Shown in pieces: positions 1-64,000 of a stretch of 64,000 nucleotides of DNA (the stretch's first letter is position 1; each line of letters starts with the position of its first letter). The stretch covers positions 310,001 through 374,000 of the forward strand of contig BCKL01000022.1 of NCBI GenBank assembly GCA_001600635.1, written 5' to 3'. Made by a program: the position numbers and the translations under genes. Under the pieces are notes generated by a model. That model had not been told where the DNA came from. It searched no databases and saw nothing but the letters and a program-made list of their open reading frames with translations. Source of the DNA: Leucosporidium creatinivorum (Eukaryota > Basidiomycota > Microbotryomycetes > Leucosporidiales > Leucosporidiaceae).

Positions 1-598
1 CACGTGTAGAGATCAGACCGGCAAGACGTTACAGCAGGATCTTGAGATGGCGGCCGAAGGAGAACATGGGCGCCGAGCGAGCTCCGAAGGGCTCTTTCGT
101 GACATGGGAGCTGTTTCGAACACCCTTGAGAGTCTGGAGCAGACAACAACTCTGCTTAGCACACGTCTGGCCCCAGGCTGATTTGTAGCAAGGCTCCGCG
201 TCGCTGCAGAGCGAGCGGCCTGCTCGGCGAAGGCTGAGCGCCGAAATCGTGAACCACAGCGGGGTCCTCTAGAGAGCTCCGAGAGGATCATACAGATTCT
301 AAACACCTTCCCTCAGCCTCTGCACCTCTCTACAGCACATTACAGCAACCCCCGCCCCTTTCCTCGCTTGGCAGCCTGAGACGAGCGCGTCGCGTCTCTC
401 CCTTTCCCTCAAGCCTCACTCACTTCAACACTCTGTAAGCTCTGCCAGATTGATCTAGAAAGCTGCAGCAGCTGACCTGTACTCTCCTACACGTCTCGCA
501 ACTCACTCTCCCACTTCTTCTCCTCCCTGCGCTCCTCCCGCTCGACGCATCTCTCTCGTTCGCCTCTTTCTCCCGCTTCCTCTGCACCACAGTCAGAA
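1..598. other. Upstream region of COX7-like gene
   Basis: No gene recognised. The last ~250 bases are pyrimidine-rich (many ctctc/cctc runs), as is usual just upstream of start codons in this window, and probably hold the promoter and 5'UTR of the COX7-like gene at 599. Short open frames here have no recognisable protein content. Confidence 0.5.
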
Positions 599-1146
599 AT
601 GGACTCGCTCGTCAACCGCCCCAACACCATCCACGCCCAGCAGACCAAGTTCCAGGTAAGCCTACAGCGCCAGCGCTGGCCCTCTTCTTGCGCCTAGCTC
701 GCTCCTCGCTGACTCGCCCTCTCCCGTTCGCTGTACTACAGGCCGACCCCCGCGCGGTCTACCAGAAGGTTCCCCGTGCCCGTCTCTACATGGGTGAGCT
801 TCTCGCTGACTCTCTGGTGCTCTGCTGCTCCCAGCAAGCGCAGAGAGGTGGTTGGCTCGTCTCGTTTCGCTTGCTGATCCTCCACCGACTGGGCTGCTAC
901 AACAGGTCTCTTCATGGGTCTCTTCGCCGTTGGAACCGCCGGAACCGTCCACGGTCTCACTCTCATGGCAAGGGTGCGTTTCGTCTCGCCGTCTCGAGCT
1001 GTTTGCCTTCTCACTGACCAGAGCTCCCTTCCGCACCCTTCCCGACTCTTCGTGCTCGCTATCGCCCACCGTCTACATCACACCATCATTCGCCTCGATT
1101 CCCCATCGCGTTTCCCCATCAACAGGGCAAGAAGAGTGGCCTCTAA
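599..1146 (+). CDS. COX7: Cytochrome c oxidase subunit VIIa-type (COX7)
   Basis: Small inner-membrane subunit of mitochondrial complex IV. Four exons (599-655, 742-793, 906-973, 1126-1146) join in phase to give 65 residues, the usual size for fungal Cox7. The protein starts MDSLVNRPNT, has the charged QKVPRARLYM segment before the membrane, one hydrophobic segment (GLFAVGTAGTVHGLTLM) and a short basic tail GKKSGL. The layout of a matrix-side soluble head, an R/K-P-R-LY motif and one TM with a small glycine-rich face matches COX7/COX7A. All three introns are GT-AG, with CTGAC-like branch points in the first two. The family call rests on motif and length, so a different small respiratory subunit is possible but less likely. 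Confidence 0.8.
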
Positions 1147-1581
1147 AGCGCCTTTCTCTAGCGAGGGTCGGAAGGACACGGCCGGGCTGCGTCTACGCTC
1201 GTTTCGTAGGGGGAGAGGGAGCAGGCGGGGAGTAGAGCTCGTTGGAAATGCCACAGGCGTTGATCTCGGAATCATTGGCGATGAGGGGCGAGAGGAGAGG
1301 ATCAGCTCGGCGAAGGGAGGTCGTGCTCAGCGGAGAGGGAGATTTTGGTGCACGGCTGCGAGGGCTACGAGAAGACCTCGGGGGCGCTCGCTTGGTGGGG
1401 AGTGTTGGCTGCTGGATCTCGGAGCGGGAGGAGACGAGACGCAGTTTCACGCGGTTCGCTGATGAACGCCGAAGCTCCTCGCCGAGCTGAGTACTGGCAA
1501 AACTCGAGTATCGCATAGGCAGCAAGCAAGCACACGCTCCTCAGCACCTCGCCTCTTCAGGCCCCAGTGTTGCGTCATTCC
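1147..1581. other. Convergent intergenic region
   Basis: Lies between the 3' end of COX7 and the 3' end of the left F-box A copy. No coding signal recognised. It presumably holds two 3'UTRs. It shows no obvious similarity to the sequence downstream of the right-hand F-box A copy (21651 on), so the inverted duplication ends near the stop codons. Confidence 0.4.
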
Positions 1582-2876
1582 TCATCCTCCATCGCTCTCT
1601 TCGCCGTCGCTCGACTCGTCCCGGCTGGGGATGTCGGGCTCGGCCCACTCTCCTCCATCCCACGTCAGCACCGGTCCCGTACTCTTGATCTCTTGGTACG
1701 CGTATCCCATACGGTCGTATTCCTCCTCGTCGTCGCAGAACAAGACCTCGAAGGGCGCGATTTCGAAGCGGATACCGAGGGATTGCAAGCGTCTGAGCAC
1801 GGGTTTGAGCTGCGACGAGTATGACATGATTGAGTAGACGTCCATTTTGAGAAACGTGAGGGTCGAAGGGCGGTGGGATGAGTTGAGGAAGGTGAGCAGC
1901 TCCTCGGCGTAGACGAGGCAGTCGTTGACTGCGAGAGTGGTGAGAGTGGAGGGGATCTCGTGAAGGGCTATGATGTTCAGGAGGTATTCCTCTGCAAGTT
2001 CAAACTGTCCGTCGACGTCGTAGGCTCCCTTCCAGTTGAGTTTGAGAAGGACCGAGAGCAGCCTCGGTAGAGCTTTACAACTCGCCAAAATCTCTTTTGC
2101 TCTCCCCGAGGCTGCTTCGACATCGATCTGATCGCTCTCCTCTGAGCATCCGGCCACGAGCTCCAGCTCTTCCAGATTCGTGAGCGTTTCGAGGCTACGA
2201 TGGTCGGCGGTGGCAGTGATTTCGAGACTCAGGCGGCGCAGGGTTGTCAGAACATGCGAAGCAAAGATTGTGAAGAAGTCTTCTTGGCAGTCCACACCGA
2301 CATCCAGGGAGACGAGAGGGTGGCGCTGGGCGGCTTGTTTGAGGCGAGCAAGCTGAGCTCGAACTGCGGGCGCCGAAGTATCCACCTCGACGCTGAGTCC
2401 GTTGATGCGGAGGCAACGGAGTTGTGCGCAAGACTCGAGATAGGTAGAAAGTAGGGTGATGTCTTGGACACATCCAAGCGTCTGCGGTACGGCGAGTTCT
2501 TTAAGTTGGGCGAGGGGGAAGATGGCGAGCGCAGCGAAGGCGAATGACAGCCCACCTGGCCCATCAACAGCGAGCTTGACAGCACCTGCAGCATGTCGGA
2601 AGATGATTTGGAGGTTTTGTGGTCTCCGTGCTCGTACGGTAAGTAGATGTCAATCTCCTTCACCGCGTGTACGAGATGCCTGCGAGCGGCCAGAGTTCGA
2701 GCGAGCTGGGCTTCTCTTCCACTGCGGACATGGTAGAGCACACTTTGGTAGAGCTGATGCTGCGCTGCCCGTAGCCATGGGTGAGAGACGAGACAGAGAT
2801 GTTTCAGGTCGTTACCCTCCTCGACCTGCTCGGCGATGGCGATGAGGAGCTCGGGCGGGAACGAGGACATCGGCAT
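1582..2876 (-). pseudogene. F-box protein A, left copy (one frame break)
   Basis: Paralogue of the intact F-box gene at 20277-21650. The N-terminus (MPMSSFPPELLIAIAEQV, then HLCLVSHPW) is a typical F-box opening, the part that would bind Skp1 in an SCF ubiquitin ligase. The rest resembles leucine-rich F-box proteins, and the C-terminus is acidic (SSDGEESDGG). The reading frame of the first ~85 codons does not continue into the C-terminal ~330 codons. Homology to the intact copy moves to another frame at about 2600-2640, and no GT-AG intron there restores phase. This is either a real single frameshift or a sequencing error. The start was chosen because it matches the intact paralogue. A 5'UTR intron (3008-3084) is conserved with the right copy. 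Confidence 0.7.
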
Positions 2877-3951
2877 GCCGACGAGGAGACGGTGTAGAGT
2901 GTGAGAAGAGCTTTTGGAGTGCTGAGCTGAGGCGCAGAGCTGGTAGAGGGTGCGAGTTGAGCTTGAAAGTAAGCGAGGAGGTGGGCGGGCGAAAGTCGAG
3001 CGAGCAGCTGTAGGGCGGTAGGCGAGAAAGCGGGAAGTCAGTGTACAGATCATCTCGTACTCTCTCCGCTCTTCCCCACTACTCACCAGCTATTCCTTCG
3101 AGCAGCGCACAGACCTTGTTGACGAGCAGCCGAGCTTGGATCCTCTCGAGCGATGAAGCGGTCGAGCGGGCTCTGTGGGCGAGCAGAAGGATCAGCAGTG
3201 GGAGCAGGGAGGTACATAGATAGAATAGATCACTCTGAGCTAGTCGAAGCGGCGTCGGAGAGCTTCCAAGGAGCGAGCGACGAGCCGGTAACGAGGAGGG
3301 AGGGGGAAGCTGAAGTGAGTCGGGCTGAGCGAGAGTTGGTTTAGTGAAGCTTCGTGTGGTCCTCTGTAGCTCTCAGTGAGCTCGATCCTCCTCCGAAGCG
3401 AGTCGAAGGCGCAGAATCAAGCGAGCAAGATGAGGGCGGAGCGAGAGAGACGAACTAGCTGCCAAGTCGAGTCACTCCCTCTTGTTCTCCTGCCATTCAC
3501 TCGTCTCGCACTTCTCGACACCTCGCTACAGCTGGGACTCGACTAAAGACTATCGACAAGCTCTCACCAGACATCTGCACTCGTCCAGCAACCTCCTCCC
3601 GAGCTCTGCCCCTTCATCGGCTCATCAAGAGCGTTCGTCGTTAACAGACGCTCTCAGACGCACATTAGCTGCTTGACAGACAGAGCAGTGAGTAGGTTCT
3701 CAGTCCTGGAGCGATATCGAAACAGCTGCTTACCCTTCCAGCCTGCAGCTCGAACCGACTCGAACTCGCTCGTCGCCGCCGAAGTCTGCCGGAAACGACC
3801 CTTCTCGACTTGTAGGCTCTTCAAGCACGCTGAAGAGGCAAATCAAAAGCTGACCGCTCCTCCACTCAGCTCTCACCCGCATCGTCGGCATCCTCGCCCC
3901 TCAGTTCTCCGCCCATTCGCGCCGAGCTCGCTGCCCTTCCTTTCCACCACC
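2877..3951. repeat. Left arm of inverted repeat; divergent F-box promoter
   Basis: The whole intergenic region between the divergent F-box genes A (minus) and B (plus) is repeated, reverse-complemented, at 19182-20276. By eye, stretches such as 3085-3230 are about 95% identical and others about 85%. Both arms keep two 5'UTR introns at matching positions: 3008-3084 facing A and 3688-3748 facing B, each with a GTGAGT donor, a CTGAC/CTTAC-type branch and a CAG acceptor. It probably acts as a bidirectional promoter. The conservation exceeds that of the coding sequences on either side. Confidence 0.85.
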
Positions 3952-5135
3952 ATGCCTCAGCCTACGCTCCCAGACGAGACGCTCGAAGAGATCCTCAAGC
4001 ATGCATGGCCATCTGCCCCTCGCGACCCTTCGGCCATCGCCAACTTCACCCTCACTTGCCGTCGTTTCCTCCCCCTCGGTCGCGCGACTCTCTACCGTAC
4101 TGTCTTCCTCTGGAGCAGCCCCCGCGCAGAACAGCCCAGCCTGCGTCCGACGCACTCGACACAGCCTCCAAAAAGCTCTTCTCCACCCTCATCACCTCGC
4201 CCCACATCGCCCTCCTCGTCCGATCTCTCCGCCTCTCGCTCGGCGGTGTCTCATCGTCCCGTCAAGCCGTAGCCCTTCTGCGCCCTCTGCTCGCCAGCTG
4301 CAGGAATGCCACAGACCTCGATATCTCGGACTACAACGCAGGCTACAGCAACATCCTAGAGGTTGCGCTGGCAGAAGGGGGAGCGGCGCTGGAGGTGTTC
4401 ACCGCCTTCGACGTCAGGTGGCCGGCCGTAGGGCTCCTCACCGCTCTTCGAGGAATGCCGCACCTCAAGAGCCTTAGCCTGGTCCTGTCCGACATGCACG
4501 GGTTCCTTGGCCAAGCTCAACTCTCCGGACACGACGAGCCACTCCCGTTCCGCCTGACCGAATTCCGCGCCGAGGGCGTCGACATGACCCCTTCACTCCT
4601 CGCCTTCATGACCAACACCTAGTATGCAACTCTCAAGTCGCTGTCTTTACCCATAAGCACCCCAATCGACTTCCCGCTCTCCACCTTCACCGCTCTCGAG
4701 ACGCTGGTCTGGCCCTTCCACGGCAACGGCCAAAGTTCGGCGGCGAGTACTCTCGCCAAAGAGCTCGGCATGTGTCCGATTCTGCGGTCAATCAAGATCC
4801 AGAAGGGCGTACGCGAGTACGCAGACCACGAGGGCAACATCAACATCTGGGAACGGGGCGACATACTCGGCAACCTTCCTCTCGCTGCGACCACTCTCCA
4901 CTTGACCGACATCTCACTCTCGACCCAATACCTCATCGAGTTCCTTCAACACCCCGAACGGTGCCCCAAGCTCCAAACTCTGGATCTCAACATGTCCTAC
5001 GCAGACCGCGACCGAGACGACGATGGCGACCACCAGCGGGAGCGGACGAGATTGGAGCTGCAGAGTATCGAAGGCCTATGCTTGGAGAGGGGCATCACGA
5101 TAGGATGGGCTGGTTGGTACGAGTATAGTGGCTAA
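3952..5135 (+). pseudogene. F-box protein B, left copy (frameshift and in-frame stop)
   Basis: Broken paralogue of the intact 393-residue F-box gene at 18000-19181. The opening MPQPTLPDETLEEILKHAW followed by CRRFLPLGRATLYR matches the intact copy (MPQPALPVELLEKIL, CRHFLPLGRTALYR), and the later blocks DTASKKLF, LGNLPL and PERCPKLQTLDLN also align. Two lesions are visible. About four bases are missing relative to the paralogue near 4110-4170, which shifts the frame. A TAG at 4620-4622 interrupts the region aligned to the intact copy's LTFLTGNS. No intron with usable GT-AG sites explains either. The start codon and the 5'UTR intron (3688-3748) are conserved. It was probably a leucine-rich F-box substrate adaptor. 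Confidence 0.75.
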
Positions 5136-5698
5136 GCATATCAATCGAGCTATGAGCGCGCCGTGTTCGCATAGAGATTCCGTTCGCCGAGCAAGTCGCT
5201 TTCACGAGGAGTGAGAGCAGCGAAGTCGGGAACAGGCGCGACAAGGAGTCGGGTGGAGAGTCAGCTTAGTGGCTCGATCTTCGTTTTGCTCCTCGCTCGT
5301 TCCCTCGGCTTAGCCCTCGTCCACTTGCTTAAACTTCGCCGAGCTCTCGCTTCGCTCTCGATCACACCGACGAGAACGGATGATGCTTTCTTTGCTATTA
5401 GCCATCATACGGAGACTAGGCTAGGGGATAGTTTTTAGGGTTCAATCGGACGAGAAGGGGGGGTATTGAGACCGCGGCGGGCGCGAGAAAAGGGAGGAAA
5501 GACGGAAGGGGGTTCGGTCGAGGTGAAGAGCGAAAGGGTGACGACGGAAACGGCGAGTGGAGTGGATGCGGTTTGCGATGTAGGTGCGAGAGGGACGAGG
5601 GGATGCGGCTGTGTGAGGAGAACGAGGTCAGCGACTGGCGATAGGCGGAGAGAGAGAGATGCGACGGACGGAAAGCGAATTGAAAAGGAGTGAGCCGT
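5136..5698. other. Convergent intergenic region
   Basis: Between the left F-box B pseudogene and the 3' end of the coiled-coil gene. No gene recognised. It is purine-rich around 5450-5690. It does not resemble the flank of the intact F-box B copy, so it marks the inner limit of the left duplication unit. Confidence 0.4.
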
Positions 5699-8600
5699 CT
5701 ACTCGTTCTGGCGGTAGAGGTCGAGCTCGTGGTTGGACTTGTCGAGGGCCTGTAGAAGAGAACTAGTAAGCCTCGCGACCTCGGCGAACGAAAGCGAAGG
5801 ATCTCAAGAACTCACCGCCTCCAACTCCGCGATCCTAGCCCTCCCCTCCGCCTCCACCTGACTCAACTTCGCCTGATGCGCCTCATGCAACCTCCTCACA
5901 TCCTCTCCACCCGTCTCCCCACCTCCCCCAGCAGCCGCCTTAGCCTCATACTCAGCCTTAATCTTGGCCATCGAATTCTCATAATCCTCCTCCCTGCTCG
6001 CCAACTCCTGCGCCCCAATCTTCTGAATGGCGTCAATGCTGCCCATAGCGTCTTCTTGCGTTTGCTTGAGCGCGGCTTGCAGATCTTGCATGTCGGATTC
6101 GGCGGTCGCGAGTTGCTCGCGGAGGGAGGAGAGCTCGGCGCTGTTGTCGACGACGGGAGTAGGAGCGGGAGTGGACTTGAGTTGCTGGAGGGCGTCTTGG
6201 GTGCTTTCGAGCTCCGAGGTCCTGCTGGTGAGGGAGGATTCGAGGGCGGTGATGGATGACTTGGCTTTGGCGAGATCCTACGGGCGAGTTCGGCGAGTCA
6301 GCGAGCGTCGCTTCTCCTCCACTTAAGCGCAACTCACCGCTCCCGTAGCGTCCAACTCGACTCTCAACGCCTTAACCTCGCCCTGCAACTCATTCCTAAT
6401 GCCCGTCACTTCATTCTCCCTCTTCGCCTCCACAGCCTCAACCTCAGCCTTATGCGCCTCCCTAAGCTGCTCGACGGTAGCCTCACTCTCCGATCGAAGG
6501 GACTTGAGGTCCTCGTGATGCGCTGCTGAAGCTTGCTCGCGCGCGAGGAGGGAAGCCTCGGAGAGGGCGGCGGCGTGAGTGGATTGTTGAGTCGAAAGGG
6601 AGGTGGTGTGTGAGATCTCGAGGGCCTGTCGACGTCGACGGGGGTCGAGGTCAGCGATGAAGAAGGGAACGAGAAAGAAGAAGGGAAGGACGAACCGAAA
6701 CCTGTTCCTCCCTCTGCCTGACCTCCTCCTCAGCCTGACTCCTCGCCTCCTCCAACTCCTTCTTCAAGCCCTCAATCTCGCCCTCCAACTTCTCCCTCGC
6801 AGCCTCGACCTCCCTCATCTTCTCCTCCCCATCCTTCTCCGCTCCCTTACTAGCCTCCTCAGCCGCCTCGCGCCTGACTTGCTCCAACTCGGCCTCATGC
6901 GCCTCCTTCAGACTGGCGACAGCGCGCTCATGCTCCTCCTTCAACGCAGCAACAGCGCCTCCCTGCTCCCTCTTAACCTCCTCCCTCCTCTTCCTCGCCT
7001 CCTCCACCTCCCTCTTCAATCCCTCAACCTCCTTCCTCCCCTCCTTCACCTCCCTCCTGCTCTCCTCAACCCCCTCCACCCCCTTCATCTGCACCGAGCT
7101 CAACTCCCTCACATGCTCCCCCCTCAACTCCTCCATCTTCCTATCATGCTCCCCACTCAATTCCTCGAGCGCCCCTCGGAGCCTGGCAGCAGCGCTCGTA
7201 GCGCCCTCTACGTCGGCCTGACGCGCGGCTTGGAGGGTGGAGAGCTCCTCTGCGTGGGACGTCTGGAGGTTAGAGTGTTCGGAGGTGAGGGACGAGAGTC
7301 GGGACTCGAGGGCAGCGATTTGAGCTTGGAGGGCGTCGGTATTGGCGCCAGAGGAGGAGGCGGTGGAGACCCATTCGTCCCGCTCGGTCTGGAGGGAGGT
7401 GATGGTGTTCTTCTGCTCCAACAGCTCGGCACTGAGGGACTCGACGCGCAAGGAGGCCGAGGTGAGAGCTTCTTGCGCGGTGGTGAGCTCGGATTGAGCT
7501 GCTTGGAGGGACGACTCGGCGGAGAGGGTTTTGGCCTTCTCCTCATCGAGCGTGGTCTGGAGGGTGGCGAGCTCCTCCGACAGGGAGGTCTTGTCGGCCG
7601 TGAGTTGAGCGACAGAAGCCTCTGCATCCTTCTTGGCCTCGTCCAGAGCGGCCTGAGCGGCGGTGAGGTCGGTTTGAAGGGAAGCGATCTGCGCCTGAGC
7701 GTCGGCGAGGGAGGCCTTGTGCTCATCGAGGTCGGCTACATGGGACTCGGAGCTGGACGAGAGGGTAGCGAGCTCTGCCTCCTTAGCCTGGAGGGCCTCC
7801 TGCGCCTGGGTGAGAGCCGCTTCCTTCTCCTCGATCTCCTTCTTGGCGTCCTCGAGAAACTTGGTCGCTTCAGCGAGGGAGGACTCCTTCTCCACGATGG
7901 TCGATTCGGCGGTATCGAGGGAGGATTGAAGGGTGGAGAGAGTAGCTTCTTTCTCCGCGAGGGAGGATTCGGCGGTCGAGAGAGCCGACTGAGCTTCAGT
8001 GAGGGAGGTGGTGGTAGTCTCGAGGGAAGCTTGAGCTTCGGCGAGCTGTCAAAGTCATCACCAATGGTCAGCGTGCTTCTCGACGTCTCAGCGAGAGAGA
8101 GCAAAAAAACCCACCTTCCTCGCCTGCTCCTCCTCGGCCGCCTTCCTCGCCGCCGCCAAAGGACTAGCCTTAGCTACACCACTAACTCCCAATCCCGCAG
8201 CCGCCGTTCCCGCTCCCACCGAACTAGCCAAACTTCCCCTCGCCCTCGCCGCTCCAGCCGTCGTACTCGTCGCTCCAACTCCCGCCTTCCTCACGCCGTT
8301 GACTGCGCCAGCGGGCTTGGCGGTAGAGACGATACCGTTTGAAGTGCTCGAGGTGCTGAGTCGTCCAGGACGGGTTGCTGTGGATCCGCCGTGCGAGGAG
8401 GCTGAGGAGGAAGGTCGGGCGGTGGGAGCGCGAGAAGGAGGCGCGGTGGTGGTGGAGGAGGAGAGGGCGCCGCGGACGCGAGGTGCGGTCGTGGTGCTAG
8501 CGGAGGAGGCGGTAGGCTTGGAGAGACGGGAGGTGGAGGAACCGAGGGTGGATGTCGTCGATTTGGGAGGGAGGGAGCCCGAGATGGAGGAGCGGACGGC

Positions 8601-9503
8601 GTGCGTCGGCCGAGCTGTCGTAGTTGCAGCTCCAGCTCCAGCGGCAGAAGAGGAGGAAGTACGAGTAGAGGAAGCGAGCGAAGACCTCAGAGGAGCGCGA
8701 GTCGTTCCCGTTCCAGTGGTCGCGGGAGCGGAGGAGGTGGTGGTAGGCTTGCGCAGAGGGGCGCGAGTAGTGCCGCTGGTGGTCGAGGAGGAGAGAGGCT
8801 TCTTGACGAGGGTGGACTTGGTTCCTGTAGTCGAAGAGATGGGAGCTTTCTTGGTGGTGGGTGCAGGAGGGGCAGGCCCTGAAGGCTCGGACTCTGTGGA
8901 AGCTGTGGGGATGGGAGACGAGTCAGCGGTCGGTGCGGGGTGAGAGTGATATGGATGTATAGAGCCATATAAGCTTGTGCAGAGGAAGCCCTCCCGTGAG
9001 GCCTGTCTGCTTTTGGTACAGCTGCAGCTGGTCGAGCCTGTGTTGGTCGACGCGATCCCTCCTCAACCTCGCTCATCTTGGCTGCCGGCTGAGCGGCCGC
9101 CTGCTAGACTACAGCGCTCTTAGCCATCTCTAGAGGTTCCCGCTCCTGGCCTGCAGCCCTACAGCTTCCTCCTTCCTCTTTTTCCTCCTCTCCACGACGC
9201 GGCGTTCGCTCCCCAGCGTGCGTTTCACTCACCTGGCTGAGCCTGCTTCTCCTTAGCGGGCTCCTCGTTCTTCTGCTCTGTATCATCCTGCACCTGTGCT
9301 AATCCTCCAGCAGCCTCGATAGCTTCCTCTGCAGTCTCCTCCATAGCAGCAGCCTCAGCGGGCGATGGCTCAACAATCGCTTGCTCCTCCTCTTGCTCTG
9401 GCTGCTCGGATGCAGAATCGTCTGAGAGCGCAGTAATGTTGGTGAGAGGAGCGTCGAGCTGCTCTTCAATGGCGGGAGAGGGGGCGTCGAGTGAGGGGTC
9501 CAT
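5699..9503 (-). CDS. Large coiled-coil protein with disordered N-terminus
   Basis: Predicted protein of about 1,050 residues in six exons. Exon 1 is acidic (MDPSLDAPSP, E/Q/A-rich). Exon 2 (about 8902-8117) is a Ser/Thr/Ala/Pro-rich, basic, low-complexity stretch with repeated TTRAPLR-like units. From ~8047 to the end, long heptad-type coiled coil is broken only by short introns. The last residues are ALDKSNHELDLYRQNE, stop at 5699-5701. Introns at ~8048-8116, ~6630-6697, ~6280-6340 and ~5757-5814 have GT-AG ends and CTGAC/CTCAC branches. The first intron (about 8903-9236) is unusually long but keeps phase 1. There is no CAP-Gly, motor or other enzymatic domain. A cytoskeletal, spindle-pole or tethering role is a guess from architecture only. 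Confidence 0.7.
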
Positions 9504-10096
9504 TCTTGTGTAGCGAGTTGGAGGAGAGAGGGAGAGCCGGGTGAGAGAGGTTGAAAGGGGGAGCAGGGAAAAGGGGTCTTGTGGTGTCGTACAGCTGCAG
9601 CTAGGTAACTCAACAAATCAGATCCACTCTCTTGTGCTACTCTGTATCTCAGCAACTCGTTGTGTGGCCTTTGGCCTGTTCGCCCAGCTTCGCAGCGCTC
9701 GCCGAACACTACTCGAGCGCCTAAGCTCGCGCTGCAGGGCAGCAGAAATGTTCCCGTTGCCAAAGGTGAGTAGCGCGTCATACTCTGCCCCTCTGTAGCT
9801 GTCCACACTCACTCCTTTCGAATCGCCTGAGCGACAATCGCGGCTCCCGTCAAGCCGCTGAACTCGGGCGAGCGCTGTAGTGCATGAGACAGCTTCGGAC
9901 GAGCAGGGATAGATAGCTACATGGTAAGGAAGAGCTACAGGATTGCTCGGAGCTCACTTGAAGATGTTACAGAGGAGCAGTCGGTCCCCCGCATGGATCA
10001 AAGCCCGAGCTCGACGCAGCTCGCTGGTTGTCTCCGTTGAAATCGCCTCGGTTTCTACAGTCAGCCCAACCTGATCTTGTACAGCTCTCAAGCGGG
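9504..10096. promoter_or_regulatory. Divergent promoter region
   Basis: Separates the start of the coiled-coil gene (minus) from the four-TM gene (plus). No protein-coding content recognised. Just before the plus-strand start there are acceptor-like tctacag and cttgtacag sequences (about 10040-10084), so the plus-strand gene probably has a 5'UTR intron. That is why the start at 10097 was preferred over the upstream in-frame ATG at 10028. Confidence 0.45.
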
Positions 10097-11707
10097 ATGA
10101 CGCCCTTATCCTCCCTTTCTGTACCCTCTCTCCTGCGCTCTTCCACCTCATCTAGCGCCCAGCCCAAGCGTCCTCTGATCCTCCTCATTGCCCTCACTTC
10201 CGTTCTATTTCACTTGTACCTCGCTTCCCGCTTGTCCCTCCTCTCCCATTCATTAGCCGACACCATCGCCAATGAAGATGGCGGATTAGGTGCAGGACAG
10301 GAAGGCGATTGGAGGAGATTGGAGGCCATGAGGATGGGAGTTGGCGTCGCTAGATTGAGCAGTTGGAGTTCAGCTGCCGTGGCGGGCTTGGGCGCTTGGG
10401 GCGTATTGAGGGTGAGTCTTGATTAGACTGCTATTGCTGGCTGATGGGGNGGGGTGCAGATTGGTGATTGCCAGAGTCGGCTCGGAGGCGGGGGCGGGGT
10501 GGGAGCGGAGAGATTGAAGCGACCAGGGGAGGATCAACTCGAGCTATCAGCCTACAGCTGCCAATCACAGACAGCTAATCACTCCTACTCTGTCACGCTA
10601 CAACAGGAGCACCTCCCCTTCCTCCGCCTCTTCACCCTCCACTCATTCATCTCGCTCCTCCTCGAACTCTGCCTCCTAGTCCTAATCATCCTCCTTACCC
10701 TCTCCACTTCCTCCACCTCGCACACCTCCCTCTCCTCCTCCCTCTGCCAATCCCTCACTTCCACCGACCTTTCCCTCGACCTCTTCGGCTACTCCCTCGA
10801 ATCCTGTGAAGAGAGGTTCGGCTCCCTCGTCCTTACCGCCCTCGGGTTCGTGGCGACAATCGCCTTGGTCAGGGCTTGGGGTAGCTTGAAGACGCTCGAG
10901 TTCTACGAAGTCATGTCCAAGCGCCATCGCAGAGGGGCAGGGGGCAAACCCTCGGCGTTGAGTATCGACACGTCCCGCTCCTCCTCCCATCGGTATAGGG
11001 ACTCGGAACCCGAGCCATCCCCTTTCAAACGACATCACTCGACCTCGAACCCTCCTCCTCATACACCGAGCGGACAGCGCATCCTACTCCTCCCCGACCC
11101 TCTCTCGAGGGCGAGGGAAGCGGCTGCTAGGTTAGAGAGCAGTGGGGGTGGTGGAACAGGGAAGGGAGGAGAGGAGGTCCCGATGTTGAGTTTGACGGCT
11201 AGTAGTCCGATGAGGGAGAGCTTTCCGCCTGTTCCGCGAGGCGGCGGGGGAGGGAGCTCGGCCGAGGGAGGAGAAGCAGGGGGAGGGGATCAGAAGTACT
11301 TGGTTTACGCGCCGGTGGTCAGTCCCTCCCTCCCGCTGCTTCTTCCTCCTTCTCCCGCTCCCTTGCTAATCCCTCCCCTCTCCATCGAACAGATGATGTC
11401 AGCCGAAGAAGCCCGTCTCGTCGGCGCTCGGGAACTCATCCTAAGCTCTCCCTCGCGCCACCACTCCTCCCATCGCCCACGCTCCCGCTCCAACGCCACC
11501 GCCACTCCCACCTCCTCCTCCTCTCGACATCTCTCCTCCCCCTCCACCGACCGCCCCCTCCCTCCCCGAAGTACGAGCGAGGATAGCTTGATTACGCCCA
11601 TCGCGGAGGCGGGGATCGAGTTCCCGCCTAGTCCGTTGGGGAGTGCGCCGCTGCCGCCGCCGTTGAGGAGGAGTGATAGTGGGAAGGGGAAGGGCAAGTT
11701 GGCTTGA
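10097..11707 (+). CDS. Four-TM membrane protein with long cytosolic tail, unknown function
   Basis: About 446 residues in three exons (10097-10411, 10607-11317, 11393-11707), all joined in phase 0. Four hydrophobic segments are visible: PLILLIALTSVLFHLYLA, VGVARLSSWSSAAVAGLGAW, FISLLLELCLLVLIILL and SLVLTALGFVATIALV. They are followed by a Ser/Pro/Arg-rich tail of about 290 residues that is probably disordered and cytosolic. The first intron is 195 nt, long for this genome, and contains the N at 10450. The second (11318-11392) is 75 nt with a GTCAGT donor and no in-frame stop, so retaining it would only add 25 residues. No family recognised. The topology is tetraspan-like, but the large-loop cysteine motif of tetraspanins was not seen. 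Confidence 0.65.
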
Positions 11708-11934
11708 AGGAGCGCCGAGAGTGGGGCAGGGCGAACTCGAGCTGCGCTCGACGGGCGCCGAAGGTGTAGCTTGTAGTGACTTCTTTATAATATGCAGAAT
11801 TATGTGATTTGCTGTCTTTTTGTCCAGGGGCGGTCAACTCTCCGCCGCCAGCTCGACTTGCGATTCCCCCGCTGCTCGGCCTTCTCCTTCCCGCTCTCAC
11901 CTCGTCTCATTTCACTTCGGCTCAGCGCAGCATT

Positions 11935-12703
11935 ATGTCCCCCTCATCAGACTACCAAACCGGCACCTCCCACGGCTTCACCTCCCTCCTCTGCACCACA
12001 CCAGAGGACATTCAGCGCTGCATGGCTATTCGGTTCGCTGTGTTCGTGACGGAGCAGGGGTATGGCGAGGAGGTGGAGGTTGACGAGTGAGTCTTGCTGC
12101 TTGCTGTGCTGCTAGGGCGAAGCTTGGGAGGGCGGAGGGAGGGCTACAACTCGAGACGCGCGGTCGCTCGCTGCAGGGCGGCCTCTCCCCCCTCCCCTCC
12201 CTGCTCCTCACCTCGCTGACTTCACGAGCTACACTCCGACACGACAGAAAGGATCCCCACTGCGACCATCTCCTGCTCGTATCGGCGGCCGGCGACGACG
12301 TAGCAACAGTTCGCCTCTTTCCCCCACTCTTCAAGCTCGGTCGCCTAGCCGTGAAAGCCAGTACACGAGGGACAGGCGCCGGTAAAATCATGATGGATGT
12401 CCTAGAAGAGCACGTCCGGTCTGGGAAAGGGCGGATGGGGGACTGGGCGAGGGAGCAAGGCAGGAGAGAGGTGACGCTGCAGGCGAATGTGCAGAAGCAT
12501 GCGGAGGGGTTTTATGAGAAGTGTGGGTATGCAGTGGAGGGGGAGGATTTCTTGGAGGTGAGTTTGTGATGCAGAGGGTGGAGGAGAGAGGGCGGAGGGA
12601 GAGGCTCGGCGATGGCTGATCCGGGAGAGCTGACGCCTTTGTGGTGATGCAGGAGGGACAGCCGCATGTCAAGATGACTAAGCTTATCAATCTGAATGCT
12701 TAG
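11935..12703 (+). CDS. GNAT family N-acetyltransferase, tandem copy 1
   Basis: Transfers an acetyl group from acetyl-CoA to an unidentified acceptor. About 170 residues in three exons; intron 1 starts after codon phase 2 in VEVDE and intron 2 after GEDFLE. The FAVFVTEQGY segment, a D/H-containing strand (DPHCDHLLLV), motif A (GRLAVKASTRGTGAGK) with the R-G-x-G-x-G/A acetyl-CoA loop, and the FYEKCGY motif B place it in GNAT. The VFV-x-EQ-x(6)-E/D pattern resembles the ElaA/YjcF branch. It ends with HVKMTKLINLNA. It is the first of three adjacent paralogues in the same orientation with equivalent intron positions, so the cluster arose by tandem duplication. Confidence 0.85.
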
Positions 12704-13038
12704 ATGAAGTGGAATAGGCGCTCTGGTAGCGATCACGAAGGCTCGGTCGAGGAGGGAGCTGAGCGCCGAGCGCCGAGAGGGAGGGTCGACTGGTTTGCGA
12801 AGAGCTCGACAGCTGGCCACTGCAAGACTCTGCACGACCTCCGAAGCACCTCCATCCGTTGACTCGAGTCGCCTTCTCACAGCCCCTGTCCTCTCAAAGG
12901 CTCAATGCGACCGCGCGGTCGACCCGATTTGACTCTTGCCTTCCTACCTTTCACTGCTCATCGGTTGAGCTTTGCATGCTTCTGCGCTCCTTCCCTTTCA
13001 CATCCTTCCTCCACTCTCAACGTATCAATAGCAGCAGC
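12704..13038. other. Spacer between GNAT copies 1 and 2
   Basis: Holds the 3'UTR of copy 1 and the upstream region of copy 2. The last ~100 bases before the ATG at 13039 are pyrimidine-rich. No further gene seen. Confidence 0.4.
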
Positions 13039-13786
13039 ATGTCCACCTTCCCGCCAGCAGCCCCGACGACGGCAGCACCTCCAACGCCGAACCCCTCCTC
13101 GACCAAACGCCGACCTCTTCCTTCGCCACTCACTACAATACGCTGCACCACACCCTCTGAGATCGAGCGCTGTATGGAGCTACGCCGCCAAGTCTTCGTA
13201 GAGGAGCAGGGCTCCCCCGCCGCTCTCAAGCTACGCAAGTTCGTCGCTCCCCTTCCTTGCCCTCCCTTTCGCCTTCCTCCCCTTCTACCTCTCCGCGCTG
13301 ACCTCGCCTCCTCACTCACAGTCCCAAAGACATCGACTCTCTCCAACTCCTCCTGCACCACCCTCCCTCCTCCACCGACATCGCTACAGTGCGCCTCCAC
13401 CTCCCCGAAATGAAGATGGGTCGTCTTGCCGTTGCTCTGCCATATCGGGGGACGGGCGCAGGGAAGCGGATGATTGATGAGTTGGAGAAGTGTGTTAGGG
13501 GCGGTGAGGGGATGGACGAGGCGAGGGAGAAGGGAGAGGAGAATGTGAAGATTAAGGCTCATGTCCAGGAGGGGCTGTTGGGGTTTTATGAAAGTTGTGG
13601 GTATATCAAGAAGGGTGGGGAGATTGATGAGGTGAGTCGACGCCCCTCTCTCGAGTCCTGGGATGGCCAAGAGGAGGAAAGAGCAGCGCCGAAGTGAGCG
13701 CCGAGCTGATCCTCCCTTCGATTGCGACTGTATAGGATGGCGTACCGCACTTCAAAGTGGCGAAGACGATTGGGTTGGATGATTAG
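13039..13786 (+). CDS. GNAT family N-acetyltransferase, tandem copy 2
   Basis: Second tandem paralogue, about 185 residues, with a Pro/Thr/Ala-rich N-terminal extension (MSTFPPAAPTTAAPP) that the other two lack. The core matches its neighbours: RRQVFVEEQ, motif A GRLAVALPYRGTGAGK, GFYESCGY, and the ending HFKVAKTIGLDD. Exons are 13039-13238, 13322 to ~13632, and a short last exon from ~13736. Intron 1 uses the donor GTTCGT at 13239. A more consensus-like GC donor four bases upstream would give the wrong phase. The same GTTCGT donor is used in the CCDC43-like gene at about 32650. The substrate is unknown. Confidence 0.8.
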
Positions 13787-14055
13787 GGCGGTCAGGAGGT
13801 GCAAGAAGCCCGTATATAGCTGTAGCAGAACAGCGAGAGAGGTCGGCTTGCTTCTCGGCTTCTTCAGAACGAGAGCAGTGCATACGAGCAAGTTTGGCCA
13901 AGTAATGGGCACTTGGCAACCTTCAAAGATTTTCTGTACCTCATGCCGGCATCGAACACTTCCGATTCTTCGCACCGCGTGGGCGAGCCGGCGAGTCATC
14001 TCCGCTCTTCTCTGCTTCCTCCCATCTCGTTCTCTCGTCTCGACTCAGCAGCAGC

Positions 14056-14748
14056 ATGACCACCAAGCCACCATTGAGCGACTACAGCTTCGTCCTACTA
14101 CAGGAGCATGAACTGCAGCGAGCGATTGACATTCGGATAGGTGCGCTTCGACTCAGACCCTTCTGCAGCTCTCCTTCGAACCTCTCGCTGACATTAAGCA
14201 TCAATACAGAGGTTTTTGTACACGAGCAAAAGTTCTCCCTGGAAGACGAGATGGACGAGTACGCTCCTCGCCTCTCCCATCCCCTGCTCGCGCTCACCTC
14301 TCCTCCTCCCTGCCAACAGCAAAGACGCCGCCTCCGACCACTTCATCCTCATCTCCCCCACCGGCCAGGACGCCGGAACGATCCGCTTCCATCCTCCTAC
14401 CGGCAAGATGGGTCGCGTAGCCCTGTTGAAGGAGCACCGAGGGACTGGAGCTGGCAAGCTGCTCGTAGATGGGATGGAGGCGCATGTGAGGAGTGGGAAG
14501 GGCAAGGGAGGGGAGTATGCTAAGGAGAAGGGATTGGAAGAGGTGTTGGTGGAGAGTATGGCGCAGTGGCAGACGGAGCCGTTTTATAAGAAGGTGAGTT
14601 CGGCGCCGAGTTGCTGAAGTCCTGCTGAGGGGATGCTGATGCTGCTCTTATCTTGCAGTGCGGCTACGAGACGGTTACAGGAGAGAGGATCATGGAGGAT
14701 GGATACCCCCACGTTCGTATGCTCAAGACGATTCAGATTGAGGCATGA
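14056..14748 (+). CDS. GNAT family N-acetyltransferase, tandem copy 3
   Basis: Third tandem paralogue, about 168 residues in four exons. It has an extra intron (about 14141-14211) just before EVFVHEQKFS, which copies 1 and 2 lack. The other two intron positions match theirs: after DEMDE, with donor GTACGC, and after EPFYKK. Motif A reads GRVALLKEHRGTGAGK, and the C-terminal CGYETVTGERIMEDGYPHV aligns with the other copies' EGQPHV and DGVPHF ends. An acetyltransferase fold is clear; the substrate is not. The 14056 start gives MTTKPPLSDYSF directly followed by the helix that aligns with the other copies. Confidence 0.85.
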
Positions 14749-15311
14749 AGAGTTTGAGATGTAGGCGAGCGGCAATCGCAGCCTACTAGAGGAGCCGAAG
14801 CCATAGAGGTGCATTGCTATCAATATATCTATCTCTGAGTGTCTGACCATGTAAGCCTTTGGCCTCTCACAATGCATCTCGAGCTCCTAGCGCCTTTCCA
14901 TTTCTGCAAAAGCTCGGCGATGATTCCGAGCCAGTTTGCAAGCGGTGCAGAGGGTCAGATGCGCCTAGCAAGTCCAAAAGACAAGCTACTAGAGAGCTGG
15001 CCTTCACTAACGAGACTCGAAGCGCAGCAAACTGTCCCCCCTTTCCTCAAAGTCCAACTCGCCGATCTCTGGCGCCGAAGCTCTTCTCCTCACGCCACAT
15101 CTCGTCGAATCGTCAGTTGCTCGTCTCAACATCACAAGAAGCTCACAAGCCAGCAGCGCCTCAGCACCTACCTAGCTACACCCGACACCTTTCTCACCCT
15201 TCTAGCCAGCTCTCGACGTCACGCTTTCCCCCATCGCTTCCGCTTCACACGACCTCGAAACTTCTTCGCCACCACTCCCCAGCAATCCTCGCTACAGCCC
15301 AACTAAGGGCC
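14749..15311. other. Upstream region of cry-DASH
   Basis: Between GNAT copy 3 and cry-DASH. An open frame in the same phase extends upstream of the cry-DASH ATG, but it encodes only Ser/His/Pro-rich sequence without similarity to a photolyase N-terminus, so the region is taken as promoter and 5'UTR. No other gene seen. Confidence 0.45.
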
Positions 15312-17715
15312 ATGTCCCGCACCATCTCCATCGCTTTGCTCAGCAAAGATCTGCGGTGAGCTCCATCTCCTGCTTCCGCGCCGTGCATTTGCCAGAGCTC
15401 ATCTCTTGTCGCCGATCGCAGAGTACACGATCAGCCGTTGCTGCACGCGATTCATCACGACAAGACGGTCTCCCACTTGCTCCCTCTCTACGTCTTTGAC
15501 GAGCGTTACCTCGAGCTCAGCGGGCTGCCTGGCTACGAGCGAGATGGACCAGAGGCAAGGACTCGGCTGTTTGGATTTTGGAGGACTGGAGTGTTCCGAG
15601 CAAGGTGAGTTGCATCATGTGCATGTCCTCCAGTCGCCCGAATGCCCCCGTAGAGGCTACAGGACGTAGCAGAGCCGAGCTGACCCTCTCTCGCTCTCGC
15701 CTGCCGCTTCGCATCCTACAGATTTCTCGCCGAGGCCGTCTACGACCTTCGCAACACGCTCAGGAGCAAGGATTCGGACCTCCTCATCCGCTTCGGCAAG
15801 ATGGAGAAGATCGTAGCGCAGGTCGCCGATGCGCTCAAGGACCACGGCGACAAGGTCAAGACCGTGTACCTGCAGAAGGATGTGAGTTATTCCCCTCGGC
15901 AGCCTCAAGATGATACTGACCGGCTTCACCCTCAGTTCTCGTCCGAGGAAGTCGCGATTGAGCGTCGCCTCAAGACCCTCCTCTCGGCGCGAGGCATCAA
16001 CCTCTCCCTCATCGACTTCGCCCCTCTCGTCGACGCCCGAGATCTCCCCTTCCCCATCTCTCAAACTCCCGATGTCTTTACCCCCTTCCGCAAGCGCGTG
16101 GAAGGAGCTGGCCCCCTCGGTCGACCACCCCTCGAGATGCCTTCGAAGTTCAAGCCGTTCCCTTCGCTAGGAGAGGGCAAGGCTTACCCCGGCTATGGCA
16201 AGGATTTGGATGCCAAGGGCGTTGAGGATGTTCTCGTTCCGCTTTTGACGCCGCTGGAGGACACTTTCGAAACCAAGTACTCGGGCAGCGCATGGCCGCG
16301 AGACAGCAAGTCGGCGTTCCCCTACGCTGGAGGAGAGACCGTCGCGCTCGAGCGTATCGACTGGTACTTCCATCAGGGTAACCCACCGCCGGTATCGAAG
16401 TACAAGGTGAGCTATTTCAATTGCGAGCCGAAGTGCAGCGCCGACGCTCACCTTTCGCTTTCGCAGGCGACGAGGAACGGTCTGCTCGGCCACGAGTACA
16501 GCACTAAGCTCTCTCCATTCCTCTGCCTGGGCATGATCTCGCCCCGCACCGTCATGCAGTCTCTGTGCGAGCACGAGGACAAGCACGGCGAATCGCAGAA
16601 CACCTACTGGGTGAGTTGCTCGCCGTCTCGCTTGCCGTGCATAGCGCTGATGTCTCTATTTATCTACAGGTCAAGTTCGAGCTGCTCTGGCGCGACTACT
16701 TCCTCTTCATCACCCGCAAGTTCGGCACCAAGCTCTTCACGCTCGGCGGCTTCGAGGAAATCACCGATCCCAAGCAGGCTAACATGAAGACCCGGCCTGG
16801 ATGGTGGAACGAGTGGGATCCCAACGGCTCGGACGATCAGCCGGCAGCGAGGTGGATGCAGGGAAAGACTGGTGTGCCCTTCATCGACGCCAACATGGTG
16901 AGTCGTCTCGGTTCGGTCTTGACTGGCGTGTGGAGCTGTGGTAAAGACGAGTGCTCACCCGGTCTCTGACCTCGACAGGCCGAGCTTCGCGAATCTGGCT
17001 TCATGTCGAACCGAGGGCGTCAGAACGTCGCCTCCTTCCTCACCAAGGACCTGCAGGTCGACTGGCGTCTCGGCGCCGAGTTCTTCGAGTCTCATCTCAT
17101 CGACTATGACGTAGGTGCTCGAGTGCCCAGTCCTCCTCGACCAGCGCTGACACTCTCTCACTGTACTACAGCCGACAGCCAACTATGGCAACTGGCAGGC
17201 GAGTTCGCTTCTTTTGGCTACTTCCCCTTGCTCAAGCTGACCCGTCTCTCACTCATATAGTACGTCGGTGGCGTCGGCAACGATCCCCGCGCTTCCAGGC
17301 AGTTCAACCCCATCAAGCAAGCCAACGACGTCCGTTCTCTCGCTCTCCCATTCTCTCGCCGCTTAAGCCTTCAGCTGATCGCTCCTCGCTTTTACAGTAC
17401 GACCCGCAAGGCACCTACATCAAGACCTGGCTCCCTCAGCTGCAACGTGTTCCCACCGCGCACATCCAGTGCCCTTGGGTCCTCAAGCCCGCTCAACGCG
17501 CCGAGTTCATCGCCGAAGGCGCCTACCCCGAGTCGCCCGTCATCGAGGCGCCCAACTGGCGCCCTCACTACCAGAAAAAGGGTCAGGGAAAGACCCACGG
17601 CAACAAGAATGAGCGGGTCAAGAACCCTGGGCCGGGAGGGCCTAAGAAGGGCGGCAAGGGAGTACACACCGACTCGGACGGCGGCCACGCAAAGAAGGAG
17701 AACAGGCGTGGCTAG
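15312..17715 (+). CDS. cry-DASH: Cryptochrome DASH / single-strand photolyase
   Basis: FAD-dependent blue-light protein of the photolyase/cryptochrome family; DASH members repair CPDs in single-stranded DNA and may act as photoreceptors. About 620 residues in ten exons. The N-terminal antenna domain begins [22 protein letters not shown] and includes [11 protein letters not shown]. The FAD domain is recognisable from [70 protein letters not shown] and the following FNPIKQ, all DASH-type. The C-terminus is a basic Gly/Lys-rich tail of about 50 residues ([11 protein letters not shown]), as in several fungal DASH proteins. Intron 8 (17199-17260) has a GC donor. The start gives a normal family N-terminus. 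Confidence 0.95.
17199..17260 (+). other. GC-AG intron in cry-DASH
   Basis: The exon ends ...GGCAACTGGCAG and the intron starts GCGAGTTC, with a CTGAC branch and a TATAG acceptor, 62 nt long, phase 0. Joining gives [16 protein letters not shown], one of the best conserved segments of the cryptochrome family. The nearest GT donor (three bases in) would put the next exon out of frame, so the GC donor is well supported. Confidence 0.85.
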
Positions 17716-17999
17716 GAGGCCAGGTGGTTGATGGAGAGTCATATGGGCGGCATAGAGATATACGAGACGAGCTGCAGTCCGTGTAGCTGCGTCGGCTTGC
17801 TCGCAAAACGAGCAGCATATCATATCGCATGTTGAGGCCTCAGTCGGGCTCTTGCGAGTCATCGAGCCAGGATGCATGACAACACTTTTTCGCCTTCCTC
17901 TGCTCTCCCTCTCCGCATAGTTGGTGCTGCACCTGCCTCGGATCTCGGCGAAGCTAGCTGCTCGGCGATCAAAGTCTCCTGCTATTGCGGCGCAGAGCA

Positions 18000-19181
18000 T
18001 CACCGGTAAAACGCCCTAGATGCATAGAAGTCCTCCCAAATCACTTTGACACCCCTCTTCGAGCACAACTTGTCGATCTTCTTCATCTCGTCGCCTCGAA
18101 ACGGGGTCTCTCCGTTGGAGGGCAGCCCGTAGAACACATTGAGTTCTAGAGTCTCGAGATTGGGACAGCGCTCGGGATGCAGGAGGAATTCGACGACGTA
18201 GGTGGTGGAAAGTGAGATCATGCCGAAGGGGAGGGTGGTCACGGAGAGGGGAAGGTTGCCGAGCAAGTTGGATTGCTCCCAAATCATAATCTTCTGCTCG
18301 TCCTCTTCGTTGTCGGCCGTATCTTGGAGCTCGATCGACCTGAGCGTAGGACAGTGAGCGAGCTGCGGGACGAGATTGGCGGCCTCTGCAGCTTGACTGT
18401 CGCCGGCGAAAGTGCAGGCGAGGCGCTCGAGTGCGGTGAATTGCGAGAGATAGAAGTCGAAGGAGATGCCTTCGGGGAGTAAAAGGTGTCTGAGGGTGGT
18501 GCGAGAGTTCCCGGTGAGAAAGGTGAGGAGGGAGGGAGGGAGGAGGATGGAGTCGGCGCAAAAGTCGGTGAGGCAGAACGGGGGTGGGCGAGTCCAGTCG
18601 AGAGGAAGGCGACGTTCTGCCCAGTACTCGTCCTCTTGTATAGCGTCGTGGGCGATAGTAAGCTGCTTGAGATGCGGCATCCCGTGAAGAGCTGTGACGA
18701 GTCCTCCCGGCGCCCACGTCACATCCTTCGCCGAGAAGCTTTCGAGCTTTCCTCCTCCTGCTGCGAGAGCCTCCTCCAAGCCGTTGTTGGCGCTCCAGAG
18801 ATAACAAGACAGCTTCAGCTCCACCACTCCCGTGCAGCCCGTGAGCAAAGGGCGTAGGATATCGGCGCCTTCAGGAGCTGCCAGTTCCAGGACGAGGTCG
18901 AGGGAGCGGACGAGATGGGCGAGATGAGGGCAGCTCGTGAGGGTGACAAAGAGTTTCTTGGATGTGTCCTCCAAGAGTTCTGTTGCAGGCCAGGAGACAG
19001 CCCGATAGTCGGCCTTGCACCAGATTGAGGCTGAGCGGTAAAGGGCGGTGCGGCCGAGTGGTAGGAAGTGTCGGCAGGCGAGGCTGAAGCTGGCGAGTGA
19101 GGCGTAGTTCTCTTCGTCGTCGGTAAAGAGCTCCTCCAGAATCTTCTCCAGCAGCTCGACGGGGAGGGCCGGCTGAGGCAT
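18000..19181 (-). CDS. F-box / LRR-like protein B, intact right copy
   Basis: A single open frame of 393 residues. The N-terminal F-box (MPQPALPVELLEKILEELF, then CRHFLPLGRTALYR) would bind Skp1. It is followed by repeated leucine-rich segments (LVRSLDLVLEL, LKQLTIAH, NLETLELNVFY), suggesting an SCF substrate adaptor. Its partner is the divergent F-box A gene at 20277, sharing the 19182-20276 promoter. A broken paralogue is at 3952-5135, in opposite orientation. A 5'UTR intron (19392-19451, 60 nt) has the same position as in the left copy. No introns lie in the coding part. It ends YASRAFYR. The substrate is unknown. Confidence 0.85.
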   Translation of the reverse strand: MPQPALPVELLEKILEELFTDDEENYASLASFSLACRHFLPLGRTALYRSASIWCKADYRAVSWPATELLEDTSKKLFVTLTSCPHLAHLVRSLDLVLELAAPEGADILRPLLTGCTGVVELKLSCYLWSANNGLEEALAAGGGKLESFSAKDVTWAPGGLVTALHGMPHLKQLTIAHDAIQEDEYWAERRLPLDWTRPPPFCLTDFCADSILLPPSLLTFLTGNSRTTLRHLLLPEGISFDFYLSQFTALERLACTFAGDSQAAEAANLVPQLAHCPTLRSIELQDTADNEEDEQKIMIWEQSNLLGNLPLSVTTLPFGMISLSTTYVVEFLLHPERCPNLETLELNVFYGLPSNGETPFRGDEMKKIDKLCSKRGVKVIWEDFYASRAFYR

Positions 19182-20276
19182 GGCGGTGGAAAGGAAGGGG
19201 CAGCGAGTTCGGCGCGAATGGGCGATGAAAAGAGGGGCGAGGATGCCGACGATGCGGGTGAGAGCTGAGTGGAGGAGCGGTCAGCTTTTGATTTGCCTCT
19301 TCAGCGTGCTTGAAGAGCCTACAGGTCGAGATTGGTCGTTTCGAGCAGACTTCGGCGGCGACGAGCGAGTCCGACTCCGAGTCGGTTCGAGCTGCAAAAT
19401 TGAGGGTGAGCAGGTATCTTGATGTTGCTCTGAGATTGACAGCAGACTCACCACTCTCTTTTTTAAGCAGCTAATGTGCGTCTGAGAGCGTCTGTTGACG
19501 ACGAACGCTTTTGATGAGCTGATGAAGGGGCGGCAGCGCTCGAGGGGAGGTTGCTGGGCGAGTGCAGATGTCTGGTGAGAGCTTGTCGAGACTTTGGAGT
19601 CGAGTGTAAGCTGTAGCGAGCGAGGTGTCGAGAAGAACGACGAGTGCATGGCAGGAGAGAGAAGGGAGTGACTCGACTTGGCAGCTAGTTCGTCTCTCTG
19701 ATCTCGCTCCGACCTCATCTTGCTCGCTTGTTTCTGCGCCTTCGATTCGCTTCGGAGGAGGATACAGCTCGGTGAAAGCTTCAGAGGACCACACGAAGCT
19801 TCACTACACCAGCTCTCGCTCAGCTCGACTTGCTACAGCTGCTTCCCTTCTTCGCCCTCGTTCCCCGCTCGTCGCTCGTTGCTAGGAAGCTCTCCGGCAC
19901 CGCTTCACATAGCTCAGGGTGACCTCTTCTATCCGTGTACCTCCCTGCTCCCACCGCTGATCCTTCTGCTCGCCCGCAGAGCCCGCTCGACCGCTTCATC
20001 GCTCGAGAGGATCCAAGCTCGGCTGCTCGTCAACAAGGTCTGTGCGCTGCTCGAAGGAATAGCTGGTGAGTAGTGGGGAAGAACTGAGAGAGTACGAGAT
20101 GATCTGTACACTGACTTCCCGCTTTCTCGCCTACCGCCCTACAGCTGCTCGCTCGACTTTCGCCCGCCCAACCTCTTCGCTTACTTTCAAGCTCAACTCG
20201 CGCCCTCCACCAGCTCTGCGCCTCAGCGCTGCACTCTAAAAGCTTTCGTAACACTCCACACCTCCGGCCAACCGAG
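19182..20276. repeat. Right arm of inverted repeat; divergent F-box promoter
   Basis: Reverse-complement copy of 2877-3951, separating intact F-box B (minus) from intact F-box A (plus). Matching 5'UTR introns are present: 19392-19451 facing B and 20066-20144 facing A. Small indels distinguish the arms, but long stretches (for example 19960-20070 against 3085-3195) differ by only a few bases. The arms are about 15 kb apart and inverted, so recombination between them would invert the intervening block and swap promoter partners. Confidence 0.85.
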
Positions 20277-21650
20277 ATGCCCATCTCCTCTTTCCCGCCC
20301 GAGCTCCTCGTCGCCATCGCCGAGCAGGTTGGCAATGGCGGAGAACCCGGGAACCTCCGAGACCTTTACCATCTTTGCCTCGTCTCACACCACTGGTACC
20401 GAGCCGCTTCGCGAGAGCTTTATCGGGCTGTCGCCTGCCAGCGCCAGGTCTGTAGAGCAGCTCAACTAGCCAGGACAATTGCCGCTCGCCCCGATCTCGC
20501 AAGTGCGCTGCGACACTTCACCATCGACCTTCCCCCTCCCGAGGACGACTCTGAATCGATCTTCCAACTCACGGCAATCCTATGTGGCGCCTGCAACATC
20601 ACGAGGCTCACCTTCCTCGACGCCACTTTCCCGAGCCTCCTCCCGCTCGCTACCTCGTTGATGTTGCCTAGACTTCGAGAGCTGGAGTACCGACAGCCCC
20701 TCGAGGATCGGGAGGCACTATCCCACTTCACCGACTTCCTCGCGACATGTGCGCCGCTCGAACGCCTCCACTTTGTAGGCGTCGAGTTCTACGACGACGA
20801 TAACCTTCCCACCGAGCTTCGCCAGCTCGAGGAGATAGCAAAGCGCCACACCCTCACCTCTCTTGGGATAGGAGTCACCTTCCCAGACAACTCGATCTAC
20901 GTCCTCGCCTCTCACTCCTTCGCCACCCTTCAGCGCCTTGACCTCGAGATCACCGTCGCCGTCGAGCCCGGAGCACTCGGCATGCTAACGGAGTTGCAGG
21001 CGCTCAGGCTCTACACTGGGTTTGTCGAAGATTGGGAGCTTTTGACCGCCTGTGAGGCTTCCATACGAGCCAAGAAGGTGTTGCGAAGCTTCAAGACTTT
21101 GCCGAAGCTTCGTTCGCTCGAGCTTGACCTCAATTGGCGACCAACGTACTACCTGGAGGCGGAGCGAGGACGAGACAAAGGACCAGCCTACGACTACATA
21201 CTGGATGTTGGAGTCCTGCAGGAGCTCCCCGTCATACTGTCGACTCTCCTCATCACCCGGTCGCTATTGAGCTCGGACGACTTCCTCACCTTCCTCAACG
21301 CGCCAGCCTGCCCTCCTTCCCTCGCATTCGTTAAGTGTGATCATTACTCGCAGGGCATCTACGGCCCATGGAACCTCAAGCCCACCCTACGCCGTCTCCA
21401 TTCGCTCGGCATCCGATATGAGGTCGCCGCCTTCGTCGTCGACTTCTCCGACTCCCACAGCGATAAGCGCACGCCGTGGTATACGATTGACAGCGTGGAG
21501 GACACTGGGCGCGTGTTCACATGGGGGGGAGGGCACTTCGGCGTATGGAACCTCCCGAGCTTAGACGAGTCGGAGTCGGAGGAGACAGAGGACGAGGAGA
21601 GCGAGGGAAGCGAAGGCGAGACGACAGACGAGGAGGAGGGCGGGGAATGA
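20277..21650 (+). CDS. F-box / LRR-like protein A, intact right copy
   Basis: An uninterrupted frame of 457 residues. The F-box is at residues ~3-45 (ISSFPPELLVAIAEQV, YHLCLVSHHWYRAASREL), then leucine-rich repeats of irregular length (ITRLTFLDATFPSLL, LERLHFVGVEF, LQRLDLEITV, LRSLELDLNW). The C-terminus is a strongly acidic tail of about 35 residues (SESEETEDEESEG). Expected role: SCF ubiquitin-ligase adaptor with unknown substrate. It is the intact counterpart of the broken gene at 1582-2876; protein identity between the two is only about half by eye, whereas their upstream regions are nearly identical. The start follows a conserved 5'UTR intron (20066-20144). Confidence 0.88.
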   Translation: MPISSFPPELLVAIAEQVGNGGEPGNLRDLYHLCLVSHHWYRAASRELYRAVACQRQVCRAAQLARTIAARPDLASALRHFTIDLPPPEDDSESIFQLTAILCGACNITRLTFLDATFPSLLPLATSLMLPRLRELEYRQPLEDREALSHFTDFLATCAPLERLHFVGVEFYDDDNLPTELRQLEEIAKRHTLTSLGIGVTFPDNSIYVLASHSFATLQRLDLEITVAVEPGALGMLTELQALRLYTGFVEDWELLTACEASIRAKKVLRSFKTLPKLRSLELDLNWRPTYYLEAERGRDKGPAYDYILDVGVLQELPVILSTLLITRSLLSSDDFLTFLNAPACPPSLAFVKCDHYSQGIYGPWNLKPTLRRLHSLGIRYEVAAFVVDFSDSHSDKRTPWYTIDSVEDTGRVFTWGGGHFGVWNLPSLDESESEETEDEESEGSEGETTDEEEGGE

Positions 21651-22047
21651 AGCGACGAGAGTAGCAAGGCAGGAGGGCTCTAGCTTGCTCTACAATACTC
21701 GAGTTCCGTTCAGTGGCGAGCTCGATCTCAGGTCGGCGCATAGCCTCGGCACTTGCTATGTAGCCAGTCGCGTTGACCGGGTCTTCGTCTCCGACCGCTT
21801 CGTGAACACTCACCGGAGCTACCACGGTCAATGTTGATGGAGTGCGCGTTCGCGTCAGATTGCGCTCTCTCGGCCTTGGCAGCCTCGCTCACGGTCGCCT
21901 CTCGACAATTGTGGCCGGACCGAGCTAAGTTGCTTTTGCAGGCAGAGACGAGGGGAAGCTGTATCTTTGAGAGGCGGGAGAAGCGGTAGGGTGGGAGTTT
22001 AGATGATGTGGACGGCTGTAGATTGGTAAGAAGGGGGTTCGGTCGCT
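21651..22047. other. Convergent intergenic region
   Basis: Between the 3' ends of F-box A and the MFS gene. Nothing recognisable. It does not match the sequence downstream of the left F-box A copy. Confidence 0.4.
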
Positions 22048-24417
22048 CTACTTGCGATCGAGACGGCCGGGAAGGGCGTGCTGGCGGATGGGGAGGATGC
22101 AGAGGAGCTGTAGTAGGAGAGAAGTATCAGCTTCCAGCGTCTCCAAGAGCGCACAACGACTGCCGACTGACCGAGAGGAACGCGGCGACGGTGATGGCGA
22201 TGAAGACGAGGTGCATCGACTCGGCGTAAGCCTCGACCGCGGCATGCCTCAGGTGGTGAGGAAGGGTCTTGATGTAGCCAACGTCGGAACGAATGGCCTC
22301 GATGATCTCGGCAGATCCCTTGCCGGTGATGACCCTGGGGAGCTGCTTGCGAAGCGAGTTTTGGAGGATGGAGGTGGAGAGCGAGATTCCGAGCACCGAG
22401 CCGGTCGCGCGGAAGAGGTAGGAGACTCCAGTCGAGGCGGCCATATCCTTGGGCTCGACGGCGGAGATGAGAGCGACGAGGGTGATGGTGATGATGGCTC
22501 CGTAGCCGGTTCTGCGAGTCAAGTGGTCAGCGAAGGAGCGCGAGCCAGCGGGAGAGACGAGGACTCACCCTCCAGGGATCATGGTGAGCCAGTAGCCCCA
22601 CTCGGGAGTCTTCTTGTAGTTCCAGAACTAGTGTGCGGGAGGGAAGGTCAGATTCGACGACTCAGAGGGACGTCAAGAGCGAACTCACGGTCATGGCGAG
22701 AGGGCCCAGGACACCGAGAACTCCAGACGAGATCTGTGGACAGGGGAATGGCTCGGTCAGGGCTAGCTAGCAGTGTACAGGCGACTCGAACTCACGAGCA
22801 TGTTGCGGTAAAGTCCAGTGCGCGCCATGTAGAGACCAGCGAGGAGCGAGGCGGTGGAAGCGAAGACGGCGTTGGGGATGAGGAAGGTTCCGGCGTAGGA
22901 AGTAGGGCGCTGCTCGACGGCGATGAAGTAGAGAGGGACTTGGTAGATGATACCGAACTGAGCCATGGACGCGAACCAGTTGGTGAGGGAGCTGTAGAAG
23001 AGGGAGAGGGTCAGCTCTCGGCTGAGCAACGAACAAGAGGTCAAGACTTACACGAATCCAGGGGTGCGCGAGAAAAGAATACGAGGAGCAAGAAGAGGCT
23101 CCTTGGCGACGTACTTCTCGACGAAGACGAAGACGGTGAGGGCAGCGAATCCACCGAGGATGGTTCCCCAGACGAGGGGGTCACTCCACTCCTTCTCGTT
23201 TCCACCGAGGGAGAGGCCGACGAGGAGGAGGGCGACAGCAGAGACCATGGTGAGGGATCCGAGGAAGTCGACGCGCTTGATCTTGGTGAGCATGTCGCCG
23301 GGGCCGGAGGGAATGTCGACCTTCCACCAGACGATGGCAAAGTGAATCACGCAGATGGGCACCTGGATGAGGAAGGCCCTGTAGAGACAACGTGTTAGCT
23401 TCTCATCAACGACTGTCGAGCTATAGCGAGCAGCAGCCGTGGCTTACCAGCGCCATCCAATCGTGTCGCCGAGAAGTCCTCCGAGAGGTCCTCCGATGGC
23501 GGCTCCTCCTGCGTAGACAACGTTGCCGAGACCCTGGTAGACACCGCGCTTCCTGAGAGGGACAAGATCCGAGGTGACGATGGACGACATGGTGGTCAAA
23601 CCACCTCCTCCGATTCCGGCGAAAGCGCGAGCGGCGATGAGCTGAGGGTAGGTAGTCGAGAGGCCGCAGGCGAGAGATCCGAGGAGGAAGACAACCGAGG
23701 CGAAGAGGGTGGCGGGCTTGCGACCAAAGATGTCCTGCAACCATGAGGCCGAGATCAGCGCTCAGTCTCGCCGAATCGCCCAACGCTTTCCGCAGGCGTC
23801 GGGGCATTCTGTTCCTTTCTGACTTACGGAGAACTTGCCGTAAAGGGGTTGCGCCGCCGTCTGCGTCATCAGGTAGGATGTACCGACTATTGGGAGGCAG
23901 TAGAGGGTCAGCGAGAGCGCTCGGCGAAGGCAGCAGGCTCGGAACTCACGCCAGGCGATCGACTTGGAGACGTTGAACTCGGATCCGATAACCGAAAGAG
24001 TAGTAGCGACAATCTGTGGGCGAGGAGTGAGCTTGCTGAGCCTCTGTAGCCTATCACGAAGGACTAACGGTTCCACTGCGGAGAGACGGGGTCAGCTTGG
24101 CTCTCCAGCTTTAGGAGACCAGGGACTTACTCGAGAGCCGACAAGAACGTTCCAACCCACATACCAGCGAGCACAATGAAGAGATCGGCGCGAAGAGGCT
24201 CCTCAGTCACGACGACTCCCTCAGGCGCGGCGGCGACCTCCTCATCTCCCTCGGGGTGAGCGGTAGGGACTTGGAAAGCCGAAGCGTTGACATCTCCGTG
24301 GAAAGCCGACTCGATAGCACTCTCGGCGGCAGCGGTGTAGGCAGCATCTTGCTCAGAAGCAGTAACGCCGTTCGTTTGGTTGGCGAGGAGAGGTGAAGTC
24401 TCGGTGGGGGCGGGCAT
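22048..24417 (-). CDS. MFS transporter, DHA2/VBA-FNX1 type (14 TM)
   Basis: Proton-coupled exporter of the 14-TM drug/vacuolar basic amino-acid family. About 590 residues in 11 exons. The acidic N-terminal cytosolic region (MPAPTETSPLLANQTNG) is followed by TM1 with the ALDGTIVATTLSVIG motif, the loop DIFGRKPATL (motif A), the GIGGGGLTTMSSIVTSD and GGAAIGGPLGGLLGD segments (motif C type), and a C-terminal half containing AASTGVSYLFRATGSVLGISLS, common to VBA1/FNX1-like vacuolar transporters. The ATG lies directly after a CTACAG acceptor, so a 5'UTR intron is likely. One exon is only 7 nt (24069-24075). The last exon encodes LLCILPIRQHALPGRLDRK. The substrate (amino acids or drugs) cannot be decided from sequence. 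Confidence 0.9.
24069..24075 (-). other. 7-nt micro-exon in the MFS gene
   Basis: On the minus strand, the sequence TGGAACC lies between a CTCCGCAG acceptor and a GTTAGT donor. Splicing GA|TGGAACC|ATTGTC restores D-G-T-I-V-A-T, the conserved TM1 motif of this transporter family. Skipping the micro-exon would change the frame. The flanking introns are about 53 and 54 nt. Confidence 0.8.
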
Positions 24418-24975
24418 CTGTAGGGAAAGGACAGGTGAGCTTCGGTGCAGCGGCTACTGATTCTGTTCGGCGACTTGGCCCTGCTGTAGCTCCCCAACGA
24501 CGCCTGGCACAGCTACCAGCAAATCCCCACTCTCGACGACTGTGACGATCCGCCTGCCCCGTCGCTCAGATAAGGGATACAGAGCACGACCAGTAAAGGT
24601 GCAGGCTCTACAGCAGGCTCATCGGTGACAGCAGGGAAAGCTCACCTTGCTTGAAGAAAGCCGGCGCGTTTGGTGGGAGAGAGAAAGTTCAGCGAGAGTT
24701 GCCAATCGCTGGTTTAGGCCTGAGAGGGCTGACCCGGGGAGCCGTCGGTTGATTTCGTTCTGTAGATGAGGAGCAGAGAAAGTCTTGTATCGACATTAGA
24801 TGCGAAAAGCGACGTATCGTCGTACAGTCGAAGAATTAGGAGTCTCCTCGTTTCGGACTCCCTTCGCCGAGCTCTCGCTTCTTCTGTGCTTCATTGGCCA
24901 ACTCTCGGTATAGTACAGTACAAGACCAGTAACAAGTTCTCCATCTACGATCTACAGCAGCTCGGCAAGTTATAG
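24418..24975. other. MFS promoter and downstream region of F-box gene
   Basis: No gene recognised. It holds the upstream part of the MFS gene, which seems to contain a 5'UTR intron ending at CTACAG just before the ATG, with possible GTGAGC donors further upstream (about 24645). Near 24900-24960 it is AT-richer, probably the 3'UTR of the F-box gene. Confidence 0.4.
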
Positions 24976-26085
24976 CTACTCAGAGGCTTGCTCGGCGCCG
25001 GGGCTCACTTCGGCGAACGACCGCCGAACGATCTGACTACTCCACCACTCCTCCATGTCGAACACATCTCTCCAGATACCCCCACAACCGCCAGCTGGCC
25101 ACACACACCGAGCACCCATCGCTGCACACCGCTGCACAATCTCCTCTTGCTGACCGGCGAGCACGAATTTGGGCTTCTTAGTGTTGGGATCGGTGAACAG
25201 ACCACGGAAGCGGACAAGCTCCAGAGGGAGTTGCTCGAGTGAGGAGAGGATCTCAAATGCTGTGCCGGCTACCATGCCGTACTTGTCGCTGAGATCGAGC
25301 GAGAGGGTGAGGTTCGGCGAAGTGGGGAGGAGGGGGAGAGGGTCTGGGTTCTCGGGCGTCTTGATCACGTTGGGGAAGTAGAGTCGAAGGTGATGGAGGT
25401 TGGTGAAGGCCGAGAGGTCGGTGGACTCGACGCCGTCGAGAATCTCGAGCGACTCTTGCGATGCCGAGGTGAGCCAGCCGAGCATCCCTGAAGTAAGGAG
25501 TCGGGGAGCGGAGAGCACTCGAAGGCAGAAGGTGGGGCGAGGAGTGTCGATGAGGGAGCCGAGCAGGTGCATCTCACACGTCGAGAGCTCCACGAGCGAT
25601 GTGAGGGACCGAAAGAGCTCGCCGAAGCGGTGACCATTAAAGGCGCCTCGGATGTTGAGATGGGTGATCCTACTTCCTGTCCCGGCGAGGACCTCCACGA
25701 CGCGTTGGGACGCCGAGGTTTGGCCGATCCCTTGCATGGCGATTCGGCGGAGAGTGGTCACGTCCAGCACGTCCTCCACGATGGACGCCCATTCTGCCGC
25801 GTGATCGGCCCAGGGACGAGGACTGCTCATGCCGATTTGAAGCTCCCGAGCGGCGCTAGCAAGACGCGGCCAGCGAAGTAGGGTTCGGCGAAGCTTTCGG
25901 GCGGGGTCCATTCTGGCTGGATCGGCGGTGCGGAGGGGGCAGAGGATGAGGGATGAGTAGAGGTGCCTTGTAGCTGCTTCGGAGCTTGCTCGATTGGTGA
26001 GGCTCAGCGCATGGAGGTCGGACAGAGAGAGATCCTGAGCGAAAATGAGGGCAACAAGCTCGGCGGGGAGGTCGGCGAAGGCCAT
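24976..26085 (-). CDS. F-box-like protein, third locus
   Basis: A single exon of 369 residues. The N-terminus (MAFADLPAELVALIFAQDLSLSDLHALSLTNR cut here to its key parts: LPAELVALIF and LHALSLTNR) is F-box-like. The rest has leucine-rich segments (ITHLNIRGAF, LVELSTCEMHLLGSL, LHHLRLYFPNV). It differs clearly from pairs A and B and lacks their intergenic repeat. The in-frame ATG at 26286 was rejected because the sequence between it and 26085 contains a good 5'UTR intron (GTGAGC donor, CTGAC branch, TATAG acceptor). A role as SCF adaptor is inferred. It adds to the local F-box cluster. Confidence 0.75.
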   Translation of the reverse strand: MAFADLPAELVALIFAQDLSLSDLHALSLTNRASSEAATRHLYSSLILCPLRTADPARMDPARKLRRTLLRWPRLASAARELQIGMSSPRPWADHAAEWASIVEDVLDVTTLRRIAMQGIGQTSASQRVVEVLAGTGSRITHLNIRGAFNGHRFGELFRSLTSLVELSTCEMHLLGSLIDTPRPTFCLRVLSAPRLLTSGMLGWLTSASQESLEILDGVESTDLSAFTNLHHLRLYFPNVIKTPENPDPLPLLPTSPNLTLSLDLSDKYGMVAGTAFEILSSLEQLPLELVRFRGLFTDPNTKKPKFVLAGQQEEIVQRCAAMGARCVWPAGGCGGIWRDVFDMEEWWSSQIVRRSFAEVSPGAEQASE

Positions 26086-26593
26086 GGTTGCAAGCCGGGC
26101 GAATGAGTAGGTGGGACGAGTGGTGTGGGGATCTATAAGTAAGTGCACACGCGTCAGCCGCGCACGAAGCTGTAGAGCGAGCACGGGAGGGCTCACAAGA
26201 TGGAGGGAGCGGCAGCACCGAGCACCGGCGTTTGAGAGGGTTAGGCGACTCGGTGGGGTTTCTAGGGTGACTCTGTGTAGTAACAAGAGTTGGCGCTGTC
26301 AGCTCTGAGGCTCAACAGACGCTCAATGGTGCAGCCCACCTTGTCAAAGTGGCAGAAGCGAGTTGAGCGCGTTTCTCGGAGATGAAGCGAGGGAGCAGCG
26401 GTCTATTGTCTGCAGAAACTAAGCTTGGTGAAACCGAGAAGCAAAGGAGACACTACTCACCTGCAGCAAAGCGATGAAATGCAGTCAAAGGGCAACCCTG
26501 AGACGTGGAGCGCGACCAAGTTCGAATCGCCGACTCTCGCTCCAACCACAATCGCCTCTAGGACAGACCAGCCTACAGGACGAGCGCAGCAAC
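26086..26593. promoter_or_regulatory. Divergent promoter region, F-box gene / SEC31
   Basis: Contains a 5'UTR intron of the F-box gene (about 26131-26197, minus strand) and the SEC31 upstream region. A B-box-like GTTCGAATC at 26519 has no accompanying tRNA fold. No other gene seen. Confidence 0.45.
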
Positions 26594-29500
26594 ATGGTCG
26601 GCTCTATTCCGCGTACGGCGGTGCCCATCTGGTCACCTACAGGCCTCTCTACTTCGACACCTCTCCTCGCCACGGGTACAGTCTCGGGCGCCCTCGACGC
26701 TTCCTTCTCCTCCGACTCGCTCCTCGAGCTGTGGGATCCTTTCGCCCCTACCAGCACCGACCCAGCTTTTGAAGGCGTCGACGTCGAACTCGCCCCCGTT
26801 GCCAGCTTGGGCGTGAGCAGTCGCTTCAACCGCCTCGCCTGGGGCTACGTCAAGGGTCCCGAGCGGCCCAAGGGAGTACTCGCTGCAGGATTCGAGAATG
26901 GAGAGATAGGACTGTGGGACCCTGAGGTCATGCTCAACCAAGGCGACTCGTCTGCAGAGTAAGTCGCTCTCGAGCACACGCGGCGCGTGTCAATCTCGGG
27001 CACGAGCGCTCGCTGACCAGGCTGTACCTCTACTCGCAGCCCTCTGATCGCTCGCTACGACTTGCACAAGGGACCCGTCCGTGGCCTCGACTTCAACTCG
27101 CATCAGACCAACCTTCTGGCTTCCGGCGCGACCAACGGAGAGGTGCGCGCTTGCATTCGCTCTGCGCGATGGAACAGAGCAAGAGCTGACGCTTTTGCAC
27201 GCTACAGATCTACATTTGGGATCTTACCACTCCCAACAAGCCCTTCTCCCCCGGCGCCCGCTCCCGCTCCATCGACGACATCACCGCCCTTGCGTGGAAC
27301 TCGCACGTCGTCCACGTTCTCGCTACGGGATCCAACTCGGGCTACACGGTCGTCTGGGATTTGAAGAGCAAGCGCGAGGTCACTGCCCTGTCCTATACTG
27401 GTGGCGCGCCTACTGGTGTCGGAGCGGGCTTTGGACAGCCTGGATGGGGGGCTGCTGGAAAGAGCGGGGTTAGCGCGGTGCAGTGGCACCCAGACAACGT
27501 GAGTAGGGAGGAGAGCTACTGTAGGAGATCACGAGAGCTGACTGTCCTCCTCTACAGCCAACAAAACTCGTAACGGCTTCGGACGACGATCACAACCCCG
27601 TCATCCTCCTCTGGGATCTGCGCAACTGGAAGGAGCCCGAGAAGGTGCGCTACAGCGCTATAGACTCTCATATAGCTCCTAGCTAATTCCCGACCGCCCT
27701 GCAGATCCTCACCGGTCACGAGAAGGGCATCCTTTCGCTTTCTTGGTGCAGCCAGGATTCGGACCTCCTTCTCTCCTCCGGCAAGGACGGCCGTACCATC
27801 GCATGGAACCCTTTCTCGGGAGACATTGTTGCCGAGGTAAGTTGCTCGCTGTCCGATGTTCCAGCTCGGCGCTGACCGTCCGCGAACAGGTCACCCCGTC
27901 GAGCAACTGGTCCTTCGACACTCAGTGGTGCCCGCGCAACCCCTCGATGCTGTCCACCGCTTCCCTCGACGGCAAGATCAGCCTCCACTCCATTCAATCC
28001 ACGGCTACCCCTCCCGAGCCTCCCGCCGCCGCTCCTTCCCTCGCTCCCGGCGCCGACGGAGCCAACATCTTCGAGGCTGCCATCTCGGCCAACGCGGCCA
28101 ACTACCCTACCAAGTCGCTCTCCCAGCCTCCCAAGTGGCTTCGGCGCCCCGCTTCCGTCGCTTTCGGCTTTGGAGGAAAGCTCGTCAGCGTCACCAACAC
28201 CCCCTCGGCGACGCCTGGCGGACCTTCTACCCCCTCCGTCACCGTCAAGAAAGTCGTCGGCGCTCCCGAGGTCGCTCAGCGTGCGCAGAGGCTCGACGAG
28301 GCGTCGTCCTCGGGCTCGTTGGCCTCCTTCTGCCAGCAGAGGAGCGCCGAGGTCGAGGAGGGCACCGAGCTGCAGGAGGATGTCAAGCAGGGCGAGGTTG
28401 CAAGCTGGAAGCTGTTGGGCACCCTCTTCGGCGCTCAGGGCAAGGGAGAGCTGGTCGAGCTGTTGGGCTTCGACAAGGCCGACATCAAGTCCAAGGTCGA
28501 GGCTGCCATCAAGTCGCTCCAGGACAAGCTTCCTGCCGGCGCTCAAGAGGCTGCCGCCGCCGCCATGTCCAAGACTCAGAGCTCTGCTGGATTCGGCTCT
28601 GACCTAGGAGACGATTCGACAGCTCGTGAGTCTCTTCCTCCCATCGATAGTTCACCTCGGAGTCCATTCGAGCTGCTGCTGATCCTTCCCTCCCTACAGG
28701 CGACGAGTCGGCTGCCAGCACCAGCATCGCCAGCGATGGAACCAAGCTCTCCGGCGAGGACGACAGCGAGGTGACCGAGCCCAGCCTCTTCGGTGACGAC
28801 ACCGCCACTCTCACCCCCTCCAACCAGTCGCAAGCCGCCGCCGACTTCTACTCGCAAATCGGATCCGGACGTCCCGCCGCTCTCCCCGACCACGTCTTCC
28901 AGCTCGACGGCGCGCCCAACTCGTCGGTCGCTGCTACCATCGGCTCGTCAGACTCGATCTCCAGCCTCAACGTTCGCGCCGCCACCTTCAAAATCTACCG
29001 CGACGACGAGTCGGACATCGACCGCCTCATCACCAAATCGCTCGTCCTCGGCGACTTCGAGAGCGCCGTCGGTCTCGCTCTCCATACCGAGCGCTTCGCC
29101 GATGCCATCCTCTTCGCCGTTCGAGGTGGACCCGACCTACTCGCTCGCACCCAAAAGACCTACTTCGAGCGTCAAACCGAGTCGGCCCCCTACCTCCGCG
29201 TCCTCCAGTCCATCGTCGGCAACGATCTCGCCGACATCGTCCAGAACGCCAACCTCGCCGAGTGGCAGGAGATATTCGTCGTGCTCTGCACCTTCGCATC
29301 GGCCGAGGAGTTCCCCTCCCTCACGGAGCAGCTCGGTCAGCGCCTCGAATACCAGTACGAGATGGTCAAGGACTCGCCCATGGCCGACCAGGCGCCCGAG
29401 TTGCGCAAGAACGCCACCCTCTGCTACCTCGCTGCCGGCAAGCTCGAGAAGGTCGTCGGCATCTGGATCCAGCAGATGAACGAGGAGGAGGAGGCGACTC

Positions 29501-30738
29501 GTCTCGCCGAGGTCGGCGCGGGCGGAGCACAACTCGCCACGAGCAAGTACGAGGCGCATGCCAAGGCGCTGCAGGCTTTCGTCGAGAAGGTCTCGGTCTT
29601 CCAGCAGGCTGTCGGATACGTCGACACCGACCTCGCTCAACCTACGCAGTCGAGCGAGGTCGCCGACTCGGGCGCCAGGACCTACAAGCTCGCTGAGCTC
29701 TACGAGCGCTACGTCGAGTACGCCGAGCTGCTCGCCGCCCAGGGATTGGTCGACATCGCCATCAAGTACATCGCCCAGACGCCCGCCGACTTCCAAGGTC
29801 GGACCGAGTCGAGCGGACCCGCCCTCACCAGAGATCGTCTCGTTCGCGCTACGGGCAGCAGGATCGCCTCCAACGTCTTCGGCGACGCCAACAAGATCGG
29901 TGGCGCTCCCGTCGCTTCGACTTCGCAATCGGCCTACGGTGCTCTTCCCGGTCAGCAGCAGCAGCAGCAGCAGCAGCCCAAGGCGGCTTACTCGCCCTAC
30001 GCTTCCGCTCCCTCCTACGCCGCTCCTTCCGCCTACGCTACTCCCTCCACCTACGGTCAACAGCACCAGCAGCAGCCTTCGTACCAGTCGTCATTGCAGC
30101 CTCCCGCACCCCAGCAGGCGGCTTACGGCGCTCAGCAGAGCCTTGACGACCCTTACGGCCCTCCTCCTTCCAACCCCTACGCCGCCAAGCCCTCCGCTCC
30201 CGCCAACTCCTACCAGCCCGCTCAGCAGACCAACGGTGGATCATACGGCGGCTACAACAACGCACAGCCTTCCTACAACCCTGATCCCTACGCCAACACT
30301 GGCACGGCGGGCGGCTTCGTCCCCGCTCCTCCCGGCATCCGCGAGTCGTCTCCCAACTTCGCCAGTCGCGCTCCCGCCACCTCGTCCGTCCCTCCTCCTC
30401 CTCGTGGGAAGCCCGACATTGGATGGAACGACGCTCCTCAGCTTCAGCGCAAGAACACCCCCTCGAACGCACCCAAGGTGGCCGCCATCACCTCACCCTT
30501 CCCCAGCGCCGGCGGCGCAACCTCGCCCACGCCGAACCAATACGGCTACGGGCAGCCTGGACAGGGTCAGGTTCCTCCTCCCCCACCCAGTCGAGGCGGC
30601 AACCGCACCCCTGCACCCGTTCCTCCTCCACCACAGGCGCGCCCGAGCGGCTTCGCTCCTCCCCCTCCCACTCGCTCGGCCATGTCTCCTCCTCCGCCTC
30701 CGCCTCCCTCCGGCTACGCGCAACCCCCTCCTCCCCCT

Positions 30739-30769
<31 letters not shown>

Positions 30770-31703
30770 GCTTCCCCGGACCTCCTCCCCCTCCTCAACA
30801 AGGCGCTCCTCGCCCTCCCCAGCAAGGCGGCCCCTACCCTCCTCAAGGTCAGTTCCGTGGAGGTACCCCTCCTCCTGGCCAGTTCCGCCCTACCTCAGCC
30901 AACGCCAACCGAGGGCCCTACCAAGGTCATCCTCAACCGCCTCAGCAGATGCAGCAGCGACCGAACGGCCCTCCTCAAGGACAGTTCCCGCCGCCGCCTC
31001 CTGGTCCTTACGCTCCTCAAGGACCTCCTTCTGCACCAGGACCGTATGGACCTCCCGCTGGTGGACCTCCTCGTCAAGGCGGACCGCCTCAGTACAACCA
31101 ACCGCCGCCACCGCAGGCGCCTGCTCCCGCTCCCGCGCCGCCCAAGCCCGAGCCGCCAAAGTCGAAGTATCGTGAGTTTCGCTTGCTTCTACGAAATGGG
31201 CGCTATGAGCTAACCTCTTCTCTCTCTCGCTACAGCTCCCGGCGACACGAGCCATATTCCCGAGTCGAGTCGCCCCATCTACGAGACCCTTTCAAAGCAG
31301 CTCGCCGCACTCCAAGCTCTCCCTCCTGGTCCCGCACGTCTTCTACTCGTCCCCTTTCACGTCGAAGCTGCATGCTGACCTGCTTTCGTCGCCCTTCCCA
31401 GCCTCAGCAGACCAAGATGATCGTCGACACGGCCAAGAAGCTCAGCACCCTTTTCGACGCGCTCAACTGCGAGACTCTCTCGCCAGCATCGACCGGTCGT
31501 GTGCTCGAGATCTGCAAAGGTGAGTCTTAGCTGCTGTGCCACTTCTCTTGAGCGCCCGCTGATTCCTCCTTCGCCGAGCAGCCATCGAGGCTCGGAATAA
31601 GCAGGCGGCGCTCGAGCTGCATCTGCAGCTCATCACTGGCGGCGCCAATGACGTGGGACCGTTCCAGGCGGCCATCAAGCTCATCATCCAGAGGATGCAG
31701 TAG
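26594..31703 (+). CDS. SEC31: COPII coat protein Sec31
   Basis: Outer-coat subunit of COPII vesicles that leave the ER; it pairs with Sec13 and stimulates Sar1 GTPase with Sec23. About 1,400 residues in about 11 exons. The N-terminal WD40 propeller starts [15 protein letters not shown] and includes [39 protein letters not shown] and [12 protein letters not shown]. The alpha-solenoid contains [26 protein letters not shown] split over helices. A long Pro/Gln/Tyr/Gly-rich disordered region (about 29900-31170) with two polyglutamine tracts carries the Sec23/Sar1-binding part. The C-terminal helical domain ends IKLIIQRMQ. The antisense and alternate frames over the proline-rich part are composition artefacts. 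The start matches family N-termini. Confidence 0.95.
29953..29976 (+). repeat. CAG trinucleotide run (polyGln) in SEC31
   Basis: Eight CAG codons in a row within the disordered region. A nearly pure codon run could vary in length between strains. Confidence 0.85.
30739..30768 (+). repeat. CAG/CAA run (polyGln) in SEC31
   Basis: About ten glutamine codons, CAG except the last CAA, set between proline-rich segments in the disordered region. Confidence 0.85.
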
Positions 31704-31927
31704 GCCAGTTGTAGATCCGAGTCGTAGGGTTTCCGGTTCCGAGGGATATGCAAGACCAGTTCTCTCTTGAATCTCTACTAAGCCGGCTGAGCACAGCGAA
31801 TTGGGAAAGCATGCATACTCTGAACCGTCGACCTCTCGCCGCGAGATACAGATTCGAGCTGATTCGAGACGCTCGAACTCCCGCGCTTCTTGCTCCGACT
31901 CAATCGCCTGCAACTCGACTCTACGGC

Positions 31928-32952
31928 ATGGCGGCTTCGCTAGAGGACATTATCAGCGCCAAGCTGGCAGCTATGGGCCTAGAGAACGAGGACAACACGA
32001 GCTTTATTCTCGGGATTGTTGAGGAGGACTCATTCGAGCCAGAGGTACGTCTGTGGCTTCCGCTCGAGCAGGAGTAGCGAACCGACGATCTTGCTACCAT
32101 GCAGGACAAGAGGAGCGCCATCTTGGGCATGCTGGAAGCGGAGGAGGATGGTGCGCTTTCGCTTCTCTGCACTCGTCGAGCTAAGCTGACCTTCTCTCGG
32201 TCGAGCAGAAGCTGTAGGGCAGTCCATCGACGAGCTATTGGAGGAGACGTCTGCCCTCCGCGAGGCTGAGCTGGCCAAGGAGCGTGAAGCGGAGGAGCTG
32301 AGGCTGGCAGTGGAGAAGGGTGAGCCCCCTTGGCGAGTTGGTAGGTGACTCGAGCTGACACCGCGTCTCGATGCAGAGAAAGAGGCAGCCAGGGCGGGAA
32401 AGAAGGTACTGACGCCAGAAGAGGAGGCGGCACGAAAAGCAGAGCTCTTGAAGGTGCGCCGAACCTCTGTCTCCCTTCTCCTGGCGATGGTAGCTCATCT
32501 CTGTCTGCCTGCAGACCTACGGCTACATTGCGGAGGATGAGGAGGAGCAAGCTGAGCAGGAGAAGAAGCAGGCCGAGTCAGATGCTCCCTTCGTTGATCC
32601 TCGGACGCTGTCAAAGAAGGCTCGCAAGAAGGCCGAGGCAGGAGTCGGTTCGTCCCTTCCCTCTCCGCCGCGCTCGCAAATGCTGACCCTTCTTGCTCGC
32701 ACTAGACCTCTACATGCAGCCCAACATGAACGCTTCCAACGTAAAAAACGCCGAGGCGCAGAAGCGGAAAGACGAGTCGATGAGGGCCGCTGCGAAGCGC
32801 GACAAGGACAAGAACGACCTCAAGAAGCAAAAGTACGCTGTCTTCCAGTCATTCCTTTCTATTCACTGACTCGTATCCATCGCAGGGATGACGCAGCCAA
32901 GAAGCTGGCGGATAAGCAAAAGAAGGCGCAGAAGGTCGAGCGCAAAGGGTGA
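31928..32952 (+). CDS. CCDC43-like coiled-coil protein
   Basis: About 235 residues in eight small exons. The N-terminal segment (ISAKLAAMGLENEDNTSFILGIVEED) and following ILGMLEAEED resemble the folded head of animal CCDC43 (YGAYILGVLQEE). The middle PEEEAARKAELLKTYGYI and the tail with NVKNAEAQKRKDESMRAAAKRDK follow the same order as CCDC43, ending in a lysine-rich coiled coil. All introns keep phase; one uses the GTTCGT donor and another GTACGC. The function of CCDC43 proteins is poorly known and nothing here clarifies it. It lies 224 bases downstream of SEC31 on the same strand and converges with the 5-phosphatase gene. Confidence 0.75.
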
Positions 32953-33124
32953 TTTCGCCGAGGGCGCTGGTCGCCTCGTCCGCTCTCAATTGATATGGAT
33001 ATCGAGTTCTACTGCAATTACGATGTATAACGAGGGTCATTAGGCGACTGAGAGGGTGAGTGGTATCTAGGAGAAGGGGTATCAAGAACGTAGAAAACGA
33101 GCGAACGCCGAGCCCTCCCTGGCC

Positions 33125-36100
33125 CTACAGCGACACGGGGACGGGCTCTCCTCCCACCCCAACCGCTACAACAGCAAACACGGGTCGATGATCCGATACA
33201 GCGTCCATCTTGCCGAGGTCGGTCACTGCGTCGTACTGCAGGACTTGGATCTCTCCCTTCCTCGGCCCAGCGATCAGCGGCGGCGCAGGCTGTTCGAGTG
33301 CTCCGGGGCTGAGGACCATACTGTCGTCCTCGTCGGGAGTGCGGTCGTTGGAAAGGAAGGGGAGCGAGGGGAGGTGGAAGAATGACTTGAGGCGATGGAG
33401 GGAGAGGCTGTGGCCGTGACCGAGGTTCGGACCGCTGCTCGAGCGATTGAGGGAGGCGCGAGTGAGAGGGCGAGGCATACCATGCGAGAGGGTAGATCTG
33501 AGATCGCGACCCTCGTCTGTTGCGAAGGGAGTGTCGAAGGCGGGAGGAGCGGTGATCGTCGGCGAGAGGGCGGATGGCGAGAGCGCGCCGAGTGAGTTGG
33601 AGCGCGACATGTTGTGCCGCGAGCTGGAGGAGGAGCGGACGGAGAAGGTGGGTCGCTTGCGCGTGCGCTTGGTGATGGTGGCGTCGGCGGTAGTCACTGG
33701 AGGTGGAAGTGACACGGGGGGGAGTGTCGGGGTCGCGAAGACGGGCGAGTTGGCGAGAGGGGAAGAAGGCAAGCCATTCGTCGCGGCGCCCATGTCGGCG
33801 GTAGGGGGTATAGTCGATAAGCCGAGTCCCGTTGTAGATGATCTCCGCCGCTTCCAGAACGAGAGCGAGCTCGTGTCGTTCGAAGCTGTCGACTTGACGG
33901 AGGGATCCAGCGACGCCCGCCGAGCTGTTCCCGCCGCCTGTAGGCTCTTGAATCGCTTGAGCTTCGTCTGCGTACTCGTTTCTACAATGAGAGACCTTTC
34001 CGGCGAGGCGAGCGAGTCCACGGAGTGGCTCTTGAGCCCTCGGCGGTTCCCTCGCGAGAAGAGGTTGCCGAAGATGCCTCCCGGCTGCTGAGGGTCGTTC
34101 TCTGGTCCTTCGCTTCCCGCTGTGCGCCACTGACGGATCCTATCGGAGGTGGGATCGACGACCGGTCGGTCAAAGTAGGCTTGCTGAGCGGCGTGATTCG
34201 GCTCGGGCGGGGTGGGGTTGCTGAGGCCGTGAACGAAGCCCTTGATGGAGTCGACGAAGGTGGAGCCACGTCGGACATACTGAGGGAGGGNGGGAGGGTC
34301 GTCGGGGATGAGGACGGTGGACATGAAGAGGATCCGGTCTGCGAACCGGGCGAGTCAGCGAGGAAACTCGAGAGCGGCTGAGAGGCGGCTCACCGGTGTA
34401 GGACTGCACGCGCTGCTTCGAGCTCGAGTCAAAACACGCTTCTACGACGCGTTGCTTGAGCGCCGGACCCACGGCCTCTCCTTCCGGCGTCGGCGCCTCA
34501 TCCTCGCTCGGCGCTGCCGACGAGTCGTCTCCAGTGGCTCGATCCAGAGGAAGGACCATCTCCGAATGCGCGCCTCGAAGGATGGGCCGCACGAAGGGTA
34601 CTCCGGCGAAGCTGAGCTTCCTCGGCGAGGCGTTTCCCGAACTTGACGTGCTGCCCTCGGCGCTCGATCCAGTGGACTGCTTGGCGGCTTTGACAAATGC
34701 AGCAGCTGCCGAGTTGGTGCGGACGAGCGTGAGGAAGCGAACCTGAGCTGCCTTGCGAACGGCGTCCATCGAGGTCGCGTTGCCTTTGCTTGGCGAGGAG
34801 GGGAGGCCCATGGCCACGGCGGCGAGCTCGGAAGTCTTCTCCACGCGCTCGTAGTCGCTCATCGCCGAGGCCTCCGACAGCATTGAGCGTACGTCGTCCT
34901 CCTCTGGTGGAATATCCCGAGTCGACTGCAGCATCTCTGGGTCGCTGGCGGCGCCGGTGTCGATGTCGTCCGAATCGACAGGCTGGAAAGCCTTCCACTC
35001 GCGCGAGGTGCGCTTGGGTGCTGCACGCTCACGATGTCCTCGTAGAAGCGTAGATCGACGTTTCCGGACCTTAGAGACGACGTCGTACTTGTCTGCAAAG
35101 TGGGGAGGAGTCAGCGGGCGAGGAAGCTGGAGAGCGAAGTAGAGGACCGACAGGTCGGCGCAAAGGTGATGGGAGCCTCGACGAAGCCTTGAAACACGGA
35201 TTCCGGCTCTGCAAGCACTTGTCGTAGCTGATCGAACTCGAGAGCTGTGGCGTAGTCCTTGCTCTTGGTGAGCCAGTCGGCGTGTAGTCGCGTCACGTCG
35301 AGGCGGAAGCTGCACAAGATCCCATCTCAGTGAGGGGCCAAGCGCAAGCTGAAGACAAGTAACGTACTTGAGGTCGCCCATGAAGAAGGTCTGGTCGAAG
35401 CGGGAGGTGAGGTCGCCGTCGCTCTTCGAGCCTCCGCCGAGGAAGTCGTCGACCTCCATCTCGCCGAGAATCTTGGCGACGTTGGCCTTGCGGAGGTCTA
35501 TCAATCAGAAGAGTATTAGTTCGACCGGTACTGAGTGTATAGGAGAGGCTTGACGCACCGACATGATGAGCATGAGCTGCGAGATGAGCCGAGACGAAGA
35601 GCAATCTCGACGAGGCGAAGGAGAGGGAGATGCCAACGCCTCCCTTGTTGCCGAGCCGCCCATTGAGAAGTCCTGCCGTGACTCGACCTGTTGAGGTTCC
35701 ATCGACGAGCTGCTCGCAGGAGCGGTGGACGAAGACGGCTAGGTATATGCCGACCAGTCGCGCCTTCTCCACGAGGACATAAGGGCCTCGGCGGCTGCCT
35801 CGGCCCGAATCCACCTCGTCCTCTGCATCATCCGATCCGCCAGAGCGCAGCGACGCTCTATCTCCCGCTCCACCATCCGTCGGCGCATCGCTCTCATCTC
35901 CGGCTACGCTCTCCTCTGGCGCTTCCGAGACGTCGTCCGAATGCACGCCTCCGCAGAGCCAATCCTCGAGAATGGACGTCCATCCTCGACCGTCGAGAGT
36001 CCTCACTTTGCCTGCCAGCATGCCTGACGCCGTAGGACATTCCTGTCCGGCGACTACGACGAGGTGGTAAGGATGGCCGGTGGTGAGGGGAAAGAGCGGA

Positions 36101-36624
36101 AGGTTGGCTGGGGAAGGGATGGAGATAATGGATCCTGTAGTCGAGCCGGCCCTGGTAGAGCCCGCCGTCGAAAGTCCGGCGGTCGATGTGCTCGAATGTC
36201 TGCCGCGAAGCGCTCCTCGAATTTCGCCGAGAAAGTCGCTGAGGTCGCCTGCTGGGCCAGGAAGCGAGTCGTGCATGTTGTGGGTCACCAGTCGAATCTT
36301 GATGGAGGGGCGAGTCGGTAGGGGCGCTGGTGCAGGCCCATATTCGAGGTTCTGAGGGCGACCTGCGGGGAGGCGGCAGGAGGGTCGACGGGACACGGGA
36401 GCGCTCTTGTTCTTGCGTGTAATCGACTTGAGCTTGTTCAGCAGCTGCTTGGGAGCGTTCTCCTTGCGATGCGGATGCAGGGCCGGGTGGGAGCGAGTCG
36501 ATTCGGAGAGTGAGCGCGAGCTGGGGGAAGAGGGCAGCTTGACGTCGGCTGATGGAGGAGCTAATGTAGAGGATGCGGCTGCTGCTGCTCTCGCGCCCGC
36601 TGCCTCGCCGTCCGTGGTCGCCAT
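33125..36624 (-). CDS. Inositol polyphosphate 5-phosphatase-like protein
   Basis: Removes the 5-phosphate from phosphoinositides or inositol phosphates. About 1,050 residues in five exons. Catalytic motifs occur in order: VTHNMHDSLPG, VVVAGQE, NGRLGNKGGVGISLSF, SAHLAAH, GDLNFRLDV (formed across an intron), TFAPT, SSKQRVQSYTDRIL and SDHRPVFAVV near the C-terminus. The catalytic domain is interrupted twice: by a Ser/Asp-rich insert after GQE, and by about 220 residues between the TFAPT...YD substrate loop and SSKQR. A further Ser-rich stretch of about 370 residues separates TDRIL from SDHRP. N-terminal low-complexity basic sequence could bind membranes. An unread base (N) lies at 34291. No Sac1 or CAAX element is visible, so it is not a classical synaptojanin. 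Confidence 0.85.
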
Positions 36625-38281
36625 GCTTGAGAAGCGACTCAGCGGGGATCGCTCGACCTGCGAACGGGCTGGAGGAAGGCGAGCGAGGGGTGGTCCAGTA
36701 GAGCGGGAGTCGAGTCTACGCCAGTGATGCTGACGCCCTCCGCCAGAGTGAGAAGCTGCTGGTCGAGAGGTGGTGGTTGGAAGCGAGCCAACGAAGTCCG
36801 CGCTCGAACGTCGAACGCTCGAGCTTCGACTCGCTCGTCGCTGGTCACATGTGCTAGCTATTTACCTCAGCATCGAGTTCGACTTCACAGATGCTCTGCT
36901 GCAGTGTAGTACGTCTTTCCGTGCCCCATTTCTTGCTGCAGCGATAGATCGGCGCTTCGGCGGACGTCACCTAACCCTTCGGCGCCAATTGTACTCCATT
37001 CGAGCTTCATAGCCCTGCGAAGAGATTGCAAGGTTGTCGCAATTTGCGGACCCAGCGGAAACTCGTGCCGGTCGCCTCGAGACCTGCTTGGCGAAGTCGG
37101 CGGAAGGGCCTGAGCGACCTGCTGCACCTCATGCAGGCTCTTTCTGCGACAGCAGAGCTTGCAGGTGGGTACTATGTAGCATTGATGTCGCTCGCAAGCG
37201 CCGACTTGCCACAGTCGCTAGCAGGGACGCCCAGCAGCTTGATAATGGACCTCGGCGATCAAGTCCGAAGTGGCCTCCGACGGCGGCCTCCCTCCAACGC
37301 GAACTCGATGATACATTGGAGAGGGAAGCACCATCAGAGTACACTCCCCATTGCTGCAGAGCCAAGCTGATGACCTAGCCTGAAGTATGAGCTCCTTCGG
37401 CTCTTCGGCGAAGGCAGCACTCGCGCGAAGCACCTTTCGGCGTGAGGTCGAGGGAGGGACAGCGACGGCAAAGCGCTCTGACGAGCGATACGCGGCTGCT
37501 GACTCTACTTGGAGATGTAGAGTCCTAGAGTCTCGTCTCGGCCGAGGTTCCAGCTTTCGGCGCTTCTCACACGCGAGCGCCCTTCGCAGCTGCTCGTGTC
37601 GCTTCGCGCTTCGTAGCGAGTGAAGATGCGACGTTTTCTTCTGTACTTCACCACGATCCGCGTTGCCTTTCTGCCTCCATCTGGGGTTCATACCCTTCAT
37701 TAAGCCCCCCGACTTACCATTCTCGGTGATGCCCTCCCTCGCTTGGCCAAGCTGACCCCCAGCGCCGAAGGCAAAGCGCGGGAGGAGGAGGAGGAGCAAA
37801 TATAAGGTATGTCACGGAGATATACTGCAGCCACGGGGCATGGCTAGAGAGTTCCCAGAGCGGGTACAAGCGAAAGAGGAAGCGAGAGCAGGCACACCCA
37901 GCTTTCCTCTCTTCCCCGTGCTCAGCTCTCTGGCGGCTGCTCGTCTCTTCTCGCCAGCTCGTCTTTCTACTGCAAAGCCACTTGCACCCTCAGCTCGCCT
38001 CTCATCCGACCGCCGGCCATCCCTCGTCGCCGAAGCTTCGGACTCCTCGCCAAACACCTGCCCCCGCCTTCGAGTTGTTGTTCTCAGGGAGCGGTCTAGG
38101 TGAGCGACAGATCCGCGGAACGGTGCAGAAAAGCAGAGCAGAGCAGGACCTCTTGCTACGGCGCACCCATGCGAATCAGCACTGACCCTTCCTTCTCTCC
38201 TCTCGCCTCTCGCAAGGTCAGTCAAGCAGCTGAGCACAAACTCAACGCGACGACGCTTCGCAGGAAGCTTTGGGATCTTCC
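36625..38281. other. Longest gene-free stretch (1.66 kb)
   Basis: Divergent interval between the 5-phosphatase and the seven-TM gene. Several 70-115 codon open frames exist on both strands, but none has recognisable protein content, and they overlap one another, as expected of GC-rich non-coding DNA. The right end (about 37810-38280) has splice-like GTGAGC/CAG pairs and is probably 5'UTR of the plus-strand gene. A non-coding RNA or fast-evolving gene cannot be excluded. Confidence 0.4.
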
Positions 38282-39938
38282 ATGTCGTCCGACAATCCCT
38301 TCGAAGTCTACCTGGGTCTCCTACAGCACCAGTTCTATCGGGAACCGACGGCTGGCTTTCGCGGGCGACTCGTCGCCCTCCTCGTGCTCGCCAGCCTCCA
38401 CATCTGTCTCGCCCTTATCTACCTCGCGCTGAACGTACAGGCTATGTTGAACGGGGGAGGAGGTCTCTGGGTGTTCAGGCAGGTTCGGCGAGGGTCAAGC
38501 TCGTTCTTCGTCCTGAAGTGAGCCGCCCTTCCTCTTACGCTGCAGAAGACCAAGTCCTGACCCTCTTTATTACAGCGCCAAGATCATCGGCCCCATCTGC
38601 ACGATTGCATGGGTACGTGAACATCAAGAAGAAGAAGAGAGGTGACTGCTCGGCGCTGACGCCCGCTTCCACATGCAGGGTGCTTTTGCCCTCGGCTATG
38701 TGGCCGACGCCAAGAGAGTACTTTGTGATGGCGGTGCCTACACCACAGCAACATGGCTCCTGCGTAGCATGCAGTGGGTGCCGCTCTATGGCTCGGGCTG
38801 GCTCGTCTCTTGCGCCTTCCTCCAAGCGTTCTTCCTCGCCACCGCCGACACGGAAACGGACGGACGCAGGCTCTCAAATCGCGCTTGGAACTACCTTCTC
38901 TTGGTATCGGGTCTATGTCTCTTCTCCCTCCAATTCGTGAGTTCCTGCTCGCTCGCTTGTTTTCGGCGCTCGCTGTCGGTGCTGACCCTCTTGTTGCTTC
39001 CGTCTCTCTAAGGGCCTCGCCACATGGACCATCATTGTCAGCAAATATCTTTGGGACCGCTACATCACCTTCCACAACCTCCTCACCAAGCTCTCCGCCG
39101 AGTGGACCGGCGTACTCGATCCTGCGGCGCTCGCAAGTCTCTCGGAGCCCTATATCGCCTTCCTAGCGAGCGCTGATCGATTCAGGATGTGAGTCCGTGT
39201 CTTGCTATGAGCGTGGAGAACGATGCTCACCTTTCTTCCACTGCACAGCGCCACCACCGTTCAGTTCACCACCCTCTTCCTCCTGCCCCTCGCTTGCCTT
39301 CTTCTCAACCTCGGAGGCCTCTTCCTTGCCCGCCGACTCCACCGCCTCGCCATCATCAAAATCCATGCCCTCACGACCAATTCCTACAACATCGACCTGA
39401 ACCTCGACGGCGACTCGGCGACGAAAGCCTCGCCGCCCGTACTCGAGCCAGATCGCCGAGGTTCAGTCTCAGCCAACGCTTTGCGGAAGTTGGCGACCAA
39501 GAAGCATGCCGAGGGGGAACCAGCGTTGGAGCTGGCATCTACGCACGCCCGAGAATGCCTGGAGTTGCTGAAGGCCAAATCCGACCTCGTTGCGCATTGC
39601 TTGCACATAGGCGCGGGCTCCTTGCTCATTCTGGCGTCGGCGGTGTATATCGCAGTGGTGGTAGGGAGTAATGAGTTTGTGACTGGGAATTGGGCGTCGT
39701 GAGTTTCGTTTTTCTCGGTTCAAGTTCGAAGTTTCGGCTGACCCATCCTCTCAGATTCGAGGCTGCCCTGTTCTCAATCACCTGGCAGATGGACCTCGTT
39801 CTTCCGGTTCTTTGGAGTATACTCATCTTCAACGACCTCAAGCTGCGACGTGTACAGCGCGCTCAGGGAGAGGACGGGTGTCGGAGACCTTCGGCGGCGA
39901 CGGTGGCCAGCGATCGACTCATGAGCGAGGTCGTCTGA
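38282..39938 (+). CDS. Seven-TM membrane protein, unknown family
   Basis: About 470 residues in seven exons. Seven hydrophobic segments are visible: VALLVLASLHICLALIYLAL; IIGPICTIAWGAFALGYV (formed across a splice); VPLYGSGWLVSCAFLQAFFL; LLLVSGLCLFSLQFGLATW; TLFLLPLACLLLNLGGLFL; IGAGSLLILASAVYIAVVV; and ITWQMDLVLPVLWSILIF. The N-terminus MSSDNPFEVYLGLLQ is short and the loop between TM5 and TM6 is long and charged (about 95 residues). This GPCR-like topology lacks the motifs of STE3/STE2 pheromone receptors and of RTA1. Splice junctions all keep phase (for example VL-NAKIIGP through a GTGAGC donor). Similar orphan 7-TM proteins are common in basidiomycetes; a receptor function is only a possibility. 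Confidence 0.75.
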
Positions 39939-40161
39939 GTGCGGTCGTCTGAGTGCGGTCGTTTGTGTGCTTAGTAGTTGGCGGATCCCTAACTTGAGTA
40001 GTCTCTCCCTGTTGTTAGATCATAATCTTGTATCTCTCGTATCATCCGCCGAGGCGCAGAGAAGATCATGTACGAACGGCGCGAATTGGTTACAACAGCG
40101 AAACAGCAAAGTGCGATGCGCTCAAGAGCAGCTTAGAGTGTTCATTAGGAAGGCAAGCGCC

Positions 40162-43100
40162 TCAGAGGTACTGCGAGGTGCAGAACAGTCAGCGACAGCT
40201 GCGAGACTGAAGGCAACCAGCTTACGGGAACGCTCGAGAAGTCCATCTGGTCTAGCTCGTCCCCCTCCTCTTCATCCTCATCCTCGTCATCATCCTCATC
40301 CTCCTCCTCCTCCTCACCATCAATCCCGACCTCCCGCTTCATCTGCTTCTTATACTCCTCTGCCTCGGTCGTCCCTCGGTTCCTCGCCATCGCCGCCGCC
40401 CGCAGCCTGTCAAAGTCGTTGTCGTTGGGCAGGCTGCCGGGCATCGACTCGCTTTCGCTACGTCCATCGTCGTCGAGCTCGTCGGGCTCCTCCACGACCG
40501 TAGCCTGAAGGAGAGGACTGCTCGGAGTCGCAGCTCGGCTCGACCTGCCAGGAGCGCCGGGCGAAGTGGCTCCATCGACGAGAGTCTGCTTTGACGAGCG
40601 GCGGGAGAGGGAGTTGGCGAGGCTGCCGAGGCGAGGGAAGGCGAGGCGACTCGAGTCGGAGCGGGCTGAGAGGGCGGGCGAAGGAGGAGAGAGGTCGGGA
40701 ATCTCGAATTGTGGAGCGGGCGCGCGCCAAAAGTTGAAGTCCGTGAAGTCGGGCGCAGTCTTGCGGTTGATGGGAGGGAACATCTGATCCACGAGATCGG
40801 TCATGTGGATGTAGCTGTTGCGAAATGGGGTCAGCTTCGAAGGCGCTGAAGAGGCAAGGCGAGAGCGCTGGGAGGGCCAGGCGAGAACGTACGAGGACTT
40901 GTAGCCAGCGAGCTCGAGCAGCTCCATCTTGACTTCTCCGTTACTGTCAATGGTGAAGATCCTAGACGACGGTACGTCGACCGTGCGGTAGGAGAGGGCG
41001 TCTGTGATGCGATTGCCGAAGCCGGCGTAGAAGGGCGAGCGCTCGTGGAAGAGGCGCTGGATGTCACGAAGACAGGCCATCTTGAAGACCTCGGGCTTGC
41101 GCAGGACGACCTCGCTGTAGTAGCGAGTAAGTCAGCAGCTCACTTCGTCGGAACGAGCAAAGAATGGAGCGCACCGGTGCAAAGAGGTCATGAGGCGGTC
41201 GGGCGACATGATGACAGGGCCGTCCGGCAGCTTGAAGCCGTTTTGCGTGATGCCCTTGAGGTACTCCCTCGTAGTGTCGGCTTGACCGATGGCGCGCGAC
41301 GTGAGGTACATCATTTTGTAGCCGTTGCGAGCGATGTCGGTGTAGAGCTTGGCGACACCAAGATGGGTCCAGTCGCGGCCGATCATGGTGAAGACGTGGC
41401 CGAGAGCGTCGGATCTGTAGGAGAAGCAATGTTAGCGTCGATTGCATGAGGACAAGAGGACGGCACGCACTTGGTGATGGTGCCGTCAATGTCGGAGATG
41501 ACGACCGAGAAGTCGGACTCCCAGAGGAAGACCCTCGATGTGCAGGTGGCGTAGCCAGAGTATGAGGAGCGAACTGAGAACGAGATGGCGTTCATGCCCT
41601 TCTTGAGGTTGAGAAGTTTCTGCGTAAAAGCGAAAGGTCAGCGCCGAGTTCGAGCGAAACCGCGGAGGCCAACCCACCAGCTGATCCGAAGTAAGACGAA
41701 GGGTCTTAGCGTAGTGCTTCATGTCTTGCTCGGGAACAGCGGCAGCATCGTCCTGCTCGAGATGAAAAAGATCAGGATTCGGCTCGAGGTATCGCGAGGG
41801 GAGAACGGCCTACCGGCACAGGCGGACTAGTATCAGCGGTGTCGAGCTGTGGGAGCGCCTTTGGAGACTCGGGAGGCGACATGGGAGGGCTCGTCGGTGG
41901 GCTCGTATCCGTTGCCGGCAAGCTGATGGTCGAAGCCTCCTCGACACTCGGCGTTCCCTTGCGACTGAACCAGCTCCCCCATCCTCGGCCCGGTCGCTTG
42001 GCATCGCTGTCGTCCACGCGCCGCTGGTGGTGCTCTGGGTGGTCGACTAGCGACTTGCGATAGACGGCGAGCGAGGCGAGGACGGGCGAGGCGTTGTCCC
42101 AGGTGAGGTAGCGGTCGCCGTACTTGACAACGAGGTCATTATGGTCGGTGACGGCGTCTTGCTCCATGAACTGGCTGAACGTGACCTGGTGTTCGGCGAA
42201 GATGAGGTCGTCCTTGGCCTGTTTAGCGACAGAGTATCAGCTCGGCGACGGCGAAGGTCAATTATCCAGCCTACCTTGTCGCGTCCAAAGTCGTCGTTGT
42301 CGCAGAGACTCAGCTCGAAGACGTGCACTTTGCCTCCAATCTTCAGCGTGAACTGCTTGGGCGAAGCGTGGAAGACTCCGTCCGTAGGCGATGGGTCCAA
42401 CTCGGCCTCGGCGTGGAGCGATTGGAGCGACGAGATGCTCAGAGGTCGCTGCGGCGAGCTTGCCCTGGAATGAGCTCGAGAGCGCTTGTTGAGAGGAGTT
42501 GGGAGGGGTCGAATGGCGGCGGCATCGGCATCCTCATCGAATGGCTCGGGGGAGGCAGCGCGGGAAGGGGTGGGGGAGCGCTCGTCGGAGGGGTCGAAGA
42601 AGTCACGGAGGGTCTTCGGGTCGGTGCTCTGGAGGAGGCCTTGGGTAAAGGCGATGACCTCCTCTTCGGCGGCAGCGTCGAGAGCGTTGTCCTTGGCATG
42701 GCTATTGGCTCGAGACGAAGAGTCGCCGTCCTTCTCGTCATCGCCGCCGGCGTCGATCTTGTAGCCCGACATGTCGAGCATGAGGTCTGTCGAGACAGTA
42801 TGATCAGCTCAGGCTCAAAAGCGGTGGAAGAACCCTACTACTCACCTCCAGTCTGCTCCAGCGACGGAGTCTGAGGGTAGTCGGGAATCGGCAGCTCCTT
42901 GAAGACGGGCTCCTCGAACGACTGCTGCAAGCCGGTACGCGAAAGCTTGAGGGAGAAGGTCGAGTCGATCTCGGTTCCGTCATGGCTCGTCGCCTTGCCG
43001 TTTCCTCCCGCTCCGCCGAGCACCGAGCGGACGTCCTCGTTCCGCTTCCTCGCCGCCTTCCTCACTTCATCCCCGGGCTCCGGCTTATCCTCCAGGTCCA

Positions 43101-44337
43101 AACCTTCTAGCTTCTCCCTCATTCCCTTCTCCAACTGTCCCAACTCTTGCGTGTCCTCCACGGTACTCTGCCCGCGAAGCCCCTCCTCGCCCTTGACGGC
43201 GTGCTCATCGTCCTCAAGCTTCCTCGTAGGAGTATGCTCCCCGCTCGACTCCTTGACGGCCTTCTTGAGCTCTTGATCCCTGAACCCGTGCTTCTGCACG
43301 CCCTGGATCGCAGCACCGCCGAAGCCGGCGACCTTCTCGACGGCGCTCGAGACGACGGCGGGGACGAACATGGCCGACTTGAGGCGGGCGGTGTGGGAAG
43401 GTGAATTGATACTCTCTTCCTCCTCCTCGGCTGCGGGGTTCTCGAGTGGAGTGGAGGCGGTGAGGCCGGGCGCTGGAGGAAGGGAGCGACGGCGCTGGAT
43501 GGGCGAGCTGACTTGCGTGGAGGACACTGAGGCGTAGCGAGAAGAGCTGGGAGAGGAATCGTCGGTGAGAGCCGCGTTGGCGTGATCTGCTTATGTATCA
43601 AGAGGGTCAGCGAGCGATTAGCTGGGCGTCAGGTGCCCAGTCACTACTCACCCGCTCCGGCCAAGCCTTCTGCCGTTTGCGAAGCGCCGAGGTCGAGGAA
43701 GTCGGGCTCCTGTGCAACGTAGTAAGCGTCAGCTCGAGCGTTAGAGCAAGGTCTGCACCACAAGACTCACCCCGGGGGCCTCCTCGTCCGCCATCTCGTT
43801 GCTGATGGGCGAAGACAGCGGCGAGGTCTGCAGGTCTTCGGGCACATTGCCATCCGTCTCAAACACGAAGAAGGCCTCGCCCGTCTCGCCAACCTTCATG
43901 TAGAAGGGGATCTCATCGTCGTTGACCGTGATTCGGACCTGCCGGCGTTGGGGGCAAGCGGAGGGGACGTAAGGATGTGCTGTAGCTTCGCAGAGCAGCA
44001 TCTGCTCTGGAATGAGATTTCCGACCTGTAGGAAGAACTCGAGCTCACCTTCTTGTCGATAGGACGCAGCACGGAAAGCTTGCCGAACCGCACATGAAAC
44101 GGCGAGCAGGCGAGCTCCACCTCTCCCTCGACGCCCGTTTCCGAGGGTCGCTCGACGACGATGACATCGATAGCTCCGGTGAGAGTAGCTGGGTTGATGT
44201 CCTTGTAGTATTGTACGGCCTGTGGAGCGCAAGGAGCGGTGTTTGGGGAGTGAGCGAATGGCTCAAGTGAGCTTGCCCGCTAGCAAGGCCAGGATGAGCT
44301 GTAGCAGAGCTAGACGTACCGACTTGAGGTACTGCAT
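40162..44337 (-). CDS. PAH1: Lipin / phosphatidate phosphatase (Pah1/Ned1)
   Basis: Mg-dependent phosphatidate phosphatase making diacylglycerol for triacylglycerol synthesis and controlling nuclear-ER membrane growth. Over 1,000 residues. The N-LIP domain begins [25 protein letters not shown] and includes [20 protein letters not shown] and [21 protein letters not shown] long acidic/Ser-rich middle follows. The C-LIP HAD domain has [17 protein letters not shown] (the catalytic DxDxT motif), [41 protein letters not shown] and [14 protein letters not shown]. The tail is strongly acidic ([13 protein letters not shown]), typical of fungal Pah1. The last exon adds only two codons (YL) before the stop at 40162-40164. 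The start is clear from the N-LIP alignment; the first coding exon is very short (about 20 nt). Confidence 0.95.
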
Positions 44338-44690
44338 AATTCTGAGAGCTAGCGCACAGCTCGTACGGAGGTGGCAGAGGCGAGAGAGCTGAGGGCGAGA
44401 GGCGCCAGCAAGGAGCACGGGGGCAGGCGCTGGCGGATGTAGCAGAAGCCGAAGAAGGTAGAAAGTGCGCCGGAGAGGTGCGCTGTACTGCTACAAATAG
44501 CGGGTATCGAGTTGCTGAAGTTGCGAGATGCGAGGTAGAAGCGAGAGAGCAATGAGGGGGCGGCGCGGCGACCAAGCGTCGAGCGCCTGGCGAGAGGAGG
44601 ACTGAGAAGTGACTACTCGCGGTTCCTTCGCACAGCTTTACACATGCTCATATAGACCTTTCAATCATTCCAGACCTCCCAGCGGCCCAC
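44338..44690. other. Upstream region of lipin gene
   Basis: Lies between the lipin start and the stop of the next minus-strand gene. Promoter and 5'UTR of the lipin gene plus a short 3'UTR on the right. No gene recognised. Confidence 0.45.
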
Positions 44691-46054
44691 CTACTTCCTC
44701 TTGGCGGCCCTCGGCTTTCCCCTCCGCACGCCCGTCGTCGAGCTCTCCTCCCCCGAGTCATCTACAGGATCAGCGGCCTTGATCTCCTTCAGCGCTTCTT
44801 CGGCCTTCTTTTTCTCAGCAGCAACCTTGGCCTCAGCCTCGGCCTTCTCCCTAGCGAGTCTGAGGCGGAGGAGAGGTTAGCTCGGCGTTCATTTTGGGAC
44901 GAAGGTAGCCATGGGCCGAGTGAGGGAGAACACGCACTTGGCTTGAGCAGCAGCCAGAGCCTCCTTGGTCTTCTTTCCACTGGTGTCCGCCTTGTGGAAC
45001 TGTGGGAGAGGGTGGTCAATTCGGTGATATCTCGGGCGCCGAAGGAGCGGCTCACGAAGCCGATGACCAGGTTGGCGAGGAATCCACTCATGGCCAGCAG
45101 GAAGAAGTTGGGGATCTTGGAGATAGTGCGGTGGTACCAAGCCCAAGCGTCGGCGACCTTGATGAGCGCAGGCTCCCTATTGAGGCGACGGAAGGGCGGT
45201 CAGCGCTGCTCGTCCGAGCCTTCCTGATAGACGTACAAGGATCCTCCGGGAGCGAGCGGCGACCTCCAAGCGTTCAGATTACTCCAGAACTCTTGCGCAG
45301 CGATCAAGTTGCTGGTAGGGATGTGGAAGGGAGGGACTTGGTTCGCCGAGAAGAAGCGGAGAGTTCGGAGGTTATCGGTCGCGATGACAAGCATGGGAGG
45401 CCTGTCGAGATACATAAGGCGGTTAGCTCGACCTTCGTATAGACCTCTGGAGCACCGAACTCACTTCCACATCCACCAGCGAGTGGTGAGGATGGTCTCC
45501 GTGTTGTAGTTGAGACGAGCGAAGCGGAAGTTCTGGGGGAGGTCTCCTCCACCCTCCGACGAATTGAAGAGTGCTACAGCTTCGAAGGCTTCGCTCGCTT
45601 GCTTTGATACACTGTAGGTGACCGCACGGTCAGTCAGCTGGATCCGCGAGGTGGGGCAGGAAGGCCACTGACGTATCCGGGCCGTAGACGTTGATGATCC
45701 ACACTGTATCCAGATCCAGCGATGCAGCAAGAGGGTTGTAGGTTCCTGTTCGGAGCACCGTCTCCCAATTGTCGTCCTTGAGGTCGACTGAAGTGAGCGA
45801 CGAGGATCAGCTCCCGCTTCGAAGCCAGATTAGCGAGCAGAGTACTCACGAGCATAAGGATGCGGCTCAGGCTGTGCTGGCTCGTTCTTCATGATCCGCT
45901 CAATCTTGTCGTCGTCGAGCCGCAGGACGTTCTTGAGCACTCCACGACCGATGGCCTGTGTCGTCTGGGCGAGAAGATCGAACGGCCCTGTAGCTTGCAC
46001 ATGGGGTACAGCTGCAGCAGCGAGCAGGAGTAGTGATGATGAGATCCGAACCAT
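44691..46054 (-). CDS. ER thioredoxin-like membrane protein without CXXC
   Basis: About 330 residues in about eight exons. It has an N-terminal signal peptide (MVRISSSLLLLAAAAVPHVQA). A thioredoxin-like domain follows: DDNWETVL, then WIINVYGPDT where a catalytic APWC-x-x-C would sit, then FRFARLNYNTE, and PPMLVIATDNLRTLRFF. A single TM segment (FFLLAMSGFLANLVIGFV) and a cytosolic Lys/Glu-rich coiled coil ending in KPRAAKRK complete it. The active-site cysteines are absent and the splice junction over that region (GPDT-VSKQ) keeps phase, so it is likely a redox-inactive ER chaperone-type protein of the fungal thioredoxin-like group. The basic C-terminal end could act in ER retention. Function is inferred only. 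Confidence 0.7.
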
Positions 46055-46288
46055 CTTCAACCGGCGAGTCGTCGGAGTGAGATGCGAGAGAGCGGAGGGA
46101 AAGAGGTGAACCGCGTGCTCCGCTCGCCTATCTCTTGGGCGCCGCGTGTGGGAGAGCCGAAAAGGAGGTGTAGCCAATTGCTAATGTATTAGTACAACAG
46201 TTCCCGAAATGCTATCAAAGCCTGCTTCCCGGACAGAATCTCGACCGAGCTCCTCTACCCCCTCTCCTAGCATTCCGCTGCTCCTCTC

Positions 46289-49200
46289 TTAACTCTCTAC
46301 ACCCCTCCTCCACTTTTCTACCATCCCACCGCCCCCTCCTCCAATACTTCCCATCTCACTCGCCGCGTAATGATTGTACGACTGCTGCTGAGCCATGGCG
46401 AAGGCGAACTGCTCCTGCTGGAAGCGCGCCGCTTGCGAATGATGCTGCTGTTGTTGGAGGTAGAATTGTTGCTGCTGTTGCTGTTGCTGTTGATGATACG
46501 AGTTGTGGCCCATCGCCGCGTAGCCGAGAGGTCGGTCGTCCTCGTCCTCGCCTTCTCGTTGAAACGGCGGAAGCATTGACGCTCGAACGCCGAGTGGGAC
46601 ATCGTCCTCCTCGTCGAAGGTGGGAACTCCTCCTCCGCCGACGTGCGATGAGCTTCCGCGGTAGGAAGGGAGCATCGAAGCCCTCAAGGCGAGAGGGATG
46701 TCGTCCTCATCGTCGTCGTCGTTGAGCGGTGCGCCTGCCGAGGACTCCGTCGGCAGCGAGGTAGAAGGAGGAGAGGGAGGCCTGTCCCCTCGTACCTCCC
46801 TGATCTGCCCTCGCTCCCGGTCCGTAAGCCTCCAGCCATCTTCATCTTCGGCGATGCCGAGGTCCAAATGAAGAAGTGGTGGAGCCTGGCCCGCGCTGGG
46901 GTAAGTCGCCGGGTTACAGCGCTCTCCGAGAGGTCGAGTGTCAGAGGCGGTGCTGTGACTCCCGGTGCCGCTACCGAGGCCGAGTAGGAGGGATTCGTCG
47001 GCGGCTTGCTGTTGAAGTTGAGAAGGGTCAGCTCGGCACTATTCGGGCAACGGGGTGAAGGCAGACGCACTGAAGGAGTCATATCGCCCATCATGACCGC
47101 ACGCCTCAGCCGCTCTGAATGCTCAGCCGACGTCTTCTCCTGTTCGGCCGTCTTCTTGGGCGGGTTGAGTGGAGAGGAGCTGAGAGGGATACGCGAAGGG
47201 ACGGGTGGGGGTTGATAGTCGTCGTTGTCGTCCGAGGCGGTCGATGAGGAAGCTTTTGGCGATGCTGGGGCGGGGAACCACGAGGAGGTCGAGAGGTCGG
47301 CGGGGTCGCTGAGGCCGGAGGGCAGAGAGATGGAGGGGACCATGGCGGAGTGCCCTCCTTGTTGAGGGCGAACAGGACTGGTGGGGTATTGTGGTGAGGT
47401 AGGTGGGGAGCGGGCTATCGAGGTAGAAGTCAGCTTTCGCCGAGCGAAGTCGCCGAGCCAACTCACCGACGTCGCTAAACCCATCCCTCGGAAACTCGCC
47501 CGACGGCCTCCCCGTCTTCAACAGCTTTCCCTTTCCACTCCTCTTCTTCTCCTGCTTCTCCCTCTCCTTCTCCCACACAATCCTCTCCCTCTCCTCCTGC
47601 GCCTCCCGCTCCTTTGCCTCCTCCGCCTCAATCACCTTCAACCGCTCCATATCCCTCTGATACACGAGATCAGGTCCAAAGATACTCATCGCCGACTTGC
47701 TCCTTCTCGCCGCTCCCAAACCCGTAGTCTCGGCCCCGGTCTCGGCGCCGCCTTCCACCTCCGCTGCTACTCCATGAGCAGCGAGCAGCTTTTGACCGGC
47801 AGGCGAGTCGCCCCAATCCATCATCGAGCGACGGCCATCTTGACCAGAGACGTAGTGGCGAGCGCGACTCTTTTGCAGGTTCTGCCGCTCGGCCATCACG
47901 TCCATAAGCGAGCGACCGTACAGCGCGCCGGCTGGCCGTTGAGAGGCGGGGTGAGCCTCTTCGTCGTTGAGCGTCTCCTCCTCTTGGTTCTCCTCCTCCT
48001 TGTCAGATTCGTGCCCCTCCTTGCGAAGCTTTGGTGGCGGACTGCGAGGTCGACCGGCCAATGGCGCAGGCATGAGAACGACGGCCGGAGGGGCGCCAGC
48101 GTCCTTGTTGACGAAGACGGGTCGCTCCTTCTCGACCTCTTGTCGTTGAGCAGCGAGGAAGGTAGGGTCGAAGCGAGAGGTGAAGGTGGCGGGAGTGGTA
48201 GGACGCATGGAGAGGGAGGAGAGTGGGCGAGAATCGTCGGCTTCGTCGTCGGCCGGCTCTCCACGAGATGGAGGGTCGAGGGTGGTAGAAGGGGCGACGG
48301 AGAAGCGAGAAAGAGGTCGTGATGCTGTGGTGGACCTTCCTGGTCGGGCGAAGGAAGAGGAGACGCGAGGATTCGGCTCCTCGGCGGTAGTTTGATCGCC
48401 GAGGGAGAAGAGCGAGTGACGGTTGGTGACTGGAGAGGTAGAGTAGGAGGAGAGGCGACTGGTGGCAATGTTGGAGTTGCCGAGAGGGTCCGGGGAGAAT
48501 GAAGGGCGACCAGAGGAGAAGTCGGCTGAGTCGGCGAAGGAGGAGAGGTCGCCGAAAGAGGGAAGTTGAAGAGCATCCGAGAGGCTCTGCGTGCGAGCGC
48601 GACTGGCGCTTCCTCTGCGTTCCAGGATCCGAATGCGCCGTGCAAGAGGTGGATCCTCGCCCTCGCCGACAGCGGAAGAAGCGGAGGGTTCGAGGAGGGA
48701 GGCGGTGGAAAGGGCGCGAGGGCGGTCGAGGTCGGGCATGGAGCGAGTCTCGTGGGCGTCCATTTGAGCTTCCGCGTTGCTGAGCATGCCTCGAGGGAGG
48801 GGTAGTAGCGTCTCCACTGGCGACGTTGGCAACGAGCCCGAGCCGAGCTGGTCCATGATCTGTCCGAGCCCCCACTCGTTTGCCAGTCGTTCTTCGGCTT
48901 CGGGATCCTGCTCCTCATCCTCCCATCCCATGAGCGAAGGACCCATGCTCTTCCTGTTGGCCAAAGGGTCGATGCTACCCCGCTCGCTTGAGCCGCCTCC
49001 AAACATGGGCGACGCTCGTCCTCCAGCCGAGTAGGTGCCCGGGCGGAGCTGGGACTCGGCCACATCGATAGCAACAAAGTAGCCTTGCTCCTCCGGCTCG
49101 TCTTGTGGCTCCTTGTGAGAGACAAATAGGTGACGGAAGGGCGTAAGGATAGCGCTGCGGCCGGCTGCAGAGTCGTTGGAGAAGGGGCCGTCCGGGTGTT

Positions 49201-49365
49201 CTGGCGCGTCGTAGCCTGGTGCATCACTAGTCAGTTAAGTGTTGCTCGCAGCTCCTACTGCTTTGCAAACTCACCGAGAAGCGCCGCTGCTAAATGAGCC
49301 CTGGAGACCTCCTTGCTGGGCTCGAGCGGCGGTGAAAGAGGTGGCTCCGATGATTGGAAAGCCAT
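46289..49365 (-). CDS. Large disordered fungal protein, unknown function
   Basis: About 950 residues in four or more exons. It opens MAFQSSEPPLSPPLEPSKEVSRA and continues into a conserved-looking segment (PFRHLFVSHKEPQDEPEEQGYFVAID), given here only as position ~49080-49160. After that it is mostly Ser/Pro-rich disordered sequence. A short better-defined block around SLMDVMAERQNLQKSRARHYV and a charged helix (EEAKEREAQEERERI) lie near 47570-47900. The C-terminus has two DDIPLALR/DDVPLGVR-type repeats followed by Gln-rich sequence, ending WRRGVES. The start at 49365 was preferred over an upstream in-frame ATG at 49485, which adds low-complexity sequence. No enzyme domain recognised; a cortical or signalling scaffold is possible. 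Confidence 0.65.
46442..46495 (-). repeat. CAG/CAA run (polyGln)
   Basis: On the coding (minus) strand this encodes two glutamine tracts separated by FYL near the C-terminus of the disordered protein. Mixed CAG and CAA codons suggest older, more stable tracts than those in SEC31. Confidence 0.75.
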
Positions 49366-50012
49366 GCTGGGCTGTTGCCCTGTCGTGCTACAGCTTCGAG
49401 CGAGATGGGCGGCGAGAGACGAGGTGAGAGGACAGAGGAAAGAGACGAGCGAACGGCTCTCGCGCGAAGTTCGCGTGGTCTGCACACTACTGTAGGTCGG
49501 TGCAGGATCGCGCTTTTGATGGCCTGCAGCGTACTCTGTGAATCTGTAGCACCATTTCCCTCTTACTCTCTCCTTCTCCCGCTCCCTCCTTGCACTGCAG
49601 CTGCTGGCTCGGCGAACGCTTCGCAGCCCTTGACCCCTGGATTTCCGGTCGAGCAGTCCGGGAGTCCATTGGGAAGCTGCAGGACTCTTTTCAGCTGCTT
49701 TTACGAATCATACTGTAGCCCATTCGGGGTTAAGGCTCGAGGAGACCTTCGCTCGGGGCGCTACTTGCTGCGACACCGCTCCGCGTTCGCTCTTGCCTTC
49801 CTCCTTCGACGCTCGTCTCTTGCACTCTTGAACAGCATCTTATTCGCTACAGCTCGATACCAAGAATAGCTAGCTGCCCGACTAGCTACTCGCTCTTCTT
49901 GTTCGCCCCTCGCTACTTTAAAGGCGCCGGCTCCCCTTCCACCTCGCTGCCTCAGACTCGCTCGTCTGCTTTCTGCAGCTCTCGCGCTTTGGCAGAGCTC
50001 TCTCACAACAAC
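49366..50012. promoter_or_regulatory. Divergent promoter region
   Basis: Between two uncharacterised genes that start outward. No coding content recognised. The last ~150 bases before the plus-strand ATG are pyrimidine-rich. Short open frames are not conserved-looking. Confidence 0.4.
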
Positions 50013-51522
50013 ATGGCTTCTGCTGTGTGCTCTGATGCTCGCAGGTAAGCTTCCCTCCTCCCCCTTTCAGCTAGGCGCCGAGCGCAAGTCCGTGCTGGTC
50101 ATCCTGTGGAACCGGGAACTGCTCGGGAAGCTGTATTGACTTCGTGTTGATTCTCCAGTGCTCATGACACTCTTGTCATTGTTCGGCCACCTACACATCA
50201 GCAGCTCGCCCTGCAGGTTCAATTGATCCATCCTCGGGAGGAGAAGTCAGAGAGCACTACAGCACCACCACCAAGAAGGAAGATGACGCCTCTGTACTCA
50301 CTACACCACCATGCTCATCGCTCGACACATATCTCCGACGCTGGTGAGTTCCGCTTCGTTCGGGGAAGCACCTCGGCGATTGTCTGACTCGACTTTCAAC
50401 TACCCTTCATTGGCTCTCACAGCCTCCGACGAGCGAGTCGCCAAGTTTGTCAAACGTGGCATCGAGATCCCCGACCTCGCCATCCTCGACTTGGTGCAGA
50501 GCAGCGACGCGCTACCCCCCTCGGCGCCCTCCGCTCCGCCAGCTTCGACCCTCTCGTCTTTTCCTCCCTCCTCCCTCACCAGAACCGACACCGACTCTAC
50601 CTCCGCCGACTCGAAACCACCCTCCCTAATCCGCAAACTCCGCAACCTCGCCTTCCACCAGAACGCTCCCGCTCCTTCCTCCGCCGAAGCGACCGCCCCT
50701 CCGAAGCTTCCCACATCGACTTTTGAAGGTCTCCTCTCCTTCGGACTCGCTCACGCTCTCCCCATCTCTCGACTACCTACCCTCGCTCTCGACCCTACGC
50801 CGAGCCCAAGCTACAGCTTCGTCATTGGCAAATGGCTGCGCGAAGGCGAGGGAGCTGCAACCGAGGCCGGAGGCGTTACGTTCGAATGGAGAAGGGAAGA
50901 GCCTAGGCGGCGAGGGAGGGGGACGTCGGGAACGATGGTTAGTGCGCTGTCGAGAGAGGGGTCGCCGATACCAACTCCGCCAGCCTCGCCTTTGTTGCGC
51001 CCGGCGGGAGGTCACCGAGATTCGCTCTCCGTTCCCGGCACTCCTCCTGCTATGCCACACCGCCGATCTTGCTCCACTCCCAACACCGACATCCCCGAAC
51101 GACCGACCCTCACCTCGACCTACCAATCCTTCGACCTCGGCTCTCAGAACTCTCCCACCCCCTCCCTCCTCGCCCCTTCTTCCCGCTCTCGCTCTTCCTC
51201 CATTTCCTCCGACCCGTCCACCAGCCAACCGGCCCCCGACGCCCACATATGGAATCTCTACCTTACGCCCTCCTCCTCGACAACAACTCGCTACCGCCTC
51301 GCCACCCTGTCTCCAACGCCCTCCCATCCCCGTCTCGTCGGGCACGTCTCCGTCCCTCCCTTACCTGACGACTTCCCCGAAAAGGAAGTAGGCATGGCGG
51401 CGGAAGAAGTGGAGGAGTGCTTGAGCGTGCTGTGTCTTTGGTTGGTGATGAAGGAGAGCGCTGGGTCGGATGGGAAGACGGCGGCCGACGGGGGGTGGTG
51501 GAAGAGGAGAGGGTCGAAGTGA
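50013..51522 (+). CDS. Uncharacterised fungal protein, Ser/Pro-rich
   Basis: About 440 residues in three exons. Exon 1 is tiny (MASAVCSDAR). Exon 2 adds SAHDTLVIVRPPTHQQLALQ and a basic stretch. Exon 3 is long. The joins keep phase (AR-SAHD through GTAAGC...CCAG; ISDA-ASDERV through GTGAGT...ACAG). The middle and C-terminal parts hold folded-looking blocks (VAKFVKRGIEIPDLAILDLV; TFEGLLSFGLAHALPISRLP; YSFVIGKWLREGE; HIWNLYLTPSSSTTTRYRLA; VEECLSVLCLWLVMKE) between Ser/Pro-rich linkers. No family recognised. The multi-block pattern suggests a real conserved protein rather than a chance frame. It converges with the AFG1 gene. Confidence 0.7.
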
Positions 51523-51826
51523 GCTGTTCTCAAGCTCCGTAGAGGTGTTTAGACTATGTTGTAGAGTAACTAAGGACACTTGGACACTTCGACTCTTCGG
51601 CAGAACGAAGCGAGAGCAGAAGAGAAGGAAGCGAGAGCAACGGCCTTCACGCTGAAGAAGCGTCAGAGTGTGTAGTCTATGCGTCTAGATTACTTCTCGC
51701 TATCTGTCTTCTCGTGTACAGTCGCTCCCTTTCCCCAAGCGCCCGCCTTCTTCCCCCAATCTTCACGAACACTATGCTCGGCGAAGATGGTCAGCTCGTC
51801 TCTTACGGCAAGCGGCGAACAGGCGC
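51523..51826. other. Convergent intergenic region
   Basis: About 300 bases between the 3' ends of the gene at 50013 and AFG1. Probably two 3'UTRs. Nothing else seen. Confidence 0.4.
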
Positions 51827-54581
51827 TCACCCCCAAACGTGGTCCTCCTTTAGTACCGGCGCCGGCGCCGCTCGCCGATCCTCCTCGTCGAGAACATTGA
51901 ACTTGACGCCCCGCTTCCCTCCCTTGCCCTCCCTCGTTACCTCAACCTGCTTCCCCGTCTTCGGCAATCCCTCAGGATACCTCACCCTCAGGTTCCTCGG
52001 ATCCAACACTCCCGACAACTTCTGCTCCTCGCCCGCAAGCTCGACAGCTGCGCCCATAGAGTGTAATGCGGGTGCTGAAGCTCGGGCTGAGGCAGCGGCG
52101 GCGGAGGCGGAGGCGAGAGCTGAGGAGGCGGGACGCTCCCAGGTGCGGAAGGAGGGGTCGAGAGGGGTGTGAGTCGAGTTGACGAGGAACTCGGCGGAAG
52201 ACATCTCGTGCACGCGGGAGACGGCGCGCTTGAATGCGAACCGCTCTTCCTCGCCTGTGGAAGAGAAGGGGGTCAGCGAGAAGTACCACAAGCCGATAGA
52301 TGCACAGTGCTCACCGGTGAAGATGGCCAAGGACTGAAAAGCCGGGATCGAAGCACTCGGGTGAGGATCGGACCTCTGAGACCGCCGCTGCTCCTCCCTC
52401 GCCCTCTCCTCCCTCGCCGCCTGCAGGATCGCGCGAACTTCCTCCACCCGGGCCGGATCTTGATAAGCCTTACTACCCTCCATAGCATCGTACGAGCTGA
52501 TGTTCGGCCGATACGGCGTCTCGAGGTCGTGCATGACATCGCCCATCATCTCCTCGGTCAGAGAATCGCCGATCTCGCCTGCTGGATCGGCGGTCATGCG
52601 AGAGGAAGGGACAGAAGAGTCGGCGTCGTAGTTCCGAACCGACGAGAAGGGAAGGTCGTGACCTCCGGCCGTGGTGATGTCGTCCGGTGAGGGTTCGGCG
52701 AAGGGAGAGGGAAGGGAAGAGGTAGGGACGGCGTCGGGGAAGAAGAGCGAGTCGACGTGATCCTCGGCGAAAACGAGTAGCCTAGTCTTGGCCTCATATG
52801 CGCAATCGAGGAGCGAAATGAGTCGCCGAGCTTCGTTCTTAGCGCTCAGAGGGAGGATGGGGACGTCGGTGAGGATGATGGTGTGCTGTAGGACAGACGA
52901 GAGTCAGCGTTCAAGTCGGCCAATGAGTTCTCGGCGAGACGACGTACGAAGTTGCTGCCGATGGTGATGTAGTCGGCGGGGCCGAGCGCCGCTAGACAAA
53001 GCTGAGCGAAGCTGAACCGCGCTACTCCTCCCACCGCCCACGGCACGACCAGCCGTCGTCCGTACACTGTCAACTCAGTCGGCGCTCCCTGCTCTTCCCC
53101 AACGATTCTCTGCACCGCCTCCTCGAATTCCTTCTCCTCGCCCTTGACGAACCAACCTCTCGCTCCCGTACCCCATCGCTTCCATGCTTCGACCTTTCCA
53201 AAGTCACCTGCTGGCCGATCATCTGCAGCGTCGATAGCGTCCCGACTGCGCTGTTCTCGTCGGTAGTCGAGGGCCGAACGAAGCTCGAAGGCGGGCGAGC
53301 GAGCGGCGAGGGCGACGAGGAAGGGGCTAAGGCTTTCTCGTTGGACGCCGGCGTTGTAGAGGTCTGCAGAGGTAAATGTTAGCCATATCTAGCGAGGCTG
53401 TGAGAAAGGTCCGACTCGCCTTCTGGTACTCGATTCGAAGTTCCAACGACGACTCCGCCGAGCCGCCAATACCATGACAGTACGCGGTTAATGAGACCAG
53501 CGCCGGCGATGTCGACTAGCTGCACCTCATCGAAAGCGAGAAGCCATCCGTGCTGCTTGATGAGGTCCCGAGCTACGCCGGCGAGGACGAACTCGCGAGT
53601 GTTGAGGTCGGCGTCGTTCGGCGATCGTCCTCCGGCGAAGACCGATTGCCATCCCTTCGTCAAAGCTTGAGCTTTCATCTCCTCCCTCCTCGACCAAGGG
53701 TAGCCTCCCTCGCCCTTCTCGCTCAGTTCGTTGGCTATCCGCTCCTCCACCTCGTTCTCTAGCCGCTGCTTCTCGAGTGCTTGGTGTACTGAGGTGTAGA
53801 TGGAGAGGAGGAAAGAGTGATAGTGGAACCGGACCTTGAGTGTAATAGTGGAATAGTGGGCGAGGACCATGAGGAGCGAAAGCGCCGAGAGTTAGCTTCG
53901 GCGTTGCTCCCGCTCGACCTGAGAGGCTCACCTTGTGCGGTACGGGCAGGGATTGGAAGAAGATGTCCATGACAAGACTCTTGCCACTGTCAAGTCGGAC
54001 AGGTCAGCTTTCGGAGGGGGAGAGAGCGTACAGACCGACTAACGTCCCCGGCGGACCCGTCAGCAAGAAGCCCTTCGGTGTATTGAGATACTCGAGACCC
54101 TCCGCCTCCTTCAGCACCTTAACCAGAGCGGTCGACTTGCTCTTCTCATCCATAGAGATGAGAGCTTGTCGCTCGGCTGCTTCCTCTTCCGTCAACCCCA
54201 TTCCGAGGTGGGAGAGCGGCGAGCGGCTGAATGGCCATGCTGGTACGACTCGGGCAGCAGGGTCGGAGGTGGGGCGAAGAGCTTCGAGTAGTGTGAGCAG
54301 CCGGACTGGCGGTTGATAGTCGAGCAGCTCCTCCGTCAGCTTGCGGATCCTGTAAAGGCGGCGCCGTAAGCTTGCGAATCGGAGGCCGCTGCAGTGCAGA
54401 CTCACTGTACTAGAGCTCTGATCTGTTCTGAGTCCTGCTTGATTTGCCCCGTCGCGACCATCCCTCGATAGACGGCCAAAGGGTCCGTCAGCGCGACTTG
54501 CGATTCGGGCGCGGTCGCCAGGCGTCGGCTTGGCTGTAGTAGACTCCGAGCAGCTGCCCGTCTAGCAGAAAGACAAAGCAT
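51827..54581 (-). CDS. AFG1: AFG1-like mitochondrial AAA+ ATPase
   Basis: Mitochondrial inner-membrane ATPase (yeast Afg1, human LACE1/AFG1L) that helps clear or insert respiratory-chain proteins. About 770 residues in about nine exons. The N-terminus (MLCLSARRAAARSLLQPSRR) is a mitochondrial presequence. GFLLTGPPGTGKSLVMDIFF is Walker A, split by an intron; LLAFDEVQLVDIA is Walker B. GTSNRVPEDLYNAGVQRE and WFVKGEEKEFEEAV also fit the family. RLLVFAEDHVDSLFF and EMSSAEFLV lie toward the C-terminus. A Ser/Ala/Asp-rich insert of about 150 residues between LLVFAEDHVDS and the RFAFKRAVSR block makes it longer than the usual ~500 residues. One intron (53364-53419) has a GC donor. The start gives the best presequence. 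Confidence 0.92.
53364..53419 (-). other. GC-AG intron in AFG1
   Basis: The exon ends ...CCAGAAG and the intron starts GCGAGTCG and ends CTGCAG, 56 nt, phase 1. Joining gives NRVPE-DLYNAGVQR, the conserved AFG1 segment after Walker B. The nearby GT dinucleotides (in GTACCA and GTCGGA) give the wrong phase. Confidence 0.85.
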
Positions 54582-55271
54582 CCTGTAACGAGTGCTTGAG
54601 GCGAATTGGCGAAGTGATACGATGTGGTCAGACCCAAGAAGTTCGGCGCGAGACGGCGGCGGTCTTTCGCTCTCGCATCTCGGCATCGTCGAGGTTCAGA
54701 TGAATTTGGACGCTCAGTCACTCTTCAGCACGATTCAGGATCGTCTTGTGGAGCTCCTGCTGCTGACTCGACCGATCTCGCGCCCTCCACCGCCGCCGGC
54801 ATCTCCGACGAGCTCGCTGCTTCGGACTTGGTCGTTAACCTGGCGCTGAGGCTCACTGGAGTTAATGGGCCACCGCTGAGCAGACTTTGAGGTCTTCAAA
54901 GATACCTCCCCTGCTCTACCGAACACTCAAGTCAGCTACAAACCTCGAGCTCGGTGCTCGGCGGAGGCGCAATCAGGGGCTTGGATCCGAGCTCGACAAT
55001 CGCTGATACCGGCTCGCCGTACAGATGATGTAAGATACCCTAAGCACCGCATCTGCCTCGCCTCCGCACTAAGATGTTCGCTCCCAGCGAAGCCCTCGCT
55101 ACTTTCTCATGAATTACCTCGCTACTTCGCAAGGATATGACTTTGGCGCGCTTCCTGCTGCTTTTTGGTTCTCTAAAACTCACCTGCGCTCTTTGAACAC
55201 ACACTCTACCCGACCCCAGCTCTTCTGCACCTCAATTGCACCTCTTCGCCTTGCATTCGCCCTTCGCCAAG
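54582..55271. promoter_or_regulatory. Divergent promoter region, AFG1 / RTA1
   Basis: About 690 bases with outward-facing starts. No coding content recognised; the open frames here are short and overlapping. The last 100 bases before the RTA1 start are C/T-rich, resembling other 5'UTRs in the window. Confidence 0.45.
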
Positions 55272-56979
55272 ATGCCCTCCCTCAAGCAGGCTCTCGCTGC
55301 CTTCCTCGTCGTCTCTTGCTATGCTACATGTGCTCTGGCATATACACCTGAATTCAACGATGTACGTCAATCTTCCCCGCTAACAGAGTGGACCTCGATG
55401 GCTGACTTTCGGACTTCAACGCAGGACGGAACTCCCAAGCGCCCAGTGTGAGCTTCTGCAGCCGAGCTGGTGTCCTGAGCTCGGAACTGATCTCTACTTC
55501 AATGCTCTACAGAGCTGGCTACGTCCCCAAAGTGTGGCCTTGTGTCATCGCCGCCGTGCTCTACCTCTTCACCGCCGTCGTCGCCTGGACTCGTGAGTCC
55601 TGCTCGCTGTGTGACGGACTCTCATGCTGATGTAGCTCGTTCCTTATCAGACTGGTTCCGTATGGGCGGTCAGCGATACCTCCTCACTCTCAGTAAGCTT
55701 CCTCAGCACAACTTCAAGGATCTCGGCGCTGACTCGATGGCCTTTCTGCAGCCATCTCCCTCATCACCATGGTTTTGGGATACGCCCTTCGTATCGGAGT
55801 AGCCAAGAGTCCCTACTCGGTCGGCCTCTACGCCATCGACACTCTGCTCATCCTCCTCTCCGTGAGTCGCGCCCTCCAACCTGTCGGCTCAGCGCACACT
55901 GACTCCTAGCACCCTCCTCTCTCAGCCCTGTGCATTCCTCGCCATTAACTACATGCTCCTCACCCGCCTCGCCGCCTCGCTCGGCGAAGAAGTCACCAAG
56001 AAGTGCCTCTTCCTCCCGCACCGAGTCGTCGTCAAGCTGTTCGTTTGGGTCGATGTGATCTGCTTCCTCCTCCAGGGAAGTGGTGGTGGGATGACCGCGA
56101 TGGAAGGGAGTATTGCAAAGATTGGACATGATGTGAGTTGAGCAGCAGAGGGGCCGAGGGAGGCTCGGCGCTCACTGACCTTGAGGCGACTTTGCAGGTC
56201 TCGCTCGCCGGTCTCGTTATCCAGGTCATATCTTACGGATTCTTCTCACTGCTCCTCGTCTCCTTCATTTTCCGAGTGTGAGTGTCGTCTCCTCTATTTA
56301 GCCAGCCCAGTGCGCCGAGCTGACCCTGCTCGCGCTTTCCAGCCGCAAGAACTACCCTTCGAGCTACTACACCTCCAACGGCGAAGGGTGGTCGGCCTTC
56401 TCACTTTTAAAGAGGACCCCCGTATCCGACTGGCGTGTATTGGCCTACGCGATGTGTCTTTCTTCGGTCGGAGTCATCGTGAGCTCCCTTTCGGCGCTCC
56501 TTCGACGCCTCTGAGCATCTACTGATGATTCCTGGCTGTCCACTATCGTAGATCCGTTGTCTATTTAGGGTAATCGAATACAGTGGAGGCTGTAAGCTAC
56601 ATCCCTGCACTCCCAGAGCTTGCCCCGAGCTGACCCCCTCCCTCGGCGCCCACAGACGACTCCCACCTCGCCACCACCGAGGGGTACTTCTACCTCCTTG
56701 ACGGTCTGCCACTCTGGGTACGCTTCTCCCTCTCCCCGCTCAGCCCCTCATGCACCCTGCACCTCCCGATTCAACCCTCCATGTGAGGGCCGAGCTAACC
56801 CCGATTCCCCTTCGCAGCTCGCTTTCACCCTCTACCTATTCCTCTGGCCCGCCCGCTTCATCGGATCCAATGAGGCTGCTCCCGCTTTTGTCTCGCACAA
56901 CAACAATCTTGAGATGGGAGCGGCCAAGCCTATCAGGTCGGATAACTCTTATGAGACGGGTCAGAAGTGGGGTCAGTAG
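55272..56979 (+). CDS. RTA1-family seven-TM protein
   Basis: Fungus-specific lipid-translocating exporter/stress-resistance family (Rta1, Rsb1). About 360 residues in about ten exons. MPSLKQALAAFLVVSCYATCALA looks like a signal peptide. It is followed by AGYVPKVWPCVIAAVLYLFTAVVAW (TM1, with the Y-x-P motif of RTA1 proteins), ITMVLGYALRIG (the GYxxR element), PCAFLAINYMLLTRL, FVWVDVICFLLQGSGGGM (the family's D-x-x-C/S-x-x-x-Q-x-x-G-G block), LVIQVISYGFFSLLLVS, RCLFRVIEYSGGYDSHL (FR-x-x-E) and a final WLAFTLYLFLWPARFI segment. Each motif fits the family. The substrate is unknown. Some micro-introns split motifs but keep phase. Confidence 0.9.
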
Positions 56980-57196
56980 GTGAGAGAACAAGGTGTAGGA
57001 GGGTAGAAGTGGAGATAGAATTAGAGCTCTTTTGTACAGTGTTAAGCACGTGGACACTTGTCATCACTATGGACGTTCTTCAGCTTCTTGTCAAGCGCCG
57101 AGCGCCGAGAGAGCTTCGACCGAGTCGTCCGCAAGCCTTCATCTCTCCTCTTCCCTAGACACTTTATGTCAATGAGCTCTTTCCAGCCAGCTACAA

Positions 57197-58840
57197 CTAC
57201 TCCAGCTTGGGCCCCGACCCCAAGACGTCCTTCAGGTTGAGTTTCCCACTCCCCCTCTTCGCCGGCTTCTGCTGACTCTCATGCGGCTTCCATCCGATCA
57301 TATGCATGATTTGGAAAGTCGCGGGGATGGAACCGTCCTCGTGGCCGTGCAATTCTGGGTGTCCAACTCGGGGTCAGCACACGTCTCGAGTCGCGGAGGG
57401 AAGGGAAGGGGAGAGGAGGACGGACCTTGGTAGATCGAAGCAGCAGCCATCAGCGTATCAGTACTAAGCCTCGGTCGCCTATTGACCACCGCATTCCCCT
57501 CCCCCATCCATTTCAAATCCTCGATCAGTTCAAACATGGAAGGGTAGGTGATTTGGATCTCGTCGACGTCAACGGTGGAGAGGGAGAAACCGGCGCGGTT
57601 GAGGAGGGAGGTGATGGATTGGGAGTCTGCGAGCGAGCGAGCAAGTGAGGGAGGTAGGAGGGGAGCGAGCGAGCGAGTGAGCGAAGGGGGAGGGAGATGA
57701 GGGAAGGAGGGAGAGCGAGGGCAGGCAACAGAGTTAATAGGAGAAATGAGAGAGGGATAGGAGGGAGCGCACTGGTCATTGGAGAGACACGAGGGGAGAT
57801 GCCGCCTTCTCGCTCGACTTCGGCGAGTTGGAGGGCCGTCCTGCGTGGTCATTTCGCGGGTCAGCGGGGCATGAGGAGGGGCTCTAGAGTGAGACCGGAA
57901 CATACCGCAGCTCGTACAGCGTATCACCACCGAACATGGATCCAATGAATACTCCATCTGGTCGTAGTGCTCGTTTGAGCTGGATGAGGGTCCCTGTAGG
58001 TCGAGGAAGGTTGGCTGAGGCCTGCGAGAGAAGAGAGGAGGGCACATACCTGGTAGATCATTGACCCAGTGTAGTGATAAACAGGACATGATGGCGTCGT
58101 GCGAATCCTCGGCGAAGGGGAGGTTCTCTTCGTCGCAGACTATCCGCTCGATGGGGACTGGAGGGAGGTCGTAGGGTCAGCTGGTCGCTCGCACCGGTAG
58201 TTGAGTATCGAGACTCACCTTCAGTCTCGACATCAACATCTCGATACAGCATGGCCCCTGCGAAAGCGAGGTCAAAGGTCAGCTCAGTAGCTCGGAGTTC
58301 CCTCAATCGACTCCGAGCTCACTCGAAGAGTCGGTCATGATGAGGTTCTGGGTAATCTCTGGATCCAGATGCTTGGCGATGAATCCTGGACCGGAACCGA
58401 CGTCGCAGACGGTAGGGAATCGACGCTTGATGTCCTGCGAGGGGGAGTGAGGAGCGGAAGCTCAGCTTGGGAGCTCGGTTAGAGTGTGGTGCAGCAGTCA
58501 GAAACGCTCCGAGCTGATGCAGTAATCCCCTCGGCTTGCTAACCTCCCTACCAGCCTACACGATCCCCAGCAATTGCCCTCTCCCTGGCATCTTTCTCTC
58601 TGAACGAGAACTGTAGCTCACCAACAGCCTGTCGACCATATTAGCCGCTACTTCATCTTTAACATAATCTGTGACCCTGCTCCTCTCCTTATCCGCTGCA
58701 GCACGATTACGCTGCAAGAGCTTGGCTCTCCGGTCGAAGACGACGAAAGGGGAGGCGGGGGAGCCTGCAGAGGCGCCGGGGGCGAAGGAGGGTACAGCGT
58801 ACGCTCGTGAGCCGAAGGGACGAAGGAGGGCGGGTCGCAT
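57197..58840 (-). CDS. NDUFAF5: Complex I assembly factor NDUFAF5-like methyltransferase
   Basis: Mitochondrial SAM-dependent enzyme; the human member hydroxylates an arginine of NDUFS7 during complex I assembly. About 360 residues in eight exons. A presequence ([16 protein letters not shown]) precedes [17 protein letters not shown], which is characteristic of the family. The SAM motif is [14 protein letters not shown]; further elements are [30 protein letters not shown], cited by position ~58070-58140, then [21 protein letters not shown] and [17 protein letters not shown] at the C-terminus, ending [12 protein letters not shown]. Presence implies the organism keeps a conventional complex I. 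It starts only 276 bases from KEX1, divergently. One intron carries a GCGA repeat. Confidence 0.92.
57629..57683 (-). repeat. GCGA tetranucleotide runs inside an intron
   Basis: Two short runs of GCGA/GCGAGT (57629-57642 and 57663-57683) lie at the 3' side of the 146-nt NDUFAF5 intron 57627-57772, so the repeat forms part of the polypyrimidine tract (CTCGCTCG) just before the CAG acceptor. Confidence 0.7.
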
Positions 58841-59115
58841 TAAAAGTGTGATGAGGTACAGACGAGGTGGAAGGGGGGGAAGGACAAGGACAAGGAGCGA
58901 GGTGCGAAGTGCTCTTTAGCCTGTGCTCTTTCGTTTCGCGTCTGTTTGACTCTCGGTACAGCTTGTTAGATACTTTGGTAAGCGCTCTCACTGCTGTCCT
59001 GCTCCCTTACAGCTCACTTACTCAGGCTGTCTTCCAACTCGCGCAGTCGACCCGTCTCTCATCCACACGCCTCTCTCTCTCCTCGTTTCCTCCATCTCAG
59101 TCTCACTCGCCCAGG
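58841..59115. promoter_or_regulatory. Short bidirectional promoter, NDUFAF5 / KEX1
   Basis: Only 275 bases separate the two start codons. Within it, on the plus strand, GTAAGC at ~58979 to TTACAG at ~59012 looks like a short 5'UTR intron of KEX1. Transcription starts for both genes must lie within this gap or overlap. Confidence 0.5.
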
Positions 59116-61790
59116 ATGGTAGCAGGGCCGTTACGAAGTCGGATGGCTCCTCCAGACTTGCCCGACATGGCTCTCTTAGCAAGGCAAGCAAGGCAACTCT
59201 ACCCTCGTCAAGTCGCCACGGGAGACGAAGGTACGTTCGCAGGGCGTCGTTTCGGGATGGGATAGACTACAGATGGATGGAGCTACCATCTCGCCGACGC
59301 TGTAGCTGTACAAAGGCGGCATATCGATAGGCTTCGCAGCGCGTCGTGGAGCCGTGCTTCAACTCGGCTCTTGTGGGGTTCACGACGAGCTGTAGTCGAG
59401 CAGAGCTACCGACTTAACCTTCTCTCATCGCACATGATAGACCTCAGCGCCGCCAAATTCTTCATTCCCACCCTACCCGGCCTGCCCTCCTCCTCCACTC
59501 TCACCATGTACGGCGGTCACCTCCCCTCCGCCCCACCAAAGAACGGCGCCAAAGATACAGCATCCGACGCCCATCTCTACTTCTTCATGCTCCGCTCGAG
59601 GCATATTGCCGATATGGAACGAACGGTCCTTTGGTTCAATGGAGGACCGGGGTGCTCCTCGTTTGATGGGAGTTTGATGGAAGTGGGCCCGTTGAGGTTG
59701 GTACCCGGTGGGAAGGGAGAGTTGAAGGAGGTCGAGGGGGCGTGGAATGAGTATACCAACATGATCTTCAGTGAGTTCAAAAACGGGCTCGAGTTGGGAC
59801 TTCGGCGATCTCGGAGATGACTTGCTGACCTTTCGCTCTCGCTATCACAGTCGACCAACCTGTTGGTACAGGGTACGCCTACATGGCCACCAACAACTAC
59901 GTGCACGAGCTACCCGAAGTTGGTGTTCTCCCCTCCTTCTCCCCCTCCTCTCTCTCGCTAATATCGGCCCTCTCTCTCCCCTCGCAGGCCTCGCAACACG
60001 TAATCGAGTTCCTCCTCCAATTCTACTCCGTCTTCCCCGAATTTACCAAGCACGACACCTGGATCGCCGGCGAGTCCTACGCCGGGCAATACATCCCCTA
60101 CATCGCCGACGCGATCCTCTCCTCGTCTCGCATCCCCACTCGTCTCAAGGGCCTCCTCATAGGAAACGGGTGGATCGACCCGCTGAATCAGTACCCTGCT
60201 TACCTCGAGTTTGCGCTCCAGGCGGGGGTGGTCAAAAGTGGGTCGGAGACGGAGAAGAGGGTCAAGGGGGATGTCGAGAGGTGTTTGGAAAAGCTCGAGG
60301 GGTTGGGAGTCAAGAATGTTAAGATTCATAATGGTGAGTGTGAGAATATCTTGGGGAGCATCACGGATAGTACGGTGCAGAAGTGAGTTTTTGGGTCTCT
60401 CGCTTCGTTCTTCTTTCGCTCGCTCGGTCGACGGAAGCTTGCGGCGAGCTGGCGCTGACCTGACTCTCGACTTGAATGATTGCAGCGTCAACGGCCAGAA
60501 CATGTGCGTCAACAACTACGACGTCCGGCTCACCGACACGCACCCCGCCTGCGGCATGAACTGGCCGCCCGACCTCGCCGACATTCAGCCTTACCTCCAA
60601 GTACGTCCTCTCGCTCCTCTTTTTCTCTCCACGCTCCTCGCTCATCTCTGATAACACCGAACAGCGCTCCGACGTCAAATCCGCCTTCCACGCGACCCGC
60701 AAAGAAGGCGGCTGGACCGAATGCAACGGCCAGGTCGGCGCCAATTTCTGGGTGCAGGAATCGAGGCCGAGCGTGTTCCTGCTCCCAAAACTGTTGGAGA
60801 AGATTCCGATCTTGTTTTTTGCGGGCGATCAGGATTTGATTTGCGTGAGTGGGTCTGCCGGACGAGGAGGGTGGGGAGCGAGGAGAAGGAGAAGAAGAGC
60901 TGACCGCCGAGCTTTGGACGACCGCACAGAACCACGTCGGCATCGAACGGATGATTGAGAACCTCGAATGGAACGGATCGAAGGGGTTTGGCGTTCGTCC
61001 TCCTTCCCCCTTCCCTCTCCCCTCCTTCTGTTTTGCTAACCCTCTCGGCGCTCGCTCGCAGAACACCACCACCCTCGACTGGTCCGTCGCAGGCAAGCCC
61101 GCCGGCACGTGGACCTCCGCTCGAAACCTCACCTACGTCAAGATTGCCGACGCGTCCCATATGGTCCCCTACGACCAACCGCTCGCTTCGCACGATATGC
61201 TGCTCCGCTTCCTCGAGGTGGATCTCCTGGGCGCGGCGGGACCGGCCGCTCAGGTGCCGAGTAGGGTGGGCGATGAGTTGGAGGCGGTGTTGGGGGAGAC
61301 GCATCCTAATGGGACGGCGGTTTCAGGGTTGTCCGGGTCGGGATTGGAGCAGGGGCAGGGAGTCGAGCTCGGCGTCGGCAAGGAGGCTTCAAACGGAGGA
61401 GGAGCGCTCGAGACAATGGTCAACGTCGGCTCGGCACTCGTCATCATCGCTCTGATGGCCCTCGGACTCGCCATCTTCCTCATCCTTCGACGGAGGATGA
61501 ATCGCCGGAAGTCGTCCTCACGGCATAAGCGCCGTGTCAGCACGGGGCGAGGGATGGCGGTGGGGGAGAGCACGGAGGAGGAGGGGGAGGGGGAACATGA
61601 GTTGGAGGTGTTGGTGGATGGGGAGGAGGGGAGGGAGGAGCTGCCGGCGTATCGGGATGGAGGGAGGGAGGAGAAGGGTAAGGGGAGGGAGAGGCCGAGG
61701 GGCAGGGATGAGGAGGAGATCTTTGGGTTGGGGGGGTCGGATGATGAGAGTGACGAAGAGGGAGAGGGGAGGAGACGTAGAGGGCTGTAG
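59116..61790 (+). CDS. KEX1: Pheromone-processing carboxypeptidase KEX1 (S10)
   Basis: Late-Golgi serine carboxypeptidase that trims C-terminal Lys/Arg after Kex2 cleavage. About 700 residues in about nine exons. The catalytic domain has [46 protein letters not shown] (nucleophile Ser), [23 protein letters not shown] (Asp) and [11 protein letters not shown] (His). An acidic/Gly-rich linker, one TM segment ([20 protein letters not shown]) and a charged cytosolic tail of about 100 residues follow, the typical KEX1 layout. The ATG at 59116 ([14 protein letters not shown]) has no clear signal peptide; a hydrophobic stretch in frame upstream (about 58955-59010) overlaps a likely 5'UTR intron, so the true N-terminus is uncertain. 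Intron 1 is long (about 203 nt). Confidence 0.9.
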
Positions 61791-61941
61791 AGTAGTTGGG
61801 CAGTGTTGTAAAGCGGGCATCTTGGAATTACGATGGTGAGGTCGGTCGGCGAGCTCGGGCTGGCTTCTCGGCGTTCGCTCGCAGGCTCTCGCGCTCGAGA
61901 CTCTAGGATAGCTACATGTCCTTCCACTTTCCTCCGCTCTG

Positions 61942-64000
61942 CTAACTACACCCCGCGGCCATCGCATCCCTCAACTCGCCCTTCGAGTCCCCATCCACTC
62001 CGAACGCGATAACTCCTCCCAGTCCCAACGTCTTACAAACCCCCGCCTTCATCTTCGTCGTCTCGGCATTGTCATACACCGTGAACGTCTTATCCGCCTG
62101 CAAGTACATGCTGGCCGTACAGTCATCTTTGACGGCTTTCTCGGCGCCGGCCTTCACAATTTGGAAGTAGGTCACGGCGCCAGCGGACTTGGATGCAATT
62201 TGGAAAACGGGTGAGGTGGCGCCTGCTGCCTTTCCGGTGGAGTCGAAGGAGTCGACCGTCCAACTGTGGCCGTAGAAGGGGGCGCCGTAGAGCCTGGAGT
62301 CGCCGACGAGGGATCAGCAGGAGCAACGCTGGGGTTTAAGTGGAGAGAAGGACGAACAGCTGCTTGGCAGGGATACCGGCGTCGATCCAGCTCTGCATAG
62401 CGGCGCTCACGGCGTACTTGCTTCCCTCGGGGCTGCACTTCGAGTCGATCGGCTGCGAAAGAGGACGGTGGTCAGCGTCAATCTCGCAAAGTGGAGATAC
62501 ACTTGCAAAGTTGGGTCCTGTCGTCGGTCCCGAGTTCCAGGCGTCGTAGCTGGCGAGCGGTGGGAGCAAGTCAGCTCGGCGAAAGCGAGATGGGACGCAG
62601 CCGACCGAAAGCGAGAGCTAGCGAACTCACGTCATGACCGTGAACTTGTTGACCGATTTGGCGAAAGCAGAGAGGTCGGTAGAGGGGGCTTTCGAGGTCG
62701 GATCGAGCCATGGCGCCGAGGAGGTGTCGGTCGTGATCAAGACGCTGTCTCCCACCGCCGTCCTCAGCTCTTGGAAGAAGAGGAGGAAGTTGGGCAGGTC
62801 ATGCTCCAGGTCGAGGTCCTTTGTTGCTCCTGGCGAGCCCGGGTATTCCCTGAGGAAGAGCTCGATTAGCGATGCTCGGCGAGGAGTTTGGCGAAGGAAG
62901 AGTCGTTTTGATGTGGCAGAAGCTCACCAGTCGATATCTACGCCATCCCACTTATCGGCATCAATCGCGTCCTTGATGTTCTTGATGAAGGTGGCCCTTG
63001 TATCGGGTTTGGAGAGCTGTGCGGAGAGGAAGGGCATCGGCGCCGAGGTCGAAATGGAAAAGAAGGAGACGTACCAGACCGCTGAAGAGGTTTGACCCCG
63101 TCCATCCTCCCACGGTGAACAGCGCCTTGACCTTAGCGGCCTTGCATTTCGAGATAAAGTCGGCCTTCTTGTACTGGGTCGTTTCGGCGAAGTCGAGTGT
63201 GCCGCCGTCCTTGGGCACCGCGACGAACCACATGAGCTGGAGAGCAAGTCATTAGGGTCATTTCTGCTTCGTTTGACGTGTTCTGAGCGTTGGAGAGGAG
63301 AGAAGTATGACAAACGTGAGTGTCTGTCGGCGACGAGCGGCGAGGTCAGCTTGATCCACCTCCAAAGAGGCCGAGAGAGCTCACACTTGTCAAAGGGAAT
63401 GTCTGCTAGCGGCAGATCTGTCTGGTAGCTGTTGCAGTGTTGAGGAGCAGGTCAGCTCTACCCAAACGGCGATCTCGGCGACGGTTTCGAAGCCCGAACT
63501 CACGTCTGCCAAAAGCCTGCGATCCACGCATCGCCTGTATCTCCTCCCTTAGGAGCTCCAGACCCTGTGTTGGCTGGTGCTGAGGTTGTAGTCGAGCCGT
63601 TTGCCGCTCCTGCACCGGCGGCGGGACTTCCACTGCCGCTCGGCGCTGCTGTCCCGCCGCCCGTGGCGCCTGTAGCGCCGGTAGCTGCTCCTCCTGTAGT
63701 TCCTCCTCCACCTTTTGCCCCTCCTGCTCCTCCTGCTTCTCCTGCTGCTCCAGTCCCTCCAGCTGCTCCCCCTCCACTGCCTCCCAAGCTCGGCGATGTT
63801 GAGCTCGGCGAATCTTCTGAGCCTGGACCCATGAGGAAGTACCAAGCTCCACCTAGTAGAGCAGCGACTACGAGACCTATTGCGAGGTACATCGCCCAGC
63901 CAGGGAGTCCTCCGTCTTCGTGCTGTCGCTTCGAATGCTTTTTGCCGTGGTGATGGCCCTGCGAACAGCGAAGGATCAACTTGACGGTCTCTGTCTACGT
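61942..64000 (-). CDS. GH18 chitinase, membrane-anchored (5' end outside window)
   Basis: Endo-acting glycoside hydrolase family 18. The window holds all but the first exon(s); the first visible exon starts at ~63958 after a TTCGCAG acceptor. A short basic His/Lys-rich head (GHHHGKKHSKRQ) is followed by one TM (WAMYLAIGLVVAALLGGAWYFL) and a Gly/Ala/Thr-rich linker, giving a type II membrane protein with an outside enzyme. The catalytic domain has DAWIAGFWQT, LMWFVAVPK, KVKALFTVGGWTGS, DGVDIDW-EYPG (DxxDxDxE, with the acid Glu at the splice junction), YDAWNSGPTTGPN, LYGAPFYGHSW and GLGGVIAFGVDGDSKGE. It ends AAGCS. It probably acts at the cell wall or septum. No chitin-binding module is seen. 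Confidence 0.9.

Follow-up and report, generated by a model that had tools for sequence, protein, structure and literature searches.

In the sections of two reports consulted here, the wtf genes of Schizosaccharomyces pombe are described as a dispersed, fast-changing family in which ~288 bp upstream of exon 1 are conserved, non-allelic gene conversion extends into the promoters and trees of different segments disagree, the proteins being spore killers and antidotes (PMC11497594, PMC6526906). As far as those sections allow a comparison, the genes analyzed here resemble wtf by analogy, through a conserved upstream stretch and non-allelic conversion, but their proteins are F-box-like and their leader is longer, apparently spliced twice and divergent in three pairs.

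Lineage-specific F-box expansions with birth-and-death evolution occur in nematodes and plants. The family described here shares with them, in the portions of the sources that we consulted, many paralogues, diverged proteins and broken members; a literature search of limited depth did not, in those portions, reveal a case in which leaders were conserved better than proteins. In venom gene families, UTRs and introns are better conserved than exons and protein change is accelerated. Our family is similar in that its non-coding parts are conserved better than the protein but differs in that four-fold sites, too, approach saturation, which makes the leader the exceptional part. A conserved untranslated leader in front of a variable protein reverses the usual order. 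We consider these genes to be, probably though not with certainty, a large, lineage-specific F-box family combining strong constraint on the leader, weak constraint on the protein and non-allelic gene conversion.

An inverted cassette whose arms are more alike than its genes

Comparison of the window (the whole 64,000-nucleotide stretch analyzed) with itself gave a single strong inverted match, between 2824-5001 and 20329-18128, which confirms the inverted duplicate of a divergent F-box gene pair described in the first-pass annotation; the two cassettes lie ~15 kb apart. The left arm (2877..3951) and the reverse complement of the right arm (19182..20276) are 88% identical. In 50-base steps from 2901 to 3950, identity was 80-100% in 20 of 21 steps, the lone lower one being 3701-3750 (69%). 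It fell to ~72% at both start codons and, for the most part, to 40-70% inside the A and B genes, and beyond the stop codons the flanks did not match in either the self-comparison or the steps, as had been claimed. Protein identity is 41% for the A pair (432 aligned residues) and 45% for the B pair (375 residues), so the arms are indeed far more alike than the proteins. They also exceed the four-fold degenerate sites, which are 45% identical for A (n = 110) and 53% for B (n = 105), whereas arms no more alike than synonymous sites would have refuted the first-pass observation. An assembly artefact was rejected in view of 88% identity with many length changes and the presence of the arm in at least 9 places.

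Each arm consists of an A leader and a B leader placed back to back, and splice signals are present for the two introns predicted in each leader. On the left, the A gene (A313; 1582..2876, minus strand, its start codon beginning at 2876) has an F-box-like N-terminus and looks broken, with 209 residues open from the ATG and a frame change somewhere between ~2515 and 2650. Its leader occupies the minus strand of the arm and contains a box at 3390..3453 (rank 3, 20.0 bits, outside the training set of the box model), putative intron 1 (3173..3233), exon 2 (3087..3172) and putative intron 2 (3008..3086, GT..AG). Exon 2 includes a run at 3106-3123 that is common to all A leaders, small changes aside. 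Nine bases separate the A box from the B box on the plus strand (3463..3535; rank 1, 45.5 bits, inside the training set), which is followed by putative introns at 3688..3741 and 3812..3869 and by the left B gene (B313; 3952..5138, start codon at 3952). This gene also looks broken: its frame changes between 4113 and 4125, and a TAG stands in frame at 4620-4622. On the right, the B gene (B329; 18000..19181, minus strand) is open over 393 residues, and its box lies at 19619..19675 on the minus strand (rank 2, 21.1 bits, outside the training set). The plus-strand A leader has its box at 19696..19758 (rank 5, 12.0 bits, outside the training set), putative introns at 19919..19979 and 20066..20144 and exon 2 at 19980..20065, and it precedes an open, F-box-like A gene of 457 residues (A330; 20277..21650, plus strand).

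A leader shared across a gene family

The picture of only two copies did not hold, since the arm pattern spans a whole gene family. All 8 A genes that were found lie on contig C22, each with a copy of the A-type leader directly upstream. Three A/B pairs there are divergent (290, 313 and 329 kb), the one at 290 kb lying ~20 kb from the two first noticed. Related leaders also stand upstream of F-box genes on other contigs, and contig C1 carries another inverted pair. Common to the related leaders is a box ~45 bases long, some 350-630 bases upstream of the start codon and nearly confined to family genes. Its pattern occurs at 23 places genome-wide (0 for the control), 21 of which have an F-box gene start downstream, several of these judged by eye. 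Two observations count against the favored reading: at the threshold applied, 13 of 46 upstream regions showed no box 350-640 bases out, and a further F-box-like gene in the window matches the box only weakly.

The family was compared within this genome only, because protein searches gave no usable outside relatives. With B329 as the query, 0 of 7,998 scored candidates reached E <= 0.001, and a 15-row alignment (A1) gave just three weak matches among 7,997; both searches scored only the candidates sharing most words with the query. A plasmid collection queried with the left cassette gave no match. A link to mating type was rejected, the STE3 match lying on contig C25 and not on C22.

Leaders are more conserved than coding regions

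Among 12 genes on contig C1, mean leader identity is 70% compared to 40% at four-fold sites, and the leader is the more conserved in 65 of 65 pairs; the same is true of 28 of 28 pairs in the A family. Within the C1 leaders, identity is 0.87 in the box, 0.78 in exon 1 and 0.76 in exon 2 (four-fold sites, 0.41; chance level, 0.31), whereas the intron interiors, which are short (each pair aligns over ~11 and 22 bases), reach 0.52 and 0.33. Spliced C1 leaders contain 2 ATG triplets where dinucleotide shuffles lead one to expect 13.1 (standard deviation [SD], 3.0), and spliced A leaders contain 0 where 7.8 (SD, 2.4) are expected; the introns within these leaders are not depleted of ATG. Conservation of the exons, their near lack of ATG and the divergence of the C1 intron interiors make a promoter and spliced 5'UTR under selection the most likely identity of the leader, with start sites, introns and function predicted from the DNA. 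The strong promoter selection proposed in the first-pass annotation thus gains support from the wider family. Intron 2 of the A family is also well conserved (0.77 in the interior and 0.92 in the 3' part; five genes); constraint on exons alone would not predict this, and it counts against the favored reading. With many aligned leaders indicating which bases matter, the family is a natural experiment on 5'UTR function.

Could gene conversion alone make the arms alike, the leader having no special function? The three C22 arms form a mosaic (see below), their intron 1 interiors are 0.85 identical compared to 0.38 among the five remaining A leaders, and the left arm stays close to the others though both of its genes look broken, all of which conversion would explain. 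It would not explain why C1 exons stay similar while intron interiors diverge, why the lack of ATG is restricted to exons or why an invariant 11-base run in exon 2 is retained out to the copy on C32, and we regard it as unlikely.

Exchange between genes

Along the three arms, 178 same-type neighbors were counted against 122 (SD, 6) expected, and 0 of 20,000 shuffles were as high. For C1, the leader tree and the protein tree reject each other (AU test P values of 4e-5 and 1.5e-4), although the A-family protein data fail to reject the leader tree (P = 0.23), which counts against the favored reading. Exact coding copies were found behind leaders just 89% alike. Leaders and coding regions therefore have partly different histories: the mosaic and the tree conflict indicate that they have also been exchanged, and the mosaic bears out the suggestion of gene conversion in the arms. 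The earlier interpretation survives in both conversion and selection and fails in its restriction to two copies.

Purifying selection on the leaders with no exchange, which would account for the exon, box and ATG patterns, is a still less probable alternative. It conflicts with the mosaic arms and the C1 tree conflict, and the leader introns of the trio are 85-100% alike whereas their four-fold sites are only 43-57% identical.

In the favored combination of constraint and conversion, the arms would comprise a shared promoter and spliced 5'UTR, in the order box, exon 1, intron 1, exon 2, intron 2 and exon 3. Purifying selection would maintain this leader because it sets the expression of the family, the proteins would be weakly constrained, and non-allelic conversion would copy leader segments from gene to gene, including arm segments among the three divergent pairs on C22. 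A coding region would sometimes end up behind a different leader, with the tract ending near the start codon; the exchange may be conversion or replacement of the coding part, in either direction. A bolder version, which we put forward tentatively and would not bet on, makes the leader a family-wide expression element at the RNA level and a homology hinge for coding-cassette exchange. Recombination ending near the start codon would place new F-box coding regions behind resident leaders, keeping one expression program while renewing putative substrate adaptors, perhaps of selfish or self/non-self genes. In this family one can test whether the leaders common to its members promote ectopic exchange of coding sequence, by which new substrate adaptors could arise.

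A further suggestion had been repeated inversion between the arms, with A and B partners swapped and the intervening block flipped. It fits inverted cassettes ~15 kb apart and the inverted pair on C1, but the second orientation was not seen in the one genome, and the mosaic includes the third pair and short segments explicable by conversion without inversion; we consider it very unlikely.

Nature of the arm and of the proteins

More improbable still is that the arm is not a leader but a structured RNA, a mobile element or a gene in its own right. It is multicopy and occurs on both strands, and the alignment of 11 spliced C1 leaders has a folding energy z score of about -4, relative to column shuffles that do not preserve dinucleotides; covariation is weak, its term being reached by 3 of 100 shuffles. 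Against this, single-base length changes in exon 2 break any frame and ATG is almost missing, which led us to reject a coding reading of that exon, Rfam gave no match over 1500-22000, and every C22 copy sits directly before an A gene.

In a six-frame search, PF12937 was at or above its cutoff of 24.3 in A239 (36.4 bits), A121, A194, A130, B290 and A330 (24.3 bits). In single-protein Pfam scans, A330, B329, B290 and four C1 proteins fell below the F-box cutoff, the left A and B pieces had no F-box match, and C-terminal LRR models matched far below their own cutoffs. An N-terminal F-box-like domain above the Pfam cutoff is thus confined to some members, many scoring lower, which counts against the favored reading. 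Pfam includes a wtf model, and the wtf family was absent from the matches at E <= 1 in scans of 10 proteins. We give next to no probability to the view that only the proteins are unusual, as ordinary duplicates changing fast and perhaps under positive selection. It fits the 25-56% identity of most protein pairs, but the four-fold sites, which should be untouched by selection on the protein, are close to saturation too; accelerated protein evolution alone was rejected on that ground.

The inverted cassette and the size of the family

In the window, two divergent F-box gene pairs are each separated by an arm formed by the leaders of gene A and gene B (the non-coding regions before their start codons) set back to back. 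The inverted duplication proposed in the first-pass annotation was recovered by comparing the window with itself (2824-5001 matches 20329-18128), and the claim that the promoters are more alike than the proteins was confirmed, as the left (2877-3951) and right (19182-20276) arms are 88% identical, the A proteins 41%, and the B proteins 45%. Four-fold sites are 45% identical between the A genes and 53% between the B genes, and arm identity drops sharply at both start codons. All results are from one genome of 27.7 Mb in 63 contigs.

The two-copy picture did not hold: the left arm matches nine places, one on contig C32 and eight (itself included) on C22, the contig on which the window spans 310001-374000. 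A search with the right A protein, A330, returned 11 rows; apart from a weak match on C1, these resolve into eight A genes, all on C22, and each has one of the eight C22 arm copies immediately upstream. Another divergent A/B pair, the third, was located at 290 kb; the arm on its A side resembles the left arm (94%) more closely than the right arm does. The right B protein, B329, gave 53 rows (33 on C1, 11 on C22, 5 on C32, 2 on C34, and 1 each on C3 and C9). Open frames of 408 to 457 aa from ATG are present in five A genes (A330, A163, A239, A130, and A194), with shorter ones in A313, the left A gene (209 aa), A291 (253 aa), and A121 (93 aa); assembly errors may account for some of the disrupted frames.

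At least 128 six-frame matches to the Pfam F-box-like model were found with 150 of 330 candidates scored, against 7 PF00646 proteins in the first column of a table row in PMC4469406, which we take to be Microbotryum lychnidis-dioicae, the two counts having been obtained by differing methods. A passage of that paper describes F-box domains as depleted in this presumed species. For a SEC31-like frame in the window, the best named matches were Microbotryomycetes sp. JL201 (72%), Meredithblackwellia (72%), and Microbotryum (63 to 66%), which very probably places the source among the Microbotryomycetes.

On C26, C8, and C17 (L063-L071), F-box gene leaders are contig-specific and 69 to 85% alike, so that subfamilies seem to expand and homogenise inside one contig. 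A further F-box-like gene in the window (24976-26286, minus strand) scored 19.6 bits, under the cut-off, with a weak match to the box described below upstream (26336-26395, 9.2 bits). The coiled-coil frame holds a 40-base internal repeat, 90% alike, at 6740-7031.

Leader anatomy and a conserved distal box

In the aligned A leaders, a conserved box and exon 1 are followed by two predicted introns, one on each side of exon 2, and the ATG lies in exon 3. Exon 2 is the best-conserved part, with a run invariant in nine of nine sequences, the C32 copy among them, yet single-base length differences break any reading frame there. A genome search with a C1 leader gave 17 rows, all on C1, and matched no leader outside that contig; five rows near 796, 872, and 1010 kb, which were shorter and weaker, were set aside, and the 12 genes studied have leaders that share the A leader plan.

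The box was found in 33 of 46 upstream regions, searched 350 to 640 bases before the ATG and excluding C1 genes beyond the 12. As a 26-base pattern with up to three mismatches it occurs at 23 places in the genome (C1, 11; C26, 9; C32, 2; C8, 1), and its reversed control at none. An F-box start lies downstream in 21 of the 23: all 11 on C1, each in the 12-gene set; all nine on C26, four by Pfam match and five by eye, one of the latter with a frame change; one of two on C32, by eye; and not the one on C8. Reading by eye covered 251 bases at each of eight places. In the left pair, the A and B boxes lie nine bases apart, which points to a very small core common to the two promoters.

A box model whose training set included one of the four window leaders placed these at ranks 1, 2, 3, and 5. 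It also matched 35576-35630 on the minus strand (12.5 bits, E = 0.005), with no known F-box gene behind. In exon 1 of 14 C1 leaders, GAAGCTC occurs 28 times on the sense strand and twice on the other.

Probable constraint on the leaders

Among the 12 C1 genes (65 of 66 pairs, one with identical coding regions being excluded), mean identity is 0.70 for leaders, 0.47 for coding sequence, 0.40 for four-fold sites (measured only in codons with identical first two bases), and 0.33 for proteins. Leader exceeds four-fold identity in all 65 of these pairs and in 28 of 28 A pairs, some with just 16 four-fold sites. By segment, without g1267 (11 genes, 55 pairs), conservation is 0.87 in the box, 0.78 in the remainder of exon 1, 0.76 in exon 2, 0.70 in the first part of exon 3, and 0.44 in its remainder; the two intron interiors, short as compared here, reach 0.52 and 0.33, and the 3' parts of the introns reach 0.76 and 0.60. 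Four-fold sites stand at 0.41 and chance identity at 0.31. In the five unpaired A leaders, the intron 1 interior stands at 0.38, and intron 2 at 0.77 in its interior and 0.92 in its 3' part, which counts against a simple exon rule.

ATG is depleted in the spliced leaders, with 2 in 4,753 bases on C1 versus 13.1 (SD 3.0) in dinucleotide shuffles, and 0 in 3,378 bases of A leaders versus 7.8 (SD 2.4). The introns lack this depletion (13 versus 15.8 expected on C1; 18 versus 14.2 for A), and same-letter words are more frequent than ATG on C1 (AGT 19, GAT 29, GTA 6, TAG 26, and TGA 15). ATG density drops to zero from upstream into the box. This is how a scanned, spliced 5'UTR should look, and the pattern supports the predicted leader introns.

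Probable exchange between arms and on C1

In 100-base steps, the agreeing pair among the three A/B arms shifts along the arm. Across the B half, the left and right arms are 79 to 96% identical and the 290 kb copy differs from both (42 to 67%). At 3001-3200 all three are 96 to 98% alike. Over 3201-3500, the distal A half, the left arm pairs with the 290 kb copy (96 to 98%), and the right arm is 82 to 93% like the left. In the segment adjoining the A start codon, most informative sites unite the right arm with the 290 kb copy. Same-type neighbours number 178 among 250 informative sites versus 122 (SD 6) when shuffled, with none of 20,000 shuffles as high; the A half alone gave 42 versus 28 (P = 2e-4). 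Intron 1 interior identity is 0.85 in this trio versus 0.38 among the five remaining A leaders.

We attribute the persistence of leaders beyond proteins across the family to constraint, which would keep the former while proteins diverge, and the likeness of the window's three arms to exchange, which would keep them alike, introns included. These arms stand before long-diverged genes, and the left genes look broken. We found no report of comparable F-box leaders in the open-access literature searched. The nearest published parallel found is the wtf family, for which passages of PMC11497594 and PMC6526906 describe ∼288 bp of conserved sequence upstream, together with non-allelic conversion extending to promoters.

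Leader and protein histories also conflict. On C1, AU tests gave rejection both ways, of the protein tree by the leaders (P = 4e-5) and of the leader tree by the proteins (P = 1.5e-4). Rejection is one-sided in the A family, where the leaders are incompatible with the protein tree (P = 0.008) and the proteins do not reject the tree of the leaders (P = 0.23). Two C1 gene pairs point in opposite directions. In g1351/g1361, the leaders are 0.90 and the proteins 0.42 alike, leader identity being lowest in intron 2 (0.65). The two F-box genes g1241 and g1267 lie within a 4.6 kb inverted repeat (C1:1241773-1246377 and 1262804-1267390; L042, L076, L077, L043) that is 98.1% alike; they have identical coding regions, past which the copies are 98 to 100% alike, the leaders are 0.89 alike, and the sequence upstream of the box is unrelated. 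The outer end of this repeat lies at the leader box.
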